Shown piece after piece: positions 1 through 64,000 of a stretch of DNA of 64,000 nucleotides. The DNA is from Euzebyella marina. GTDB lineage: Bacteria > Bacteroidota > Bacteroidia > Flavobacteriales > Flavobacteriaceae. Location: contig NZ_JACYFK010000002.1 of the NCBI RefSeq assembly GCF_014855515.1, positions 124,001 through 188,000 of the forward strand, given 5' to 3'. Below the pieces are notes generated by a model that searched no databases, was not told where the DNA came from, and saw nothing but the letters and a program-made list of their open reading frames with translations. A program made the position numbers and the translations under genes. The first letter of the stretch is position 1, and every line of letters begins with the position of its first letter.

Positions 1-708
1 TGAAATGGTGGGTATATGAAGCCTTCCCCCAGCATATTCAAGAATAAACAAATCTCGTATGATTTGTAGTTCTTCAGCCAATGAAGGGATACCTTTTAAA
101 CCAAGCTTGGTAGAAACTTCTCCCTCGTTTACGATGCCCTTGCCAGCAATCTTTTTATCCATTGGAAAAGAATAGACAAGACCCTTGAAATTCTGCGTGT
201 ATTGCAATGCAATTTTTAGCAGATTGCCATTATCTACCGGACTTTTAAAATCGTAAAACCCGACGGCTCCGGCATTTTTCATGTCATAAAGCTCTGCAAG
301 GTCATTGCCCTCTGCCTTCATGGTCATGGTGCCTAAAGGATATAGTTCAGTAGCTGCATCTTTTGATGCATTTTTTAGAAAAACAATATCGGAATTAGAA
401 TCAGGAACGGGTTGTACGTTCGGGTTGAGAACTATTTGCGTAAATCCGCTTTTGGAGGCGGTGAGCAAGCCATTTTCGATGGTTTCCCTATCCTCAAAGC
501 CTGGTTCACCAAAGCTCACACTACTATCGAACCACCCGATGGATACATGCAAATTTTCAAGTTGAATAACCTTCGTACTTGATTCTGCTTCTATTTTAGA
601 GGCAATTTTAGCTATCTTTCCATTCTTGATCCAAATGTCTCGTTTTTTTAAATGAAGGTCCTTTTGGGTTTGATCAATAATTATGGCCGATTTTAAAAGG
701 ATGTTCAT
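1..708 (-). CDS. dihydroorotase-like amidohydrolase, 3' part outside the window, probably non-catalytic
   Basis: The 236 visible codons read as the N-terminal part of a type I dihydroorotase: a short beta-sandwich start (MNILLKSAIIID), then a block containing EPGFEDRETIENGL, the hallmark stretch after the metal site, then ASKSGFTQIVLNPNVQP. Active enzymes have DxHxH just before this block; here it is D61-S-S63-V-S65, so both zinc histidines are serines. The segment that normally reads HCED is SFPMD, and the usual HxxHxST is HIPTIS at the window edge (Thr234 in place of His). The fold is clear but the metal ligands seen here are gone, as in the non-catalytic dihydroorotase partners of aspartate transcarbamoylase in some bacteria. 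The start ATG at 708 overlaps the stop of the upstream BatA-like gene as ATGA, implying translational coupling. An automatic label of pyrC would be misleading. A scaffold or ATCase-partner role is inference. Confidence 0.85.
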   Translation of the reverse strand, partial: MNILLKSAIIIDQTQKDLHLKKRDIWIKNGKIAKIASKIEAESSTKVIQLENLHVSIGWFDSSVSFGEPGFEDRETIENGLLTASKSGFTQIVLNPNVQPVPDSNSDIVFLKNASKDAATELYPLGTMTMKAEGNDLAELYDMKNAGAVGFYDFKSPVDNGNLLKIALQYTQNFKGLVYSFPMDKKIAGKGIVNEGEVSTKLGLKGIPSLAEELQIIRDLFILEYAGGRLHIPTIS

Positions 709-2627
709 TTAAGAAATTTTTGAATGAGTATTTCAACCATTAGAAATAACAGCGCTAAAATAACAAACCATTTCCAAAGCTCGGTTACGCGATTGTCTTT
801 TTCGAAGGTTTCAAACAATGAGGTAATCGAGGTATCTAAACTGGTCGATTCTAGTTCTTCTGGGTGCAAGTATTCTAGCATGCTCTCTTTTCTATCGTAA
901 TTGAAACTTAAGAGGCCTAACGATTTATTTTGATAATCAATGCTGTAAATACCATCTTCGTTTAATTCATCATTAAACACCATATGTACCTTTTGAGCCA
1001 TCGATTGTTGTTGGGGTATATACTCAATTTCACCTTTAACCACTTTTAAAATACCATCTTGTTCTAAAGAAATGGGCACATCAACAAATACATCTTTTCT
1101 CAATTGGTTGTATAGTTCAGGAGATTTTAAGCTGTTGATGGCCATGTTGTAAAAGGTAGGAACTATCAATGGTGAATTCTTGAAATTTGAATTTTCTGAG
1201 GATAAGGGGGCCGAGAATGCATAAAAGTTATTGTCTCCTATCAGAAAGGGGGTGCGGTCTTGAAAACGTAAAATGGAAGGGGCGGCCGATTTTAAAGTAT
1301 ATTGAGAGGAAGTCTTCGGATACTGAAAATTATCTACTTTTTTGTCAAATACGTTTTGGTATAACGGATGGGCAAAATTAATCTGTGTAATATTTTTTTC
1401 AGAGGCGTTCTTCTCGCCAAACGCCGTACCGTAAAATTGTGAGGTGAGCACTTGATAGGATTGTAAATCGATTTCAATAGGAGGTATGACCAACAAGTGT
1501 CCTCCGTCATTTGTAAACTCTTTGATGCTAGAGACCAAAGGTGAGGGTATCGATGTTAATTCGTTGAAAATTATAAAGTTCTGTCGGGAAATATCGCTGT
1601 AGTTCAATTGGTTTATCGAAACGGCTGTGAGCTCAAACTCATCATCTGAAAAAAGTCTTTTCAGAAAACTGTCATCCGCATCACTTACAGCTAATACTTT
1701 TATTTTTTGGCGTTCACCAATTGAAAAATACAACTGGTTATCATAATCCAGCGCGTTATCGGTGATCTGAATCTTTCCCTTAAACTCTTCAAAATTAGTA
1801 ATTGTAAACTGTATGCTACCGCTTAAGTTCTCATCAAACTTCGCTGAGCTTTTTGCTGTCAAGATGGTATCGTTATAAAGGGAAACCGGTATGCTTTCAA
1901 GCTCTTCCTTTGCCGACAACAATACGTTTAAATCTAAATGATTTTCATCATTGGTCTTTATATAGGCGGAATCTACTGAGACATTATTTTTTGAATCACC
2001 TGAAAGTTGAACCAAATGCTTTTTAACGGTACTTAGAGAATCCGACCCATTAAATTGTAATGACCTTTGAAAGTCTGAAACAATCACCAAATTTTTATCG
2101 GTATCGCTATTTTCAGAGAATAAAGTCTCTCCCTTAAACTGTATTTGATTTAGGGTTAGTTGTTCGTCGGTAAAATTGATTTCTAAAAGTTGGTTTTGAA
2201 AGTCTTGCAGAAGTACATTTCTAAACGTTCGGTCATTGGTAAAAATAGTGATTCGCTCATTTTTGGGCAGCACTTTCAGCAACTGCTGAACCGCGTTTTG
2301 TAGAAGGGACGCACCGTTATTCTTCAGTTGCATGCTGAACGAATTATCTAAGTAGATAATGGTTTCTTTCTCTTTTAACGCGACTTTTGATGCAAAAAAA
2401 GGTTGGGCAAAAGCAATAACCAATGCGGCCAACAAAGATAATCTTGTGAGCAGAAGCAGCCATTTTTTTAAAGTTTGGCTACGCCTCGATTCAACTACTA
2501 CCTTTTTTAAAAGTTTGACATTGGTAAAAGGAGTTTTCTGAAACCTTCTGAGCTGAAAAAGATGAATGAAAATAGGAATCAGGAGTAAGAATAGCGCCCA
2601 AAGAAGTTCTGGATGTTTAAACTGCAT
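705..2627 (-). CDS. BatA-like membrane protein with von Willebrand A-like domain
   Basis: A 640-residue protein beginning MQFKHPELLWALFLLLIPI, the typical N-terminus of BatA-domain proteins of Bacteroidetes. Two N-terminal membrane helices are followed by a VWA-like domain with the metal-site motif DNSFSM, a long periplasmic beta-rich region, and a C-terminal membrane helix (WKWFVILALLFLMVEIL). BatA proteins are linked to aerotolerance and cell-envelope integrity; the exact function is unknown. A longer frame with a GTG at 2645 exists, but that GTG lies inside the -7 promoter element (2645-2652), so I place the start at the ATG at 2627. The stop overlaps the start of the dihydroorotase-like gene (705-708), so the two are probably translated from one mRNA. 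Family assignment is firm. Confidence 0.85.
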   Translation of the reverse strand: MQFKHPELLWALFLLLIPIFIHLFQLRRFQKTPFTNVKLLKKVVVESRRSQTLKKWLLLLTRLSLLAALVIAFAQPFFASKVALKEKETIIYLDNSFSMQLKNNGASLLQNAVQQLLKVLPKNERITIFTNDRTFRNVLLQDFQNQLLEINFTDEQLTLNQIQFKGETLFSENSDTDKNLVIVSDFQRSLQFNGSDSLSTVKKHLVQLSGDSKNNVSVDSAYIKTNDENHLDLNVLLSAKEELESIPVSLYNDTILTAKSSAKFDENLSGSIQFTITNFEEFKGKIQITDNALDYDNQLYFSIGERQKIKVLAVSDADDSFLKRLFSDDEFELTAVSINQLNYSDISRQNFIIFNELTSIPSPLVSSIKEFTNDGGHLLVIPPIEIDLQSYQVLTSQFYGTAFGEKNASEKNITQINFAHPLYQNVFDKKVDNFQYPKTSSQYTLKSAAPSILRFQDRTPFLIGDNNFYAFSAPLSSENSNFKNSPLIVPTFYNMAINSLKSPELYNQLRKDVFVDVPISLEQDGILKVVKGEIEYIPQQQSMAQKVHMVFNDELNEDGIYSIDYQNKSLGLLSFNYDRKESMLEYLHPEELESTSLDTSITSLFETFEKDNRVTELWKWFVILALLFLMVEILIQKFLK

Positions 2628-2644
2628 GTCCTGAATTGAGTGCA

Positions 2645-2652
2645 CAAAGATA
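2645..2652 (-). promoter_or_regulatory. -7 promoter element of the BatA-like gene
   Basis: On the minus strand the bases read TATCTTTG, a perfect match to the Bacteroidetes housekeeping -7 consensus TAnnTTTG. Transcription would start near 2640, leaving a leader of about 13 nt before the ATG at 2627. It also rules out the GTG at 2645 as a start codon. No clear -33 element was recognised. Confidence 0.6.
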
Positions 2653-2685
2653 ATTAAAAAAGGAGGAGAATTGCATGATGGCCCC

Positions 2686-3693
2686 TTAACAGAAAAAGAA
2701 GAAATCTTTCATTGGTAGGTGACCTAATCGGGTAAGGTAATCTCGAATGACAGATTGTGATTCTTCATTTGCTACGGTAATAATACTTTGCGGTAATCTA
2801 AGGTCTTTTAAAATTGAAAAATGATGCATTTTTATGCCATAGATTTTCTTACCGATTTTTTTTGGGTTATCGCACAACCAAAAAAAATCAATTCCTCTTT
2901 TTTTAAGTCCTCTGGCGATCTCCTTTCCTTTTTTCCCCGCTCCCCAAACGGTCAACACCCGATTCGGTTTTCTATCGATTTTTAAAAAATAAAAAAGTTT
3001 GATGTTCAAGAAATAATTTTGGGCGTAGTGTTCACTGGTTCTAGAGGTACGGGTATCGTAGTCTCGCCAGTGGTGTAATACGGTATCGCATGGTATGCAC
3101 GAAAGACCATTCTGATAGAAACGAAAAGTAAGGTCATAATCTTCAGGGTAGCGGTCGGGTTCAAAAGCTTGACATGCGTTCAGGTCATCGCGGTAAGTCA
3201 TCCAACAAGGGGAAGGTATTACGCATTCTTTATATATTTCAGTATAGTTAGAACCTTTAGATGTTAAATGGTTCAACCATTGCTCATAACGCTCATAACC
3301 ATTACTGATACCACGATGTGAAAAGTATTTTACTTGGCCTACGGCTATATGGCCTTTACCATTTTTAAGTAGAGAGGTAACGAGAACCTCTAATTTGGTT
3401 TTCACCATTACATCATCAGAGTCCATACGGGTGATTAAGTCTCCGCTACTTTGTTGATAAGCAGTTTGAAGCGCAGAAATAATACCCTTTCCCCTGTTTT
3501 CGAAAACCAAAATTCTATCATCTTTTTTAGCCATATCTGAAACAAGTTGAAGGCTGCGGTCTTCGGAATGGTCATTGACCGCTAAAACCTGCCAATTTGT
3601 ATAAGTCTGTTGAATGATCGATTCAATACATTCCTTTAAAAATGGCGCGGTGTTCTTGAAGGGAATCAGTATACTGACCAGTGGTTGCTGCAT
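2686..3693 (-). CDS. family 2 glycosyltransferase with extra C-terminal Rossmann-like domain
   Basis: A 335-residue protein. The N-terminal GT-A domain opens with PLVSILIPFKNTAPFLKECI and contains the DxD-type motif in RMDSDDVM, which binds the metal-nucleotide sugar. After about residue 240 comes a second domain with TVWGAGKKGKEIARGL, a glycine-rich Rossmann-type nucleotide-binding start often found fused to GT2 enzymes in Flavobacteria. There is no membrane segment or signal peptide, so it acts at the cytoplasmic side, presumably on envelope or exopolysaccharide sugars. Acceptor and donor cannot be told. It lies upstream of the BatA-like gene on the same strand with a gap of about 60 bp that contains that gene's own promoter. 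Confidence 0.85.
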   Translation of the reverse strand: MQQPLVSILIPFKNTAPFLKECIESIIQQTYTNWQVLAVNDHSEDRSLQLVSDMAKKDDRILVFENRGKGIISALQTAYQQSSGDLITRMDSDDVMVKTKLEVLVTSLLKNGKGHIAVGQVKYFSHRGISNGYERYEQWLNHLTSKGSNYTEIYKECVIPSPCWMTYRDDLNACQAFEPDRYPEDYDLTFRFYQNGLSCIPCDTVLHHWRDYDTRTSRTSEHYAQNYFLNIKLFYFLKIDRKPNRVLTVWGAGKKGKEIARGLKKRGIDFFWLCDNPKKIGKKIYGIKMHHFSILKDLRLPQSIITVANEESQSVIRDYLTRLGHLPMKDFFFFC

Positions 3694-3800
3694 GTTGGCA
3701 ATTTAATGAAAAGCACCGTTTTTATTGCTTTTATGGTAGGCCATAAAACTTAAGTGAGAATAAATTTCAATTTTTACTTTAATGAACAGAAAAAGGTTTT

Positions 3801-3808
3801 TATATTTG
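3801..3808 (+). promoter_or_regulatory. -7 promoter element of tRNA-Ser
   Basis: TATATTTG matches TAnnTTTG perfectly and ends 11 bp before the first base of the tRNA, so transcription would begin a few bases upstream of the mature 5' end. Confidence 0.6.
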
Positions 3809-3819
3809 CACCCGCTTAA

Positions 3820-3904
3820 GGAGGAATGGCAGAGTGGTCGAATGCGGCAGTCTTGAAAACTGTTGAGGGTCACACCTCCGGGGGTTCGAATCCCTCTTCC
3901 TCCG
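3820..3904 (+). tRNA. tRNA-Ser (anticodon TGA)
   Basis: An 85-nt class II tRNA with a long variable arm. The acceptor stem GGAGGAA at 3820-3826 pairs with TTCCTCC at 3897-3903, with discriminator G3904. The anticodon loop CTTGAAA carries TGA, reading UCN serine codons. The T arm contains GGGTTCGAATCCC. The CCA end is not encoded. A promoter precedes it and a strong terminator follows, so it is a single-gene transcription unit. Confidence 0.97.
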
Positions 3905-3917
3905 CTGAGTAAATTGT

Positions 3918-3945
3918 AAAGCCCCTAAATCAGGGGCTTTTTTTA
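3918..3945 (+). terminator. terminator after tRNA-Ser
   Basis: Stem GCCCC/GGGGC with loop TAAATCA (3921-3937) preceded by A and followed by a run of eight T residues: a classical intrinsic terminator just after the tRNA. Confidence 0.85.
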
Positions 3946-4282
3946 TTTGGATTAGTCAGTTTGGTTGAGTGTTGGAATCTCAAAAGTTCATTTATCTTAG
4001 CACCATTAATCAACTAAGTCTTTAAGAATGTAGAAAATCGAAAGACCTTTCCGAATAGGGCTTTCCATGCGATAGGAAGGGACGGAATTTGACCTTTTGA
4101 TGAGATTTTATTTAACCCAAAGAAGCTTTCTGTTTTTCAAATATTTTGACTTTCAGTAAGTTGGGCGCGTGTATCCCCTTGTGGATATTTAACAAAATTT
4201 TAGTATTTTACAGGCATCTTATTGATGCTAATCCTTCAGAGATTGGCAATGGTTTTAAATTTAACATACTGCTTAAATTAAA
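3946..4282. other. intergenic region before the phytochrome module
   Basis: About 340 bp of AT-rich sequence between the tRNA terminator and the receiver gene. I see no convincing gene (a 19-codon frame from 4100 has no support) and no clear TAnnTTTG element. It must hold the promoter of the phytochrome module. Confidence 0.5.
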
Positions 4283-4735
4283 ATGAAAGAATATTCGATC
4301 TTCTATGCAGATGATGATGAAGATGATTTAATGTTTTTTGAAGAGGCCGTTTACTCCTTATCAGGTGATGAGGCCGTCAAGATAAATCTTCATCTTGTAA
4401 AAAATGGTGAAAATCTTTTAGAGGTCATTAGCCAAACCGCAGCGAACAATAGCGTCGTTTTTATGGATTTGAATATGCCGGCCAAGTCAGGTTTTGAGCA
4501 TTTAGAAGACATTAGATCGAATAGTTTAGTCGCTACAACCCCGGTCATTATGTATTCCACTAGTGCCGATAAGCAAAATATTGAAAAGAGTAAGAAGTTA
4601 GGCGCCAATTATTATGCCGTTAAACCGAGCAGTTTTAGAGATGTTATCAAATTAATAAGCAAAGCTCTTTCGCTAGATTTTAATACCGATACTGCCCCAC
4701 CAAACGACTTTTTACTGAATAAGCTGGCTATATAG
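4283..4735 (+). CDS. single-domain response regulator, probable partner of the phytochrome kinase
   Basis: A 150-residue stand-alone receiver domain. The acidic pocket is ADDDEDD at residues 9-15, the phospho-acceptor is Asp62 in VVFMDLNMP, the Ser/Thr switch lies in MYSTSAD, and the conserved lysine is K114 in YYAVKPSSF. There is no output domain, so it would signal by protein contact or as a phosphorelay intermediate, like the Rcp-type regulators paired with phytochromes. Its stop at 4735 is 4 bp before the start of the phytochrome histidine kinase, so the two are almost certainly co-transcribed. Confidence 0.9.
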   Translation: MKEYSIFYADDDEDDLMFFEEAVYSLSGDEAVKINLHLVKNGENLLEVISQTAANNSVVFMDLNMPAKSGFEHLEDIRSNSLVATTPVIMYSTSADKQNIEKSKKLGANYYAVKPSSFRDVIKLISKALSLDFNTDTAPPNDFLLNKLAI

Positions 4736-4739
4736 ATTA

Positions 4740-6986
4740 ATGAAGATAAAGGATATTGTTAATAGGGATGTGGTCAATCTTGAAAATTGTGAAGATGAGG
4801 CGATACACATCCCCGGATTGATACAACCTCATGGATTTTTAATTTCTATAGATGCGGATAAGGAGATTATTAATGTCTGTAGCGAAAACATCTCTCAATT
4901 TCTCGATTATAGATACAATGAAATCTTAGGAAAAAGAATTGATGACATTCTTGGGAAAGATTTTAAAGAGACGTTACGAGAATTCAAAAGCAACTCTCTA
5001 GAAAAGAAAACAGTCTTTCTTACTTACAACGATCAATCCTACGCCCTTACGATTCATAAGAGTCAAGAAAACATAATCTTCGAGGCAGAACCTAATAAGG
5101 TTCCGTTAAACGAAGAAGGCAACCTTTTTGAATCGAGCAAAAGATTATTGAGCTCTATTGAAGACACCAACAGTCTTAAAGAATTAAGCCAATCGGTCGC
5201 TACTGCCATCAAGAATATCACCGGTTACGACCGAGTGATGATCTATAAGTTTGACCATGAGTATAATGGTGAAGTCTATGCCGAGGTCAGGGAAGAGCAC
5301 TTAGAACCCTTTTTAGGGCTACATTATCCGCATACAGATATTCCCCCACAGGCCAGGGCCTTATATATCAAGAATTTGTTGCGTATCATTGGCAACATCG
5401 ACTATGTGCCTGCTAAACTTTACACTTATGTAGAAAGCAAAGTAGATACGCTAGACTTAAGCTTGTCAGTTTTAAGAAGCGTTTCCCCCATACATGTAGA
5501 ATATTTAAAGAACATGGGGGTAGGGGCCACCCTCACGGTTTCCTTGATACATAAAGGTAAACTTTGGGGCCTGGTGGCGTGCCATCATTATTCGACCAAA
5601 TTTTTAAGCCAAGAAACCAGAAATGCGGTAAAGCTCTATGGGTACTTTATTACTTCACAGATTGATGTTAGAATTTTAAATGAGCAGTATGAAGTTGCCA
5701 AGAAAGCGAATGAATATGTAGATAAGCTATCCTCTAAAAGTCTAGAATTTAAACGAGACTCATTAACATCGCTTTTTCAGGATGATGCTATCTATCAACT
5801 ATGTAATGGTAGTGGCTTTTCGGCCTGCATCGATGGAAAAGTTTATAGTAACGGTGAAACACCCACCGAAGAGGATATTCGACTGATATCGGAAGTTCTA
5901 TTTGATATACAAAGTGACGGAAAGGTGATAACCTCTACGTTTCCCCGTCAAAACAAAGGTTTGGGCTCGGTGGCGGAAAAATTCCCAGGTATCAATTTTC
6001 ATATGCTGGATGATACCAATTACCTCATGTGGTTTCGCGAGCCTACCATTAAGAACATCAAATGGGCCGGTGACCCTTCTAAAGCGATTGAAAAGGATAA
6101 AAAGGGACTCTCCCCTAGAAAGTCTTTTGAAACCTTCACCGAGAATGTGAAGGATACTAGTAAACCTTGGCTACAACCCGAAATAGATGCCTGTAACAAG
6201 TTTAAGTTTTTCTTTCAATCATTTCTTAGGGCCATTCTAACCAATGAGGATAAGGAGAAGCAAAGAATTCTCACCGAAAACCTAAAAGCGGTCAATAGCG
6301 AATTAGAAAATATTGGTTGGATCAGTGCCCATGATTTGCAAGAGCCCCTAAGAAAGATTCGAATGATGGCGTCAACAATGCTTGAAGACCAGCAAAGGTT
6401 TCAAGTAACCGAAGTGGCCGAGAAAAGAATTTCAAGAATGTCGAAGTCGGCTGAACGCATGCAGACTTTGATTAAGGATATTTTAGAATATAATCGGGCC
6501 AGCTCAGAAGAGGATAATTTTGAAAAGGTCGATTTAAACGATTTGCTTCAAGAAATTAAAAAAGAACTGAAAGAAACTTTAGAGGAAGAAAAAGCCGAAC
6601 TCGTTATAGAAGGGTATTTGCCAGAAGTTTCTGGTTTACAGTTTCTGATCAAGCAATGCCTTCTCAACCCCATTCATAATGCCATAAAGTTTAAACATCC
6701 TGATAGAAGATTGCGGATTCGTATTTTCGATGACCAAAATCATTCTAAATCAGACATGTACTCGGTTATATCAATTCAAGATAATGGCATTGGGTTTGAC
6801 AACCAGCACAATGAAAAGATATTTAAGATCTTTTCAAGGCTGCACAGTAAATCCGATTACGAGGGTACGGGTATCGGTTTGGCATTTTGTAAAAAGATCA
6901 TGTTGAAGCATCGTGGTTTTATCGATGCCCAGGGTCAACCCAACGAAGGTGCCACTATACGCTTGTACTTTCCAAAGGTTTCGTAG
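4740..6986 (+). CDS. bacteriophytochrome sensor histidine kinase
   Basis: A 748-residue red/far-red photoreceptor kinase with domain order PAS (about 15-115), GAF (140-305), PHY (320-500), HisKA (520-595) and HATPase (630-745). Cys17, just before the PAS motif IHIPGLIQPHGF, is the conserved residue that attaches biliverdin in bacteriophytochromes. The GAF domain has TDIPPQARALY, equivalent to the chromophore-pocket SDIPAQAR motif. The PHY tongue motif PRxSF is present at residues 459-463. The phospho-accepting histidine is H531 in SAHDLQEPLRK. The kinase core ends with a G-rich box (GTGIGLAFCKKI). It follows its receiver gene directly, and its 3' end overlaps the convergent heme oxygenase gene by 32 bp. 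Signalling target is unknown. Confidence 0.95.
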   Translation: MKIKDIVNRDVVNLENCEDEAIHIPGLIQPHGFLISIDADKEIINVCSENISQFLDYRYNEILGKRIDDILGKDFKETLREFKSNSLEKKTVFLTYNDQSYALTIHKSQENIIFEAEPNKVPLNEEGNLFESSKRLLSSIEDTNSLKELSQSVATAIKNITGYDRVMIYKFDHEYNGEVYAEVREEHLEPFLGLHYPHTDIPPQARALYIKNLLRIIGNIDYVPAKLYTYVESKVDTLDLSLSVLRSVSPIHVEYLKNMGVGATLTVSLIHKGKLWGLVACHHYSTKFLSQETRNAVKLYGYFITSQIDVRILNEQYEVAKKANEYVDKLSSKSLEFKRDSLTSLFQDDAIYQLCNGSGFSACIDGKVYSNGETPTEEDIRLISEVLFDIQSDGKVITSTFPRQNKGLGSVAEKFPGINFHMLDDTNYLMWFREPTIKNIKWAGDPSKAIEKDKKGLSPRKSFETFTENVKDTSKPWLQPEIDACNKFKFFFQSFLRAILTNEDKEKQRILTENLKAVNSELENIGWISAHDLQEPLRKIRMMASTMLEDQQRFQVTEVAEKRISRMSKSAERMQTLIKDILEYNRASSEEDNFEKVDLNDLLQEIKKELKETLEEEKAELVIEGYLPEVSGLQFLIKQCLLNPIHNAIKFKHPDRRLRIRIFDDQNHSKSDMYSVISIQDNGIGFDNQHNEKIFKIFSRLHSKSDYEGTGIGLAFCKKIMLKHRGFIDAQGQPNEGATIRLYFPKVS

Positions 6987-7539
6987 CCAATAGCCATTGC
7001 CTTAATTGGTTAAAAGTATCTTCGGCACCACTAATGACCTCTTTATGGTTTAATGTAGATTCTATTTTTATTACTTGGATCTTGAATTTTGCCCACATTT
7101 TATGGGTATCGTCACCATAAGAGCTAAAATAATTTACGGCATCTGCGCCGTTCATATCTACATTCTTATGAATCATTTTAGAGATAATTTGTCCGCCCAT
7201 AGTAGAACCTTCCATCACGTACAGCACCCCTAGCGCATAGGATAGAGATTTCATGGTCAGTTGGGGCTCGGGTAAGGGCGTCTCTTCTCTATGCTCCAAA
7301 AGCTGCAAATCTTCTACAATGCGAGAAGTGTGTTCACGCTTTGATATATCGGTAATTATTTCTGCATCGATAGTACGGTGCACTTCATCTTCGATGGGTT
7401 TGTAAAAAGAATAAAGTCGTGCAAGAAGCCCAGCATAGTCATCTTTGGTTTTGAGGCTTTTAAGTTCAGAAACTAATACTGTTTCTACCTGCTGGTGATG
7501 GCTCTTGGTTTCTTTTTTAATCGTATCTAAAATCGTCAT
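6955..7539 (-). CDS. biliverdin-producing heme oxygenase (BphO type)
   Basis: A 194-residue all-helical protein of the bacterial heme oxygenase family. It opens heme to biliverdin, CO and iron. The proximal heme ligand is expected to be one of the two histidines in KSHHQQVE near the N-terminus, and the distal helix is YVMEGSTMGGQIIS, matching the family's EGSxxGG motif. It is convergent with, and overlaps by 32 bp, the phytochrome kinase gene, so biliverdin supply and photoreceptor sit together. On the minus strand TACCTTTC (7568-7561) is a likely -7 element giving a leader of roughly 15-20 nt. Confidence 0.92.
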   Translation of the reverse strand: MTILDTIKKETKSHHQQVETVLVSELKSLKTKDDYAGLLARLYSFYKPIEDEVHRTIDAEIITDISKREHTSRIVEDLQLLEHREETPLPEPQLTMKSLSYALGVLYVMEGSTMGGQIISKMIHKNVDMNGADAVNYFSSYGDDTHKMWAKFKIQVIKIESTLNHKEVISGAEDTFNQLRQWLLATKPLESTSV

Positions 7540-7902
7540 TAACCTATATTAAATTCTTTGGAAAGGTAAGAATTGAAATTCGATTATATAGCAACTGGTC
7601 TTCTGGTTGCTGCCTTTTTTCTGTAAACAAATAATTGAGGTAGTGCATATTTGATGGGCAGTAATATATTTTTTATCATCGAAAGATGAGTATTCTATTT
7701 TCGCGATGTGTTACAGTAGCTATTTTCGGAAATTTTAAAACTTGCAAGCTTTGTGGAGGTAGTCGATGGACTTTGAAGGGAGATTAAACAAGTCCTCAAG
7801 ACTTATTTCTTGTATCCCATAATGCAGCTAATCCATGAGATTGTTTTTGAAAATAAAAGCCCCGGCTAAGGGGCTTCTACATGACTAAGTGTTAGTTGAT
7901 AG
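7540..7902. other. intergenic region upstream of heme oxygenase and downstream of usp
   Basis: About 360 bp. It holds the minus-strand -7-like element of the heme oxygenase gene (7561-7568), a small inverted repeat AGCAAC/GTTGCT at 7590-7611, and the usp terminator at 7857-7876. No coding sequence was seen. Confidence 0.5.
7857..7876 (-). terminator. terminator of the universal stress gene
   Basis: AAGCCCC/GGGGCTT stem with a GGCTAA loop, read on the minus strand into TTTATTTTC, about 25 bp after the usp stop codon. Confidence 0.65.
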
Positions 7903-8811
7903 TTAGCCATTAATACTGTTGCTGCCCACAAGGGTGCGGTTTCTTACATTTTTTAAGGCCATAGTCATTTCAGGTATTACGAGAAAGGGTACATGGGAAG
8001 AGAACACTTCTTTTTCTACCTGTGGTTCAGAGGTGACGACATCCATATAACTGTTCCGGAAATTTAATAATGCCAAAAGGTGAATGTTCAGTTCACGGTT
8101 AAAATGCCGTAAGGTTCTTGAAACCGTGTTGATTTGTGAAATGGTATGAATGTAATGTTCGCGTTCACCAAAGTATTTTCTGAGCATTCCTAGATTAAAC
8201 TGCTCCAATTCGTTCAATGGCCGTAGTTCGTGTTGCAGATGAACGACACGCACGGTAGCTTTAAAGGTATCGACCATTTCTAACAAGGGTGTCAATTCGG
8301 CGCGGGTATAGAATTTATCGAAATTAGTATAGAACGAAATTTCGTTGGGTACTTCAAAAGTAGCATTCGACGGTACGGCCAATATGGGGCAATGGCGAAT
8401 ATACTTCAGAAGTTTGACCGTATTTTTACCCATGAAAACATAGTCTTCGTTTGAAATGCCTTTGGCACCCATTACTATTAGGTCGATTTGCTCTTTTTCG
8501 ACCAGATACCGAACCTCATCGCCGAGTAAGCTGAATGATGAATAGGTCTCAAAATAGTGTCGGGCGTTCGGGTACTCATTTTCAATTTTAGACAATAGAC
8601 TTTTGAGCTGTCTTTCTGAATAGTCGGCAGACGTTTGAACAGAGGAGGCATTTGACTTGTTCTCGGCAATGAAACGAGAACTCACGATAGCGGGGGTGTA
8701 AGTGTTTAAGAGATGAAAAACGCACTCTTCGTTTTGATACAATCGCAATGCATAAAGGGTAGCCAGCCAAGCATTTTCTGAAAAATCGGTAGGTATCAAG
8801 ATTTGTTTCAT
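7903..8811 (-). CDS. universal stress protein with two Usp domains
   Basis: A 302-residue cytoplasmic protein made of two tandem UspA folds. The first domain opens MKQILIPTDFSENAWLATLY and ends with LIVMGAKGISNEDYVFMGKN and CPILAVPSN, matching the family's VMGxxG and CPVLVVP strands; the second half is more divergent and ends VPFLVIPEM. Usp proteins bind ATP or partner proteins during stress and oxygen limitation. It is divergent from the 61-residue gene, with a shared Crp/Fnr-type palindrome placed at the activator position for both promoters, so induction under low oxygen is predicted. This matches Fnr/Anr control of Usp genes in other bacteria. Confidence 0.88.
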   Translation of the reverse strand: MKQILIPTDFSENAWLATLYALRLYQNEECVFHLLNTYTPAIVSSRFIAENKSNASSVQTSADYSERQLKSLLSKIENEYPNARHYFETYSSFSLLGDEVRYLVEKEQIDLIVMGAKGISNEDYVFMGKNTVKLLKYIRHCPILAVPSNATFEVPNEISFYTNFDKFYTRAELTPLLEMVDTFKATVRVVHLQHELRPLNELEQFNLGMLRKYFGEREHYIHTISQINTVSRTLRHFNRELNIHLLALLNFRNSYMDVVTSEPQVEKEVFSSHVPFLVIPEMTMALKNVRNRTLVGSNSING

Positions 8812-8837
8812 AAAATAAATGTCAAAGTGAACGTTGA

Positions 8838-8911
8838 TAAAGGTAGAAATGTCAGTAGGCTGAATCTATGACATTTATCATCTTTTAAAAGATGGCGTGG
8901 CACAACCTTTG
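8838..8911. promoter_or_regulatory. bidirectional Fnr/Crp-type promoter between usp and the 61-aa gene
   Basis: The palindrome TGAC-ATTT-ATCA occupies 8869-8880 (centre 8874.5). On the plus strand AACCTTTG at 8904-8911 is the -7-like element of the 61-aa gene; on the minus strand TACCTTTA at 8845-8838 is that of usp. In both directions the last -7 base is 36.5 bp from the palindrome centre, placing the site near -41.5 relative to each expected transcription start. This is the geometry of a class II activator site serving two divergent genes. Confidence 0.75.
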
Positions 8912-8965
8912 TCCGGTCAACAATTGGTTGTTTTAAATAGTTTAATCATTAAAATTCATTAGATT

Positions 8966-9151
8966 ATGAAGAATAAACCTGTCAAAGTTTCATTGATTGG
9001 CAAATCGGCCGACAATACCTACCAGATTCAATTTCCTAATCTAAAGGTTCCAGTAAACGTAAATGAAGACCTGTACCGAAGAATGAAACACAGTTCTAGG
9101 TATGAATTTGTCAATTCTGGAATCAACAAGAAGTATAAAAATTATGCTTAA
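8966..9151 (+). CDS. small basic protein of unknown function, predicted low-oxygen induced
   Basis: A 61-residue protein with no signal peptide or membrane segment. It is lysine-rich, with an N-terminal half predicted to form short beta strands (KPVKVSLIGKSADNTYQIQF) and a basic C-terminus (NKKYKNYA). I do not recognise a family. It has its own promoter with a Fnr-type palindrome about 86 bp upstream and lies between usp and the fnr gene, so its expression is probably tied to oxygen limitation. Codon use resembles its neighbours, and the good upstream promoter argues it is real. Confidence 0.75.
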   Translation: MKNKPVKVSLIGKSADNTYQIQFPNLKVPVNVNEDLYRRMKHSSRYEFVNSGINKKYKNYA

Positions 9152-9187
9152 AGTATTGGGGCCGTTTCGGTAATTGTCGGGGCGGCC

Positions 9188-9877
9188 CTAAAAACCTTGT
9201 ACCAGTTCTTGAAGACCCTTTTCGTCGGCAATCTTAATTCGCTTGCCCGATGTTTCTAAATAACCTTTTTTCTTGAATTCTGAAATGATTCGAATACAAG
9301 ATTCAGTGGCCGTTCCTACAACACTTGAGATGTCTTCTCGCGAAAGGGTCAGGGCCAAAAAGCCTTCTTTGTCGACCCCAAAGTTCTGTTGAAGGTATAA
9401 AAAGGCTTCGGCAATTCGTTGCTTTACCGTTTTTTGGCTCATATTCACGATTACGTCATCGGCCTCTTTCAGGTCATGGGCCATATGGCGCAATACCTCA
9501 ACGGCATATTCAGGATTTTTCTGTAACGTATTTAAAATGTTTTCTTTGGGTACAAAGCAGATTTCCATATCGTTGACGGCTACTGCACTTAAATTGGTGT
9601 GTTCGCCGGCAATGACCGAACGCTGACCGATAACCGCACCCTTGGTGGCCAATTTCACTACTTGGTCTTTACCGTTGGTGCTTAGTTTCGAGAGTTTCGA
9701 AACGCCATCGCGAACACAAAACACACCATCCAGTTTTTGTCCCTCTTCAAAAAGAGGTTCCCCTTTTTTTACTTTTTTGAAAACCTTTGCATCAGAAACT
9801 TTTTTAAGTTCCTCTTTGCTCATGGCCCGTAGCGAATTGAATTGCCGTACAATGCAATTTTCACATCTGCTTTCCAT
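9188..9877 (-). CDS. fnr: Crp/Fnr-family transcriptional regulator, probable oxygen sensor
   Basis: A 229-residue regulator with an N-terminal cyclic-nucleotide-binding-like beta-roll (about 25-120), dimerisation helix and C-terminal winged helix. N-terminal Cys5 and Cys8 (CENC) match Cys20 and Cys23 of E. coli Fnr, and Cys107 in DMEICFVP matches Cys122; the position of Fnr Cys29 is Asn14. The recognition helix contains ESCIR, with the Glu and Arg that read the TGA half-site. This suggests an iron-sulfur Fnr with three cysteines plus another ligand. It is divergent from ccoI, and the shared palindrome sits at the activator position for its own promoter as well, implying autoregulation. Specific oxygen sensing is inferred. 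Confidence 0.88.
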   Translation of the reverse strand: MESRCENCIVRQFNSLRAMSKEELKKVSDAKVFKKVKKGEPLFEEGQKLDGVFCVRDGVSKLSKLSTNGKDQVVKLATKGAVIGQRSVIAGEHTNLSAVAVNDMEICFVPKENILNTLQKNPEYAVEVLRHMAHDLKEADDVIVNMSQKTVKQRIAEAFLYLQQNFGVDKEGFLALTLSREDISSVVGTATESCIRIISEFKKKGYLETSGKRIKIADEKGLQELVQGF

Positions 9878-9903
9878 TATTTACTTTTTTATACCTGACC
9901 TTA

Positions 9904-9977
9904 CAAAGGTAACTCCCCTAATTTAGCTAAAACCTGACAAAAATCATATTCCTTCTTTTTTGTTGATCAGAACTTTG
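9904..9977. promoter_or_regulatory. bidirectional Fnr/Crp-type promoter between fnr and ccoI
   Basis: The palindrome TGAC-AAAA-ATCA lies at 9935-9946 (centre 9940.5). On the minus strand TACCTTTG at 9911-9904 is a perfect -7 element for fnr. On the plus strand GAACTTTG ending at 9977 is the -7-like element for ccoI. Each ends exactly 36.5 bp from the palindrome centre. Expected starts lie near 9899 and 9982, giving short leaders of about 22 and 15 nt. Confidence 0.78.
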
Positions 9978-9996
9978 CAGGGTATAAGCAAAGTGT

Positions 9997-12393
9997 ATGA
10001 AAACTGTTGATTGTTACCATTGTGGCAACGACTGTGGTAAATCGTCTCTTCATTACGATGAGAAATGGTTCTGTTGTCATGGGTGTAAGATGGTCTACGA
10101 AATATTTTCTGAGAACGACCTTGGGTATTATTACGAACTTCAGGCGGCTGCCGGTGCCACTCCGTTGGAGCAAGAAGGTAAGTATGACTTTCTAGACCAA
10201 CCGGAAATAGCCGATAAGTTGTTGGAATTCAACGATGGCAACCTACAGATTGTTCAATTGTACATACCTCATATTCATTGCAGCTCATGCATTTGGGTAC
10301 TTGAAAATTTGAATAGACTTCATCAAGGCGTTTCTTCTTGTCAAGTCGACTTTCCCAAGAAATCCGTTAGGGTCACTTTTAACCCAGAAAAATTGAAGTT
10401 GAAGCAATTGGTACAGCTGTTGAACAGAATCGGATACGAACCCCAAATCACTCTGGCCGATATCGAAAAAAGACCTAAGTCAGTCGGTCGAGGTTTGATT
10501 TACAAACTCGGTATTGCCGGTTTTGCATTTGGCAATGTCATGTTCTTGAGTTTCCCCGATTATTTTGATTTAAGTGCGAATAGAGAGGCAGGAGGCGAAT
10601 TTTGGCTTAACGAATACGAATCGCTTTTCAGGTGGATTATGTTCGCGTTCTCTTTGCCGGTAGTATTTTATTCGGCTCGCGATTATTTTACATCTGCCTT
10701 TAAAGGTCTGCGAAGTAGGTTGCTCAATATTGATGTGCCCATCGCTTTGGGAATTCTCGTTCTTTTCATCAGAAGTACCCTTGACATTTCGCTTGATCGG
10801 GGACCAGGTTTTTTTGATTCCCTCACGGGGTTGGTATTTTTTCTTTTGTTGGGGAGGTTTTTTCAGCAGAAAACCTATTCCTTCCTTTCGTTTGAGCGAG
10901 ACTATAAATCGTACTTTCCTATTGCGGTTACAAGGTTGAACGATGCTGAAAACGAAGAAATAGTTCAGGTTTATGATGTGAAGCGTGGCGACCGACTGTT
11001 GATTAGAAATGAGGAATTGATACCTGCGGATGCCATTCTTTTGAAAGGTAACGCCCATATCGATTATAGTTTCGTTACCGGGGAGGCTGAACCGGTCTAT
11101 AAAAAAGTGGGGGAGAAGGTCTTTGCTGGTGGAAAGCAATTAAGCGGAGCCATAGAGGTTGAAATTACAAAGCCCGTATCCCAAAGCTACTTGACCCAGC
11201 TTTGGGGCAATTCTGTATTCGGAAGCGAAAAATCAAGTCGATTTCAAACCCTTACCGATGGCATCGGAAAACGCTTCACCATCGCCGTTCTAGGTATTGC
11301 CTTTCTTGCTTCCCTGTTTTGGTTGGTATATCGACCTGAACTGGCATTAAACGTATTTACGGCGGTATTGATTATCGCTTGCCCGTGTGCCGTAGCCCTA
11401 GCGGCACCTTTCACCTTAGGAAATTTGCTTCGCATTTTTGGTAGAAGAAAATTCTATCTGAAAAATACCCACACGATTGAGCAATTGGCCCAAATCGATA
11501 CAGCTATTTTTGACAAGACCGGAACCATTACTACAGCTGCCAAAACTGTGGCAGCCTACCAAGGTATGCCGCTTACCCCGGAGGAAGAATCTTTGCTCAA
11601 AAGTACCTTGCGTTCTTCGAATCACCCCCTTAGCCGCAGTCTCTATGAAATGTTGTCGCAGCATGATATCATGACCTTAGATGAGTTTGAAGAACATACC
11701 GGAAAGGGAATTTCCGCCCAGGAAGGGGCATCTTCAATGAAAATTGGTTCGGCCCATTATGTAGGTAGAAGTGGAAATGAAGAGGATAATAAGACGTCGG
11801 TACATATTCAATCGAACGATGAGTATAAGGGGCGCTTTGTTTTCAATACCCAATACAGAGACGGTGCTTCAGGGCTGTTTACAGAAATGGCCGATTACAT
11901 GCAGTTGGCCATTCTATCCGGAGATAATGATGGGGAGAAAGCGAGGTTGCAAGAACTATTGCCTTTGACTACACCAATGTTTTTCAATCAAAAACCTGTA
12001 GATAAGCTGCAATTTATTGAAGACCTCCAAAAACATGGAAAAAAAGTTTTGATGGTAGGTGACGGGCTCAACGATGCCGGCGCTTTGGCCCAAGCAAATG
12101 TGGGTTTGGTCATTTCCGAGAATATCAATGTCTTTTCTCCCGCCTGCGATGCCATCTTAGATGCTTCAAAATTCACGAGACTATACGATTATATCAAAGC
12201 TTCCAAAAAGGCCTTGAAGATTATAAAACTCAGCTTTTTGTTGTCTCTCTTCTACAACCTCATCGGACTTTATTTTGCGGTCACAGGCCAACTAGAGCCT
12301 GTCATCGCCGCCATTTTAATGCCTTTAAGTTCTATTAGTATTGTGGCCTTTACCACCATTGCTACCAATATCATCGGGCGCAAGTTGAAATAA
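9997..12393 (+). CDS. ccoI: copper-transporting P-type ATPase of cbb3 oxidase assembly
   Basis: A 798-residue P1B-type ATPase that exports copper for insertion into cbb3 oxidase. The N-terminus has a cysteine-rich metal-binding segment (CYHCGNDC and WFCCHGCKM), followed by a heavy-metal-associated domain with C95-S-S-C98. The transmembrane metal site is C462-P-C464, the phosphorylated Asp is D506 in DKTGT, the P1B signature HP is in SSNHPLS, and the hinge motif is GDGLNDAGAL. Eight membrane helices are expected. The neighbouring ccoS and ccoNO fix the role as CcoI/FixI rather than a general CopA. It is led by the shared Fnr-type promoter. Confidence 0.95.
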   Translation: MKTVDCYHCGNDCGKSSLHYDEKWFCCHGCKMVYEIFSENDLGYYYELQAAAGATPLEQEGKYDFLDQPEIADKLLEFNDGNLQIVQLYIPHIHCSSCIWVLENLNRLHQGVSSCQVDFPKKSVRVTFNPEKLKLKQLVQLLNRIGYEPQITLADIEKRPKSVGRGLIYKLGIAGFAFGNVMFLSFPDYFDLSANREAGGEFWLNEYESLFRWIMFAFSLPVVFYSARDYFTSAFKGLRSRLLNIDVPIALGILVLFIRSTLDISLDRGPGFFDSLTGLVFFLLLGRFFQQKTYSFLSFERDYKSYFPIAVTRLNDAENEEIVQVYDVKRGDRLLIRNEELIPADAILLKGNAHIDYSFVTGEAEPVYKKVGEKVFAGGKQLSGAIEVEITKPVSQSYLTQLWGNSVFGSEKSSRFQTLTDGIGKRFTIAVLGIAFLASLFWLVYRPELALNVFTAVLIIACPCAVALAAPFTLGNLLRIFGRRKFYLKNTHTIEQLAQIDTAIFDKTGTITTAAKTVAAYQGMPLTPEEESLLKSTLRSSNHPLSRSLYEMLSQHDIMTLDEFEEHTGKGISAQEGASSMKIGSAHYVGRSGNEEDNKTSVHIQSNDEYKGRFVFNTQYRDGASGLFTEMADYMQLAILSGDNDGEKARLQELLPLTTPMFFNQKPVDKLQFIEDLQKHGKKVLMVGDGLNDAGALAQANVGLVISENINVFSPACDAILDASKFTRLYDYIKASKKALKIIKLSFLLSLFYNLIGLYFAVTGQLEPVIAAILMPLSSISIVAFTTIATNIIGRKLK

Positions 12394-12403
12394 TTTTAAA
12401 ACC

Positions 12404-12446
12404 TGATGAATATCATATTTAATGGGTTTTACCCACAGTAGTTTTA
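12404..12446 (+). promoter_or_regulatory. Fnr/Crp-type promoter of ccoS-ccoNO operon
   Basis: The palindrome TGAT-GAAT-ATCA is at 12404-12415 (centre 12409.5). TAGTTTTA at 12439-12446 differs from TAnnTTTG by one base and ends 36.5 bp from the palindrome centre, the same spacing as at the other sites. The start would lie near 12451, 14 nt before the ccoS ATG. The oxidase structural genes therefore have a promoter separate from ccoI. Confidence 0.75.
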
Positions 12447-12464
12447 CATCAAATTAAAGAAAGC

Positions 12465-12668
12465 ATGAGTGTCATCTATGTGTTATTGGCCATAAGTATT
12501 ACGGTTGCCATACTATTCTTTTTAGCCTTTATTCTATCGGTTAAAAGTGGGCAGTATGATGACTCATATACGCCCTCGGTGCGAATGCTGTTTGAAGATG
12601 AAGTTGTAAAGCCGGTCTCAAAATCAAAAAGTGAGAAACAAAATAAACCTATCGAACTAAATAAATGA
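12465..12668 (+). CDS. ccoS: cbb3 oxidase assembly protein CcoS
   Basis: A 67-residue protein with one N-terminal membrane helix (MSVIYVLLAISITVAILFFL) followed by SGQYDDSYTPSVRMLFEDE, matching the CcoS family's conserved tail with tyrosines and acidic residues. CcoS is required for incorporation of cofactors into cbb3 oxidase. Its stop overlaps the ccoNO start as ATGA at 12665-12668, so translation is coupled. Confidence 0.92.
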   Translation: MSVIYVLLAISITVAILFFLAFILSVKSGQYDDSYTPSVRMLFEDEVVKPVSKSKSEKQNKPIELNK

Positions 12669-14872
12669 TTATGGAAGTACAGCAATTTTATTATGATAAC
12701 AAGATTGTTAAGAAGTTCCTTTATGCGACCATGGTTTGGGGCATCGTGGGTATGTCGGTTGGTCTCTTATTGGCCTTCATGTTCATGTTCCCCAACCTGA
12801 CGGACGGTATTTCTTGGTTGAGTTTTGGTCGTCTAAGGCCATTACATACCAATGCCGTTATTTTTGCTTTTGTAGGCAATGCTATATTCGCTGGGGTCTA
12901 TTATTCTACCCAGCGTTTGTTAAAGGCCCGAATGTTCAGCGATTTCTTGAGCAATTTTAATTTTTGGGGGTGGCAGGCCATTATTGTGGCAGCAGCCATT
13001 ACCCTACCTTTAGGCTATACTACTTCTAAGGAGTATGCCGAATTAGAATGGCCTATTGATATTGCTATTGCCGTTGTGTGGGTGGCTTTTGGAGCCAACC
13101 TTATAGGTACTTTGTTCAAGAGACGCCAACGCCATTTATATGTTGCCATTTGGTTCTACTTGGCTACATTCGTCACGGTGGCAGTACTACATATTTTTAA
13201 TAGTCTGGAGCTGCCTGTTAGTGCATTAAAAAGTTACTCGGTATATGCCGGGGTTCAAGATGCCTTGGTGCAATGGTGGTATGGCCATAATGCCGTGGCC
13301 TTTTTCTTGACCACACCGTTTTTGGGGCTTATGTACTACTTTATTCCAAAAGCAGCTAATAGGCCTATATACTCATATCGTCTGTCGATAGTACATTTCT
13401 GGTCATTGATCTTTATTTATATATGGGCCGGCCCGCACCACCTTTTGTATTCCTCGCTGCCCGATTGGGCACAGAACCTGGGGGTCGCTTTTTCGGTTAT
13501 GCTTATCGCACCTTCTTGGGGAGGTATGATTAACGGACTTTTGACCTTGCGAGGGGCTTGGGACAAGGTTAGAACCGACCCTGTTTTAAAGTTCATGGTG
13601 GTAGCGATTACCGGATATGGCATGGCCACTTTCGAAGGTCCGATGTTATCCCTTAAAAACGTCAACGCCATTGCTCACTTCAGTGACTGGATTATTGCAC
13701 ACGTACATGTAGGCGCTTTGGCATGGAACGGCTTTCTCACCTTTGGTATGGTGTACTGGTTGGTTCCGAAAATGACCAAGACGCAACTGTATTCAAAAGG
13801 TCTGGCCAACTTTCATTTTTGGATCGGAACCTTAGGTATAGTGCTATACGCCCTGCCTATGTACGTGGCCGGGTTCACCCAAGCTTTGATGTGGAAAGAC
13901 TTTAACCCCGATGGCACCTTGGTTTATGGTAATTTTTTGGAAACCGTAAACGAGATTATGCCCATGTACTGGATGCGAGCCATAGGTGGAAGCTTATACA
14001 TAGTCGGTGCCTGTATAATGATATATAACGTGGTGGTTACCATCAAAAAGGGTAGTAAGGTCGAGGATGAGTTAGCCGAGGCACCTGCTCTTACGAGGGT
14101 GTCTAAACGAAGAACAGCTGGGGAAACCTTACATACCTGGTTGGAACGTAAGCCTATTCAGTTAACCATATTAGCCACTATAGCCATTCTGATTGGTGGC
14201 ATTGTACAGATTGTGCCAACTATTTTGGTGAAATCGAATATTCCGACCATTACGAGTGTAAAACCGTACACTCCATTGGAACTGGAGGGTCGAGATCTTT
14301 ACATACGTGAAGGTTGTGTCGGATGTCACTCTCAAATGATTCGCCCTTTTAGAAGCGAGGTCGAGCGATATGGCGAGTATGCCAAGGCAGGAGAATTTGT
14401 TTATGACCATCCGTTTCTTTGGGGAAGTAAACGTACCGGTCCCGACCTTTTGAGGGTCGGGGGCAAGTATTCCGATAATTGGCACCTCAATCATATGTAC
14501 GACCCCCAAAGTACCTCATCTGGGTCGATTATGCCAGCCTACCAATGGTTGGTGCGAAACGAACATGATCGTAGCGGGGTTCAAGATAAAATGAAGGCCA
14601 TGATTTCACTTGGGGTACCCTATACTGAAGATGATATTAATAATGCCAATTCTTCTATGGAAGCGCAAGCGAAAGGCATTGAAGAAAACCTTTATTCCGA
14701 CCCAGATTTTGCCAAATCATATGAGGCGGATAAAAAGTATGCCAATGACAACGGAGAACCCTTCATTGAAATGAAAGATCGTGAAATAGTAGCCCTTATT
14801 GCCTATTTACAACGATTAGGCACCGACATAAAGGTGAAGGAAACTGAAGAATTACTATCTAAAAACCAATAA
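12665..14872 (+). CDS. ccoNO: cbb3-type cytochrome c oxidase, fused subunits I and II
   Basis: A 735-residue fusion. Residues 1 to about 480 are the CcoN subunit with about 12 membrane helices; conserved stretches include RPLHTNAVIFAF, WYGHNAVAFFLT and IIAHVHVGALAWNG with the histidines for heme b, heme b3 and CuB. Residues about 495-735 are CcoO: one membrane helix, then a periplasmic monoheme cytochrome c domain with C551-V-G-C554-H555. Reduces oxygen to water with high affinity at the inner membrane. The CcoN-CcoO fusion is typical of Bacteroidetes. Start is ATG at 12665 (coupled to ccoS) or the second ATG at 12671; I cannot decide between them. Confidence 0.96.
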   Translation: MIMEVQQFYYDNKIVKKFLYATMVWGIVGMSVGLLLAFMFMFPNLTDGISWLSFGRLRPLHTNAVIFAFVGNAIFAGVYYSTQRLLKARMFSDFLSNFNFWGWQAIIVAAAITLPLGYTTSKEYAELEWPIDIAIAVVWVAFGANLIGTLFKRRQRHLYVAIWFYLATFVTVAVLHIFNSLELPVSALKSYSVYAGVQDALVQWWYGHNAVAFFLTTPFLGLMYYFIPKAANRPIYSYRLSIVHFWSLIFIYIWAGPHHLLYSSLPDWAQNLGVAFSVMLIAPSWGGMINGLLTLRGAWDKVRTDPVLKFMVVAITGYGMATFEGPMLSLKNVNAIAHFSDWIIAHVHVGALAWNGFLTFGMVYWLVPKMTKTQLYSKGLANFHFWIGTLGIVLYALPMYVAGFTQALMWKDFNPDGTLVYGNFLETVNEIMPMYWMRAIGGSLYIVGACIMIYNVVVTIKKGSKVEDELAEAPALTRVSKRRTAGETLHTWLERKPIQLTILATIAILIGGIVQIVPTILVKSNIPTITSVKPYTPLELEGRDLYIREGCVGCHSQMIRPFRSEVERYGEYAKAGEFVYDHPFLWGSKRTGPDLLRVGGKYSDNWHLNHMYDPQSTSSGSIMPAYQWLVRNEHDRSGVQDKMKAMISLGVPYTEDDINNANSSMEAQAKGIEENLYSDPDFAKSYEADKKYANDNGEPFIEMKDREIVALIAYLQRLGTDIKVKETEELLSKNQ

Positions 14873-14874
14873 CC

Positions 14875-15051
14875 ATGTTGAAGTTTGTTAAAGGCCATAT
14901 GGAAAGTATTGAGGGTATTGCCACTTACCCGATGATTTCATTGCTCATATTCTTTGTCTTTTTCGCCTTGCTTTTTTGGTGGGTCTTCACGGCCTCAAAA
15001 AGATACGTACGCGAAATGAGTGAATTACCATTAGATGAAAACAACCAATAA
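14875..15051 (+). CDS. ccoQ: small cbb3 oxidase subunit, CcoQ-like
   Basis: A 58-residue frame beginning 2 bp after the ccoNO stop: MLKFVKGHMESIEGIATYPM, then one membrane helix (ISLLIFFVFFALLFWWVFTA), then a charged tail ending LPLDENNQ. Position between ccoNO and ccoP, single helix and size all fit CcoQ, the small subunit that stabilises the complex. It overlaps in another frame with an upstream ATG sometimes chosen for ccoP, which should therefore start later, at 15062. Confidence 0.88.
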   Translation: MLKFVKGHMESIEGIATYPMISLLIFFVFFALLFWWVFTASKRYVREMSELPLDENNQ

Positions 15052-15061
15052 AAACGGAATT

Positions 15062-15943
15062 ATGAAAAATAATTGGTGGATTAAAATACCGGTTGCCTTC
15101 TTTTTGATTTTGGGTCTCACGGAGTACTTTGTTGATTCTGGTGAAATGCCCGCGTTCTTATCGAACAAGATGGTTCAGGCTTTCTTGGTTTTTGTACTAT
15201 TACTCCTGATAGCCATCGCTTTGATAATCAATGCTATTGAAAATGTAATGTATCAAACACTTTCAGAAGAGGCCAAAGAACGATACCTATTGTCTAAAAA
15301 TACCCAATGGCAGTGGCAATGGGGCAAAAAGACGTATAAAAAGCTTTTGGGCTCAAGGCCGATTGAAGAAGAAAGTGAAATTATTCTCGACCATAATTAT
15401 GATGGTATTCAAGAACTCGATAACAATCTACCACCGTGGTGGGTCTATATGTTCTATGCGACTATCGTCTTCGGTATTATTTATTTGGTCCGCTTTCACA
15501 TTTTTAATGACTATGATCAAGAAGAAGAGTTTTTGACCGAAATGAGTATGGCCGCTAAAGAAGTAGAAGAGTATAAGAAAAACGCCAAAGATTTGGTAGA
15601 TGCCAATACGGTTACCTTATTGACCGATGCCAGTGACCTGAGCGCTGGGAAGGCCATTTTCGAAAGTAATTGTATAGCCTGTCACATGACGGATGGAGGC
15701 GGGGGTATTGGCCCTAACCTGACCGACCGGCACTGGATTCTTGGAGGTGGAATCAAAAATGTCTTTAACACCATTTCTGAAGGGGGTAGAGATGGTAAAG
15801 GTATGATTGCCTGGAAACAGACCCTAAAGCCGGCGGAAATTGCACAAGTGGCCAGTTACGTACTCGGCTTTCAGGGTACGGCCCCCGCTAATCCGAAGGA
15901 TCCTGAAGGCGATATCTGGGATGAACCGGAAAGTGCCGAATAA
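15062..15943 (+). CDS. ccoP: cbb3 oxidase subunit III, monoheme cytochrome c
   Basis: A 293-residue subunit. Two membrane segments lie near the N-terminus (IPVAFFLILGLTEYF and AFLVFVLLLLIAIALIINAI) and a third at PPWWVYMFYATIVFGIIYL, which is the FixP-N signature with LDHNYDGIQELDN before it. A single C-terminal cytochrome c domain has CIACH and the distal methionine in GMIAW. Proteobacterial CcoP carries two hemes; one is usual in Bacteroidetes. An in-frame ATG at 15035 lies inside ccoQ, so I prefer the ATG at 15062, 10 bp after the ccoQ stop. Confidence 0.93.
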   Translation: MKNNWWIKIPVAFFLILGLTEYFVDSGEMPAFLSNKMVQAFLVFVLLLLIAIALIINAIENVMYQTLSEEAKERYLLSKNTQWQWQWGKKTYKKLLGSRPIEEESEIILDHNYDGIQELDNNLPPWWVYMFYATIVFGIIYLVRFHIFNDYDQEEEFLTEMSMAAKEVEEYKKNAKDLVDANTVTLLTDASDLSAGKAIFESNCIACHMTDGGGGIGPNLTDRHWILGGGIKNVFNTISEGGRDGKGMIAWKQTLKPAEIAQVASYVLGFQGTAPANPKDPEGDIWDEPESAE

Positions 15944-15986
15944 TCAAGACTTCAATTATTTTGACCGAAAAGGGTTAGTTAGAACC

Positions 15987-17405
15987 ATGTCTCAAGATCA
16001 AGAACATTTTCGCGATAGTATTGGTACCATCAATGATGAAGGTAAAAGGGCATGGGTATTCCCAAAGAAACCTAGCGGAAAGTTTTACCGATACCGCAAG
16101 TATGTCAGCTATCTGCTACTAACCACATTGGTGGCAGGGCCGTTCTTGAAAATCAATGGTAATCAATTCTTCATGTTCAATGTATTGGAAAGGCGCTTTA
16201 ATATTTTCGGATTTCCGTTTTGGCCCCAAGATTTTCATCTAGTCGTTATTTCAATGATTATCGGGGTCATTTTTGTGGCTCTGTTTACGGTTGCCTACGG
16301 CCGTATTTTCTGTGGATGGATGTGCCCTCAGACTATTTTCATGGAAATGGTCTTTAGAAGAATCGAATATTGGATCGAGGGAGACCGAGGAGCGCAAATA
16401 AAGTTAGACCGTCAACCGTGGAATGCTGAAAAAGTGCAAAAGAGAGTTTTAAAATGGATTCTTTTTTTCATTATCTCCTTTGTGATAGCCAACGTATTCT
16501 TGGCCTATCTAATCGGAAGTGACCGTTTGCTGAGGTATATCTCTGAAGGGCCTTTTGATCATTTGAGCACCATGCTATCCCTCCTAATATTTACAGGTGT
16601 CTTTTACTTTGTTTTCGCTTGGTTTCGCGAGCAGGTCTGCATAATCGCGTGCCCCTATGGGCGTATGCAAGGGGTTCTTCTCGATGAAAAATCGGTAGTG
16701 GTGGCCTATGATCATAAACGTGGTGAGGCTGAAAAAGGGAGAAAGAAATTTAGAAAAAATGAAGATAGAAAGTCTCTAGGTTTTGGTGATTGTATCGATT
16801 GCTTTCAATGTGTTAATGTCTGCCCTACTGGAATTGATATTCGCAACGGTACCCAACTTGAATGTGTGAACTGTACGGCTTGTATTGATGAATGCGATAC
16901 CATTATGGAAAAAGTGAATTTGCCCAAAGGTCTTATTCGCTATGCCAGTGAAGCCAATATTGAAAAAAAAGAAAAGTTCAGGTTTACACCAAGGCTAAAA
17001 GGCTATACGGCGGTATTGACCATTTTAACAGGCATTCTCTTGGGCATGTTGTTCTTGAGAAACGATGTAGAGGCCAACATACTTAGATTGCCAGGTCAGC
17101 TTTACGAGCATAAAGAGAATAATATAATTAGTAATGTCTATACCTATAAACTGGTAAACAAGACGATTGAAGATATCGATAATGTAGGCTTTAAACTAAT
17201 TTCTCATAAAGGAAAAATCAATTTGGTCAGTAATAACAAGTTTACCGTTCCCGCCCAAGATTTGGCCGAAGGTACATTGTTCATTGAAATCGATCAAGCT
17301 GCTATAAAAAGTGATAAGGAAAAAATAAAAATAGGGGTCTATAGTGGTGACCAATTAATAGAAACAACCTCTACCGCCTTTTTAGGCCCTAGAAGTTATA
17401 AATAA
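15987..17405 (+). CDS. ccoG: cbb3 oxidase accessory ferredoxin-like membrane protein
   Basis: A 472-residue membrane protein with about five helices and a cytoplasmic double 4Fe-4S domain (CIDCFQCVNVCPTG and CVNCTACIDECD). The CGWMCPQ motif lies between early helices. CcoG/RdxA-type proteins reduce copper for oxidase assembly. The C-terminal third is a beta-sandwich domain typical of the family. The open frame extends upstream to 15840 through the end of ccoP, but the family N-terminus matches MSQDQEHFRDSIGT at 15987, 43 bp after the ccoP stop. Confidence 0.93.
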   Translation: MSQDQEHFRDSIGTINDEGKRAWVFPKKPSGKFYRYRKYVSYLLLTTLVAGPFLKINGNQFFMFNVLERRFNIFGFPFWPQDFHLVVISMIIGVIFVALFTVAYGRIFCGWMCPQTIFMEMVFRRIEYWIEGDRGAQIKLDRQPWNAEKVQKRVLKWILFFIISFVIANVFLAYLIGSDRLLRYISEGPFDHLSTMLSLLIFTGVFYFVFAWFREQVCIIACPYGRMQGVLLDEKSVVVAYDHKRGEAEKGRKKFRKNEDRKSLGFGDCIDCFQCVNVCPTGIDIRNGTQLECVNCTACIDECDTIMEKVNLPKGLIRYASEANIEKKEKFRFTPRLKGYTAVLTILTGILLGMLFLRNDVEANILRLPGQLYEHKENNIISNVYTYKLVNKTIEDIDNVGFKLISHKGKINLVSNNKFTVPAQDLAEGTLFIEIDQAAIKSDKEKIKIGVYSGDQLIETTSTAFLGPRSYK

Positions 17406-17411
17406 ACAATT

Positions 17412-17855
17412 ATGAAAATCAATTGGGGAACATCGATAGTACTGGCATTTACTGTATTTATTGCCTTTATACTCTTTTTCGTTATTCGAATGAGCGTTGA
17501 CCATCGGGCAGACCATGATTTGGTTACCGAAGAATACTATAGGCACGAACTTGCCTATCAGCATGAAATAGATGCCGAGAAGAATGCCAAGAATGGCAAG
17601 CAACTATCGATTGAAAAAACGGAAGAAGGACTTTTAATAGCCTTCCCAAAAGAAATACATCCTCAAGAAATAAAAGGAAGAGTGTCCCTTTACAGGCCAT
17701 CCGACAAGCATCTGGACTTTGACCTCGATTTACGTCTGTCCAACAATTATTTGCTTATACCTGACAACCGTTTGTTGGGTGGCCGTTGGGACATTAAGGT
17801 ATTCTGGTCTTACGAAGGCCAAGATTATTTACAAAAAGAAAATTTAGTTTATTAA
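17412..17855 (+). CDS. ccoH: FixH/CcoH family protein
   Basis: A 147-residue protein with one N-terminal membrane helix (SIVLAFTVFIAFILFFVI) followed by the family's DHDLVTEEYYRHELAYQ stretch and a periplasmic beta domain. CcoH/FixH proteins assist cbb3 oxidase assembly or stability. It starts 6 bp after ccoG and ends 1 bp before the next gene. Confidence 0.92.
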   Translation: MKINWGTSIVLAFTVFIAFILFFVIRMSVDHRADHDLVTEEYYRHELAYQHEIDAEKNAKNGKQLSIEKTEEGLLIAFPKEIHPQEIKGRVSLYRPSDKHLDFDLDLRLSNNYLLIPDNRLLGGRWDIKVFWSYEGQDYLQKENLVY

Positions 17856-17856
17856 A

Positions 17857-18564
17857 ATGCTCTATTCGGCTATCATTTTAGGGTTAATGGGCAGTTTGCA
17901 CTGCATCGGTATGTGCGGCCCCATAGCCTTTATGTTGCCAGTTGATAGAAATAAAGGTCTGAAGAGGCTTTTGCAAATAGCGATTTATCATGTGGGGCGT
18001 CTTTTATCCTACGGTCTTTTGGGGTTACTGTTTGGTTGGTTAGGAAGAGGACTTTACGTTTTTGGCTTACAGCAAAAACTATCGATCGCTACAGGTTTGC
18101 TAATGATTCTTTTGGTATTGCTTCCTTCAAAAATCTTAGACAAGTATAGTTTATCAAAACCGATATATAGGTCGATTTCCAAAATAAAATCACGATTGGG
18201 CAAAGAATTGAAAAAGAAAACACCGGATACTTTTTTGACCATTGGGTTTTTAAACGGGTTATTGCCCTGCGGCCTTGTTTACATGTCATTATTTGCTTCG
18301 ATAGCTATGGGAAACCCCGGTCAAGGAGCCTTGTACATGGTTCTGTTTGGCTTGGGCACCGTACCTTTAATGACCGGAGTAGTTTATTTTAGCGGGTTGA
18401 TAAGAGGAGAGCGTAGATTGAAAGTTCAAAAATTGATTCCCGTATTTGTGATTTTAGTAGCTTGTCTTTTCATTCTTCGAGGTCTTGGTTTGGGCATACC
18501 CTACGTTTCTCCTGCACCGGTACATCAAATAGCCGCCACTTCTACCATAGAGTGCCATAATTGA
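17857..18564 (+). CDS. TauE/SafE-like (UreH-type) membrane protein of the cco cluster
   Basis: A 235-residue protein with about six membrane helices. The N-terminal motif GSLHCIGMCGP and the later GFLNGLLPCGLVYMSL are hallmarks of the UreH/TauE-like subgroup related to the DsbD membrane domain, with paired cysteines (HCIGMC and PCG). It is the last gene of the cco operon, one base after ccoH. In Bacteroidetes this family regularly ends cco clusters, suggesting a part in metal or thiol handling during oxidase maturation; transport of sulfite is not implied. Confidence 0.85.
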   Translation: MLYSAIILGLMGSLHCIGMCGPIAFMLPVDRNKGLKRLLQIAIYHVGRLLSYGLLGLLFGWLGRGLYVFGLQQKLSIATGLLMILLVLLPSKILDKYSLSKPIYRSISKIKSRLGKELKKKTPDTFLTIGFLNGLLPCGLVYMSLFASIAMGNPGQGALYMVLFGLGTVPLMTGVVYFSGLIRGERRLKVQKLIPVFVILVACLFILRGLGLGIPYVSPAPVHQIAATSTIECHN

Positions 18565-18623
18565 TTCAAATTTAAGTTGGTGCCTATTGTGGATTAAAAG
18601 GTAACTTAAGGCTTCATTTCAAT

Positions 18624-18631
18624 TATCTTTG
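18624..18631 (+). promoter_or_regulatory. -7 promoter element of the GNAT gene
   Basis: TATCTTTG, perfect TAnnTTTG. The expected start near 18636 gives a leader of about 30 nt before the ATG at 18667. No Fnr-type palindrome sits at the activator distance here, so this gene seems outside the low-oxygen group. Confidence 0.6.
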
Positions 18632-18666
18632 CATTTTTTCTACCAAAGCATAGATACAATTTGATA

Positions 18667-19353
18667 ATGATAGCTTTAGAGAAACAACTCAAAAACCCTG
18701 TTTGGCATTCCTTAAATGAAACCCACAAAAAATTTGCGGTTGAAATAAACGGGGTACGTTTTTACAACCCTGAAGTTTGCCCTTTTGGTTCTTTTGAAGA
18801 TGTGGGGAAAACTGTTGTAGCTTCCAATGAATATGTAAAAGGAACCGATGAATTTTTCTATGTTTCTGAAAATCAAATTCCTTTGGTAGACGATACGAAA
18901 GTAGCGCTCGTTAAAAAAATAGACGGTTGCCAGATGGTACTGAACCAATTGGCAAATGTTGAAATCACGGAGAAAATCTTTCCCCTGGCAAAAGAAATGA
19001 TGGATGAGATCTATGATTTGGTTTGGATGGTGATGCCGGGCTATTACAGAAAAAGAACCTATGAAATGGGTAAGTACTTCGGTATTTTCAGAGATGGTAA
19101 ATTGGTGTCAGTTACCGGGCAGCGTATGCAGACCGATCAATTTATTGAAGTAAGCGCCGTAGTAACCCACCCCAATTATACCCGACAGGGCTTAGCGAAG
19201 CAATTGATCGCTCATACGACCAAGGAGATTCTAAAAGACGGAAAAACCCCGATTTTACATACGAACAAGGGCAATTTGGCTATTTCATTATATGAAAAAT
19301 TAGGTTTTGAACTAACGAGGGACATGAACTGGTGGTTGTATCGAAAATTATAA
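18667..19353 (+). CDS. GNAT-family N-acetyltransferase
   Basis: A 228-residue protein whose C-terminal half is a GNAT acetyltransferase fold: VSAVVTHPNYTRQGLAKQLI is the strand 4 and acetyl-CoA pyrophosphate loop (variant of RxxGxG/A), followed by LHTNKGNLAISLYEKLGFEL, the typical motif B. The N-terminal half resembles no domain I know and may bind the substrate. Start at ATG 18667 rather than the in-frame TTG two codons upstream. Substrate unknown. Confidence 0.82.
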   Translation: MIALEKQLKNPVWHSLNETHKKFAVEINGVRFYNPEVCPFGSFEDVGKTVVASNEYVKGTDEFFYVSENQIPLVDDTKVALVKKIDGCQMVLNQLANVEITEKIFPLAKEMMDEIYDLVWMVMPGYYRKRTYEMGKYFGIFRDGKLVSVTGQRMQTDQFIEVSAVVTHPNYTRQGLAKQLIAHTTKEILKDGKTPILHTNKGNLAISLYEKLGFELTRDMNWWLYRKL

Positions 19354-19413
19354 ATTAAAACCATTTGTAAGCACTCCACTTTAAGAACCAGTAGCCCCGT
19401 GTAAATAAAATAC

Positions 19414-19872
19414 TTATTCCTTCCCTCTGTATTTTCCAGTGATATCTGTTATGCGGATGATGTAGACAATTGGAGGTTCTGCACCGGTGAGTTTGCTCGA
19501 GAAATCACTTATAAATTTTGCTTCCCCATTCTTTTTTTGATTGATGACCATTTTGACACCTTCGGAAAACTTATGAAGGTATTTTTTGGCATCACTTCCT
19601 TTTAATTCTTCAAATTTGCCCTGTATCAACACAGACTGCCAATGTTGCACATCTTTAATATCGTCTACTTGAAGCGAAACCGAAGGAAAACGCCTCATAG
19701 ATTCTATTTTATGACCCACGTAGGAGTAACTGATGATACACTTATCTTCTGCATCATGAAAATAAGTGATGGGTATAACGCAAGGGCTCTTTCCGGAAAT
19801 AAAGCCCAATCGCCCGATATAGTTGTCGCCAAGTAGTTCAAGGCAGCCTGATATTTCTAAATTTTCAATCAT
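19414..19872 (-). CDS. pyridoxamine 5'-phosphate oxidase-like flavin-binding protein
   Basis: A 152-residue split-barrel protein of the PNPOx-like/NimA group: GRLGFISGKSPCVIPITYFH, then IISYSYVGHKIESMRRFPSVSLQVD and the strand SVLIQGKFEEL. Such proteins bind FMN or heme; the reaction is unknown. It lies 92 bp downstream of hemN on the same strand, so it may be the second gene of the Fnr-controlled hemN transcript. No separate -7 element was found in the gap. Confidence 0.85.
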   Translation of the reverse strand: MIENLEISGCLELLGDNYIGRLGFISGKSPCVIPITYFHDAEDKCIISYSYVGHKIESMRRFPSVSLQVDDIKDVQHWQSVLIQGKFEELKGSDAKKYLHKFSEGVKMVINQKKNGEAKFISDFSSKLTGAEPPIVYIIRITDITGKYRGKE

Positions 19873-19964
19873 CTCTTTTACTTTTTAATTTACGGAATAT
19901 TTCAAATCGGATATTTCTGTTTTTCTATTCTATTTAAAAATGTTGGTCGAACGTGTTTGCCAAC

Positions 19965-21317
19965 TTATACCGTCATCGAAAATAGGCGATTGGTAGGTTT
20001 GTCTCTTTGTAAATAAAGGTCAAATGCCATACACACATTTCTGACATAGGGTCGACCTTTTTCTGTTATAACAATTCTATTTTTCCCAATATTGACCAAT
20101 CCATCTTTTTCCATTTCTTCTAACTTTTGGGCGGCGGGTTGCATCAATCCGTTATCTTCCCTGGTCCAGCTGGTTTCTAAGCGACACATTAGGTTCAAGA
20201 TATGTTGGCGAATGCTTTGGTCTTCATCCGTTAATATGTGACCACGAAATATGGGGATTACCTCATTATCGACCAAGTGTTGATACTCTTCAATGCTCTT
20301 GACATTTTGAGCAAAACCGTACCAACTATCACTAATACTTGATACGCCAAGGCCTATCATTAACTGGGTCGTGGCATCGGTATACCCCATGAAATTACGA
20401 TGTAAAGAACCACTTTTAACCGATTGATAAAGACTGTCGCTGGGTAGAGCAAAATGATCCATGCCTATTTCATAATAGCCATGTTGTTGTAAAAGCGACT
20501 TACCCACCTCGTATTGTTCACGTTTTTCATCGGCAGTAGGTAAATCTTCCTCTTTATAGCCTCGTTGACCATTACCCTTAAGCCAAGGGGTGTGGGCATA
20601 GCTGTAAAATGCCAAACGGTCGGGCCTAAGCAAGTTAGTTTTATTGACTGTTTCAATAACATCATTTTTTGATTGATGTGGTAGGCCAAAAATAATATCG
20701 TGACCGATAGACGTGTAACCGATTTGTCTGGCCCATTCGGTAACCCGTTTTACATTTTCAAAAGGTTGAATGCGATGAATGGCTCTCTGAACTTTCAGGT
20801 TATAATCTTGAACGCCAAAACTGACCCTTCTAAAACCTAGTTCAAAAAGGGTTTCTAATTGTTCGTAGGTAGTATTGTTGGGGTGGCCTTCAAAGCTGAA
20901 TTCATAATCTATTGCTTTGTGTGCTTTACGAAAGATTCCTTTGACGAGCATTTGTAAATTTTCAGAAGAAAAAAATGTGGGGGTGCCACCACCCAGATGT
21001 AATTGTTTAATGATGGGTTTCTTACCAAATAGATTACAATAAAGTTGCCACTCTTTTAAAACGGATTGAATATAGGGTACTTCAACTTCATGCCTTTTGG
21101 TTATTCGCTTATGGCATCCGCAGAAAGTACATAGGCTTTCGCAGAATGGTAAATGTATATACAGGCTTATACCTTCTTCACTACTTTCTTTAAAGCTCTG
21201 TTGTACCGAAAGGTTCCACTTTTTACCTGAAAATTCTTTTATATTCCAAAAGGGTACGGTTGGGTAACTCGTGTAACGGGGCCCCGCTACATTATATTTT
21301 TGAATAAGTTGGCACAT
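19965..21317 (-). CDS. hemN: oxygen-independent coproporphyrinogen III dehydrogenase
   Basis: A 450-residue radical SAM enzyme converting coproporphyrinogen III to protoporphyrinogen IX without oxygen. The iron-sulfur motif CESLCTFCGC follows YIHLPF, and HLGGGTPTFFS is the family's SAM-binding segment. N-terminal YNVAGPRYTSYPTVPFW is the true HemN signature, separating it from the HemW group. It is preceded by a Fnr-type promoter, fitting heme synthesis for cbb3 oxidase at low oxygen. The leader is about 11 nt. Confidence 0.95.
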   Translation of the reverse strand: MCQLIQKYNVAGPRYTSYPTVPFWNIKEFSGKKWNLSVQQSFKESSEEGISLYIHLPFCESLCTFCGCHKRITKRHEVEVPYIQSVLKEWQLYCNLFGKKPIIKQLHLGGGTPTFFSSENLQMLVKGIFRKAHKAIDYEFSFEGHPNNTTYEQLETLFELGFRRVSFGVQDYNLKVQRAIHRIQPFENVKRVTEWARQIGYTSIGHDIIFGLPHQSKNDVIETVNKTNLLRPDRLAFYSYAHTPWLKGNGQRGYKEEDLPTADEKREQYEVGKSLLQQHGYYEIGMDHFALPSDSLYQSVKSGSLHRNFMGYTDATTQLMIGLGVSSISDSWYGFAQNVKSIEEYQHLVDNEVIPIFRGHILTDEDQSIRQHILNLMCRLETSWTREDNGLMQPAAQKLEEMEKDGLVNIGKNRIVITEKGRPYVRNVCMAFDLYLQRDKPTNRLFSMTV

Positions 21318-21332
21318 ATGAACGTTTTAGGG

Positions 21333-21375
21333 CAAACTTAAATGTATCGGTATCTAAAAAATATGACAAATGTCA
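21333..21375 (-). promoter_or_regulatory. Fnr/Crp-type promoter of hemN
   Basis: The palindrome TGAC-AAAT-GTCA, a perfect inverted repeat of its half-sites, lies at 21364-21375 (centre 21369.5). On the minus strand TAAGTTTG at 21340-21333 is a perfect TAnnTTTG element whose last base is 36.5 bp from the centre, as at the other Fnr-type sites in the window. Confidence 0.8.
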
Positions 21376-21525
21376 GTCGAGGTTATGTTTTCTATCATCT
21401 ATTTCCTTTTAGGGCAAAGCCAAAAAACTATAAGTTTCAGATAAGAATTAGGCAGTTTTTTACTGGGCTTCTTTCGTATCTTTCGCGTTTATTATGACAA
21501 TTGCTGAGATATTGGCAAAAATCAA

Positions 21526-22659
21526 ATGAATTTTATGAGACTTAATTACGCAGTAATTCTGCTTTTTATCACCCATTTTTGTCTTCTGGGTCAAAAACCT
21601 AATGATGTAACAGGCAAGTTTTATATTCCTCCGATGGAGAAAGTAGGGGAAGGGGCCCTCTTAAAACGAGAGTTCATCTACCCCTTAGACCAGAGACCGG
21701 AGGCCAGCGCCCACGCTTCGACCATTGTTGAGACCCCTTCAGGTATGGTTGCTGCTTTTTTCGCCGGTCCGCATGAGAATCACCCCGATGTAGGCATTCG
21801 GGTTTCACATTTAAAAGATGGTAAGTGGACATGGCCGGTGGAGGTGGCTAACGGTTTTCATAATGATACGTTGCGGTATGCCACGTGGAATCCTGTACTA
21901 TTTCAACCAAAAGAAGGTCCTCTCTATCTTTTTTATAAGGAAGGCCCCAACCCTCGTGACTGGTGGGGTATGATGAAGTATTCTACCGACGATGGTTATA
22001 CCTGGTCTTATGGTGAGAAGATTGGAGAAGACGAGAAAGTAGGTCATTTATTGGGTCCCGTAAAGAACAAATCGTTTCAATTGGCAGACGGAAGTATTTT
22101 GCACCCATCTAGCAGTGAAAGAATTGAAGGTGATGAGACTTTTTGGAAAATACATTTTGAAAAATCGGACGCCAAGATGAAAAATTGGGAGGTAATTGGT
22201 CCTATTCATGACGGAGTTACTTTTGATGCCATACAACCTAGTATTATGCAATTAGCTGATGGTAGACTGATGGTGTTGGCGAGAACCCGGCAGGGGGTTT
22301 TGGCCCAATCATGGTCGAGCGACAATGGTAAAACATGGAGCGATGTCAAAAGCATCAATTTGCCGAATCCGAATTCCGGAACCGATGCCGTAACCTTACA
22401 AGATGGTCGACAACTGCTGATATATAATCATAAAGTGCGCACCAAGGAGAATAGGGGTAGGGACTTATTAAATTTAGCCATTTCAGATGATGGTATTAAA
22501 TGGATACCCGTTATGACTATCGAAAATGAAGAATCAGAGCACGGTTACGCCTATCCGGCAATAATACAGTCGAAAGATGGTTTAGTGCATGCTACTTATA
22601 CCTTTAATCGGGAATCTGTGAAATATTTGGTGATTGACCCTAAAAAGTTGGTGGACTAA
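21526..22659 (+). CDS. sialidase-like BNR-repeat protein, secreted
   Basis: A 377-residue protein with an N-terminal signal peptide (RLNYAVILLFITHFCLLG) and a six-bladed propeller of the BNR_2 type. Asp-box motifs are STDDGYTWS, SSDNGKTWS and SDDGIKW. The early segment FFAGPHENHPDVGIRVSH is characteristic of the exo-alpha-sialidase-like group in Bacteroidetes. True sialidase activity is not assured; related propellers act on other glycans. Two ATGs (21526 and 21535) are possible starts. No SusC/D or sugar-degradation genes adjoin it. Confidence 0.8.
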   Translation: MNFMRLNYAVILLFITHFCLLGQKPNDVTGKFYIPPMEKVGEGALLKREFIYPLDQRPEASAHASTIVETPSGMVAAFFAGPHENHPDVGIRVSHLKDGKWTWPVEVANGFHNDTLRYATWNPVLFQPKEGPLYLFYKEGPNPRDWWGMMKYSTDDGYTWSYGEKIGEDEKVGHLLGPVKNKSFQLADGSILHPSSSERIEGDETFWKIHFEKSDAKMKNWEVIGPIHDGVTFDAIQPSIMQLADGRLMVLARTRQGVLAQSWSSDNGKTWSDVKSINLPNPNSGTDAVTLQDGRQLLIYNHKVRTKENRGRDLLNLAISDDGIKWIPVMTIENEESEHGYAYPAIIQSKDGLVHATYTFNRESVKYLVIDPKKLVD

Positions 22660-22686
22660 TAAAAAGGTAGGATTTTAATAGTTACC

Positions 22687-23157
22687 CTATTTGATAATTT
22701 GAAAAGCTCTTTCAGCCTGGTTGTTTTCCCACTTTAGTTCGTTGTTGTACCAAACTTTTGTGACGATTTCAGTGGACCCGGATTTTTCTATCTGAGATTT
22801 GATGATATCTGATTCGGACTCTGAGAATTGAATTTTCGTCTCCGAAATATGATTTTCTACCATGTTCGTGCTAGGAAAAACTATAAGTTCAACGCCACCG
22901 TCTGTTTCCACCGTATTTAATCCTTTGGGATAATCTAAGTTTCCCTCGTAATATCTTTCCCATACGCCATTAATATTATGGTATACGGTAAGTTCTGAAA
23001 GTTTGTACCCATTAGCTACTTCAAACAAATTTTCTCCTTCTGCGTTGAGGTATTTGATGGTAATGGCAGTATCGATAAAGGTACAGCAATCTTTTTCATC
23101 ATTGGAGCAGCCTAAAAGTAGCATGACAAGGCTTAAAGTGAACAAGAATCCTTTCAT
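22687..23157 (-). CDS. hypothetical lipoprotein
   Basis: A 156-residue protein with a lipoprotein signal peptide: MKGFLFTLSLVMLLLGC, with lipid attachment predicted on the cysteine at residue 17. The mature part starts SNDEKDCC and is beta-rich, with many acidic residues; no family recognised. It is convergent with the sialidase-like gene (27 bp gap) and may be co-transcribed with the HExxH membrane protein gene upstream. Confidence 0.75.
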   Translation of the reverse strand: MKGFLFTLSLVMLLLGCSNDEKDCCTFIDTAITIKYLNAEGENLFEVANGYKLSELTVYHNINGVWERYYEGNLDYPKGLNTVETDGGVELIVFPSTNMVENHISETKIQFSESESDIIKSQIEKSGSTEIVTKVWYNNELKWENNQAERAFQIIK

Positions 23158-23204
23158 ATGTAGTAAGAATGGCAGTTATAATGCTCTATCGTACTTAAAG
23201 ATAA

Positions 23205-23753
23205 TTAAATGATTCTTATGGCATGCATTTGATTGGCTATAATTAAGATAGAACTGAAAAGCATAATCAAAAAAGTAGTCGCTAAATGAAATTTCCGACT
23301 AAGATTAAACATCTTACCAATTTTGTAAACCAAAAAGAAGAGGAGAAGGCTAACGATTGCAGGGAGGGTGAAAGTTCCTAGATTAAAAAACTCACTAATT
23401 CTACCTTCGTCGTTGGCATTGATGAGATTCATAAAACCCGCTAGAGCCCGCATATAAAAAGCGCTGAAAAGAAAAAGGTAAAGATGTTTATTCCAACCCT
23501 TACTGCTCAGGATAAAATAAAAGCAAAAACCTTGTATAATGGTTATTAAAGGCCCAGCAGCTGAAACCAGTATTCGATGTACTTCAGTTGGGGAGGCGAC
23601 GTCTTCAAATGAGGTGCCATTTAGATACAACGCACTTTGGTAGCCCAAAGAAACGCTTGTCAACCAATGCGCAAATTCGTGCAAAAGCCAAGTGGAAAGT
23701 ACGGCTGCCATAGCCATAACGATATAAGGTAAATCGACTTTTTGATGGTTCAT
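23205..23753 (-). CDS. integral membrane protein with HExxH motif (M50-like)
   Basis: A 182-residue protein with about five membrane helices. The first helix contains LLHEFAHWL, an HExxH motif in a membrane as in M50 site-2 protease-like enzymes, and SAAGPLITIIQGF is similar to the AGP-type segment that follows in that group. A candidate third ligand is the Asp in NANDEGRIS. It is short for a complete M50 protease and has no PDZ domain, so peptidase activity is uncertain. Confidence 0.65.
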   Translation of the reverse strand: MNHQKVDLPYIVMAMAAVLSTWLLHEFAHWLTSVSLGYQSALYLNGTSFEDVASPTEVHRILVSAAGPLITIIQGFCFYFILSSKGWNKHLYLFLFSAFYMRALAGFMNLINANDEGRISEFFNLGTFTLPAIVSLLLFFLVYKIGKMFNLSRKFHLATTFLIMLFSSILIIANQMHAIRII

Positions 23754-23949
23754 TTTTTCTGCGGAAGTATAACGTCGTTTGTGAGAAGTTGCAAAGAGAA
23801 CTCGCTTGAATAATTAATATAAAAGATTTGTATTGTAATTGAAAGGAATGTTACAGCTTAAAGTAAAACTTTAAGAATTAAGATAAGAGAATTATCTTTA
23901 GATTAAGGTATTTAATAAATTGATAATAAGCATATTGAAATTAATATAA

Positions 23950-24390
23950 CTATTGTGTATTTTCTAATACTCTTTCCAATCGGTCAAAATTATCTTCGTT
24001 TTTCGGAAGTGCGAATTTTCTAATTTTAGCACATTCTTCTGGTGTATTAAAAACCATTCGAAAAGAAATGTTGGTTTTTGTTTCACTCAGTTTTTCGAAG
24101 CCAACTTCCATGTCAAAATAAGGTTGGGTGATGCGTCTCCAAGAAACTAATTTTTGAGGTATCACAATTTTAAACGCGGAAGTATTTCGATAATTACCAA
24201 CTTCAGGTCCGTGCATGGTCAAATCCCACTTTCCACCTGGTCGCAAATCAAACTCGTGAATAGTATTGCTAAATCCATTTGGTCCCCACCAGTTTTTTAA
24301 ATGGTCAGGGTTCTCGAAAGCCAGATATACTTTCTCAACAGAATAATTCAGTATCCGCGAGCTAAAAATTTCATTATCTGTTGGTTTCAT
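23950..24390 (-). CDS. SRPBCC (AHSA1-like) protein
   Basis: A 146-residue START-like ligand-binding fold: VEKVYLAFENPDHLKNWWGP, then FDLRPGGKWDLTMHGPEV and the closing helix. The WWGP and RPGG motifs are typical of the AHSA1 subgroup. Start placed at ATG 24390; an in-frame GTG two codons upstream is less likely. Ligand unknown. A second SRPBCC gene lies at 26114-26608. Confidence 0.85.
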   Translation of the reverse strand: MKPTDNEIFSSRILNYSVEKVYLAFENPDHLKNWWGPNGFSNTIHEFDLRPGGKWDLTMHGPEVGNYRNTSAFKIVIPQKLVSWRRITQPYFDMEVGFEKLSETKTNISFRMVFNTPEECAKIRKFALPKNEDNFDRLERVLENTQ

Positions 24391-24491
24391 AGCCACAAAC
24401 TACTTTTGAAATGACACACCAAATTGGCTATTCGATTGTTTTATAGCTCTTCGCAGCTAAAATTAATAATTTGGTCGCTTCGCTTAGATAT

Positions 24492-26072
24492 TTAATTACT
24501 ACCCATTATCCATCCCTTATATATCTCTTTCTGTAAATAAGTGGGGTTATCAACGGGAACAATTTTATAGGTCTTCTCGTTTTCGCCTACTTTTTTAAGT
24601 TCTAAACCAGCAAAACCAAGATAAACCTTATAATCTAATGGTTTAGTAGTATATACATACTCGAAAATTGATGTCAGTTTAGTGCCCGCAATATTTTCAC
24701 ATGCTTGTTGAAACTCAGCATCGGTAAAACCACGGTTCAAATTTTTATAATATTCCCAATACAAATAACGCATTACATCATCAAGCGATTTTTTATTTTG
24801 GGTAGCATTTCTAATGGCAAAGTCTAATAGCAATCCAACTATAGGACCCTTTTGGTAGTAAGAAATGGTTTTTCCCTTTTCGGGGCCTTGGTTGCCGAAC
24901 GGACCATCGCTCCATGTTTGAAAGCTTGATTGTACTAGAGATTGAAATGCTTTTCCCGGATTGTTTTCAAAGTGATTGATGTGCCTTTCAAAATTGCGGA
25001 GCAACGTTTTATCATCAGATATTTGTGCGCGATTCACAACCAGATACTCATAATAAACGGTTAACCCCTCACTCACCCATAGCATTGTAGTTTTACTGCC
25101 CTCATCGTAGTCAAAAGGACCCAGCTCAAAGGGACGAATACGTTTCACATTGTAATGATGAAAATATTCATGAGCCAAAAAATTGAGCACCTTCATAAGG
25201 TGGTCCTCATTGTTCAATTGATTACCATCGAAACTAATTGTGGTATTGTTTAAATGCTCAATACCGCCTTGTCCGGGGCCGATACCTATAAATGTATAAT
25301 TCTTATAAGGTATATCACCAATAACATTCACTGATGACTGTACGATACGGCGAAGCTTTTCGACGAATGAATTTCTGTCGAAATTACCAAGTTTATAGCC
25401 CAAAAAGCGATGTTCTATTCCATTCACGTAAAAGGAAGTTAGGGAATCTAAGTTGCCCAAAAGAATTGGGGAATCGTAAAGTATATCAAAATTTGGTGAT
25501 TGAAAAGTACTTTTGGTATTCTCCGATTCTGGAAGCCCAGTAGCAATCGACGTCCATATTTTGTTGTTGTTTATTCGAACAGTAGCGGGGTAGTCTAGGT
25601 ATCCATCGACATACATGAAAGAATTTGTAGGTATGATGTATGCACGTTCAATATCAACATAGCTATTGGCTACAAATTCTTTGTGGGTCTGAACTTGATA
25701 GGAAATACTTATTGATTTGTTTGTCGCATTTACGACCTGCCATGAATTATCCGAGTTTTTTACAACTGGTATTGTTTCCCCACCGGAAAGAGTGGCAGAG
25801 ATATTTTTAACATCTTCGGAATAGTTCATAAACTGATAGTAGCCCGGCATCCAATTTGGCATTTTGAGCAGAATCGTATCTTTTTCTACGTCAGATATAT
25901 CAAATTGTATCTCATAATTATGAGATTCAGGCCTTTCGACAGAAATCGTAAATTTAAAGGTGGGTTTCGACTGTAATTGTGCTGTTGAGTATAGGGCGAA
26001 AAAGAAAAAGAACATGAGAATAGCATGTCCTTTAGTCCAATTAAATTGTTTTGGCAATCTTTTAAAATGCAT
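24492..26072 (-). CDS. M61-family (glycyl aminopeptidase-type) metallopeptidase
   Basis: A 526-residue exported protein with an N-terminal signal-like segment (AILMFFFFFALYSTAQ). An M61 N-terminal beta domain is followed by the catalytic domain with FLAHEYFHHYNVKRIRPFEL (HExxH) and WVSEGLTVYYEY carrying the third zinc ligand. It ends shortly after the catalytic domain with DNPTYLQKEIYKGWI, so there is no C-terminal PDZ domain as found in many relatives. It lies between two SRPBCC genes on the same strand; a functional link is not evident. Confidence 0.88.
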   Translation of the reverse strand: MHFKRLPKQFNWTKGHAILMFFFFFALYSTAQLQSKPTFKFTISVERPESHNYEIQFDISDVEKDTILLKMPNWMPGYYQFMNYSEDVKNISATLSGGETIPVVKNSDNSWQVVNATNKSISISYQVQTHKEFVANSYVDIERAYIIPTNSFMYVDGYLDYPATVRINNNKIWTSIATGLPESENTKSTFQSPNFDILYDSPILLGNLDSLTSFYVNGIEHRFLGYKLGNFDRNSFVEKLRRIVQSSVNVIGDIPYKNYTFIGIGPGQGGIEHLNNTTISFDGNQLNNEDHLMKVLNFLAHEYFHHYNVKRIRPFELGPFDYDEGSKTTMLWVSEGLTVYYEYLVVNRAQISDDKTLLRNFERHINHFENNPGKAFQSLVQSSFQTWSDGPFGNQGPEKGKTISYYQKGPIVGLLLDFAIRNATQNKKSLDDVMRYLYWEYYKNLNRGFTDAEFQQACENIAGTKLTSIFEYVYTTKPLDYKVYLGFAGLELKKVGENEKTYKIVPVDNPTYLQKEIYKGWIMGSN

Positions 26073-26113
26073 TATGAATGGTTTCTCTTTAAACCGACAA
26101 GATACACCATAAT

Positions 26114-26608
26114 TTAACGCTCTAGCAATTGGTCTAGGTTTTCTAAAGCCATTGTAAAGCCTTCTTTAAAGCCCATTTCTATCATGGTTTGAATATCTTC
26201 CAATTTATCATGGTGTAAAGTCATATTCACCAATGTTCGCCCGTCTTTGGCAGAAAATTTATTGTTCCATAACGACCTTGGTTTTGTCGTGTTACTATTT
26301 CCATTTTGGTCGCAAAAAGCGTCAAGCCATGATAGCTCTTCATTCATTTCTATCTTTTTATAATCGGCCTTGCACCATGTTTTTTCACCTTCAGGACTGA
26401 CCATGGCGTACAACCAAGTACCACCTTCAATTAACTCTAGAGATTTAGTTTCTACATGGTACGGTTTAGGAGCCCACCATTGATCTAACAGTTCTGAGGT
26501 AGTCCATGCTTTCCAAACCAAGGGTAAATCGGTGTCGAACTCCCTTTTGATTTCAATGGTATTGTTTTCTTCGTCGACTTTAAAGTCAAAAAGCAAATTA
26601 GTTTTCAT
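26114..26608 (-). CDS. SRPBCC (AHSA1-like) protein with paired upstream operators
   Basis: A 164-residue START-like protein: TDLPLVWKAWTTSELLDQWW, the AHSA1 opening, then GGTWLYAMVSPEG and a C-terminal helix with MGFKEGFTMALENLDQLL. In many bacteria this subgroup is cotranscribed with an ArsR-type repressor; none is seen nearby. Its promoter (TATATTTG, minus strand, 26668-26661) is flanked by two copies of a 19-bp operator-like repeat, suggesting tight repression by a regulator encoded elsewhere. Confidence 0.86.
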   Translation of the reverse strand: MKTNLLFDFKVDEENNTIEIKREFDTDLPLVWKAWTTSELLDQWWAPKPYHVETKSLELIEGGTWLYAMVSPEGEKTWCKADYKKIEMNEELSWLDAFCDQNGNSNTTKPRSLWNNKFSAKDGRTLVNMTLHHDKLEDIQTMIEMGFKEGFTMALENLDQLLER

Positions 26609-26643
26609 TTTAATGAGTTTTTAGATTAATGAAGAATTTTTTT

Positions 26644-26688
26644 ATGAAGCTATTTGACTACAAATATAAATGAAGTTATTTAACTACA
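26644..26688 (-). promoter_or_regulatory. promoter flanked by two operator-like repeats, SRPBCC gene
   Basis: Two 19-bp copies, 26644-26662 and 26670-26688, are identical at 17 positions and start 26 bp apart. The core of the second, AGTTATTTAACT, is a perfect inverted repeat of AGTTA around TT; the first core is AGCTATTTGACT. Between and overlapping them, at 26668-26661 on the minus strand, is TATATTTG, a perfect -7 element. A repressor bound to both would block the promoter. The regulator is unknown; ArsR-type control is a guess from the gene family. Confidence 0.65.
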
Positions 26689-26896
26689 TAATAAATATTC
26701 ATTTATTTTCTAGGGGCTCAATTTTGAAAAGTTCTTGTAATAAGTATTCTGGGAAATGAGAAAACAGAGCAAAATACCCTGAGATTTTGCTAATTATTGT
26801 AAAAAATTAAATGACAATCAAGGGCCTTAAGCTTAACTTCTTGTCCGTTTCTTAAGAATTTTATGCCTAACAAGAACGATAGGGAAATGAAGTTTT

Positions 26897-28018
26897 TTAT
26901 AACAACTTGGCGAAATTATAACTTGCGAAAGTCAGATTATCGGCGCTGGCGGCCATAGCTTCTTCAAGCGTACAAATACCTTTGATGATTGATGTGGCGT
27001 ATGAAATGCCCAAATTCTCCTGTAAATTTTGATTAATGGCTACTGATCCACAAAATGCAGCTACCGGAATACTCTTTTGTTTTGCCGATTGAACAACACC
27101 ATCAATAGTCTTTCCCGATAGGGTTTGTCCATCTAACTGACCTTCTCCCGTAATAATCCAATCAGCTCCAATAATAGCTTCATCAAAGTTCGCCAAGTGT
27201 TTGACCATGTTGATTCCGGATTCCAATTGTCCGTTTAAAAAGGCAATGGCACCCCCTCCAAAACCACCGGCAGCACCTGCTCCAGATACTTCCTGCAAAT
27301 TCAAGTCCATTATATCTTCAACAAGTTTTGCCAAATTGCGTAGACCTTGGTCCAAGAACTTAATTTCACTGGGTGACGCTCCTTTTTGAGCACCATATAT
27401 GTAGGCCGCACCATTTTCTCCGTAAAAGGGGTTGGTAACATCACAAGCAACTTTTACGCTGACCTCGTTTAAGCGATGGTGTACGAAGCTTTTATCTATA
27501 CTATATATATGTTGTAGGTTTTCACCAGTTGGTTTGAGTTCATTTCCAAAAGAATCTAAAAACTTAAAGCCCAAAGCCGTCGCCATGCCTATACCACCGT
27601 CGTTGGTAGCGCTACCTCCAATGCCTAGTATTATCTCTTCTGCACCTTTATCTAGGGCATGTAAAATTAACTCTCCCGTACCGTAAGTTGTAGTATACAT
27701 ACAATTACGCTCGTTTTTTGCCAGAATCTTAAGGCCTGAGGCTTCCGCCATTTCAATGTAGGCTATCTTTTCTTCTTCAGAATATAGATAAGATGTGGTA
27801 ATTGGTCGGAACAGGGGATCTTTGACGGTCAATTGAACTTTGCTACCCTTTATATAATGTTGTACCACGTCAATAGTTCCGTCCCCACCATCCGCCAGGG
27901 GCATCTTTACGATTTCGGCATCATTAAGTACTTGTCGAATACCTTTTTCTACGCAGTTACAAAATTCAAATCCGGTAAGTGAGTCTTTATATTTATCAGG
28001 TGCTATTACAAATTTCAC
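26897..28018 (-). CDS. glycerate kinase
   Basis: A 373-residue enzyme of the GlxK/GarK-type glycerate kinase family. It opens MKFVIAPDKYKDSLTGFEFC, followed by MPLADGGDGTIDVV and LGIGGSATNDGGIGMATALG, the nucleotide-binding and active-site glycine-rich motifs; GAAGGFGGGA is also typical. It phosphorylates glycerate to 2-phosphoglycerate in this family type. The start codon is GTG at 28018, supported because the family begins exactly here. It stands alone and is divergent from the PD40 gene. Confidence 0.93.
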   Translation of the reverse strand: MKFVIAPDKYKDSLTGFEFCNCVEKGIRQVLNDAEIVKMPLADGGDGTIDVVQHYIKGSKVQLTVKDPLFRPITTSYLYSEEEKIAYIEMAEASGLKILAKNERNCMYTTTYGTGELILHALDKGAEEIILGIGGSATNDGGIGMATALGFKFLDSFGNELKPTGENLQHIYSIDKSFVHHRLNEVSVKVACDVTNPFYGENGAAYIYGAQKGASPSEIKFLDQGLRNLAKLVEDIMDLNLQEVSGAGAAGGFGGGAIAFLNGQLESGINMVKHLANFDEAIIGADWIITGEGQLDGQTLSGKTIDGVVQSAKQKSIPVAAFCGSVAINQNLQENLGISYATSIIKGICTLEEAMAASADNLTFASYNFAKLL

Positions 28019-28075
28019 GTTAAGGTAGTTTAGTTGGTCGTTTAAGTTTTTAGTTGATATGTTTAGAGGATAGCT

Positions 28076-28199
28076 AAAAATTCATAGCTCATTCAACCTA
28101 TTTCACCTCTAAATTTTCGGTTGAAGCGTCAAAAATAAGCGTTGAAATACCAATTTTAACATAATTTATAGGAAAATTGAGTGAAACCTATGAATTTTT
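28076..28199. repeat. spaced inverted repeat between glycerate kinase and PD40 genes
   Basis: AAAAATTCATAG at 28076-28087 recurs as its exact inverse CTATGAATTTTT at 28188-28199, 12 bp arms about 100 bp apart in the divergent intergenic region. Related sub-motifs (CCTATTTCACCT and GTGAAACCTATG) adjoin the arms. It may hold regulatory sites for one or both genes, or be chance in AT-rich DNA. Confidence 0.35.
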
Positions 28200-28266
28200 A
28201 ATAAGTAGGTGAAGGAGGGTTTTAGTGAACTTTGTCGACAGATATGAACCCCTAATCGAATTAGTT

Positions 28267-29532
28267 ATGAAAAATTCGCTAACCTCTAACATGTTTTTTG
28301 CATGTTTGATCACTTGTTACTGTAGTACCGCTACAGCACAGTACTCTACCAAATCAAATACTGTGGCAGACCATCAAGTCGAAAGAAAGATGGAGCATTA
28401 CAGAATTTTAAAGGAACAAGGTTACAAAGACCAAGAAATTTTTGAAGACTTGGGCAATGCCAACTTTCTAAACGAAAATTATGCTGCGGCATCTTTTTGG
28501 TATGAGAAGTTAAAAGAGTCGAAAAAAGGTGCTCCGTTGAGCAAAAGTTACCAAAAGCGTTATCATTACGCTATGAAAATGTCAGGTGCGACCGCTGATG
28601 CTTCAAAAGATGAAACTACCGACTGGGTAGCCGAAGTAAGAAGCGATTATCAGATTGATAATAATACGGTAGCCAGCTTTTTAGAAAGACCTGTCACCGA
28701 AAGATATAGAGAGTTAGATTTTGAAAGCACCAACGGTTCCTTCGTGGTCGATGACCAAAGCGTGGCCGAAGAGGGCCTAAGAGCTCACATCGGCGAAGAT
28801 GTTGATAAAGAGCATGCCTATAAAATGCCCGTGGCCGTAACGCCAAACGGTAATGTGGCTTATTTCAGCAAGACCGTAAAAGAAAAACCATTGACCGGTA
28901 TTTTCTCAAAAAAGGAGCAAGTACATAAAATTTACCGTGCCGAAAGAGTAAATGGTGACTGGACCAATATTAATGAAGTGGCCGTAGCACCAAACCATTC
29001 ATCGGCGAAGCATCCTGCAATTTCTGCTGATGGAAGAAGACTTTTCTTTGCTTCGAATATGCCAGGAAGTTATGGCGATTTCGATATCTATGTTTCGGAT
29101 ATCAACCCTGACGGAAGTTTGGGAGTAGCCAAAAACCTTGGCCCTAAAGTGAATTCTAAGAAGAATGACCTTTACCCAAAAGTGGTGGGTAACCAAACAT
29201 TGTTTTTCGCTTCTGAAGGAAGAAGAGGTTATGGTGGCTTAGATGTTTACATGACGCAGGTAAGCAAGAAAAAGGTTGACTTGGCCGTAAACCTAGGAAG
29301 TGAGATTAACAGCGATCACGATGATTTTGCCATAGCATTTACCAGCGAGAACGGTAAGGCCTATGTCATGTCGAACAGAGGTAAAGGTAAAAACTCGGTT
29401 GAGCGCATTGCTTTCACTTACGCTGAAGAGACCCAAAATCTTTCCGAAGATAAGAACGAATACAACCTAATGGAGGCTTTGAATTCGGAGTCACAGATTC
29501 GCTATACCACTTCGGTATTCGAAGATGAATAA
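28267..29532 (+). CDS. PD40 beta-propeller protein, partner of the PorP/SprF-like protein
   Basis: A 421-residue exported protein. Signal peptide MKNSLTSNMFFACLITCYCS is followed by TPR-like helices (about 35-115) and a WD40-like PD40 propeller with repeats such as SADGRRLFFASNMPG and GDFDIYVSDINPDG. Relatives beside PorP/SprF genes usually end in an OmpA peptidoglycan-binding domain; here the protein stops after the propeller. Start at ATG 28267 is chosen because it gives a clean signal peptide; an in-frame GTG at 28225 does not. It is probably cotranscribed with the next gene, 113 bp away with a stem-loop between. Confidence 0.8.
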   Translation: MKNSLTSNMFFACLITCYCSTATAQYSTKSNTVADHQVERKMEHYRILKEQGYKDQEIFEDLGNANFLNENYAAASFWYEKLKESKKGAPLSKSYQKRYHYAMKMSGATADASKDETTDWVAEVRSDYQIDNNTVASFLERPVTERYRELDFESTNGSFVVDDQSVAEEGLRAHIGEDVDKEHAYKMPVAVTPNGNVAYFSKTVKEKPLTGIFSKKEQVHKIYRAERVNGDWTNINEVAVAPNHSSAKHPAISADGRRLFFASNMPGSYGDFDIYVSDINPDGSLGVAKNLGPKVNSKKNDLYPKVVGNQTLFFASEGRRGYGGLDVYMTQVSKKKVDLAVNLGSEINSDHDDFAIAFTSENGKAYVMSNRGKGKNSVERIAFTYAEETQNLSEDKNEYNLMEALNSESQIRYTTSVFEDE

Positions 29533-29547
29533 AAATGGAACAATAGT

Positions 29548-29578
29548 GTAGGCCGTTCGGTTACCGCCTGCGGCCTAC
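29548..29578 (+). other. stem-loop between PD40 and PorP/SprF-like genes
   Basis: GTAGGCCG at 29548-29555 pairs perfectly with CGGCCTAC at 29571-29578 around a 15-nt loop. No T run follows, so it is more likely an mRNA-processing or stability element than a full terminator, possibly tuning the ratio of the two products. Confidence 0.5.
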
Positions 29579-29645
29579 ATAAAAAGCTATTGCCCGTTTA
29601 CCGGCCTTGAAATAGGTCAACCAGTTAATCCCAAATATCACTACC

Positions 29646-31556
29646 ATGAGCTATAATTGTAACACTACCAAGAGAACCGTTCTGTTTTTGCTGTTCTGCG
29701 CCTATATCGGGATACAGATGGGTAAGGCCCAAGAAGCGCCGACCACCCAGTTCAATTCAAAAAGCACATATCACAACCAGTTGTTCTATAACCGCTTTTT
29801 GATCAACCCTACCTTTTCATTGGTGAGAGAGAACAAGTCGTACATAAATATATTGCACAGAAACCAGTATGCGACTTTTGAAGACAACGACCAGAATTAC
29901 TTTCTGGGCTTCAGCAACCGCATGAACAACAATACCGCATTGGGTATCAGTGTATATAGCCAATGGTCTGGGGTTGTACAAGAGTTCGGCTTCAATGCCA
30001 ACTATGCTACGGCCGTTAAATTGGGCGACAAACAGAAGCTCACTTTTGGTACCAACGTCACTTATTACAGCGAGGGCTTGGATCGCAATAGAATTATAGC
30101 TGTGGAAAACGATAACAAAATATTGGATTCTAAAAAAGAGAACAAAGTAGCCATTCAGCCAGGTGTAACACTTTCCTGGGGAAGTTTTGACTTCGGTCTA
30201 TATGCTACCGACCTCTTTAAGTACAACCAGACGGCGAACTCTTTTATGACCAATTTAAGTACAAAAAGCGTCAAAGCTTCGGTACAATATAGCTATGGCT
30301 TTATGGCCAATAGAGGTCTGTTTGCAGACGCTAGGCTAATGCCGCTGGTCCAAGTAGGCCAAAACATAGATGGTAGTATTGATTATGTAGGATCTATTTT
30401 GTTGGATATGCCGACCTTCGGATGGTTTCAGGCCAATTATGATGACACTTATGGACTTAGTGGAGGTTTAGGCTTTAATTTGAGTAAAAGAATGTCTTTA
30501 GGCTACATTTTAGAAAAAGACTTGAATCAAGATGATGCCGACTTAGGGTGGAACCACGAAGTTTCATTGGCCTATAACTTTAATGACAATCGAGAAACGG
30601 TAAACAGCCTTGTAGACGCTTCTAACGATGCCCAGATAGATAGAATAGTGAGAAACTATGAGGAGCAGATTTTAAAGCTGAAAGAAGAAAATGAGATGGC
30701 AAGGGCCAATAACCGTACAACCTTGAAAAAAGAGGCTACGAGTTCACTTGCTGTAAAAGATGAAAGTAATGCATTAGCATACGAAAACAGATTGATACTA
30801 GATGAAATGATATTAAGACAAGACTCTATAGATGCCGCCAGAGATGCCGCCTTCGAGGCGCGATTGGCAAGCTTGGTAGATGTCTTGAAAGATGAGATAC
30901 GTCAGGTAAAAGGTAGTGGTGTTGAATCGAAAGAAGAAAAAGGAGGTACTCGTACCTATTATACCGGCGTAGCGGTCAAGTCAATGGAGAAAAAGGCTAC
31001 CGAAACCCGTCTTGCCAAGGCTGAGCCGAATGAAGTTAAGCAGGTAGATGTGGCCGAAGAACAGAGCGACGCTATTGAGAATGCAGTTGTAGAGAACGAG
31101 ATTCATAAATCGGTAGATGCTTTCTTCAATCAAAGAGAAGAAGCGAGAAAGCTTCAAAGAGAGCAACGAGTGGCTCAATCAGAGTCTAAGCCTCTTAAAG
31201 AAGCGAACACGAACGTTGCCGAAGACTTAAAAGAACAAGTTGATTTACCGATACGAGTATTGAACCAGGCCGATATCGTCGGTGTACAGTCAGGTTACTA
31301 TGTAATAGCTAATGTGTACAGTAATAAAAAGTATATGAATGCCTTTATGGACAGCCTTAAGAAACAAGGTTTGGAAGCAGGTCAATTCTATAACAAAGAA
31401 AACGGACTGTACTATGTGTACTTGGCAGACTACAATTTTAAAGAAGATGCAAAAACAGCTTACATATCCAATATGAACGGTAAGTACCTGAATGAAAAAT
31501 GGATCATGCAAGTTGACGACCAATCAGCAATAGTGCATAACAGCTATGATGATTGA
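29646..31556 (+). CDS. PorP/SprF-family outer membrane protein with coiled coil and C-terminal SPOR domain
   Basis: A 636-residue protein in three parts. After a signal peptide (RTVLFLLFCAYIGIQMGKAQ) residues about 35-320 form the PorP/SprF-type beta-barrel (YNRFLINPTFSLV opening, LSLAYNFNDN closing region). Residues about 330-550 are charged and helical, probably coiled coil. The last 80 residues (SGYYVIANVYSNKKYMNAF to YLNEKWIMQVDD) look like a SPOR domain, which binds peptidoglycan lacking stem peptides. Typical PorP/SprF proteins are about 300 residues and lack this. The type IX secretion link is from family knowledge; the SPOR call is by eye. Confidence 0.78.
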   Translation: MSYNCNTTKRTVLFLLFCAYIGIQMGKAQEAPTTQFNSKSTYHNQLFYNRFLINPTFSLVRENKSYINILHRNQYATFEDNDQNYFLGFSNRMNNNTALGISVYSQWSGVVQEFGFNANYATAVKLGDKQKLTFGTNVTYYSEGLDRNRIIAVENDNKILDSKKENKVAIQPGVTLSWGSFDFGLYATDLFKYNQTANSFMTNLSTKSVKASVQYSYGFMANRGLFADARLMPLVQVGQNIDGSIDYVGSILLDMPTFGWFQANYDDTYGLSGGLGFNLSKRMSLGYILEKDLNQDDADLGWNHEVSLAYNFNDNRETVNSLVDASNDAQIDRIVRNYEEQILKLKEENEMARANNRTTLKKEATSSLAVKDESNALAYENRLILDEMILRQDSIDAARDAAFEARLASLVDVLKDEIRQVKGSGVESKEEKGGTRTYYTGVAVKSMEKKATETRLAKAEPNEVKQVDVAEEQSDAIENAVVENEIHKSVDAFFNQREEARKLQREQRVAQSESKPLKEANTNVAEDLKEQVDLPIRVLNQADIVGVQSGYYVIANVYSNKKYMNAFMDSLKKQGLEAGQFYNKENGLYYVYLADYNFKEDAKTAYISNMNGKYLNEKWIMQVDDQSAIVHNSYDD

Positions 31557-31610
31557 TTAAAATATTAACTTATGGTTAGTGGGACCTGATTTTTTTGGTA
31601 GAAAATTAGG

Positions 31611-31645
31611 CGAAAACAGTGGGGGAGGCTCCGCTGTTTTTTCGT
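31611..31645 (+). terminator. terminator after the PorP/SprF-like gene
   Basis: ACAGTGG/CCGCTGT stem with loop GGGAGGCT (one G-T pair), flanked by AAAA and followed by TTTTTCGTTT, about 60 bp after the stop. Confidence 0.7.
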
Positions 31646-32265
31646 TTATATACATTTGAACGACGATTTTTTGATGGTAAAACCCTCATTTTAACAGGTA
31701 AAACAGTATCGATAAGTGGTTTATTTATTCCGATGAATGGAAGTTATCTGTGGTTTTTTGGTGTATTTTAACGAAAACAGATAGTGAAAAACTAGCTCGG
31801 AAAGTAAAATTAGTATGTTTGGTAAACCAAATCGAAATAACCTATGTTATGAACCCCCAAATCCCATTTACCATGAAGTACTACCAAAAACATTTCCGAA
31901 AAAAGAGCACTGGTCTAAAGTTTAAATCAAGTGCAGAACCTCTCATCTCCTGAGAGTGAAATTTAAAGTTTGTTCAAAACCCTACCAAGTTTTTGAGTAA
32001 ACTGTTCAAAAGCCAAATTATTTACTGTTGCCTTTAAGATTCGATTGTAAAGGGGTACCCTCCTGATAAAATTGATGCTTAATCAGTCACCTTATTTTGT
32101 CGCTTTACAGGTTGATACCTATGAAGAATGAACTACCTATGCCTAATTTTAAATTATAGAGGGCTGGGCAACAGGGGCTTGTTGAACTTTTTGAAATGAG
32201 TTTAACCATGATAACTTGTTTAAAATCAATGATTTGAAACTTGTTTTCTAAAATCCCATCTTACC
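31646..32265. other. long AT-rich intergenic region
   Basis: About 620 bp with no convincing gene. A 67-codon frame at 31750-31953 lacks a promoter and has an irregular composition (I reject it). It must carry the promoter of the LuxR-type regulator; no clear TAnnTTTG was found close to 32266. Confidence 0.45.
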
Positions 32266-32907
32266 ATGAATACCACATTATCTAAAATCATTGTCATTGA
32301 TAATGATGTACAGTTTCACTCGGCCTACCAAACGTATTTTGAATCATTTTTAGAATACTCATTAATGGGAATCTACACCACCGTAGAGAACGCACTGGCG
32401 GATTACGATTCCATTAGGCCCGACATTGTTTTTTCTGAAGTTGAATTGCCTGACACCTCTGGTATTGAGGGCATTCAACTTTTCAGAAAAAAAGACGCTG
32501 ATGTTAAAATCATTATGCTCAGCAAAAACAAAGATTTTGATATGGTCAAAAAGGCATTTAAAAATACCGCCAATGGCTATCTATCAAAACCGGTGAGCGA
32601 ACGCACGCTTTACAACGCCTTAGATTCTATAAAAAGCGATGGCGCCACCATGAGCAATGACATTATCAGTCAAATTATTTCAAAATTTCAAGGTAAATCC
32701 TATGAATTTTTCTCTGAAAGAGAGAACCAAGTGGTTGAATACCTATGTCAAGGTGCCACTTATAAGACTATTGCCGAAAAATTATTTGTGACGGCCAGCG
32801 CAGTGAATTTTCATATTCAGAATATTTACCTGAAACTGAACGTGAATTCAAAATCGGAGGCTTTAAGAAAATTGCAGGAAATGGAATTTTCCCGTGCCCT
32901 AATTTAA
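32266..32907 (+). CDS. LuxR-type regulator with a receiver lacking the phospho-acceptor Asp
   Basis: A 213-residue protein with an N-terminal receiver-like domain (about 7-125) and C-terminal LuxR/GerE helix-turn-helix (FSERENQVVEYLCQGATYKT, then FVTASAVNFHIQNIYLKLNV). In the receiver the strand-3 motif reads IVFSEVELPDTSG: Glu58 stands where the phosphorylated Asp is expected. The acidic pocket is D12-N-D14 and the conserved lysine K108 (YLSKPVS) is kept. It may be a phosphorylation-independent or constitutively active regulator. There is no kinase nearby. A terminator follows at 32962. Confidence 0.85.
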   Translation: MNTTLSKIIVIDNDVQFHSAYQTYFESFLEYSLMGIYTTVENALADYDSIRPDIVFSEVELPDTSGIEGIQLFRKKDADVKIIMLSKNKDFDMVKKAFKNTANGYLSKPVSERTLYNALDSIKSDGATMSNDIISQIISKFQGKSYEFFSERENQVVEYLCQGATYKTIAEKLFVTASAVNFHIQNIYLKLNVNSKSEALRKLQEMEFSRALI

Positions 32908-32961
32908 CTTACTTAACTTATGATTTGGCGGACTTACAAGGTGAGTCCCGTTACTCCTGCT

Positions 32962-32989
32962 AAGGGACCGTAATCAACGGTCCCTTTTT
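32962..32989 (+). terminator. terminator after the LuxR-type regulator
   Basis: AAGGGACCG/CGGTCCCTT stem with a TAATCAA loop followed by TTTTT. Confidence 0.85.
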
Positions 32990-33142
32990 ATATTCTACAA
33001 TAAACCGACGTTAAATTGCTAAATTGGTTTGATTTAAGAATTAAAATAAGGCTATTTTTGTTAAAAGTGCTATTAAATGTAAGAGTAGGTTCTTTGCGTA
33101 GTACCTTAAAATACCGAAAGACCTGCACATTGAAATTTGAAT

Positions 33143-33778
33143 ATGACGGATAGTGTAAAACAGTTAGAATGGCGATATGCGGTAAAGAAATTTGATGAGC
33201 ATAGAGAGTTGCCAAACGAAAAGTTATTGCGATTAAAAAAAGCGTTTAACCTAACGGCCACCTCCTATGGTCTGCAGCCCATTACGCTGTTGGTCATCAC
33301 CAATAAAAAATTGCAGCGGCTGTTGGTACAGCATTCTTACGGTCAAGAGCAGGTGGCGCAAGCCTCTCATTTATTGGTCATCTGCACCCAAAATAGAATA
33401 GATAAAGAATATATTCAAAAGTATTTCGAAAATGTAAGAACCGTTCGCGGTACTTCCGATGAAATTTTGAACCCCTTTAGAGAGGCTTTGGTCAAAGATT
33501 TTTCAAGTAAAGAGGTTGAAGAAATAAGGCAATGGTCGAAAAACCAGGCCTACCTTGCTTTGGGGAATTTGTTGGCCGTATGTGCTATGGAAGAAGTCGA
33601 TTCATGCCCTATGGAGGGCTTTGTTCCTGAGGCATATACAAATCACCTAAAATTAGCAGAAAAAGGGCTCGAGCCTGTTCTTGTACTTCCCGTCGGCTAT
33701 CGGGCCGAAGATGATATGTTTTCTGAGTTTAAAAAAGTACGTAAAAAACTAGAAGACAGTATTATAGATATCAATTAA
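33143..33778 (+). CDS. NAD(P)H-dependent nitroreductase-family oxidoreductase
   Basis: A 211-residue flavin oxidoreductase of the NfsB-like group: LEWRYAVKKFDEHRELPNEK is the standard N-terminus with the FMN-binding R/K residues, ATSYGLQPITLLVIT follows, and the C-terminal GLEPVLVLPVGYRAEDD matches the family's closing GYR motif. FMN-dependent reduction of quinones or nitro compounds is expected; the substrate is unknown. Start at ATG 33143, two codons inside the open frame's TTG. Confidence 0.9.
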   Translation: MTDSVKQLEWRYAVKKFDEHRELPNEKLLRLKKAFNLTATSYGLQPITLLVITNKKLQRLLVQHSYGQEQVAQASHLLVICTQNRIDKEYIQKYFENVRTVRGTSDEILNPFREALVKDFSSKEVEEIRQWSKNQAYLALGNLLAVCAMEEVDSCPMEGFVPEAYTNHLKLAEKGLEPVLVLPVGYRAEDDMFSEFKKVRKKLEDSIIDIN

Positions 33779-33803
33779 TAAATAATCACTGTAAATTTTA
33801 TAA

Positions 33804-35000
33804 ATGCCAGGATTTGAACTTTTTGGGGACCTAGAGCGTGCCCAAGTAAATGACGTTTTGCAGTCTGGAGTTTTAATGCGCTACGGATTTGACTCCATGA
33901 GAAACGGACATTATAAGGCCTTAGAGCTTGAAACCGCCTTATCCAAGAAAATGGATGTTGACCATGTACAATTGGTCAGTAGTGGTACAGCCGCATTGAC
34001 CGTAGCATTGGCAAGTGCAGGTATAGGCGCGGGTGATGAGGTTATAATGCCCACCTTTACTTTTGTTGCGAGTTTTGAATCGATACTGGCCCTAGGGGCC
34101 ATTCCTATATTGGTAGATGTTGATGAGACTCTTACCCTTGACCCTGTGGCTGTTGAAAAGGCAATCAATCACCGAACCAAGGTGGTTATGCCAGTACATA
34201 TGTGCGGCTCAATGGCGAATCTTAAAGAGTTAAAGGTTATTTGTGATAGGCATTCGCTTCTTCTGTTAGAAGACGCTTGCCAAGCCATAGGAGGAACCTT
34301 TGAAGGTAAGGCTCTTGGCACCTACGGCGATTTAGGTTGCTTTTCTTTTGACTATGTTAAGACCATCACCTGTGGTGAAGGTGGTGCCGTCGTTACGAAT
34401 AATGAAAAGTTTAAAATAAATGCCGACCGGTATTCTGATCATGGGCATGATCACATAGGTTCAGATAGAGGTGCCGAAGGTCATCCTTTTATGGGATACA
34501 ATTACCGTATTTCAGAATTGAACGCTGCGGTAGGTTTAGCGCAATTAAAACGATTGGATGATTTTATAGTCATTCAAAAGAGGAATTACACCATTATTAG
34601 AGAGGCCTTATCAAAAGTAGAAGGAATTACCTTTAGGTCGGTTCCTGAGGGAGGTGAAGAAAGTTATGCTTTTCTGAGTTTTTTTATGCCCGATAGCGAG
34701 CAAGCTAAAAAGGCGTCTGATCTTCTTAAAAAATCAGGTGTAGATGGTTGCTTTTATTGGTACGATAATAATTGGCACTATTATAGAAAGTGGCAACATC
34801 TTTCTACAAAACAATCGCTCACAAAGTTATCTTTTGAGGTCAATGAACTGCTTCCTGACTATTCGGAGGCCGATTTTTCAAAATCTGACCATTGGGTCGG
34901 TAGAAATATATCTTGCTTGATAAAATTGAGCTGGTCTGAAAATGAAGTACTTGAAAGGGCCAATAAAATGGTAGAGGTACTATCGGCCATTATCCGATAG
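33804..35000 (+). CDS. DegT/DnrJ/EryC1/StrS-family PLP aminotransferase
   Basis: A 398-residue fold type I aminotransferase of the sugar-aminotransferase family. The PLP lysine is in FDYVKTITCGEGGAVVTN, the cofactor Asp/Gln region is LLEDACQAIGG, and SSGTAALTVALASAG is the N-terminal phosphate-binding segment. Members usually aminate keto-sugar nucleotides for envelope glycans; no sugar-nucleotide genes are adjacent, so the product is unknown. It follows the nitroreductase gene by 25 bp and may share its transcript. Confidence 0.9.
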   Translation: MPGFELFGDLERAQVNDVLQSGVLMRYGFDSMRNGHYKALELETALSKKMDVDHVQLVSSGTAALTVALASAGIGAGDEVIMPTFTFVASFESILALGAIPILVDVDETLTLDPVAVEKAINHRTKVVMPVHMCGSMANLKELKVICDRHSLLLLEDACQAIGGTFEGKALGTYGDLGCFSFDYVKTITCGEGGAVVTNNEKFKINADRYSDHGHDHIGSDRGAEGHPFMGYNYRISELNAAVGLAQLKRLDDFIVIQKRNYTIIREALSKVEGITFRSVPEGGEESYAFLSFFMPDSEQAKKASDLLKKSGVDGCFYWYDNNWHYYRKWQHLSTKQSLTKLSFEVNELLPDYSEADFSKSDHWVGRNISCLIKLSWSENEVLERANKMVEVLSAIIR

Positions 35001-35076
35001 ATAATAGGGGAAGCACTTAATTAATTTATTTATATTTATTAGCTATAAAATTTATCAAACCAAAATTAAAAGGAAC

Positions 35077-35865
35077 ATGAAATCTATAAAAATTTCCATT
35101 CTCTTGATTGCTTTAACTATGGGGATGCAGTTGCAGGCTCAAAACACTTATACAAGTGTTCCTCCAAAAGAATCCCCGATGCCGATGAAACCAGAAATGA
35201 CGGAGATATGGGAACCTGAAGTGCCAGTGGTTACACCTGGAAAAAAATTAGGTGATGCCCCATCTGACGCCATTATCCTTTTCGACGGAAGCAGTTTGGA
35301 TCAATGGGTAAGCCAAAAAGACCCTAGTAAACCTGCACCTTGGAATATTGTTAATAATGATCATATGGAGGTGGAGCCTGGTTCTGGGGGTATCAGTACT
35401 AAAATGAAGTTCGGAGACTGTCAGTTACATATTGAATTCAGTGCACCCGATAAAGTAGAAAGTGCTAGTCAGGGTAGGGGTAATAGTGGTGTTTTTCTTC
35501 AAAACCGTTACGAACTGCAAGTTTTGGATTCTTACAACAACAGAACCTACCGAAACGGTCAGGCAGGTAGTATTTACAAAGACCATGCGCCATTGGTAAA
35601 TGCCATGCGCGGCCCGTTAGAGTGGAATACTTATGATGTTATTTACCGTGCGCCAAGATTTAAGGAAGATGGTACCATTGACACCAAAGCGACCATTACC
35701 GTTTTACATAATGGGGTTTTGGTACAAAACGATGTCGACATTAATGGGATCACTTATTATATAGGTCTTCACAATTACCCGGAGGCTCATGGCGAAGATG
35801 TTATTTCACTTCAAGACCATGGAAATAAAACACAGTTTAGAAATATTTGGATCAGAAGATTGTAA
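35077..35865 (+). CDS. DUF1080 (3-keto-disaccharide hydrolase-like) secreted protein
   Basis: A 262-residue protein with a signal peptide (MKSIKISILLIALTMGMQLQ) and a single DUF1080 concanavalin-like domain: IILFDGSSLDQWV at the start, then RGNSGVFLQNRYELQVLDSY, the family's signature with the aromatic/acidic active-site strand, and FRNIWIRRL at the end. DUF1080 proteins include glycoside hydrolases acting on 3-keto sugars. It has its own downstream terminator. Confidence 0.9.
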   Translation: MKSIKISILLIALTMGMQLQAQNTYTSVPPKESPMPMKPEMTEIWEPEVPVVTPGKKLGDAPSDAIILFDGSSLDQWVSQKDPSKPAPWNIVNNDHMEVEPGSGGISTKMKFGDCQLHIEFSAPDKVESASQGRGNSGVFLQNRYELQVLDSYNNRTYRNGQAGSIYKDHAPLVNAMRGPLEWNTYDVIYRAPRFKEDGTIDTKATITVLHNGVLVQNDVDINGITYYIGLHNYPEAHGEDVISLQDHGNKTQFRNIWIRRL

Positions 35866-35884
35866 TGGGGCAACTACCCAAATG

Positions 35885-35915
35885 AAAAAGGCAAGCTAAA
35901 GCTTGCCTTTTTTTA
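35885..35915. terminator. bidirectional terminator between the DUF1080 gene and ribBA
   Basis: AAAAAGGCAAGC/GCTTGCCTTTTT stem with a TAAA loop (35885-35912). A and T runs on both sides let it stop both the plus-strand DUF1080 transcript and the minus-strand ftsK-ribBA transcript. Confidence 0.88.
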
Positions 35916-35941
35916 TGCTGTTAGGATGGGTGATTAGTTAA

Positions 35942-37084
35942 TTAATAACCTACGTAATCCACTATTTCAAGCCCATAACCTACAATGCCCACTCTCTTCG
36001 TTTGCGGGGAATTCGAAAGTACCTTCAACTTAACAATACCTAAGTCATGAAGTATTTGGGCCCCAATTCCAAAATCTTTTGCATCCATTTCTACTTTTGG
36101 AGCTTTGTAGACACCCTTTTTCTGTAGTTCTTTAAGTTCTGCTAAACGCCCCAGTAAATTTAACGACTCAGGGTTTTGATTGATAAATACAATCGCACCG
36201 CGGCCTTCTTTATCGATAGCCTTAAACATATCTTCTAGCTTACTATCAATGTTATTGGTCAAGGTACCTAAGATATCATTATTGACCATGGTAGAATTAA
36301 TACGGGTCAATACTTCATCCTTTTTGGTCCATGAGCCCTTGGTTAAAGCCAAGTGAACATGCTCATTGGTGGTCTGTTGATAGGCCCGGAGCCTGAAATT
36401 TCCAAATCGGGTAGTTATTTCGAAATCCTCTTTTTTAGATATTAGACTGTCATGCTCCATTCGATAGGCAATCAAGTCTTCAATGGATACTATTTTGAGG
36501 TCGAACTTCTTGGCCACTTCGAACAATTGTGGCAATCTGGCCATGCTACCGTCATCGTTCATAATCTCAACAATGATTCCAGCGGGTTGTAGACCTGCCA
36601 AACGGGCAAAATCGATGGCAGCTTCTGTATGGCCTGTTCTTCTGAGTACACCACCTTCTTTGGCAATCAACGGAAAAATGTGTCCCGGACGGGCCAAATC
36701 ATGCGGTTTTGTTTCTGGGTCGACCAAAGCGCAAACGGTTTTTGAACGATCGGAAGCTGAAATTCCTGTTGTAACCCCTTTTCCCCTTAAATCAACGGAA
36801 ACGGTAAAAGCGGTTTCCATAGGGTCGGTATTGTTGGTCACCATTTTGTGGAGACCTAAATCTTTACATCGGCCTTCGGTCAAAGGGGCACAGATCAGTC
36901 CTTTACCGTGGGTAGCCATAAAATTGACCGTTTCAGGAGTGGCCAACTCTGCGGCAGCCAAGAAATCTCCTTCATTTTCGCGATTTTCGTCATCTACCAC
37001 GATGATGACCTTTCCGTTACGAATATCTTCTATGGCCTCTTCTATGGTATTCAATTTCGTCTTCTTTTCAGTATCGGTAATCAT
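35942..37084 (-). CDS. ribB: 3,4-dihydroxy-2-butanone 4-phosphate synthase with degenerate GTP cyclohydrolase II domain
   Basis: A 380-residue riboflavin biosynthesis protein. Residues about 10-205 are a complete RibB domain: VIVVDDENRENEGDFLAAAE, SVDLRGKGVTTGISASDRS, PGHIFPLIAKEGGVLRRTGH and EAAIDFARLAGLQPAGIIVE. Residues about 215-380 align with GTP cyclohydrolase II, but the zinc-binding cysteines of the family (normally in a CLTGDVFGSLRCDCG-like block) are absent; the region reads RINSTMVNNDILGTLTNN. So the cyclohydrolase half is probably inactive. It overlaps the lptF/G-like gene by 4 bp and is last in the ftsK-lolA-lptF/G transcript. No FMN riboswitch is seen. Confidence 0.9.
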   Translation of the reverse strand: MITDTEKKTKLNTIEEAIEDIRNGKVIIVVDDENRENEGDFLAAAELATPETVNFMATHGKGLICAPLTEGRCKDLGLHKMVTNNTDPMETAFTVSVDLRGKGVTTGISASDRSKTVCALVDPETKPHDLARPGHIFPLIAKEGGVLRRTGHTEAAIDFARLAGLQPAGIIVEIMNDDGSMARLPQLFEVAKKFDLKIVSIEDLIAYRMEHDSLISKKEDFEITTRFGNFRLRAYQQTTNEHVHLALTKGSWTKKDEVLTRINSTMVNNDILGTLTNNIDSKLEDMFKAIDKEGRGAIVFINQNPESLNLLGRLAELKELQKKGVYKAPKVEMDAKDFGIGAQILHDLGIVKLKVLSNSPQTKRVGIVGYGLEIVDYVGY

Positions 37085-38628
37085 TCCTCTGCTGGTTTAG
37101 CCTTCTTAACAAAAATTCTTTTAATTCTGTCAATTCCGTTTCCAAAACTCATCATGCCCCGATCGGCAGTAGCTCTCTGTGTTAAATAGATGCCCAAAGG
37201 TAACATTATCATTGAAGATAACCATGCGCCCAAAATAGGGTGAATGTTGCCTTTGTAAGAGTAATTCTCGGCAAAAACGCCCAAGAAATAATAGACCAGG
37301 AATAAGAGAATGGCCACCACCATGGGCAGACCTATGCCTCCTTTTCTGATAATTGCACCCAAGGGTGCGCCCACAAAAAACAGAATAATACAAGAAAGCG
37401 CTAATGCGTATTTATCATGTAAAGAAAAAATATGCCTGCGGTGTATTTCATAGCGCTTGTCTAGCTCCATTTTTTTGCCATCTATTGATGTCATGATGTT
37501 GGATACGGAGTTCTTCGCCGCATTAATAATTTGTCCTTTTTGGTAATCTTTGAATAGTTCAATAATGTCTCCGGTAAAAAATTCTGTTTCCGAAGAGGTG
37601 GCTAAAGCATTGGTTGAATCTTTTGATATGAGGGCACTATCTTTCTCAATTGGAGATTCTTGAAGAGCAATGGAATCTTTGATTCGTTCCTTGCCTTTTT
37701 TGGCCGTTGTAGTATCGATTTTTATAATAGGAGTAAACGCACCCATTCTATTGACGATATTCTTTGAGAAGGCCGTTACAATTCTTCGGTTATCGTCTTC
37801 CAAAGAATCCATATCTTTCAATAAGCGGGAAACATTCTTCATTTTTTCCCTGTTAGAAACATTTTCTTCTTCAAGATCTTGCTCCATTTCAGGAATCTCT
37901 ATGTTCATTCGATAAATCTCATAATTTGATTTAGCGAAAGGATACTTTCTCTTGTTGTCGTCACTATTATTCTCAACATCCCGGTAGTAATGGCCGTCTC
38001 TTAAGACCAATTGTATCAATTCAGACTCTTCACTACTGATTAGTTCACCGGTCTTAGCTTTGATGACCGTGGTGTTTACATTGGTTTCTGATTTTTGATG
38101 TATGATGACATTCCTTAAAAAGCGATCCTTTTCACCGTACTTGTCATCGACCTTGATACTCATGCCTTCAAAGTCACTAAAAACACCCTTTTCAATGGCT
38201 GCGGCCGGTTTTACCTTGGCAATATTTCGCCGCATGTTATAAATCTTCTGTTCTGAAGCGGGTATGACGTTGTTGGCAAAATAAAAAGTGACACCACCCA
38301 ACAGTACCATAAAGACGATTAAGCTTAACATGGCCCGTTGTAGCGATATGCCAGAAGCCTTCATGGCGGCGAACTCGTAATTTTCGGCAAAAGTACCAAA
38401 TGTGAGAATAGAGGCCAGAAGAACGGTGAGGGGTAGAACCTTTTCCGTTAGGCTAGGCATCATATAGAAAAAGAACTTTCCTATAATCATGATATCCAGT
38501 CCTTTACCTGCAAAATCGTCAATAAAAAGCCAGATCGTCTGAAAGATGAAAATAAACATCAGTATGACGAACGAACTGAGAAAATTATAAAGAAATCGCG
38601 ATAGAATATATCGGTCTAGAATTTTCAA
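37081..38628 (-). CDS. LptF/LptG-family permease (lipopolysaccharide export)
   Basis: A 515-residue YjgP/YjgQ-type membrane protein: MKILDRYILSRFLYNFLSSF opening, six membrane helices in two groups of three, and a large periplasmic region between them (about 130-385) that is longer and more charged than in Proteobacteria. It would belong to the LptBFG transporter moving LPS from the inner membrane. The start codon is TTG at 38628, supported by the conserved MKILDRYI start of the family. It follows lolA by 10 bp. Confidence 0.88.
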   Translation of the reverse strand: MKILDRYILSRFLYNFLSSFVILMFIFIFQTIWLFIDDFAGKGLDIMIIGKFFFYMMPSLTEKVLPLTVLLASILTFGTFAENYEFAAMKASGISLQRAMLSLIVFMVLLGGVTFYFANNVIPASEQKIYNMRRNIAKVKPAAAIEKGVFSDFEGMSIKVDDKYGEKDRFLRNVIIHQKSETNVNTTVIKAKTGELISSEESELIQLVLRDGHYYRDVENNSDDNKRKYPFAKSNYEIYRMNIEIPEMEQDLEEENVSNREKMKNVSRLLKDMDSLEDDNRRIVTAFSKNIVNRMGAFTPIIKIDTTTAKKGKERIKDSIALQESPIEKDSALISKDSTNALATSSETEFFTGDIIELFKDYQKGQIINAAKNSVSNIMTSIDGKKMELDKRYEIHRRHIFSLHDKYALALSCIILFFVGAPLGAIIRKGGIGLPMVVAILLFLVYYFLGVFAENYSYKGNIHPILGAWLSSMIMLPLGIYLTQRATADRGMMSFGNGIDRIKRIFVKKAKPAEE

Positions 38629-38638
38629 TGCTGCGGAC

Positions 38639-39289
38639 TTAGTTTTTTATAATGTAGTAGCCGTCGCTTTTATATTTGGCCTCGTCAAAAGTAAACAAGG
38701 TTTTTGACAATGTTTGGTCCGTTTTGAAAGTATTAACTGTGATGGTTGTAGTCGTGCCGTTTTTTCCGGTTTCGATAACCTTATAAATATGTTTTGTTTC
38801 GGCATCAATACCCAATAAAATATTCTTTATCTCTGAGTTGGTATCTATTGGGGTCAATTTGACGAATAGGATTTTTCTACCGTTTACATTTTGCAATATA
38901 TCCATCTCATAATTGTGGCCCTCACGATAGAAAGTAAGCATTTTTGCCGGTGTTAGGGCATTCTCATCATTTGATTTGTCTTCGATAGTAACCTCTTCGT
39001 TTTCAGGTACAATAGTGTAAACTTTTGAGCCATCGTATAATTGGGTCGCCCCGAAGAAGTTACCTAGGTATTTATCGCCTTGTAAGGTTACATCGCCGCG
39101 AGTTTCTTGATTGATGCCAGCTTCAGAATTATTGAGAACATATTTGAAATCTACGTGTATGTTGTCATAGCTTTTGACCTTATTATATACATCTTCCAGG
39201 AGTGCTTTGGCCTCTTCCGAATTCTGGGCAGAAATGGTAAGCGAATTAAAGCTTAACAATAGGGTCAATGCGAGTATTAGTTTCTTCAT
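38639..39289 (-). CDS. lolA: outer membrane lipoprotein carrier protein LolA
   Basis: A 216-residue periplasmic protein with a signal peptide (MKKLILALTLLLSFNSLTIS) and the LolA half-barrel fold: YNKVKSYDNIHVDFKYVLNN, TRGDVTLQGDKYLGNF and LYDGSKVYTIVPENEEVTI. It carries lipoproteins from LolCDE to the outer membrane. It sits between ftsK and the LptF/G-like gene, a common Flavobacteria order joining envelope functions. Confidence 0.9.
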   Translation of the reverse strand: MKKLILALTLLLSFNSLTISAQNSEEAKALLEDVYNKVKSYDNIHVDFKYVLNNSEAGINQETRGDVTLQGDKYLGNFFGATQLYDGSKVYTIVPENEEVTIEDKSNDENALTPAKMLTFYREGHNYEMDILQNVNGRKILFVKLTPIDTNSEIKNILLGIDAETKHIYKVIETGKNGTTTTITVNTFKTDQTLSKTLFTFDEAKYKSDGYYIIKN

Positions 39290-39309
39290 TTTCTTATTTT
39301 GTTTCTATT

Positions 39310-41694
39310 TTAATTTCCTTCATTGCTTAATAAATGGTCAAGAGCCACCAAATCTTGTACCAGCACTTGGCGTGCCTTACTTCCTTCAAAGGGACCCACA
39401 ATACCAGCGGCTTCTAGTTGGTCGATAATACGACCCGCCCTGTTGTAACCAAGTTTTAATTTTCTTTGGATGAGCGATGCAGAGCCTTGTTGGGCGGTGA
39501 CGATCACCTCGGCCGCCTCGCGGAACATTGCATCCCTATCCGCTATTTCATAATCAATACTTGTGCCAGACTCCTCACCGGAATATTCGGGAAGCTCATG
39601 CGCATTGGGGTAGGCCCTTTGAGAACCGATGTATTCGGTAATCTTATCGACTTCTGGCGTATCGACAAACGCACATTGTATACGTGTAACATCGTTACCT
39701 TGGGTGTATAGCATATCACCACGCCCAATCAGCTGATCGGCACCTTGAGTGTCTAAAATAGTGCGGGAGTCGATTTTCGAAGTTACCCTAAAAGCTATTC
39801 GGGCCGGGAAGTTGGCTTTAATGATACCTGTAATAACGTTCACCGAAGGTCGCTGTGTAGCAATAATCAAGTGAATACCAATGGCTCGGGCCAATTGTGC
39901 CAATCGGGCGATAGGGGTCTCTACCTCTTTACCTGCGGTCATGATCAAGTCAGCAAACTCATCGATTACCAGAACGATATAAGGTAGGTATTTGTGGCCG
40001 TCGTTCGGATTCAGTTTTCGGGCCTTAAATTTGGCGTTGTACTCCTTAAGATTCCGTACCATGGCCGTTTTTAAGAGCTCATAGCGGTTATCCATCTCGA
40101 TACATAGCGAGTTCAAAGTATTGATTACTTTGGCATTGTCGGTAATAATTGCCTCTTCGCTGTCAGGCAATTTCGCCAAAAAGTGTCGCTCTATTTTATT
40201 ATAAATTGAAAGTTCTACCTTTTTGGGGTCAACCAAAATGAACTTTACTTCTGCCGGATGCTTTTTATATAATAATGAGGTAAGAACCGCATTCAAACCG
40301 ACCGATTTACCCTGACCAGTGGCACCGGCCATTAAAAGGTGGGGCATTTTGGCCAAATCGACTACAAAGGTTTCATTACTGATTGTTTTACCGAACGCAA
40401 TCGGTAGCTGCATTTCGGCCTTTTGAAATTTACTGGAGGCTATGACCGAACGCATCGAGACGATAGAGGCATTTTTATTGGGCACCTCTATACCGATGGT
40501 ACCCTTGCCGGGAATCGGGGCTATGATACGAATACCCAATGCCGCCAGTGAAAGCGCGATATCGTCTTCCAAATTTTTAATCTTGGATATTCGAATACCG
40601 GCCTCCGGAACAATTTCGTACAAGGTTACCGTAGGGCCGATGGTCGCCTTTATCTGAGAAATGCCAATTTTGTAGTTCTTGAGGGTTTCGACAATCTTGT
40701 TCTTGTTTTCCTCTAACTCCTCTTGATTGATAGTGATTCCGCCCGTACTGCCGTGCTGATCAAGCAATTCAATAGTAGGGAATTTATAATTGCCCAATTC
40801 GAGGGTAGGGTCGAACTCGCCAAAATCTTGCACCAATTTGTCGGCAATGTTGTCGGTCTCTTCTTTTTCCTCTACAATTTTTTCTACCTCCATGTTCAGG
40901 TTTTCCGATTCCTCTTCTTCAACAGGAACGTTGACCTGAAAATCGTCCTTTGGATTATCTTCTTTCTCTAGATGCGGAATATCTTTCTTGTGGGTATAAG
41001 TATCAATTACCACGGGTTTTTCCTCCACAGGTTCGGTTATTGGAGTATCCCTTTCGTCATTGATACTTTCTTTGACCGTCTTTGTTGATTTAGAGTCCTT
41101 AATGGTCTTTTCTCCTTTAGCAAAAGCTTTTGCCATGCTATCCGGCGAAAATTTAAAGAACCTCACCAAAATAAATACCAGACCGAAGATTAGAATAAGA
41201 ACGACCCCGATGGTTCCGGTATAATCCTTTAAAAAATCATTCATTTCATAGCCAACCAGACCACCAAGAAGGGGATGCGTTTCTGCTACAAAACCAAATG
41301 CGACTGAAATCCATATCATAAAAATGAGACCCCAGATCCATTTCTTCAACAACCCTTTTTTATCCAGGTTCAAGAAGAGGTATAGGCCTGTAATACAAAG
41401 GAGGACCGTAAAAATAAGCGAAGCCAACCCAAACCCCTTATACACAAAAAAATGGCTAACAGAGGCCCCGAACTTATTTAGAAGATTTTTTGCTTGTTCA
41501 TTTCGGTCGGCGAACTCGCTCAAGAGGCTTTGATCGTCTTGCCAGGTAAAATAAAAGGATACAAATGAGAAAAATAACGCCATACTAAACAGAATCAATA
41601 AACTGCCCAGTATAATGGTATTCTGTTTAGATGGGCGAAGGCTCATCTTTTTCGTTGTGGTCTTTTTTTTGGTTGTTGTTTTCTTTCTCGCCAT
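39310..41694 (-). CDS. ftsK: DNA translocase FtsK
   Basis: A 794-residue divisome DNA pump. Four N-terminal membrane helices are followed by an acidic linker (about 200-300), the alpha/beta motor with Walker A GATGQGKSV and Walker B YIVLVIDEFADLI, and a C-terminal gamma winged helix (QGSASLIQRKLKLGYNRAGR) that reads chromosome-orienting sequences. The lysine/threonine-rich N-terminus (MARKKTTTKKKTTTKK) is typical of Bacteroidetes. It is the first gene of a minus-strand transcript continuing to lolA, lptF/G and ribBA. Confidence 0.96.
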   Translation of the reverse strand: MARKKTTTKKKTTTKKMSLRPSKQNTIILGSLLILFSMALFFSFVSFYFTWQDDQSLLSEFADRNEQAKNLLNKFGASVSHFFVYKGFGLASLIFTVLLCITGLYLFLNLDKKGLLKKWIWGLIFMIWISVAFGFVAETHPLLGGLVGYEMNDFLKDYTGTIGVVLILIFGLVFILVRFFKFSPDSMAKAFAKGEKTIKDSKSTKTVKESINDERDTPITEPVEEKPVVIDTYTHKKDIPHLEKEDNPKDDFQVNVPVEEEESENLNMEVEKIVEEKEETDNIADKLVQDFGEFDPTLELGNYKFPTIELLDQHGSTGGITINQEELEENKNKIVETLKNYKIGISQIKATIGPTVTLYEIVPEAGIRISKIKNLEDDIALSLAALGIRIIAPIPGKGTIGIEVPNKNASIVSMRSVIASSKFQKAEMQLPIAFGKTISNETFVVDLAKMPHLLMAGATGQGKSVGLNAVLTSLLYKKHPAEVKFILVDPKKVELSIYNKIERHFLAKLPDSEEAIITDNAKVINTLNSLCIEMDNRYELLKTAMVRNLKEYNAKFKARKLNPNDGHKYLPYIVLVIDEFADLIMTAGKEVETPIARLAQLARAIGIHLIIATQRPSVNVITGIIKANFPARIAFRVTSKIDSRTILDTQGADQLIGRGDMLYTQGNDVTRIQCAFVDTPEVDKITEYIGSQRAYPNAHELPEYSGEESGTSIDYEIADRDAMFREAAEVIVTAQQGSASLIQRKLKLGYNRAGRIIDQLEAAGIVGPFEGSKARQVLVQDLVALDHLLSNEGN

Positions 41695-41713
41695 TACATT
41701 TTTCCACTGTGTG

Positions 41714-41721
41714 CAAAAGTA
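41714..41721 (-). promoter_or_regulatory. -7 promoter element of the ftsK operon
   Basis: On the minus strand TACTTTTG, a perfect TAnnTTTG, with an expected start near 41709 and a 15-nt leader before the ftsK ATG. Confidence 0.6.
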
Positions 41722-41943
41722 CGTATTACGCGCATTTCGGCACGAAGTTTACCTAAAGTCTTTTTTGTTTGTTGAAAAGTCGCCCTTAAAGGGCTTATTT
41801 GCTGGGGATTGTACCTACTTTTAGAAGGCATGATAGTGTTCTATTTAATAGGTGTCTTTTCAAATAGAAACACATAAAAAAGACAATTATTGTCTCGTTT
41901 GCGGAAGGACGTGGTTATCGTTACAATTATTGGGGGCGGTACA

Positions 41944-42309
41944 TTAAAATACTTTTGGTAGGTAAATGATGAGCCCTACAATAATGGCCCCTATAGAAAC
42001 CAACATCACGGCACCGGCGGAAACATCTTTTATAAAACCTATGCGTTCATCAAAATCTGGATGGATGAAATCGCAAATCTTCTCAATAGCTGTATTGGCA
42101 CCTTCAATGCCGACTACCAGAGATATTGCCAAAACCTGTAAAATCCACTCGGTATTCGAAATCTGATAATAGAAGCCGGCAATCGTTACCAAAACGGCAA
42201 GTGCTACCTGAATTTTGATGCTGGCTTCCGTTCGAATCAGAAGAAGGGCTCCACGTAATGCGAAGCCCACACTTTTGATTCTATTTTCTACGAAAGTTTC
42301 TTTACGCAT
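41944..42309 (-). CDS. diacylglycerol kinase-family membrane protein
   Basis: A 121-residue DgkA-like protein with three membrane helices. Signature EGANTAIEKICDFIHPDFDE holds the catalytic Glu and the family's ENxAIE-like motif (EGANTAIE), and FALRGALLLIRTEASIKIQV is the first amphipathic helix. It phosphorylates diacylglycerol or undecaprenol. Its start overlaps the tpx stop by 8 bp. Confidence 0.92.
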   Translation of the reverse strand: MRKETFVENRIKSVGFALRGALLLIRTEASIKIQVALAVLVTIAGFYYQISNTEWILQVLAISLVVGIEGANTAIEKICDFIHPDFDERIGFIKDVSAGAVMLVSIGAIIVGLIIYLPKVF

Positions 42310-42808
42310 CTGCCAATGCCTCTAAAGCAGCTTTATAATTAGGTTCATCGACCGTTTCAGAAACTTGTTCGGAATAAATGACTTTTCCGTTTTCATCAAT
42401 AACCACTACTGAGCGAGATAGAAGAGATTGTAGGGGGCCATCTGTAAAGGTCAGCTGATAGGCATCACCAAAACTCCCGTCTCTAAAATCGGATAGCATT
42501 TCAACATTATCTATTCCTTCGGCACCACAAAAACGTGCTTGCGCGAAAGGAAGGTCTTTTGAAATACAAAGCACTATCGTGTCGTCTAACTCGGCCGCTT
42601 CTTCATTGAACTGTCTGACAGACTGTGCGCAAGTTCCGGTATCAACACTAGGAAAAATGTTCAAAACCACTTTCTTGCCAGAATAGTCTGAAAGTGAAGC
42701 GCTTGACAGGTCACTTTTAATTAATGTGAATGCAGGAGCTTGGCTTCCATTGCTTGGAAGGCTTCCTTTTGTATGTATTTCATTTCCTTTTAAGGTAACT
42801 GTAGCCAT
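42302..42808 (-). CDS. tpx: thiol peroxidase
   Basis: A 168-residue 2-Cys peroxiredoxin of the Tpx class. The peroxidatic cysteine is in SVDTGTCAQSVRQF and the resolving cysteine in FAQARFCGAEG, with the family start TLKGNEIHTKGSLP. It reduces peroxides using thioredoxin, consistent with a thioredoxin-like gene nearby. It is upstream of and overlaps the diacylglycerol kinase gene. Confidence 0.95.
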   Translation of the reverse strand: MATVTLKGNEIHTKGSLPSNGSQAPAFTLIKSDLSSASLSDYSGKKVVLNIFPSVDTGTCAQSVRQFNEEAAELDDTIVLCISKDLPFAQARFCGAEGIDNVEMLSDFRDGSFGDAYQLTFTDGPLQSLLSRSVVVIDENGKVIYSEQVSETVDEPNYKAALEALADA

Positions 42809-42885
42809 TTTTATTTCTTTATAAGATTGGATGTGAAATTAAAAAAATAAAAGTTGAATTACCTTAAACAAAGGTTATAAAAAAG

Positions 42886-42928
42886 AAAAGGTCGGTTACT
42901 TCAAAAGAAATAACCGACCGTAGTTTTT
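42886..42928 (-). terminator. terminator after the thioredoxin/small-protein genes
   Basis: GGTCGGTTA at 42890-42898 pairs with TAACCGACC at 42911-42919; on the minus strand it is followed by TTTTCTTTTTT. It ends the transcript of the peroxiredoxin-thioredoxin-small protein genes, and separates it from tpx. Confidence 0.85.
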
Positions 42929-42946
42929 TATACAGATGTCAATCCG

Positions 42947-43204
42947 TTATTTATCTATTGAACCCATGACACGCTGCATGAATTCGTTGAGTGCCTCTTT
43001 TTGAGGCTTACCATCTTTGATCGATTTGTGTACTTCGATTGCTCCGTACATATTGGAAATCAATTCACCTATGGTATCAAGCTCTTCATCTTTTAGCGAG
43101 GGTACCTCAGTCAATGCTTCAAGAGTTTCTATGGTCTCGATAACATAGTCCTCGTCATTCTCTTGAATAAAGTTGGTCAAATGCTTAATTACTGGCAACT
43201 TCAT
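42947..43204 (-). CDS. small acidic protein overlapping the thioredoxin-like gene
   Basis: An 85-residue, all-helical acidic protein (MKLPVIKHLTNFIQENDEDY) without signal peptide or membrane helix. I recall this family as one found beside thioredoxin in Flavobacteria (listed as DUF6952, unverified). Its start lies 20 bp inside the 3' end of the thioredoxin-like gene in another frame, implying coupled translation. A helper or regulator of the thioredoxin or peroxiredoxin is an inference from this arrangement only. Confidence 0.8.
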   Translation of the reverse strand: MKLPVIKHLTNFIQENDEDYVIETIETLEALTEVPSLKDEELDTIGELISNMYGAIEVHKSIKDGKPQKEALNEFMQRVMGSIDK

Positions 43205-43499
43205 TGATCAATTCTTTTAAGACGTCGTATTTATTGGTCTGTACTTGATTCTTGAATTCTCCATTCGCAAAGGCCGCAAAAGTCGGTAGGTTATCGACTG
43301 TCGCCAACTTTCTGCTTTCAGGAAACTTTTCGGCATCTGCGATTACAAAAGTGATGTCTTCATGTGTCGCTGCCTCTTTTTTGAATTTGGGCTTCATAAT
43401 TCTACAATTGCCGCACCAGCCAGCGGAATATTGTACGACCACATTCTTCTTATCCGCAATTATTTCTTGTAGATTATCTTTATCTAATTCTAGTACCAT
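43185..43499 (-). CDS. thioredoxin-like protein
   Basis: A 104-residue thioredoxin fold with active site WCGNC in VVQYSAGWCGNCRIMKPKF; the cis-proline region is VDNLPTFAAF. The CGNC motif differs from the usual CGPC, which usually alters redox potential. It lies downstream of the peroxiredoxin gene on the same strand and overlaps the next gene by 20 bp. It probably reduces a peroxiredoxin. Confidence 0.9.
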   Translation of the reverse strand: MVLELDKDNLQEIIADKKNVVVQYSAGWCGNCRIMKPKFKKEAATHEDITFVIADAEKFPESRKLATVDNLPTFAAFANGEFKNQVQTNKYDVLKELINEVASN

Positions 43500-43526
43500 T
43501 ATTTTTTCGGTTTTAGTGATTGAATT

Positions 43527-43550
43527 GCGCCCCGCCGGCAGACGGGGCGC
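43527..43550. other. GC-rich hairpin between the peroxiredoxin and thioredoxin-like genes
   Basis: GCGCCCCG/CGGGGCGC perfect 8-bp stem with an 8-nt loop, far more GC-rich than its surroundings. No T run follows directly on either strand, so it is more likely an attenuating or processing element letting the upstream peroxiredoxin be made in excess. Confidence 0.5.
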
Positions 43551-43577
43551 AGAAACTACATTATAACAGAATAAATC

Positions 43578-44222
43578 TTAGTTGGCGTGTGCAGCAAGGT
43601 AACTGGCAACACCATTTCTATCGGCTTTCATTGCTTCTTTACCTTCTTCCCAGTTGGCTGGGCAAACCTCACCTTTTTCTTGAACGTGAGTGTAAGCATC
43701 GATTAAACGAAGGTATTCGTTTACGTTTCTTCCTAAAGGCATGTGATTGATTCCTTCATGAAAAACAGTACCCTCTTCATCGATCAAGTAAGTTGCGCGA
43801 TATGTTACATTGTCTCCTTCTACGGTTACAACCCCTGTGGCCTCATCATATTCTTCATTTGTAATATCAAGAATACCTAAAGTAGAGGCGAGGTTACGGT
43901 TGCTATCGGCAATCAAAGGGTACGTAACGCCTTCGATTCCGCCGTTGTCTTTTTCAGTGTTCAACCATGCGAAATGAACCTCTGCAGTATCACAAGAAGC
44001 ACCGATGACGATTGTATTTCTTTTTTCAAACTCGCCAAGAGCTGCTTGAAAAGCATGTAATTCTGTTGGGCACACAAAAGTGAAATCTTTTGGGTACCAG
44101 AACAGTACTACTTTTTTATTGTTTTTTTGAGCTTCTTCCAAAACGTTGATTTTGAAAGTATCGCCCAAATCGTTCATTGCGTTTACAGATAGATTAGGGA
44201 ATTTTTTTCCTACTAAAGCCAT
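43578..44222 (-). CDS. 2-Cys peroxiredoxin (AhpC/TSA family)
   Basis: A 214-residue peroxiredoxin. The peroxidatic cysteine is in FTFVCPTELHAFQ and the resolving cysteine in GEVCPANWEEG near the C-terminus, the pattern of typical 2-Cys AhpC-type enzymes. It removes hydrogen peroxide and organic peroxides in the cytoplasm. A -7 element lies upstream; the thioredoxin-like gene follows after a hairpin. Confidence 0.95.
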   Translation of the reverse strand: MALVGKKFPNLSVNAMNDLGDTFKINVLEEAQKNNKKVVLFWYPKDFTFVCPTELHAFQAALGEFEKRNTIVIGASCDTAEVHFAWLNTEKDNGGIEGVTYPLIADSNRNLASTLGILDITNEEYDEATGVVTVEGDNVTYRATYLIDEEGTVFHEGINHMPLGRNVNEYLRLIDAYTHVQEKGEVCPANWEEGKEAMKADRNGVASYLAAHAN

Positions 44223-44256
44223 AATTAATTGTGTGTTTTGTGATTTCTATTTTCCC

Positions 44257-44264
44257 CAAAATTA
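44257..44264 (-). promoter_or_regulatory. -7 promoter element of the peroxiredoxin gene
   Basis: TAATTTTG on the minus strand, perfect TAnnTTTG; start near 44252, leader about 30 nt. The rest of the 245-bp gap to nhaC shows nothing further. Confidence 0.55.
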
Positions 44265-44467
44265 CATTCTATTGAACGATGTCAAAGCCCTTTGAACATT
44301 AATAAATCTTATTGATAGATAGTATTTATGAATGCCTATGCGCTTTTGTTCTGAATGTTGAGAAGGCCTTAATTTGAGGGGTGCTAAATTGGCATTATCC
44401 CAATTATGTCAGTTCAAAATATTGAATCTGATAAAAGTGATTTTTTAATAAAATCGAGAAATTTTTT

Positions 44468-45955
44468 TTACGCGGATATTTTCGAGGAAAGTTGCTTGAT
44501 TTTAATATGCAGAGCAGCAAAAAGAAGGGTTGTAATAGGGCTGAGCCAGTTAAAAATGGCATAGAGGAAATACTCGCCCGTTCCCACACCTAAAACTCCG
44601 CTGTGATAGGCTCCACAAGTATTCCAAGGTACCAATACGGAAGTTACGGTACCCGAATCCTCTAACGTACGGCTCAGGTTTTCGGGAGCAAGATTTCTAT
44701 CGGCATAGGCCTTACTGAACATTTTACCGGGTACAACAATGGCCAGATACTGATCGGAAGCCGTTACGTTAAGGGCCAAACAGCTGCCAACGGTGCTGGC
44801 GAAAAGACCGAAAGTTGATTTAGCCAAGTTCAATAATGATTTGGTGATTCGGTCTAGTGCTCCGATTCCATCCATTATACCGCCAAATACCATGGCACAA
44901 ATGATTAGCCAAATGGTGCCCAGCATCCCTGCCATTCCGCTAGATGAGAATAAATCGTTCAAAGCAGCATTATCGGTGGGTACCGAGGTATCAACCGTTA
45001 TAGCCTTTAAGATGCCTTTATATCCCGATTCAAAAGTTAAGGATGTTGCTTCCGTAATGCCAGCAACTATGCCGGGTTGAAAAATCAGAGCAAAGAGTCC
45101 ACCTAACAAAGTACCTATCAGAAGTGCCCCAAGAGGTGGGGTTTTCTTAACGATCAAAATAATAACGATGATGGGTACGATAAACAACCAAGCATTAATA
45201 TTAAAAGTGGCTTCAATGGATTCTAGTAGCGAGCCTACTTCGGCCGAACCACTGGTTTCAATATTCAAACCGATAATGACGAATACCAAGAGCGTGATCG
45301 ATATGGTAGGCACGGTGGTGTACAGCATGTATTTGATATGTTCGAAAAGTTCACCGCCTGCCATAGCCGGTGCCAAATTGGTCGTATCGCTTAAAGGGGA
45401 TAGTTTGTCCCCAAAATAAGCACCTGATAAAATTGCTCCGGCGGTCATGCCTAAAGAAATTCCTAACGCTTCGCCGATTCCGATTAAAGCGATACCTACG
45501 GTCGCAGAGGTCGTCCAGCTACTACCTGTGGCCACCGAAATAATAGCACAGATGATGACACATGCGGCCAGAAATATGGTGGGGTTCAAAATTTGTAGTC
45601 CGTAATAAATCATAGCGGGAATGATGCCGCTTACCAGCCAGGTTCCCGCAAGGGCGCCGACCATCAATAGAATTAAAAGGGCACCGGTCGTTGATCGGAT
45701 ATTCTCGGAAACTTCATCTATCATTTGGTTGTAGCTTACTTTGTTCAAGAATCCTACAATGGCCGCTACGGCACCCCCTAAGAGAAGAATAAACTGGTTC
45801 GATCCACTCAGCGCATCATCGCCGAAAACAAAAACGTTATATGCCAACATTAACACCAAGGCTACCACAGGAATGAGGGCTTCAAAAAGGTTAAGATCTT
45901 TGTTCGCAACGATATTCTCGTTCTCTCTGTGCTCGGCGTCCTGACTTTCTTGCAT
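44468..45955 (-). CDS. nhaC: Na+/H+ antiporter NhaC
   Basis: A 495-residue transporter with about 11-12 membrane helices, of the NhaC family: GGAVAAIVGFLNKVSYNQMI near the N-terminus, then AGAILSGAYFGDKLSPLSDT, the conserved NhaC stretch with charged residues in the membrane, and LVPWNTCGAYHSGVLGVGT at the C-terminal side. It exchanges sodium for protons, fitting a marine lifestyle. Single-gene unit. Confidence 0.93.
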   Translation of the reverse strand: MQESQDAEHRENENIVANKDLNLFEALIPVVALVLMLAYNVFVFGDDALSGSNQFILLLGGAVAAIVGFLNKVSYNQMIDEVSENIRSTTGALLILLMVGALAGTWLVSGIIPAMIYYGLQILNPTIFLAACVIICAIISVATGSSWTTSATVGIALIGIGEALGISLGMTAGAILSGAYFGDKLSPLSDTTNLAPAMAGGELFEHIKYMLYTTVPTISITLLVFVIIGLNIETSGSAEVGSLLESIEATFNINAWLFIVPIIVIILIVKKTPPLGALLIGTLLGGLFALIFQPGIVAGITEATSLTFESGYKGILKAITVDTSVPTDNAALNDLFSSSGMAGMLGTIWLIICAMVFGGIMDGIGALDRITKSLLNLAKSTFGLFASTVGSCLALNVTASDQYLAIVVPGKMFSKAYADRNLAPENLSRTLEDSGTVTSVLVPWNTCGAYHSGVLGVGTGEYFLYAIFNWLSPITTLLFAALHIKIKQLSSKISA

Positions 45956-46056
45956 ATAATTTGGTTTAGCTAATGCGTAATATTACAATTTTACACCGCT
46001 TTGTGCAACTGTATTGTATAATTGGCATTAGGGTTCGTCAAAAGGGAAATATGTGT

Positions 46057-46064
46057 TAATTTTG
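46057..46064 (+). promoter_or_regulatory. -7 promoter element of lpd
   Basis: TAATTTTG, perfect TAnnTTTG; start near 46069, leader about 20 nt before the lpd ATG. Confidence 0.6.
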
Positions 46065-46088
46065 TACACTTAAAACAAAGAAAAATTT

Positions 46089-47495
46089 ATGAGTCAATAT
46101 GATGTGGCCGTAATAGGCTCAGGACCCGGAGGATATGTAGCGGCGATAAGATGCGCCCAATTGGGAATGAAAACAGCTATTATCGAGAAATATAGCACCC
46201 TAGGAGGAACCTGCTTGAACGTAGGATGCATTCCCTCTAAAGCCTTACTTGACTCTTCACATCATTACGAAGACGCCGTAAAGCATTTTGAGGCCCACGG
46301 AATTGAAATTGCCGGTGAGGTTAAGGTCGATTTAGATAAGATGATTGCCCGCAAACAAGGGGTTGTAGACCAAACGACAAAAGGAATCGAGTTTTTGATG
46401 GATAAAAACAAGATTACCGTTTATGAGGGTATCGGTAGCTTTAAAGACGCGACTCACATTGATATTAAAAAAACCGATGGAAAATCGGAGACTATCGAAG
46501 CCAAAAACACCATCATTGCTACAGGTAGTAAACCATCTACTTTGCCATTTATTGAATTGGACAAAGAACGGATCATTACTTCAACAGAAGCCTTAAAACT
46601 AAAAGAAATACCAAAACACCTTATAGTAATTGGCGGTGGCGTTATCGGTTTAGAATTGGGCCAAGTATACAAAAGGTTGGGTGCTGAAGTCACAGTGGTG
46701 GAATATATGGATCGAATTATTCCAACGATGGATGGGGCCCTTTCCAAAGAGTTGACCAAAGTGTTGAAGAAGCAGAAAGTGCAGTTCAACCTTTCTCATA
46801 AAGTAAAATCGGTTGAGCGCAGCGGAGATGAAGTTATAGTAAAGGCTGATGACAAAAAAGGACAAGAGGTCGAAATTAAAGGCGACTACTGTTTAGTGGC
46901 AGTAGGAAGAAGACCTTATACCGAAGGGTTAAATGCCGATGCTGCTGGAGTGAAAATTGACGAACGCGGTAAGATTGAGGTCAATGAACATTTACAGACC
47001 TCCACGTCTAATATCTATGCCATCGGTGATGTAATTAAAGGAGCCATGCTTGCCCATAAAGCGGAAGAAGAAGGCACGTTGGTCGCTGAACAATTGGCCG
47101 GACAAAAGCCTCATATTGATTACAATTTAATACCAGGTGTCGTTTATACGTGGCCGGAAGTAGCAGCTGTAGGTAAAACCGAGGAGCAATTGAAGGAAGA
47201 AGGAGTGGCTTATAAATCGGGCCAGTTTCCTATGAGGGCCTTGGGTCGTTCAAGAGCTAGTATGGATTTGGACGGTTTCGTTAAAATATTGGCTGATAAA
47301 GAAACTGACGAGGTACTTGGCGTGCACATGATAGGTGCCCGTTGCGCCGACTTGATAGCCGAAGCGGTTACTGCGATGGAATTTAGAGCTTCTGCAGAAG
47401 ATATTTCTCGAATGAGCCACGCACACCCAACATTTGCCGAAGCCGTTAAAGAAGCAGCCTTGGCCGCTACTGAAGACCGTGCGCTACATATCTAA
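46089..47495 (+). CDS. lpd: dihydrolipoyl dehydrogenase
   Basis: A 468-residue flavoprotein. FAD motif VIGSGPGGYVAAIRCAQLG, redox-active disulfide GGTCLNVGCIPSKALL, NAD motif VIGGGVIGLELGQVY, and C-terminal SHAHPTFAEAVKEA with the active-site His-Glu pair. E3 component of the 2-oxo acid dehydrogenase complexes and glycine cleavage. It stands alone with its own promoter and terminator, not beside E1/E2 genes. Confidence 0.97.
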   Translation: MSQYDVAVIGSGPGGYVAAIRCAQLGMKTAIIEKYSTLGGTCLNVGCIPSKALLDSSHHYEDAVKHFEAHGIEIAGEVKVDLDKMIARKQGVVDQTTKGIEFLMDKNKITVYEGIGSFKDATHIDIKKTDGKSETIEAKNTIIATGSKPSTLPFIELDKERIITSTEALKLKEIPKHLIVIGGGVIGLELGQVYKRLGAEVTVVEYMDRIIPTMDGALSKELTKVLKKQKVQFNLSHKVKSVERSGDEVIVKADDKKGQEVEIKGDYCLVAVGRRPYTEGLNADAAGVKIDERGKIEVNEHLQTSTSNIYAIGDVIKGAMLAHKAEEEGTLVAEQLAGQKPHIDYNLIPGVVYTWPEVAAVGKTEEQLKEEGVAYKSGQFPMRALGRSRASMDLDGFVKILADKETDEVLGVHMIGARCADLIAEAVTAMEFRASAEDISRMSHAHPTFAEAVKEAALAATEDRALHI

Positions 47496-47524
47496 AATAT
47501 TTGTTAGATTCAAGATTCAATTAA

Positions 47525-47555
47525 AAAAGCCCCTGAAAAGGGGCTTTTATTTTTT
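47525..47555. terminator. bidirectional terminator between lpd and the HGSNAT-like gene
   Basis: AAAAGCCCC/GGGGCTTTT stem with a TGAAAA loop followed by TATTTTTT. The two genes converge on it. Confidence 0.88.
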
Positions 47556-47577
47556 ATATCACATCCAAAATGGGCGT

Positions 47578-48765
47578 TTAGTTTTTTGCCAATCCGAAAC
47601 GGCGAAGCAATCGTATGATTCGAGGCTTAATGGTGTTGTATGAATAAATGGCCGCAAATTCTATTTGCTTCATGGTAAATTCAGTTCCTTTTGCAATTTG
47701 AGTTTTAATCTCTTCTTTATGGTCTTCGTATTTCAAGGCGGTATACGTAGAAATATACATGAAGGCAATGGCTCCGGGTATCGCAACATAAGGGTTTAGC
47801 GAATGGTGGAAAAAACGATATAGGCCTAACCCTGTAAAGCTTCCGTAGAGAATAATAAAGTGAACCACGTAAATTGATAAGGTGCTCTGACCAATCTTCA
47901 ACAAAGTTCTGTTTTGAAGTAGGCGTTCCAATACCATAAAGATGGCAAAAACGACAAAAACGTCACCGAGTCTTATAAAAAGGTAATTGTTGTAAAAAAT
48001 ATCAGAGAACAATTTAATTCCTGTGGCTTCCGAAATGCTCAAAAAGAAAGGTGAGCTAAGTTTGATCAAAGCGAAACCTATTGCTAGCAAACTTGCTATC
48101 GTCAACGGAAAGAAATAGTTCCGGTCACGTAATTTATTGAATATTAAAGATATTGAAGCTCCCAAAGCGGCATATCCAAACCATGGAATGATGGTGAAAA
48201 CCGATCCGTTTGCTTTAGTAACGTAATTGGCAAACGCTTGCGGAAGAAAACTAAAGCCCCACTGTTTATATAGCGGCTCGAAAAGAAACAGAACAATTGC
48301 AATGGCCGAAAGTGTTAGGCCGAATACAAGATTTCTCTTGCGATAGGTAAGCAAGTAGATCCCGATAATGCCCAATAGCGACAACCCGATGCAATGAAGG
48401 ACATCCACAATATAAAATGATGGATATATTTGGCCATTCAACAGCCCCATAAAATTGGTTCGTAGCAAATAGCCGATAAACAAGAGTTCTAGCCCTCTTT
48501 TGATGCCTTTTTTCACTCTTGGGTTGTTAAAACCCTGACCATCTTTTCCTTTTACCAAAAGAAAGGTGAAGATAAACCCTGAAACTGTGAAGAAAACAGG
48601 GGCGGTGATTCCCCTAAAATATTTCCAGATAGAATAGCCGACGTTGCTATCGTCGCGAAAAGCAGTATCGAGCAAACCATCTATAAAATGCCCTTGAAGC
48701 ATCATAAGAATGGCCCATGCCCTGATGGCATCGATAAAAAAGAGTCGTTTTGACGAATTGGTCAC
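47578..48765 (-). CDS. HGSNAT-like (DUF1624) acyltransferase membrane protein
   Basis: A 395-residue protein with about ten membrane helices. It begins SSKRLFFIDAIRAWAILMML, close to the heparan-alpha-glucosaminide acetyltransferase-like catalytic domain opening (R..D..RG), with QGHFIDGLLD providing the candidate active-site histidine. It probably transfers acyl groups to a glycan across the inner membrane; the substrate is unknown. The start codon is GTG. Confidence 0.8.
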   Translation of the reverse strand: MTNSSKRLFFIDAIRAWAILMMLQGHFIDGLLDTAFRDDSNVGYSIWKYFRGITAPVFFTVSGFIFTFLLVKGKDGQGFNNPRVKKGIKRGLELLFIGYLLRTNFMGLLNGQIYPSFYIVDVLHCIGLSLLGIIGIYLLTYRKRNLVFGLTLSAIAIVLFLFEPLYKQWGFSFLPQAFANYVTKANGSVFTIIPWFGYAALGASISLIFNKLRDRNYFFPLTIASLLAIGFALIKLSSPFFLSISEATGIKLFSDIFYNNYLFIRLGDVFVVFAIFMVLERLLQNRTLLKIGQSTLSIYVVHFIILYGSFTGLGLYRFFHHSLNPYVAIPGAIAFMYISTYTALKYEDHKEEIKTQIAKGTEFTMKQIEFAAIYSYNTIKPRIIRLLRRFGLAKN

Positions 48766-48906
48766 CTTTGTTGTTTGTTTTAGGTCTTCGACCTATATAC
48801 TTGTAAAACAGTTGTTTTGGATGTTTTCGCGGTCAAAATTATATAAAAAACTCGCAAATCAATTGTATTTGCTATATTTTCGCCAAATCACATATTTAAG
48901 TACGTT

Positions 48907-49440
48907 ATGGCTAAGATTTTGGCATTCGCAGGAAGCAATTCTTCTCAATCTATCAATTACAAATTAGTTCAGTTTACGGTTTCAGGTCTTGATAATCATG
49001 AGGTGCAATTGCTGAACCTGGCCAATTTTCCTTTTCCTATGTACAGTGAAGATTACGAGAGGGACAACGGCTACTCGAATTCTTTGATTGAATTAAAAAA
49101 TGACATTGCCGATGCCGATGGTATCATTATCGCGGTGAACGAACATAATAGCAATCCTTCTGCATATTTTAAAAACCTAATTGATTGGCTTTCAAGACTA
49201 GAGCGCACCTTTCTTCAAGATAAGCCGGTATTGCTCATGTCTACTTCAAAAGGTAAAAGAGGGGGAGTGGGAGCCATTGAAGTGGTTAAAAATATATTGC
49301 CTCGATTTGGGGCAAATGTTACCGCAACATTTTCACTGCCGTTTTTTGCCGATAATCTAGGTACTAGCAATCAAATCGCAGATACAGAACTGGCAGAGGC
49401 TCATTCGAAGGCCCTTAAAACGTTTCTTGAGCAAATCTAA
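48907..49440 (+). CDS. NAD(P)H-dependent FMN reductase
   Basis: A 177-residue flavodoxin-like reductase: ILAFAGSNSSQSINYKLVQF is the phosphate-binding loop, then GIIIAVNEHNSNPSAYFKNL, the second FMN-binding segment, and LLMSTSKGKRGGVGAIEVVK. It reduces FMN or quinones with NAD(P)H. TATATTTTCG at about 48871 is a plausible -7 region. It is 12 bp from pabB. Confidence 0.9.
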   Translation: MAKILAFAGSNSSQSINYKLVQFTVSGLDNHEVQLLNLANFPFPMYSEDYERDNGYSNSLIELKNDIADADGIIIAVNEHNSNPSAYFKNLIDWLSRLERTFLQDKPVLLMSTSKGKRGGVGAIEVVKNILPRFGANVTATFSLPFFADNLGTSNQIADTELAEAHSKALKTFLEQI

Positions 49441-49452
49441 ACCCGACGGCGT

Positions 49453-50754
49453 TTGCGCATCTTAAATACCTTAAGTCTAGATAACACCGATGTTTTCAAA
49501 CAGAGACTGCTTAAGTGGTCAAAACAATTTGAAGAGGTAGTTTGGCTAGACAGCAACAACCATCAGAACAAGTATACCGCTTTCGATGCTTTGCTGGCAG
49601 TCGACGGTCTAACGAGTATCAAGACCGATAGCGAAAATGCTTTTAACGAGCTTTCGGAATACCAGCAGCAAACCCAAGATTGGATTTTCGGTTACCTTTC
49701 GTATGACCTAAAAAACGACCTCGAGCAGCTTGATTCAGATAATTATGACGGTCTGGAATTACCTGAACTTTACTTTTTTCAACCTAAGAGAATTATTTGG
49801 GTTAAAGAAGATGAAGTAACCTTTTGTTATTTAGGTATGGTGGCGGATGAGATTGATTCGGATTTTGAAGAACTTAAGATTGTTAGGACTGTGGATGAGG
49901 ATGAAGATGGGCATTCTAAAAACATTCACATTAAACTCAGAATGTTCAAAGATGAATATTTTAAGCGTGTCAATTCTTTACTTAGCCATATTAAGCGGGG
50001 TGATATTTATGAGGCTAACTTCTGCCAAGAATTCTATGCCGAGAATACTATTATCGATCCATTGAAAACTTACCGGAACCTGAACTCGATTTCCAAAGCT
50101 CCTTTTGCAACCTTTTGTAGGTTTTGGGATTCTTATTTGTTATGCGCTTCCCCAGAAAGATATATCAAGAAAAAGGGTACGCATGTGATATCACAACCCA
50201 TCAAAGGAACGGCCAAAAGGTCTGACGATTCCCTAATTGATGAAGCGTACAAGAATCATCTTAAAAAAGACGTAAAAGAAAGGGCAGAAAATGTCATGAT
50301 TGTTGATTTGGTACGTAACGATCTTTCGAAAAGTGCTATAAAAGGAGGGGTGCGTGTCGAAGAGCTTTGTGAGGTTTATACGTACGAGCAGGTACATCAA
50401 ATGATTTCTACGGTGGTAGCAGAAGTGCCTGAAGGGGTAAAACCAGTTGATATCATTAAGGACTCCTTTCCGATGGGCAGCATGACCGGTGCACCAAAAA
50501 TTTCAGCTATGCGCCTTATTGAAAAGCATGAAAACTTCAAAAGGGGGCTTTACAGTGGTGCTGTAGGCTATTTTAAGCCCGATGGAGATTTTGATTTTAA
50601 TGTGGTCATCCGAAGCATTCTATACAATTCCAGTAGAAAATATGTTTCCTTTTCAGTGGGTAGTGCGATTACTTCGAGGGCAAATGCCGAAAAGGAATAT
50701 GAAGAGTGCCTGTTAAAGGCAAGAGCAATGAGACAGGTTTTAGAAAATAGCTAG
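49453..50754 (+). CDS. pabB: aminodeoxychorismate synthase component I
   Basis: A 433-residue chorismate-utilising enzyme making 4-amino-4-deoxychorismate for folate. Motifs: HIKRGDIYEANFCQEF, PIKGTAKR (lysine form, as in PabB), IVDLVRNDLSK and the signature GSMTGAPKISAMRLIEKHE. The N-terminal part is divergent, as is usual. The start must be the TTG at 49453: an in-frame TAA lies four codons upstream and no ATG follows before conserved sequence. No pabA glutaminase is adjacent. Confidence 0.9.
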   Translation: MRILNTLSLDNTDVFKQRLLKWSKQFEEVVWLDSNNHQNKYTAFDALLAVDGLTSIKTDSENAFNELSEYQQQTQDWIFGYLSYDLKNDLEQLDSDNYDGLELPELYFFQPKRIIWVKEDEVTFCYLGMVADEIDSDFEELKIVRTVDEDEDGHSKNIHIKLRMFKDEYFKRVNSLLSHIKRGDIYEANFCQEFYAENTIIDPLKTYRNLNSISKAPFATFCRFWDSYLLCASPERYIKKKGTHVISQPIKGTAKRSDDSLIDEAYKNHLKKDVKERAENVMIVDLVRNDLSKSAIKGGVRVEELCEVYTYEQVHQMISTVVAEVPEGVKPVDIIKDSFPMGSMTGAPKISAMRLIEKHENFKRGLYSGAVGYFKPDGDFDFNVVIRSILYNSSRKYVSFSVGSAITSRANAEKEYEECLLKARAMRQVLENS

Positions 50755-50799
50755 TTCCTAGTAAGTAGTCGTTTCATTTAGTAATCTTTGCCTGTTCAT

Positions 50800-50807
50800 T
50801 ATCTTTG
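50800..50807 (+). promoter_or_regulatory. -7 promoter element of tilS, implying a leaderless mRNA
   Basis: TATCTTTG, perfect TAnnTTTG, ends only 5 bp before the tilS ATG at 50813, so the transcript would start at or within a base or two of the start codon. Confidence 0.65.
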
Positions 50808-50812
50808 CAAAC

Positions 50813-52129
50813 ATGTTTAAGGCCTTTAAGGAACATATCGACCATAGGTTTCCCGAACTCAGACAGAGTGAATTTCTGTTTGCCTGCAGCGGAGGGATCG
50901 ATAGTATGGTTTTGTTTCATTTGTTTTCACGATTAGACCTTCATTTTAATGTCGCCCACTGTAACTTTCAGCTGCGTGGCGAAGAAAGTGATGAAGATGA
51001 GAAACTTGTTGAAATAGAGGCTGTAAATAAAGGAGTTAATTATTTTGTAACACGTTTTGATACAGTAGGTTATTTAAATAAAAATAATCTTTCACTTCAA
51101 GTGGGCGCTAGACAATTGAGATATGATTGGTTTTCAGATTTGATGACTGAAAATCGAATAGAGTTTTTAGTAACCGCTCACCATGCTGATGACAATTTAG
51201 AAACCTTTTTGATCAATCTTTCAAGGGGTTCTGGTCTGGACGGATTAACAGGTATTCCCGAAAAGACAGGTTCAATTTGCAGACCTCTTTTACCATTCTC
51301 AAGAGAGCAGATTTTGGAGTACGCTAAAAAGCATAGTATTGAATGGAGAGAAGACCGAAGTAACTCCGACACGAAGTATTTGAGAAATAAGTTGCGACAC
51401 GACATTATTCCTTTACTAAAGAGTTCGAGCCCCGCATTTCTTGACAACTTCAATAACTCGATAAAATACTTAAATCAAGTATTTGATATAAAAGAAGATA
51501 CGATTCTTCACTTAAAGAATAAGTTGTTCATTGAAGGTGACCAATTTATTGAAATAGACATAGAGCAATTGATAGCTTTACAACCTCTGGAAGGGTATAT
51601 GTATCATCTGTTTTGTACATATGGGTTCAGAGAGCCTCAAGAGTTAATTCAATTGACTGAAGGTCTTTCAGGAAAGGAACTGCGTTCTAAATCGCATCGG
51701 CTGATAAGAGATAGAAAGCGTCTTCTACTAAGCGAAATAAAGATTACTGAATCTCCTTCATACACCATCAATTATGAAAATCATGAAATTGTCCGACCGC
51801 TAAATTTGAAGGTGGAGGAGGTTTCAGGTGTAGGAGAACACACTAAAAATATAATTTATGTTGATGGGGATGCGTTAAAATATCCATTGACAGTAAGAAA
51901 ATGGGAAAATGGCGACTATTTCCATCCGTTCGGTCTAGGAGGTAAAAAAAAGCTTTCCAAATATTTTAAAGACGAGAAATACAATACGCTAGCAAAGGAA
52001 GAGCAGTGGTTACTTTGTTCTGAAAATTCAATTGTATGGGTCATTGGTCGTAGGGCAGATGAAAGGTTTAAGGTAACCGACAAGACAAAGAAGGTCTTGA
52101 AATTAACTTACAGTAATGAAGGAAATTAA
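50813..52129 (+). CDS. tilS: tRNA(Ile)-lysidine synthetase
   Basis: A 438-residue PP-loop ATPase that converts the wobble cytidine of tRNA-Ile(CAU) to lysidine. The ATP motif is FACSGGIDSMVLFHLF, followed by HCNFQLRGEESDEDEKLVE and TAHHADDNLETFLINLSRG. A C-terminal domain (about 365-435) with VRKWENGDYFHPFGLGGKKK is the TilS-C region. It overlaps the dsbD-like gene by 14 bp. Confidence 0.95.
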   Translation: MFKAFKEHIDHRFPELRQSEFLFACSGGIDSMVLFHLFSRLDLHFNVAHCNFQLRGEESDEDEKLVEIEAVNKGVNYFVTRFDTVGYLNKNNLSLQVGARQLRYDWFSDLMTENRIEFLVTAHHADDNLETFLINLSRGSGLDGLTGIPEKTGSICRPLLPFSREQILEYAKKHSIEWREDRSNSDTKYLRNKLRHDIIPLLKSSSPAFLDNFNNSIKYLNQVFDIKEDTILHLKNKLFIEGDQFIEIDIEQLIALQPLEGYMYHLFCTYGFREPQELIQLTEGLSGKELRSKSHRLIRDRKRLLLSEIKITESPSYTINYENHEIVRPLNLKVEEVSGVGEHTKNIIYVDGDALKYPLTVRKWENGDYFHPFGLGGKKKLSKYFKDEKYNTLAKEEQWLLCSENSIVWVIGRRADERFKVTDKTKKVLKLTYSNEGN

Positions 52130-54101
52130 ATATTTTATATTACTATTTTTCAGTGTTTTATATGTATATGGACAATCGGATGATGATCCCGTTCAGTTTA
52201 CTACCGAGGTTCGTCAAATATCGGATGTTGAGTATGAACTAAAAATTCGGGCGAAGATTTATGAGGGGTGGCACGTATACTCGCAATATACGGCTGAGGG
52301 AGGTTCTTTACCTAGCGAATTCACATATAAAAAAGCAGGTGAAGACTATGAGTTAGTGGGCGAAACTTTTGAGAGTGAAACTGTAACGGAATACAGCGAT
52401 ATTTTTGAGGTGGATGAGACCTTTTTTAAAGATGAGGCCGTTTTTACACAGAGTATACGTTTGCTAAATGCAGAGGTCAGGCAAATTGACGTTAATTTCT
52501 TCTATCAAGTTTGTAAAGAGGTCTGTATTCCTGTTGACCACGATTTTGCCTTTGTTTTAGATGGTGGAGAGAAGGTTACTACAGAAGAGAGCATAGACGA
52601 ACACAGCCAAGCCCTTGGTGAGGCACTCAATTTAGAACTTAAAAATAAAGAGCGTTTAAGAGGGGCCGGTGATGTCTCGCAGGGTGAAACAGGTTTATGG
52701 ATGGTTTTTGGTCTGGGCTTTCTTGGGGGCCTGATAGCCCTATTGACACCCTGTGTGTTTCCTATGATACCTTTAACCGTATCATTTTTTACGAAACATT
52801 CGGAAAAGAGGTCAAAAGGCATTGCGAATGCATTGCTTTATGGTTTCTTTATAGTGCTTATTTATTTTTTATTGAGCCTGCCTTTTCATATATTCGATTC
52901 AGTTGATTCACAGGTTCTTAACACCATTGCAACAAATGTTTGGTTAAATATCGTTTTCTTTCTCGTTTTTGTCTTTTTTGCCTTCTCCTTTTTTGGTTAT
53001 TATGAGCTGACTTTACCCAGTTCTTGGGCTAATAAAATGGATGCTGCCTCTACCAAAGTCGGGGGCGGAATCGGTATATTTTTCATGGCGGTAACCTTGG
53101 CCATTGTTTCATTTTCTTGCACAGGGCCAATTTTGGGTGGACTTTTAGGAAGTACTGTTCTTGAAGAAGGAGATGTGGCGATGAATCTCAGTATGGGTAT
53201 GACCGGTTTTGGTTTGGCATTGGCTTTGCCATTTGCTTTGTTCGCTCTTTTTCCGGCATGGCTTAATTCTTTGCCCAAATCAGGAGGGTGGATGAATACC
53301 GTTAAAGTGGTGTTAGGCTTCTTGGAATTGGCCTTGGCACTGAAATTTTTGTCCAACGCAGACATGGTTGGCAATTGGGGTATCTTGAAGAGAGAAGTGT
53401 TCTTAGTGATTTGGATAGCGCTGTTCGCGCTCTTGAGTCTTTATTTGTTCGGGGTGTTTCGTTTTCCTCACGACGGGCCGAAACAAAAGCTATCTGTTTC
53501 TAGAAAATTAATTGGTTTTTTAAGTGCGGCGTTTACGGTTTATTTGATTCTTGGGGCATTTCAAGTATCGAATTTAAAATTATTGAGTGGCTTTCCACCG
53601 CCTACCTTTTATTCTGTACTGGAAAATGAGAGCGACTGCCCATTGGGGTTGGACTGCTATAAAGATTTTGAAAGCGGACTATCGTATGCAAAACAAGTAA
53701 ATAAGCCCATATTGCTTGACTTTACGGGGTGGGCCTGTGTTAACTGTAGAAAAATGGAAGAACACGTGTGGAGTGAGTCTGATGTTTACGAGATACTCAA
53801 AGAAGACTATGTTCTGATATCCCTTTACGTAGATGATCGTAAAGAATTACCTGCTTCCGAACAGTTTAGCTATAAATTCGATTCGGGTAGAGTTAAAAAT
53901 ATAAAGACTATCGGTCAAAAGTGGGGTACGTTTCAGACCATTAATTTCAACGCTGCTTCACAACCGTATTACGTGCTGATGACACCTGAACTAGAAATTT
54001 TAAATGAAGCTGTTCAGTACACTGATAAAGAAACCTACAAAAATTGGCTTCAAACAGGCTTAAAGCGGTTTGAAAACCGCGCATTGGCCAACATTCAATA
54101 A
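52116..54101 (+). CDS. dsbD: DsbD-type thiol:disulfide interchange protein
   Basis: A 661-residue inner membrane protein. Signal peptide; N-terminal DsbD-alpha-like domain (about 25-155) with the cysteine pair in FFYQVCKEVCIPVD; central domain with eight helices and PCVFPMIPLTVSFFTKH and SCTGPILGGLLGS; C-terminal thioredoxin domain with GWACVNCRKMEEHVW. It moves reducing power from cytoplasmic thioredoxin to the periplasm, for cytochrome c maturation and disulfide isomerisation. Its start overlaps the end of tilS. Confidence 0.93.
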   Translation: MKEIKYFILLFFSVLYVYGQSDDDPVQFTTEVRQISDVEYELKIRAKIYEGWHVYSQYTAEGGSLPSEFTYKKAGEDYELVGETFESETVTEYSDIFEVDETFFKDEAVFTQSIRLLNAEVRQIDVNFFYQVCKEVCIPVDHDFAFVLDGGEKVTTEESIDEHSQALGEALNLELKNKERLRGAGDVSQGETGLWMVFGLGFLGGLIALLTPCVFPMIPLTVSFFTKHSEKRSKGIANALLYGFFIVLIYFLLSLPFHIFDSVDSQVLNTIATNVWLNIVFFLVFVFFAFSFFGYYELTLPSSWANKMDAASTKVGGGIGIFFMAVTLAIVSFSCTGPILGGLLGSTVLEEGDVAMNLSMGMTGFGLALALPFALFALFPAWLNSLPKSGGWMNTVKVVLGFLELALALKFLSNADMVGNWGILKREVFLVIWIALFALLSLYLFGVFRFPHDGPKQKLSVSRKLIGFLSAAFTVYLILGAFQVSNLKLLSGFPPPTFYSVLENESDCPLGLDCYKDFESGLSYAKQVNKPILLDFTGWACVNCRKMEEHVWSESDVYEILKEDYVLISLYVDDRKELPASEQFSYKFDSGRVKNIKTIGQKWGTFQTINFNAASQPYYVLMTPELEILNEAVQYTDKETYKNWLQTGLKRFENRALANIQ

Positions 54102-54104
54102 AAA

Positions 54105-54129
54105 AAAGGCCGCTTATCGAGCGGCCTTT
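54105..54129. terminator. bidirectional terminator after dsbD
   Basis: AAAGGCCGCT/AGCGGCCTTT perfect stem, loop TATCG, with A/T runs on both sides. dsbD and the lipoprotein gene converge here. Confidence 0.88.
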
Positions 54130-54148
54130 CTATTATAAATATTCCTTT

Positions 54149-55297
54149 TTAGTAAATGGTTCCGTCTATGATTAAGTCAAGCTTGGAAATGAAAGCGTCG
54201 TGCACATCTTCTTGACTAAGAATCTGGCCTTTCTTTTTGGTATTGTTAGCGAGATTAAAACCAGCTTTTGCCGCAGCGAGTCTTTGTGCCGGTGTTCCGT
54301 GATGGCCTGAACTATCAAATCCGCAATCGCCAATGTTGAAAAATGCGGTCAAAAAGTCTTCCACTCTTTTCCAGTTATAAGTAGCCCCACGCTTGTGAGT
54401 TAGATAATAACCGGTAATAAAATCAGCCTCTAACTCGGTCATTCTAGTCGATTCAGGAGTATTGATAAAAGCGGGTACGGGATAATCCCAAACACCGAAG
54501 TTCAAAAATTGAATTTGGTGCCCCCATTCGTGGGCCAAAATACTTGACCATACTACTTTTGGGTCTAAACCGGTGTCCTCTAAAAAGGTGACAATTCCGT
54601 CACCTACAACAATCGTCCTGTCGAAGGTCGCAAAGCCATCAGAAGCAAAGAATGGATTTTCCGGTATTTGATCACTGTTGGTATTAAAGGTTTCGGCAAT
54701 CTCAAGAATGTAGTCAATGTCTTCAGGAGTAGCGGTCGAATAATTTTCGTAGATATATCGTATAAAATCAAGGTCTTCGAGAGTTTCGGTATGCTGCCCA
54801 TTAACTTCAATCAAATCGGCCATGTCCCAGAACTTTTCAAGACTTCGAACACGATTTTTAACATAGTTGGTATATTCACCATCTTCACCGAAATAATCGG
54901 TATTCTTACCTTCATAAGCAGCGGCTATTTGATTGATGGCAAAATAATCTTCTAGGATGATGCCAATGGCATCAGGGTTGCCATCCCATGCAGCTATAAA
55001 CCCATCTATCAAGAGGTCGTTATAGTAGTTGGCAACCTCGTTGAAAGGGGTAGGTCCGCATTCAGAAGGTTCAACCACTTCAGACAATTGAAGCTTTAAA
55101 TCAAAATCTTTGACCAATCCGGAGGATTCCAAATCAAAATGGCCGGTCGATGGTATTTCTAAGTTGGTAGATGCCTGGGCCTTTACGACTGCTTCTGGGG
55201 TCGCATCATCCTGTACAGAAAGGTCATCGGAACATGAGCTGATTAGAACTCCCATTGAAAGAGCTAACGGAAGGATTTTTGTAATCGTTGTTTTCAT
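54149..55297 (-). CDS. zinc metallopeptidase-like lipoprotein
   Basis: A 382-residue lipoprotein: MKTTITKILPLALSMGVLIS followed by SCS, with lipid attachment predicted on the cysteine. The motif ILAHEWGHQIQF is an HExxH zinc site, and ELEADFITGYY about 35 residues later offers the third ligand Glu, an arrangement resembling neutral zinc metallopeptidases of the YpfJ type, which also end in GHHGTPAQRLAA as here. It is therefore a surface or periplasmic peptidase candidate. Family call by motif; substrate unknown. Confidence 0.75.
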   Translation of the reverse strand: MKTTITKILPLALSMGVLISSCSDDLSVQDDATPEAVVKAQASTNLEIPSTGHFDLESSGLVKDFDLKLQLSEVVEPSECGPTPFNEVANYYNDLLIDGFIAAWDGNPDAIGIILEDYFAINQIAAAYEGKNTDYFGEDGEYTNYVKNRVRSLEKFWDMADLIEVNGQHTETLEDLDFIRYIYENYSTATPEDIDYILEIAETFNTNSDQIPENPFFASDGFATFDRTIVVGDGIVTFLEDTGLDPKVVWSSILAHEWGHQIQFLNFGVWDYPVPAFINTPESTRMTELEADFITGYYLTHKRGATYNWKRVEDFLTAFFNIGDCGFDSSGHHGTPAQRLAAAKAGFNLANNTKKKGQILSQEDVHDAFISKLDLIIDGTIY

Positions 55298-55476
55298 ATA
55301 GGTTCGTGTTTTTGAATTTGCATGAAAATATTAAGATTTTTTAACAATACTTGTTAAAAAAGAAACATTTTTAACAACTCTAGAGTTTTTTATTCAGTCC
55401 ATAAATGATTTCGACTATTTTTTTTATTTCACTATTAAAGCTAACTTGAACTACACTTTACCTAAAAACATAAACC

Positions 55477-57870
55477 TTGAAAAGAATACTTTGGGTGTTA
55501 TTTGTTTTGCTCGGCATAGTTCTAATAGCGGGCTTTTTCTTCATTAAAACATTAAAACCGGATTATGACGGCGAATTGGAATTGGAAAGTCTTCAACAAG
55601 AGGTTTCGGTTTATTATGATTCCTACGGAATTCCACATATATACGGAAGTAGTGAAAAAGACGCTTTTCGTGCCTTAGGCTATATTCACGCACAAGATAG
55701 GCTCTGGCAAATGGAGTTGTTGCGAAGAATTGGCAAAGGGCAGCTCTCTGAACTTTTCGGAAAAGACCTCATAAGTACCGATAAGTTCTTTCTTGCTTTG
55801 GGCATAGACGATGCCTCGGCCAAAACGGTCTCTCAGCTCAATAAAAATGATGAAGGGGTACAATTGACCCAAGCATATCTCGATGGTATCAATTCGTTCT
55901 TAAAAGAAGGCCCGACACCCGTAGAGTTTTACCTGACCGGTATTGAAAAGCGCCCGTTTGAGTTGACTGATGTATATAATGTTATGGGGTACATGGCCTT
56001 TAGTTTTGCCATGGCCCATAAAACAGACCCGTTGTTGACGAAAATGAAGGAACAGTTAGGACCACAATATTTAAAAGATTTGAGTATACACAGCGACACG
56101 TCTACTGTATGGTTGAAAAATACTTTACAAAGCGATAGTGTTTCCTTGAAAACTAATGAGGTTATCGCTGGAATTTTCAAAACTCTGGAAGCGTTGAATA
56201 TTCCACAATTTGAAGGCAGTAACAGTTGGGTTTTAGGCCCAGAAAAGACCAAGAACAAAAAAGTAATATTTGCCAATGACCCACATATTGGTTTTTCACA
56301 GCCTTCGGTATGGTACGAGGCCCATGTGGTGACACCTCAATACGAGAAATATGGTTACCATTTGGCGGGAGTTCCTTTTCCTATTCTGGGCCATGACCGC
56401 AATTTGGCTTACGGAATGACCATGTTCGAAAATGATGATGTCGATTTTTATTATGAAGATGAAAACCCGGAAGACAAATCACGATATAGGGTCAATGATA
56501 GCTGGCGTAGTTATGAAATGGTTGATAAGATTATAAAGGTCAAAGATTCAACAGATATTGAATTTACCTTTAAGAAAACCCATAGAGGCCCTATATTGAA
56601 CGGTATCGCCGATCAGGTCGACATGAAACGGCCCGTATCTATGTGGTGGGTATACACCCAACACGATAACCAGGTTATGAAAGCCTTGTACGAACTATCG
56701 CATGCGAACGATATAGATCAATTCAGGGCCAGTCTCAAATATATTCACGCGCCTGGGTTAAACATTATGTATGGTGATGCCAAAGACAATGTAGCATGGT
56801 GGGCAAGTGCCCATCTTTATCAAATACCAGATTCCGTCAATACCAAATTAATTTATGATGGCACTAATTATTTAGACGACCAGAAGAAGTATTTGGATTT
56901 TAGTCAAAATCCGCATGCAGAAAATCCCGATTGGCATTATGTCTATTCGGCCAACAATCAACCTGATAGTATTGCCGGTATGCTCTATCCGGGGTATTAT
57001 CTGCCCGAAAACAGAGCTAGAAGAATTGTTGATTTGTTGGATGCGAAAGACGATTGGGTAATGTCAGACGTTCAAAAGATGATCAATGATGTGAATTCAC
57101 CGGTTGATGTAGCGACTGTGAAGAGTTTGCTGAAGCTAATAGATATGGAAGGTTTAAGCGAATCTGATTTGGGAACGCTTGATGATTTAGGCGCATGGCA
57201 AGGTGGTTATGAGCTTGATGATTTAGAAGCAACGGTTTTTCATCGTTGGATGTTCTATGTTTTAAATGACGTGTTCAAAGACGAGCTAGGGCAGGGGTTG
57301 TTTGATGAGTTTATGTCTACGCATCTAATTAAACGAAGTATAGCACCTCTTGTAAACAATGAAAATTCGGTTTGGTGGAATGATGTTGCCACTGAAAAAG
57401 AAGAAACCGCAAAAGAAATAGTAACCCAGGCTTTTCACCAAGCAATTTCAGATTTAGAAAAATCGTTGGGAAGCGATAGGGAAAAATGGTTTTGGCAACG
57501 GGTACATACTCTAGAACACGGGCACCCGATAGGGCAAGTAGAAATGTTAAGAAGTTTTTTTAATGTCGGCCCCTTTGAAGTAGAAGGTTCAAGAGAGGTA
57601 ATCAACAATATGTACTTTCCTTATGGTGAAGATGGCAATTATAAAGTCAGTTCAGGTCCTTCGACCCGTAGAGTGATTGATTTTTCAGATATAGAAAATA
57701 GCATGAGCATTTTGCCGACTGGCCAATCCGGCAATCCTTTTAGTGAACATTACAAAGACCAGGCTCAAATGTATGCAGAAGGTAAATTTAGAAAAATGAT
57801 GATGAACAAAAAGGAAATTCAGGATCAAGCTGAATCTGTATTGAAATTCCTCCCTTCGAATAAAAATTAA
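55477..57870 (+). CDS. penicillin acylase family protein (Ntn hydrolase)
   Basis: A 797-residue autoprocessing amidohydrolase. One N-terminal membrane helix ([20 protein letters not shown]), an alpha chain, then the self-cleavage site before Ser248 in [11 protein letters not shown], which becomes the N-terminal nucleophile of the beta chain. [17 protein letters not shown] follows as in the family. Substrates may be acyl-homoserine lactones or other N-acyl amides, not necessarily penicillin. The start is TTG at 55477; an in-frame TAA lies only two codons upstream. It is 2 bp from yifB. Confidence 0.93.
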
Positions 57871-57872
57871 AT

Positions 57873-59408
57873 ATGCTTATAAAAGTTTTCGGAAGTGCCG
57901 TTTTTGGTGTCGAGGCCACTACAATAACATGTGAAGTCAATGTAGATACAGGGGTAGGCTATCATTTGGTGGGGTTGCCCGATAACGCTATCAAAGAGAG
58001 CAATTATCGTATTGCGGCTGCTCTACTTAATAACGGATATCGCATTCCCGGAAAGAAAATAACTTTAAACTTAGCGCCTGCCGATTTAAGAAAAGAAGGT
58101 TCTGCCTATGATTTGACTTTGGCAATCGGTATTCTTGCCGCTTCCGGACAGATTAAATCGGAAAATATAGAGAAGTATATTATCATGGGTGAATTGTCTT
58201 TAGATGGAAGTTTACATTCCATCAAAGGGGCGTTACCCATTGCTATAAAAGCAAGGGAAGAGGGCTTTGAAGGCTTTATTCTACCTAAGGAGAACGCAAA
58301 AGAGGCTGCCATAGTTTCAGACCTGAAGGTTTATGGAGTCGACAATATAGCCGAAGTCATTTCATTTTTTGATAAAGGTGAGCCCTTAGAGCAAACAATC
58401 ATCGATACTCGCGAAGAATTTTATAAAAACCTTGATTTTCCCGAGTTTGATTTTTCAGATGTCAAAGGCCAGGAAAGTATTAAGCGTTGCATGGAGATTG
58501 CTGCGGCTGGCGGACACAATATCATTCTCATCGGTCCACCCGGAGCCGGAAAAACTATGTTGGCCAAAAGATTACCCTCCATATTACCTCCGATGACATT
58601 ACACGAGGCTCTTGAAACTACGAAAATACATAGCGTAGTCGGTAAGCTGAAAAACATGGGGCTCATGAGCCAACGGCCGTTCAGAAGTCCTCACCACACC
58701 ATTTCGGATGTCGCATTAGTTGGCGGGGGAGCTTATCCTCAACCCGGGGAGATTTCATTGTCACATAACGGAGTATTGTTTTTAGACGAGCTTCCCGAAT
58801 TCAAAAGAAGCGTTCTTGAGGTCATGCGTCAACCTTTGGAAGATCGTGAAGTAACTATTTCAAGAGCAAGATTTACGGTAACCTATCCTAGTAGCTTTAT
58901 GTTGGTAGCCAGTATGAACCCTAGTCCCGGAGGATATTTTAATGACCCGGATGCACCGGTAACTTCTTCTCCGGCTGAAATGCAGCGCTACCTCAGTAAA
59001 ATTTCAGGACCTCTTTTAGATAGAATCGATATTCATATCGAGGTTACACCGGTTCCTTTTGAGAAGTTGTCCGATGACAGAAAGGGGGAGAGCAGTGTAG
59101 ATATTAGGAAAAGAGTAACGGCCGCAAGAGAGGTTCAAACCGAGAGGTTTGAGGGCCTTGAAAATGTGCATTACAATGCCCAAATGAGTACTAAGCAAAT
59201 TAGGGAGTTCTGTCGATTAGATTCGAACTCAAAAGAACTGCTCAAAAATGCTATGGAAAGATTGAACCTATCTGCCAGGGCCTATGATAGAATTTTGAAA
59301 GTGGCCCGAACTATTGCCGATTTAGATAATTCAGAATCTGTTCAGGGCAATCATATAGCTGAAGCTATTCAATATAGAAGTTTGGATAGAGAAGGATGGT
59401 TGGGTTGA
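57873..59408 (+). CDS. YifB/ComM family AAA+ ATPase
   Basis: A 511-residue protein of the magnesium-chelatase-like AAA+ group: an N-terminal Lon-like domain ([20 protein letters not shown]), the ATPase core with Walker [16 protein letters not shown] and Walker [12 protein letters not shown], and a C-terminal lid domain. ComM homologues act as branch-migration helicases in natural transformation. It follows the acylase gene by 2 bp and has a strong downstream terminator. Confidence 0.93.
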
Positions 59409-59423
59409 AGTAGATTTGATTGT

Positions 59424-59469
59424 AAAAAAAGGAACCCCGCTAAAATTTTAGCGGGGTTCCTTTTTTTAA
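59424..59469. terminator. bidirectional terminator after yifB
   Basis: GGAACCCCGCTAAAA/TTTTAGCGGGGTTCC perfect inverted repeat with AAAAAAA before and TTTTTTT after. Stops yifB from one side and the 27-codon gene from the other. Confidence 0.92.
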
Positions 59470-59484
59470 TATTTCGTTTGTTGA

Positions 59485-59568
59485 CTAGCGCTCGATGTCT
59501 TTCATTATTCTAATAAAAAGCTGACGCTCTTCTTCTAATCTTCTAAATACCTGTAGGATTCTCTTCAT
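59485..59568 (-). CDS. tiny 27-residue protein gene with its own promoter and terminator
   Basis: MKRILQVFRRLEEERQLFIR, then IMKDIER and stop: a highly charged, amphipathic helical peptide. A perfect -7 element (59601-59594) lies upstream with a start expected near 59589 and leader of about 20 nt, and a strong terminator begins 16 bp after the stop. The whole unit would be an RNA of about 165 nt, so it may instead be, or also be, a small regulatory RNA. No family recognised. Confidence 0.55.
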   Translation of the reverse strand: MKRILQVFRRLEEERQLFIRIMKDIER

Positions 59569-59593
59569 TGTTCTAGGGGTTTTTTAGAGAACC

Positions 59594-59601
59594 CAAATAT
59601 A
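59594..59601 (-). promoter_or_regulatory. -7 promoter element of the 27-codon gene
   Basis: TATATTTG on the minus strand, perfect TAnnTTTG, 26 bp upstream of the ATG at 59568. Confidence 0.6.
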
Positions 59602-59676
59602 TCATTTCAGATTTTAATGGAAAGATAAAGTGCATATTTTTTCGATGAAATGCACTTTTAGGTTCATCCATCAAGT

Positions 59677-59714
59677 AAAAACCGCGACACTATAATCAGA
59701 TGTCGCGGTTTTTG
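59677..59714. terminator. bidirectional terminator between tiny genes
   Basis: AAAACCGCGACA/TGTCGCGGTTTTT stem with a 12-nt loop, A/T runs on both sides. It lies about 100 bp downstream of the 32-residue gene on the minus strand. Confidence 0.88.
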
Positions 59715-59810
59715 ATTAAAAGACTAATTGTAAATCGAGGTATCTCAAACTGTACGGTTTTACCCTACACTAGGTACACTTGCATTTATTGAAATACCTG
59801 TGCATTTTGT

Positions 59811-59909
59811 TTAAAAGGGATAACTATAAATTAAGAAAATAGTCATCGCAATGATAAACACAATGTTGAAGGCCACGTAGATGTAGGTAAGTTTGTCTTT
59901 AAATTTCAT
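59811..59909 (-). CDS. tiny membrane protein (32 residues)
   Basis: MKFKDKLTYIYVAFNIVFII followed by AMTIFLIYSYPF: a short basic N-terminus and one membrane helix of about 20 residues. TATATTCG at 59944-59937 on the minus strand is a one-mismatch -7 element with a start near 59932, and a strong terminator lies downstream (59677-59714). No family recognised. Together these support a real single-helix membrane peptide. Confidence 0.5.
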   Translation of the reverse strand: MKFKDKLTYIYVAFNIVFIIAMTIFLIYSYPF

Positions 59910-60064
59910 TTTCTAATGTGTCTCATTATCACTAAACGAATATACCTACTAATTAAGAATACTTTACATAGAAAAACCCCATAATTTTGAGGGAATTATC
60001 CTAAAATAATGGGGTGATTCTAATTTTGATTTAGGGTATTCTTTATCTACAATTGATTGAATAC

Positions 60065-61150
60065 TTATAATTTAACAAGAGAATTGCTTGCTGCCGACTT
60101 ATAGACAGCTTCTACAACGCGAATATCTCTTAACCCTTCTTCACCAGGCACCATCAATTCTGTATTGTTGAGCAGTGCGAGCGCATCGTCGTCCATCTGT
60201 TTGGCCTGTTGATTTTCAATGGGAAAATTTATTTCTGTTCCGTTTGACATGATTCCTTTGTTACCTAAGTAAGCCGACTGCGGTTCCATTTGGGCCCATC
60301 CCTTTTCATAATTAATCTTCAAGTAGTTCATATTGATTCCAAAACTTGTATGACAGGCGGCTCGAGCCCCACTGGGGAATTCAAGCTGAAACATAGCTGT
60401 TTCTTCCACCTCATGGTAGATTTCTGGTCTTGTAGTAAAAGTTTGGGCCAAAACTGAAATAGGTTCTTCACCCGTGGCCAATCGCGCACCCTGAATCGCA
60501 TAAACACCCATGTCACCCATAACGCCTCCGCCCATGGCCTTTTTTTGCTTCCAATGATCGGTACGGTTATCAACATACCCTGCCGCCGATGTCACCATAC
60601 GTACCTTGCCGAAGGTGTTATCTTTGGCCAATTTCATATAGGCTTGAATATTGGGATCGTGCTGGCATCTATAGCCAATTGCCAGCTTCACTTTGTTGTC
60701 GGAGCATGCTTTGATCATCTTCTCGCAATCGGCCACTGATGGAGCCATTGGCTTTTCGCACCAAACATGTTTTCCTGCTTTTGCTGCTCTTACAACATAT
60801 TCAGCATGCATCGAAGGCGGTAGCACCACATAAACCACATCGATATCAAAATTGTTCGCTATCGAATCAAAATTTTTATAGTCGTAAATATTTTTATCGG
60901 CAATACCGTATTTTTCTTTCCATACCGGTATTTTTTCAGGGCTTCCGGTAACGATTCCCCGCAGTTCACAATGTTTTGTCAATTGTAACGCCGGGGCCAA
61001 TAAATCGGTACTATAGTAACCTAGGCCTACCAGGGCAATACCTAGTTTTTCTTTTTGTTGAAAAGTACTCGACCAAAGAGGGTTTGGGGCAAAAGCCGTT
61101 GATGCCGCCAGTAGTCCGGTTTGCTTTAAGAAGGTGCGTCTGTTGTTCAT
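60065..61150 (-). CDS. Gfo/Idh/MocA-family oxidoreductase with Tat signal
   Basis: A 361-residue NAD(P)-dependent sugar oxidoreductase exported by the Tat pathway: the N-terminus NNRRTFLKQTGLLAASTAFA carries the twin arginine and a hydrophobic stretch. The nucleotide-binding domain has GIALVGLGYYSTDLLAPAL, and the catalytic lysine is in HVWCEKPMAPSVADCEKMI. The C-terminal beta domain includes GGGVMGDMGVYAIQGARLAT. Such exported members in Bacteroidetes act on sugars or keto-glycosides; substrate unknown. Confidence 0.9.
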   Translation of the reverse strand: MNNRRTFLKQTGLLAASTAFAPNPLWSSTFQQKEKLGIALVGLGYYSTDLLAPALQLTKHCELRGIVTGSPEKIPVWKEKYGIADKNIYDYKNFDSIANNFDIDVVYVVLPPSMHAEYVVRAAKAGKHVWCEKPMAPSVADCEKMIKACSDNKVKLAIGYRCQHDPNIQAYMKLAKDNTFGKVRMVTSAAGYVDNRTDHWKQKKAMGGGVMGDMGVYAIQGARLATGEEPISVLAQTFTTRPEIYHEVEETAMFQLEFPSGARAACHTSFGINMNYLKINYEKGWAQMEPQSAYLGNKGIMSNGTEINFPIENQQAKQMDDDALALLNNTELMVPGEEGLRDIRVVEAVYKSAASNSLVKL

Positions 61151-61705
61151 TTGTAGTTGTTTTTCTTGAGTTTAGAGAATTAAGCACAGAAATTACAATA
61201 AGAAATTCAATAAACCAATAAGTGAAAAACAACCCAAAACTTTATTAATCTATAAGCAAAAGTATTGAACAATGGTCAAGGCACAGTCTTAAAGAATATG
61301 ACATAGAGTGACCATATAAAACAAATGGCGCATAGAAGGTAGACTAAGTAGTCATTAGAGGATGCATTATCTTTCATGACATGGGTTTTATATTAAAACG
61401 TTTAGAAGAGTAATTCCCTATTCAATTTTCGAGAAAGAACCGATTATTTCGTTTTTCCACCCGTACCTCGATATTCGGTAAGATAAAATCTTTCATTGGG
61501 TTTCCCTAACCCTGTATTCTTCTTAAAGACAAACGATTAGATGACCATTTTTATAATTATGCCGTATAGTGGTTCATCGATACATATAATCTGACGTTTT
61601 GTACAATCACAAATTATAGAATTGCCGTATATCGTTAATTTAGTAGTAATTCTTACTTGGTTTTGTAAGTATGGAAAAATCTCTACTGGTGTAATCTAAA
61701 AAATC
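61151..61705. other. intergenic region between the oxidoreductase and metzincin genes
   Basis: About 555 bp, AT-rich. Contains only the low-confidence 33-codon frame listed separately, and must hold the promoters of both flanking divergent genes. No clear terminator or TAnnTTTG close to 61712 was recognised. Confidence 0.4.
61276..61377 (-). CDS. possible tiny membrane protein (33 residues)
   Basis: MKDNASSNDYLVYLLCAICF followed by IWSLYVIFFKTVP: polar start, one hydrophobic helix, basic end, resembling in layout the 32-residue peptide at 59811. No good -7 element or terminator was found, so support is weak. Confidence 0.3.
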   Translation of the reverse strand: MKDNASSNDYLVYLLCAICFIWSLYVIFFKTVP

Positions 61706-61711
61706 TTGGTT

Positions 61712-62800
61712 ATGGGCAATCAAAATGAAATTCGATATTGCAATCTTCCGCAAATGCCACAAAGGGCTTTCAATGTTCCTGTGGGACCTATGCGTTTGGA
61801 AGCTATTTTAGTGATGGCCAAAAAATGGGTAAACGGTACTAAATTAAAATATTCCTTTTTTGAAGGGGATGGGTTTTTTACTACAGTAACCGATAGCTCA
61901 GGTAATCAGTCAAAGTTATTTTGGAAAGGAACAGAAAGCGAAAAAGAAGCGGTACGTAATGCCTTTAAGAAATGGAAGAGTCAGGGAATAGGTCTTGAGT
62001 TTGAAGAATCTTCAGATTTTAGAGATTCGATTATTCGTATCGGTTTTGCCAAAGGAGAGGGTTCTTGGTCATACGTTGGTCGCGATGCTTGGGATATACC
62101 AAAAGAGCAAAGAACCATGAACTTTGGGTGGGATATAGTTTCAGACGAGGATACCATTTTACATGAAATAGGTCATGCTATGGGTTTTCCGCATGAACAT
62201 CAAAATCCCAAAGCTGGTATAGTATGGGATGAAGAGGCTGTTTACACCTCACTGGCCGGCCCGCCAAACTATTGGTCTCGAGATCAGACCTATCACAATA
62301 TCATTAGAAAAATATCGCCCGATGATGTTCAGGGCTCCAGTTGGGATCCCAATTCTATTATGCATTACCCGTTCGGGGCCAACATGATAATATCCCCTGA
62401 AGAATATAAAGATGGCCTTAGACCCGAAGATGGTCTTTCTGAGAGAGATATTGCCTGGGTAAAGCAGTTTTATCCAAAAATAGACAAGAGAACCTTCGTA
62501 GAATTAAAAGCCTTTCATTCAGAGATTATATCTATTAATGCAGGTGACCAGATTAATTTAGAATTTTCTCCTGAAGAGTCGAGAACCTTTACCGTACGAA
62601 CCTTTGGTAATATGGACACGGTTATGGTACTATCTGAAGTTGTAGATGGTGAAAACCAATATCTTTCAGGTGATGATGATAGTGGTGAAGATAGAAACTC
62701 TTCAATTCAGATAAAATTGTTAAAAGGCAAAAAGTATATTGTCAACATTCGTTTGTACTATAAAACGAGTGCTGGTGATACCTGTGTAATGGTTTATTGA
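61712..62800 (+). CDS. astacin-like metzincin protease without evident signal peptide
   Basis: A 362-residue metalloprotease. H151 begins HEIGHAMGFPHEHQ, the HExxHxxGxxHE zinc site of M12A/metzincin enzymes, and SIMHYPFG is the Met-turn. NFGWDI precedes the zinc helix as in astacins. A C-terminal beta domain (about 265-362) with INAGDQINLEFSPEESRTF resembles the pre-peptidase C-terminal (PPC) type. The N-terminus MGNQNEIRYCNLPQMPQRAF has no hydrophobic signal, unusual for an astacin. Start at ATG 61712, two codons inside the open frame's TTG. Confidence 0.85.
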   Translation: MGNQNEIRYCNLPQMPQRAFNVPVGPMRLEAILVMAKKWVNGTKLKYSFFEGDGFFTTVTDSSGNQSKLFWKGTESEKEAVRNAFKKWKSQGIGLEFEESSDFRDSIIRIGFAKGEGSWSYVGRDAWDIPKEQRTMNFGWDIVSDEDTILHEIGHAMGFPHEHQNPKAGIVWDEEAVYTSLAGPPNYWSRDQTYHNIIRKISPDDVQGSSWDPNSIMHYPFGANMIISPEEYKDGLRPEDGLSERDIAWVKQFYPKIDKRTFVELKAFHSEIISINAGDQINLEFSPEESRTFTVRTFGNMDTVMVLSEVVDGENQYLSGDDDSGEDRNSSIQIKLLKGKKYIVNIRLYYKTSAGDTCVMVY

Positions 62801-62821
62801 GTATAAAGCGGTCGTAAGGGG

Positions 62822-63385
62822 TTACAGTTGGTACTCCTCATTATTCCGGTCTTTGTTTTCAATTTTTCCCGCCGAAAATAGGTCTTTTAAAATGTAAGCG
62901 GCAATAATGGTGATACCTAGAACCAACAGCGGAATAGCAAATTTCCAATTCATTACATTCAAAAGGCTTCCGGCAATGATAGCCAAGGCGCCTACGACCA
63001 TGGCAAAGTTCCACATGACCTGAATTTTCTGATTTTTCGCTTTTCGGTCCTCATCTAGAAAATAGGCCGTACCTTCCATGATGAACCATGTCATAAATGA
63101 AATGCCGACAATGATTTGTAGAAAGAGGGTATGTTGAAAGTCTAAAATCCGAAGTATTCCATTGGTTGTCCAACTTAAAACAAGTACCAGCTTTACAATA
63201 TCAAGAAATTTTCTGTCAGATTTGTTCCAGAACCTAAAGAAGTATAAAATTCCGGTATTGGCAAAACCAAAGAGCACAATAGGTATAGCGTAGGGCCATT
63301 CAAGAATTTTCAATAGCATGCCAAGTAAGATGACTGTCATTGAAATTCTTAAAGGTACCTTTAAAATTTTCTCTTTTTTAGGCAT
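62822..63385 (-). CDS. GldL-related multi-pass membrane protein
   Basis: A 187-residue protein with about five membrane helices, including VTLLGMLLKILEW-like and VGALAIIAGSLLNVMNWKFA segments; the pattern G-x-x-x-K/N-x-(M/E)-x-W resembles the gliding-motility protein GldL and its relatives in Bacteroidetes. It is not next to other gld genes, so a gliding role is not implied. It is separated from the zinc-ribbon gene by 16 bp on the same strand. Confidence 0.6.
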   Translation of the reverse strand: MPKKEKILKVPLRISMTVILLGMLLKILEWPYAIPIVLFGFANTGILYFFRFWNKSDRKFLDIVKLVLVLSWTTNGILRILDFQHTLFLQIIVGISFMTWFIMEGTAYFLDEDRKAKNQKIQVMWNFAMVVGALAIIAGSLLNVMNWKFAIPLLVLGITIIAAYILKDLFSAGKIENKDRNNEEYQL

Positions 63386-63401
63386 AATGAAAGTATTTGG
63401 T

Positions 63402-63845
63402 TTAGATGGCCTTTATGTGCACACGTAGTCCTTCCATAATTCCAAGAATATTATTAACGGTTTCCTTCAGATAATATTTTATAAGTACATGAGGTATTCT
63501 GATGGTCGTAAAACCGTTTTTGAAAGAATGCATGGCTTCTTCCAGATCGTTTATAGCTTGCTCGTGTGTAAGCATATGGTACTCTGCATCAATTTCGATG
63601 TTGAGTTTTACCCTAGAAATGGCAATGTCTATTGACTTGGTACCATCCCACCACTCTAACATGGCGGTAACACCGGCTTCTTTTAAGCCGTAATACAATT
63701 GAATAGCCTCTACTGGAGTTTTATGGCTTTCAATAAGTTTCACCATACGCTTTCGGTGCGCTTGGCAAAGTTCTACTCCTAACGACTCCATGGCGAGCTT
63801 GTGCTCAGAGTGGTCGAGTTGTTTATTACATTCTAAACAGGTCAT
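63402..63845 (-). CDS. zinc-ribbon protein with DUF559-like endonuclease fold
   Basis: A 147-residue protein beginning MTCLECNKQLDHSEHKLAME. The N-terminus has a CxxC pair (CLEC) and later LCQAH, a likely zinc ribbon. The C-terminal half, SIDIAISRVKLNIEIDAEYH then DLEEAMHSFKNGFTTIRIPH, resembles the PD-(D/E)xK nuclease core of DUF559 proteins: Asp in SIDIA and the ExD in IEID. Start placed at the internal ATG at 63845 because the zinc ribbon begins there; the open frame continues upstream to 63956. Nuclease activity is inferred. Confidence 0.65.
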   Translation of the reverse strand: MTCLECNKQLDHSEHKLAMESLGVELCQAHRKRMVKLIESHKTPVEAIQLYYGLKEAGVTAMLEWWDGTKSIDIAISRVKLNIEIDAEYHMLTHEQAINDLEEAMHSFKNGFTTIRIPHVLIKYYLKETVNNILGIMEGLRVHIKAI

Positions 63846-64000
63846 AAAATAGGTTAATTTATTTCGGGGGATTGTAACCCACTTTCGTTTGATTTGGGAA
63901 TATAATAACCCTGTATTTTTTGGAATAGTATGTTGAATCGATGTATCGCACCCCATTATTAGACGAACTACATTTTTTTAGATAAACGACATTAAAAAGT

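Follow-up and report, generated by a model that had tools for sequence, protein, structure and literature searches.

In the window (the whole stretch of DNA analysed, 64,000 nucleotides from Euzebyella marina), the gene of a Crp/Fnr-family regulator lies near genes for a cbb3 oxidase, hemN and a universal stress protein. The locus raises the question whether these genes form one regulon and which protein reads the sites in front of them. Our analysis makes it very probable that the 9188-9877 gene product works as a low-oxygen class II activator of the cbb3 genes, hemN, usp and itself, acting from TGAY-N4-RTCA centred at -41.5.

Promoter geometry in the window

Four TGAY-N4-RTCA palindromes, at 8869-8880, 9935-9946, 12404-12415 and 21364-21375, were reported as intergenic in a preliminary description of this DNA, and pattern search together with the ORF list confirmed all of them. 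In the features given below, the gap is the distance from palindrome end to box start, and a gap of 23 corresponds to 36.5 bp from the palindrome centre to the last box base.

7903..8811, minus strand: usp, Universal stress protein, 302 aa (Pfam Usp, E 1.7e-11)
8838..8845, minus strand: usp -7 box TACCTTTA, gap 23
8869..8880: palindrome TGACATTTATCA, for usp on the minus side; its plus-side assignment to the 61-aa gene is doubtful
8904..8911, plus strand: -7-like box of the 61-aa gene AACCTTTG, gap 23, a weak case
8966..9151, plus strand: 61-aa ORF, no family match in Pfam and NCBIfam profile scans
9188..9877, minus strand: fnr, Crp/Fnr-family regulator, 229 aa (Pfam cNMP_binding and HTH_Crp_2)
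9904..9911, minus strand: fnr -7 box TACCTTTG, gap 23
9935..9946: palindrome TGACAAAAATCA, common to the divergent fnr and ccoI promoters
9970..9977, plus strand: ccoI -7 box GAACTTTG, gap 23, first base non-consensus
9997..12393, plus strand: ccoI-type copper P-type ATPase, 798 aa (Pfam E1-E2_ATPase, HMA and ATPase-cat_bd)
12404..12415: palindrome TGATGAATATCA, for the ccoS-ccoN genes
12439..12446, plus strand: ccoS -7 box TAGTTTTA, gap 23
12465..12668, plus strand: ccoS (Pfam FixS, E 2.8e-18; TIGR00847 above cut-off)
12665..14872, plus strand: ccoN/O-type cbb3 oxidase subunit gene (ORF list)
After the ccoN/O-type gene, to 17855: ccoQ-, ccoP-, ccoG- and ccoH-like ORFs (ORF list)
19965..21317, minus strand: hemN, oxygen-independent coproporphyrinogen III oxidase, 450 aa (TIGR00538, 426.3 bits, cut-off 324.95)
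21333..21340, minus strand: hemN -7 box TAAGTTTG, gap 23
21364..21375: palindrome TGACAAATGTCA, for hemN

The name ccoI for 9997..12393 is presumed from position, and the names ccoN/O, ccoQ, ccoP, ccoG and ccoH are likewise presumed, by eye. Counterparts of the cco ORFs are present in relatives in the same order.

Palindrome abundance alone was dropped as evidence, being only about two-fold above expectation both in the window (8 against 3.97 expected, a count reached in 4 of 100 shuffles) and in the genome (341 against 172 for the reversed pattern). The boxes were scored as letters matched out of six in TAnnTTTG. At gap 23, the six boxes of usp, the 61-aa gene, fnr, ccoI, ccoS and hemN each scored 5/6 or 6/6. 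The remaining two directions scored 0/6 (12404, minus) and 2/6 (21364, plus), and the four other palindromes of the window (1939, 6731, 15508 and 42456) 0-4/6. One gap is common to six of the eight flanks, and in 20,000 dinucleotide-preserving flank shuffles the maximum agreement at any gap was four, reached twice; the earlier judgement that a single spacing is very unlikely by chance was thus borne out.

PMC9723704 places the flavobacterial sigma-A box of F. psychrophilum at -12 to -5. Since this box ends at -5 and the palindrome centre lies 36.5 bp from the box end, the centre falls at -41.5. With the box register taken from the F. psychrophilum study, the predicted promoters have the activator centre at about -41.5, supporting the class II position that had been proposed for them. 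A Crp/Fnr-type protein would bind TGAY-N4-RTCA as a dimer at this position and would contact RNA polymerase in class II manner, at its sigma and alpha subunits. Activation is predicted for the structural and assembly genes of the cbb3 oxidase and also for hemN, usp and fnr itself. The distance from the palindrome centre to the T at -12 is 29.5 bp, and E. coli class II promoters have the same register.

Conservation in close relatives

The named relatives comprise 80 loci of close kin, with regulators 76-88% identical. The gap-23 geometry is kept in front of usp (78/79), ccoI (77/78), ccoS (75/75) and fnr (66/80), and the spacing is constant while the spacer letters vary. In these loci NANNTTTR follows the palindrome 320 times at gap 23, three times at gap 22 and once at gap 24, with at most 20 occurrences at each other gap within 5-45. 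The last base of the usp box is A in 76 of 78 relatives. For hemN, the same geometry was found in five of five other genera, a sample chosen from site-rich genera. Relatives of the 61-aa ORF were found in 9 of the 80 loci, and only three of these nine carry a gap-23 box at 5/6 or better. All six promoters proposed earlier have the last base of their boxes 36.5 bp from the palindrome centre. The 61-aa gene has the weakest of these boxes, with poor conservation, and is a doubtful member of the regulon.

The ccoI box scores 4/6 or better at gap 23 in 131 of 132 loci, the window's included. Its first base is C, G or A and the consensus T was found in 0 of 131, as expected for activator-dependent promoters. 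The box is probably kept non-consensus at -12 so that the promoter stays activator-dependent or weak. If true, the -12 signature would point clearly to selection that favours an imperfect promoter.

Across 135 loci, the fnr side has gap 23 in 80, gap 8-11 in 29 and other arrangements in 26. The boxes at gap 8-11 (5/6 or better) place the palindrome centre at roughly -26.5 to -29.5, a position from which bound protein would lie over the promoter, and this arrangement looks autorepressive. It would fit a reading in which the sites repress, or both repress and activate, for example by covering promoter elements. As an account of the sites in general this is very unlikely, since ccoI, ccoS, usp and hemN all have the centre at -41.5, no ccoI box at gap 23 has the consensus, and cbb3 and haem-synthesis genes are raised under oxygen limitation in F. 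psychrophilum, according to PMC9723704.

Sites and sensors across the family

The suggestion that the regulon can be predicted genome-wide was followed by a scan for TGAYN4RTCA, gap 23 and NANNTTTR, which gave nine matches in this genome against one in the reversed-pattern control. Besides the window's six, these are C1:1546404, C3:366753 and C3:380004. The first (L130) was taken as chance, being inside a 330-codon open frame and having four central letters that are not all A/T. The other two (L012 and L013) are intergenic and upstream of HYC_CC_PP family genes; their distances to the start codon are 112 and 86 nt, compared with a median of 27 nt, and they are no more than possible targets.

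In 119 genera, which are not independent samples, 1,578 sites were found at gap 23 and 65 in the reversed control. The nine gaps 13-21 sum to 772 (control 506), or about 86 per other spacing, giving gap 23 an enrichment of about 18-fold; the suggested genome-wide prediction is supported. Among 115 sites from other genera, 15 lie inside open frames of at least 150 codons and may be chance. No second peak at class I positions was seen by eye over gaps 22-45 in two genera (G321 and G306), where gap 23 holds 26 of 35 and 19 of 31 sites and the others are scattered. The predicted targets repeated in five other genera (usp, ccoS/N, hemN, ccoI, molybdopterin oxidoreductase, PFL-like, PPDK, Pta and S30AE) are a low-oxygen set.

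The occurrence of sites follows that of two regulators, this Fnr and a fusion of receiver and CRP-type parts. At least one site is present in 105 of 105 genera having either protein. Among 14 genera with neither, nine have no site and 13 have 0-1, while G397 has 8. The chance level is 0.5-0.7 sites per genome, and four genera with an orthologue (G309, G314, G327 and G388) are near it with only one or two sites. Second, weaker Crp/Fnr matches (31-34% identical) and one of 15 sites of G347 were left out of the counts. The spacing could be without function, passed on unaltered among closely related promoters, and the close relationship of the 80 named loci would agree with this. Such an origin is exceedingly improbable: the spacing is fixed although spacer letters differ, it is common to unrelated genes in other genera and far exceeds other spacings family-wide, and in genera lacking both regulators sites are about at chance, the reverse of equal enrichment.

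The protein at 9188-9877 belongs to the Crp/Fnr superfamily, with matches to PF00027 (E 2.6e-17) and PF13545 (E 2.8e-15) that exceed the gathering scores. It has Cys 5, 8, 54 and 107 and the recognition helix GTATESCIR. These four cysteines are identical in 110 of 110 proteins, the window's regulator included, as are E192, I195 and R196 of the recognition helix. The protein may perhaps sense oxygen through the four invariant cysteines, with an iron-sulphur cluster possible. The AlphaFold model was set aside and not used for cysteine geometry because it was too weak (mean pLDDT 66.7, pTM 0.43).

The sites might instead be read mainly by another Crp/Fnr-family protein, in many genera the receiver-CRP fusion under the control of a FixL-like kinase. 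The median site number is 12 (range 4-26) in the 26 genera that have only the fusion and 20 in those that have both regulators. The two proteins also have similar recognition helices, reading IATESLIR in most of the fusions seen and TATESxIR in Fnr. Site logos of Fnr-only, fusion-only and both-regulator genera (36, 23 and 56 sites) showed no difference clear by eye. Against such a reader in this organism, the window's genome gave no fusion match at E <= 1e-50 and only two weak Crp/Fnr relatives at E <= 0.001 (25% and 19% identical), and the Fnr gene sits amid its predicted targets, both here and in relatives. We regard another main reader as unlikely. The Fnr-type regulon first described is supported for this genome; the promoter code is not confined to Fnr, since the same sites occur in genera that have the fusion and lack this Fnr.

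In relatives, the fusion (about 350 aa) adjoins FixL-like kinases. The PAS domain of one kinase (L306) matches FixL 1d06 (E 1.2e-15), and a His, at the putative haem-ligand position, occupies the same motif place in 18 of 18 loci (14 distinct). With the class II activator reading retained for this genome, a wider proposal has about even chances in our view. The Flavobacteriaceae code, TGAY-N4-RTCA at 23 bp before the -7 box, would be read by two interchangeable oxygen sensors, one of them a Cys-type Fnr and the other a FixL-like haem kinase acting by phosphorylation of the receiver-CRP fusion (FixJ and FixK roles); lineages would have swapped or combined sensors and kept the promoters, with the ccoI -12 defect fixed by selection. 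If two sensors share one promoter code, this would be a natural example in which sensors were replaced while the network under them was conserved. The spacing is strict, and the regulon is therefore readable from sequence in about 100 genera; it also allows class II activation to be tested directly where the sigma factor uses TAnnTTTG.

Comparison with known systems

No description of an Fnr motif or regulon for flavobacteria was found in the literature searched, a search whose scope excluded RegPrecise and most subscription papers. PMC8510549 assigns CRP/FNR homologues of Flavobacteriales, in a different organism, to MalR-like carbon sensing, which differs from the low-oxygen reading here; PMC9239204 concerns Campylobacterota.

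The Crp/Fnr proteins HcpR and CrpPg of Porphyromonas gingivalis are of the same superfamily and phylum as the window's regulator, and haem is reported as ligand of HcpR. The best structure match of the regulator is 2gau (E 4.5e-23), a Crp/Fnr protein of P. gingivalis, and the alignment begins at residue 21, after the CxxC.

FNR entries 5cvr, 5e44 and 9qlt were also matched, presumably from E. coli or A. fischeri. The regulator resembles these FNR proteins in its Crp/Fnr domains, its N-terminal CxxC and a later Cys in register, Cys 5, 8 and 107 aligning with cysteines of a solved FNR. It differs in having Asn14 in place of the third N-terminal Cys, an extra invariant Cys54 and, in the recognition helix, Ile where FNR has Ser. 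In FNR, four cysteines hold a [4Fe-4S] cluster that is oxygen-labile and governs DNA binding; of the four constant cysteines here, three are in the FNR register and one is at another place. NCBIfam cut-offs for Fnr/FnrL were not reached (NF008365, 98.7 of 228 bits; NF045989, 72.8 of 300 bits). FNR class II promoters have palindromic TGA/TCA half-sites, a centre at -41.5 and low-oxygen target genes; the sites here share the half-sites, the predicted centre and such targets, but their core is TGAY-N4-RTCA without a fixed outer T and the box is TAnnTTTG.

In Proteobacteria, FixK, Anr and FnrL control cbb3 oxidase genes and hemN. The same kind of target genes and an Fnr-family protein are found here, in another phylum, with another sigma-A box and with one fixed spacing at nearly all examined promoters. 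Rhizobia possess the FixL-FixJ-FixK cascade. Similarly, the FixL-like PAS kinase of relatives, which matched FixL structures 1d06 and 1dp6, adjoins a receiver protein that would act on cbb3 genes. Unlike in the cascade, a single fusion protein contains both the receiver and the CRP-type DNA-binding part, and would thus join the roles of FixJ and FixK.

Promoter geometry in the window and in the whole genome

The region contains usp, a 61-aa ORF, a Crp/Fnr-family gene (fnr, 9188-9877), ccoI, ccoS, the cbb3 oxidase genes and hemN, some of them named by eye. Four palindromes TGAY-N4-RTCA were confirmed in the sequence, all between genes:

8869-8880, palindrome
9935-9946, palindrome
12404-12415, palindrome
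21364-21375, palindrome

The preliminary description had claimed one exact spacing at six promoters (usp, 61-aa gene, fnr, ccoI, ccoS and hemN), and this holds. Each possesses a box matching 5/6 or 6/6 letters of TAnnTTTG at gap 23, i.e. 23 bp from the palindrome end to the box, with the palindrome centre 36.5 bp from the last box base. The remaining directions of the window's eight palindromes show at most 4/6 at this gap. Chance agreement was found to be as improbable as had been supposed: the four palindromes have 8 flanks, 6 of which share gap 23, whereas in 20,000 dinucleotide-preserving flank shuffles no gap ever united more than 4, a level reached twice. Just upstream, at 4740-7539, two slightly overlapping ORFs lie on opposite strands, which we take by eye to be a phytochrome-like kinase and a haem-oxygenase-like protein.

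The genome scan for palindrome and box at fixed spacing, suggested earlier, was run on the 4.67 Mb genome (8 contigs). The palindrome followed by N{10,40} and TANNTTTG gave 17 matches against 5 for the reversed palindrome pattern, 4 of the 17 at gap 23. When the box was relaxed to NANNTTTR and the gap fixed at 23, 9 matches were obtained against 1 in the control, which are the six promoters, two sites 5' of HYC_CC_PP family genes and one within a 330-codon open frame. The last is probably a chance match, as it is inside the open frame. The two HYC_CC_PP sites (L012, C3:366753; L013, C3:380004) are exact but lie 112 and 86 nt from the gene starts. One of these genes neighbours an AraC-HMA regulator and the other a CusA-like pump (named by eye); copper may thus connect them with cbb3 assembly.

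Conservation of the spacing and its target genes

Among named organisms, the regulator's nearest relatives come from Cytophaga sp. FL35, Euzebyella, Pseudozobellia and Allomuricauda, followed by Maribacter and Flagellimonas, which points to a flavobacterium and probably a marine one. Conservation was analyzed in 80 named loci (regulator 76-88% identical; some cut by contig ends), in which gene order is mostly retained. A gene was counted as keeping the geometry if it had an exact palindrome no more than 300 bp away and, at gap 23, a box scoring 5/6 or better; loci lacking an identifiable gene or gene start were omitted. The geometry was kept in 78/79 loci for usp, 77/78 for ccoI, 75/75 for ccoS, 66/80 for fnr (palindrome present in 72/80) and 3/9 for the 61-aa gene. 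No hemN match was found within the 80 loci. The 61-aa gene is present in 9 of the 80 relatives (L050-L129); at the place of its window box (8904-8911), six of the nine possess TTTG at gap 23 and none the TA half. Over the 1.55 Mb of these loci, a palindrome is followed by NANNTTTR at gap 23 in 320 cases, at gap 22 in 3, at gap 24 in one and at each other gap from 5 to 45 in no more than 20. The site extends past 12 bp, as an A-run at about -53 to -50 mirrors a T-run at -33 to -30, most clearly at ccoS and ccoI; usp keeps only the distal run.

A scan of 119 genera from the family with TGAYWWWWRTCA, gap 23 and NANNTTTR gave 1,578 matches against 65 reversed, with at least one in 110 genera. This W4 pattern is strict and missed the window's own ccoS site. 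The nine gaps 13-21 jointly gave 772 matches (506 reversed), or 86 per gap, which makes gap 23 about 18-fold commoner than another gap. The finding is real, its first reading is good, and it is part of a family-wide promoter code. In the phylum, 126 of 296 genomes showed a match, with high counts mainly, not exclusively, within the family. Three genomes of other families (G642, G515 and G447) possess 19, 14 and 8 gap-23 sites, so the code may extend past the family.

Target genes were analyzed in five site-rich genera (100 stretches, 115 sites; 14 of 15 listed sites in G347, all listed sites in G321, G306, G400 and G381), scanning one representative per protein cluster. An ORF of at least 45 aa starts within 300 bp of 123 of 124 sites, the nine own sites included, at a median distance of 27 nt. 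Fifteen of the 115 sites lie within open frames of at least 150 codons and may be chance. The usp, ccoS/N and hemN targets were found in all five genera and the own genome, ccoI in four and the own genome, and a CBS-domain protein cluster in five genera. TonB-like, thioredoxin-like, YceI, S30AE (ribosome hibernation type), MlaE, PPDK, pyruvate formate lyase-like, molybdopterin oxidoreductase, Pta and CitMHS targets occur in two to four genera, and 40 groups in a single genus. Together the targets resemble a gene set for low oxygen and resting cells. According to PMC9723704 (section 24), F. psychrophilum under oxygen limitation strongly up-regulates cbb3 oxidase, and haem-synthesis enzymes are also up.

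The regulator and a probable second sensor

The regulator has 229 aa with cNMP_binding and HTH_Crp_2 domains. Cys 5, 8, 54 and 107 and the recognition helix residues E192, I195 and R196 are invariant in 110/110 proteins, including the window's own. Cys 5, 8 and 107 align with cysteines of the solved FNR (9qlt), whereas the next N-terminal FNR cysteine is Asn14 in the regulator and its Cys54 is alanine in that FNR. It is plausible that the regulator binds a cluster with one moved ligand. It falls below the NCBIfam Fnr cut-offs, and its AlphaFold model was too weak to inform. L260 (G375) encodes a further, distinct Crp/Fnr protein (252 aa), which has CNLCTNTKC close to its N-terminus and the helix TTEEQVIR; other genera show weaker second Crp/Fnr matches of similar length.

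An orthologue of the regulator was found in 79 of 119 genera at E <= 1e-44; relaxing the cut-off to E <= 1e-30 raised the number to 82, and three of these, at 31-33% identity, were excluded. Ten site-rich genera that lack the orthologue all possess a weaker Crp/Fnr relative, and in each at least one such relative joins a response-regulator receiver to a CRP-type part in a single fusion protein (Response_reg, cNMP_binding and HTH_Crp_2 by Pfam in three fusions). Of the nine genera that have no site, seven lack any Crp/Fnr relative at E <= 0.001; the remaining two carry a non-fusion relative in one case and a fragment in the other. At E <= 1e-50, the fusion occurs in 59 of 119 genera and was not found in the window's own genome. 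Median site counts were 12 with fusion only (n=26), 9.5 with Fnr only (n=46), 20 with both (n=33) and 0 with neither (n=14; nine genera with none, four with one, one with 8); neither against any regulator gave Mann-Whitney P 5.6e-9, uncorrected for kinship.

The order PAS kinase, fusion, usp was observed in all six neighbourhoods fetched from other genera (L302-L307; kinase and usp named by sequence), and each usp has a gap-23 site. In five of the six, a small TerB-like gene near the kinase likewise carries a gap-23 site of its own. The PAS domain of the L306 kinase matched FixL best (1d06, E 1.2e-15). A histidine stands at the place of the FixL haem histidine in 18/18 loci (14 distinct); the search pattern demanded it and every locus matched. 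We infer that a FixL-like oxygen sensor acts on the same gap-23 promoters, as a probable second sensor for these sites.

Variation at ccoI and fnr, and class II geometry

Among 135 loci, the ccoI palindrome is present in 132; the gap-23 box scores 4/6 or better in 131 of these and 5/6 or better in 124. The sole spacing exception, L030, has a full consensus box at gap 22. The first box base in the 131 loci is C in 80, G in 31, A in 20 and T in none; a quick tree built from the 135 regulators requires this base to have changed at least 25 times. In the named loci, by contrast, every gap-23 box scoring 4/6 or better starts with T at fnr (69/69), ccoS (75/75) and usp (78/78). The pattern points to selection against the consensus -12 base at ccoI, the simplest purpose of which would be to keep the promoter activator-dependent or weak.

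On the fnr side of the 135 loci, gap 23 was found in 80, a box scoring 5/6 or better at gap 8-11 in 29, another gap in 11, no box in 3 and no palindrome in 12, with at least four changes between the gap 23 and gap 8-11 states. Gap 8-11 puts the centre at around -26.5 to -29.5, a position from which a bound protein would obstruct the fnr promoter. So autoregulation seems to differ in sign, a positive loop in the window's clade and a negative one elsewhere. The literature searched gave no sign of the flavobacterial variant or its strictness, nor of the ccoI defect, the altered autoregulation or the probable second sensor.

In F. psychrophilum, the sigma-A box TAnnTTTG occupies -12 to -5 by mapped starts, according to PMC9723704 (section 15); with the last box base at -5 and the window spacing, the palindrome centre therefore falls at about -41.5, where the preliminary description had placed it. 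Taking the last box base as -5, the box T lies 29.5 bp from the centre. The predicted mechanism, class II activation by an Fnr-type protein, is of an already known kind. The T-to-centre distance is the same as in E. coli class II promoters, where the -10 hexamer also starts at -12.
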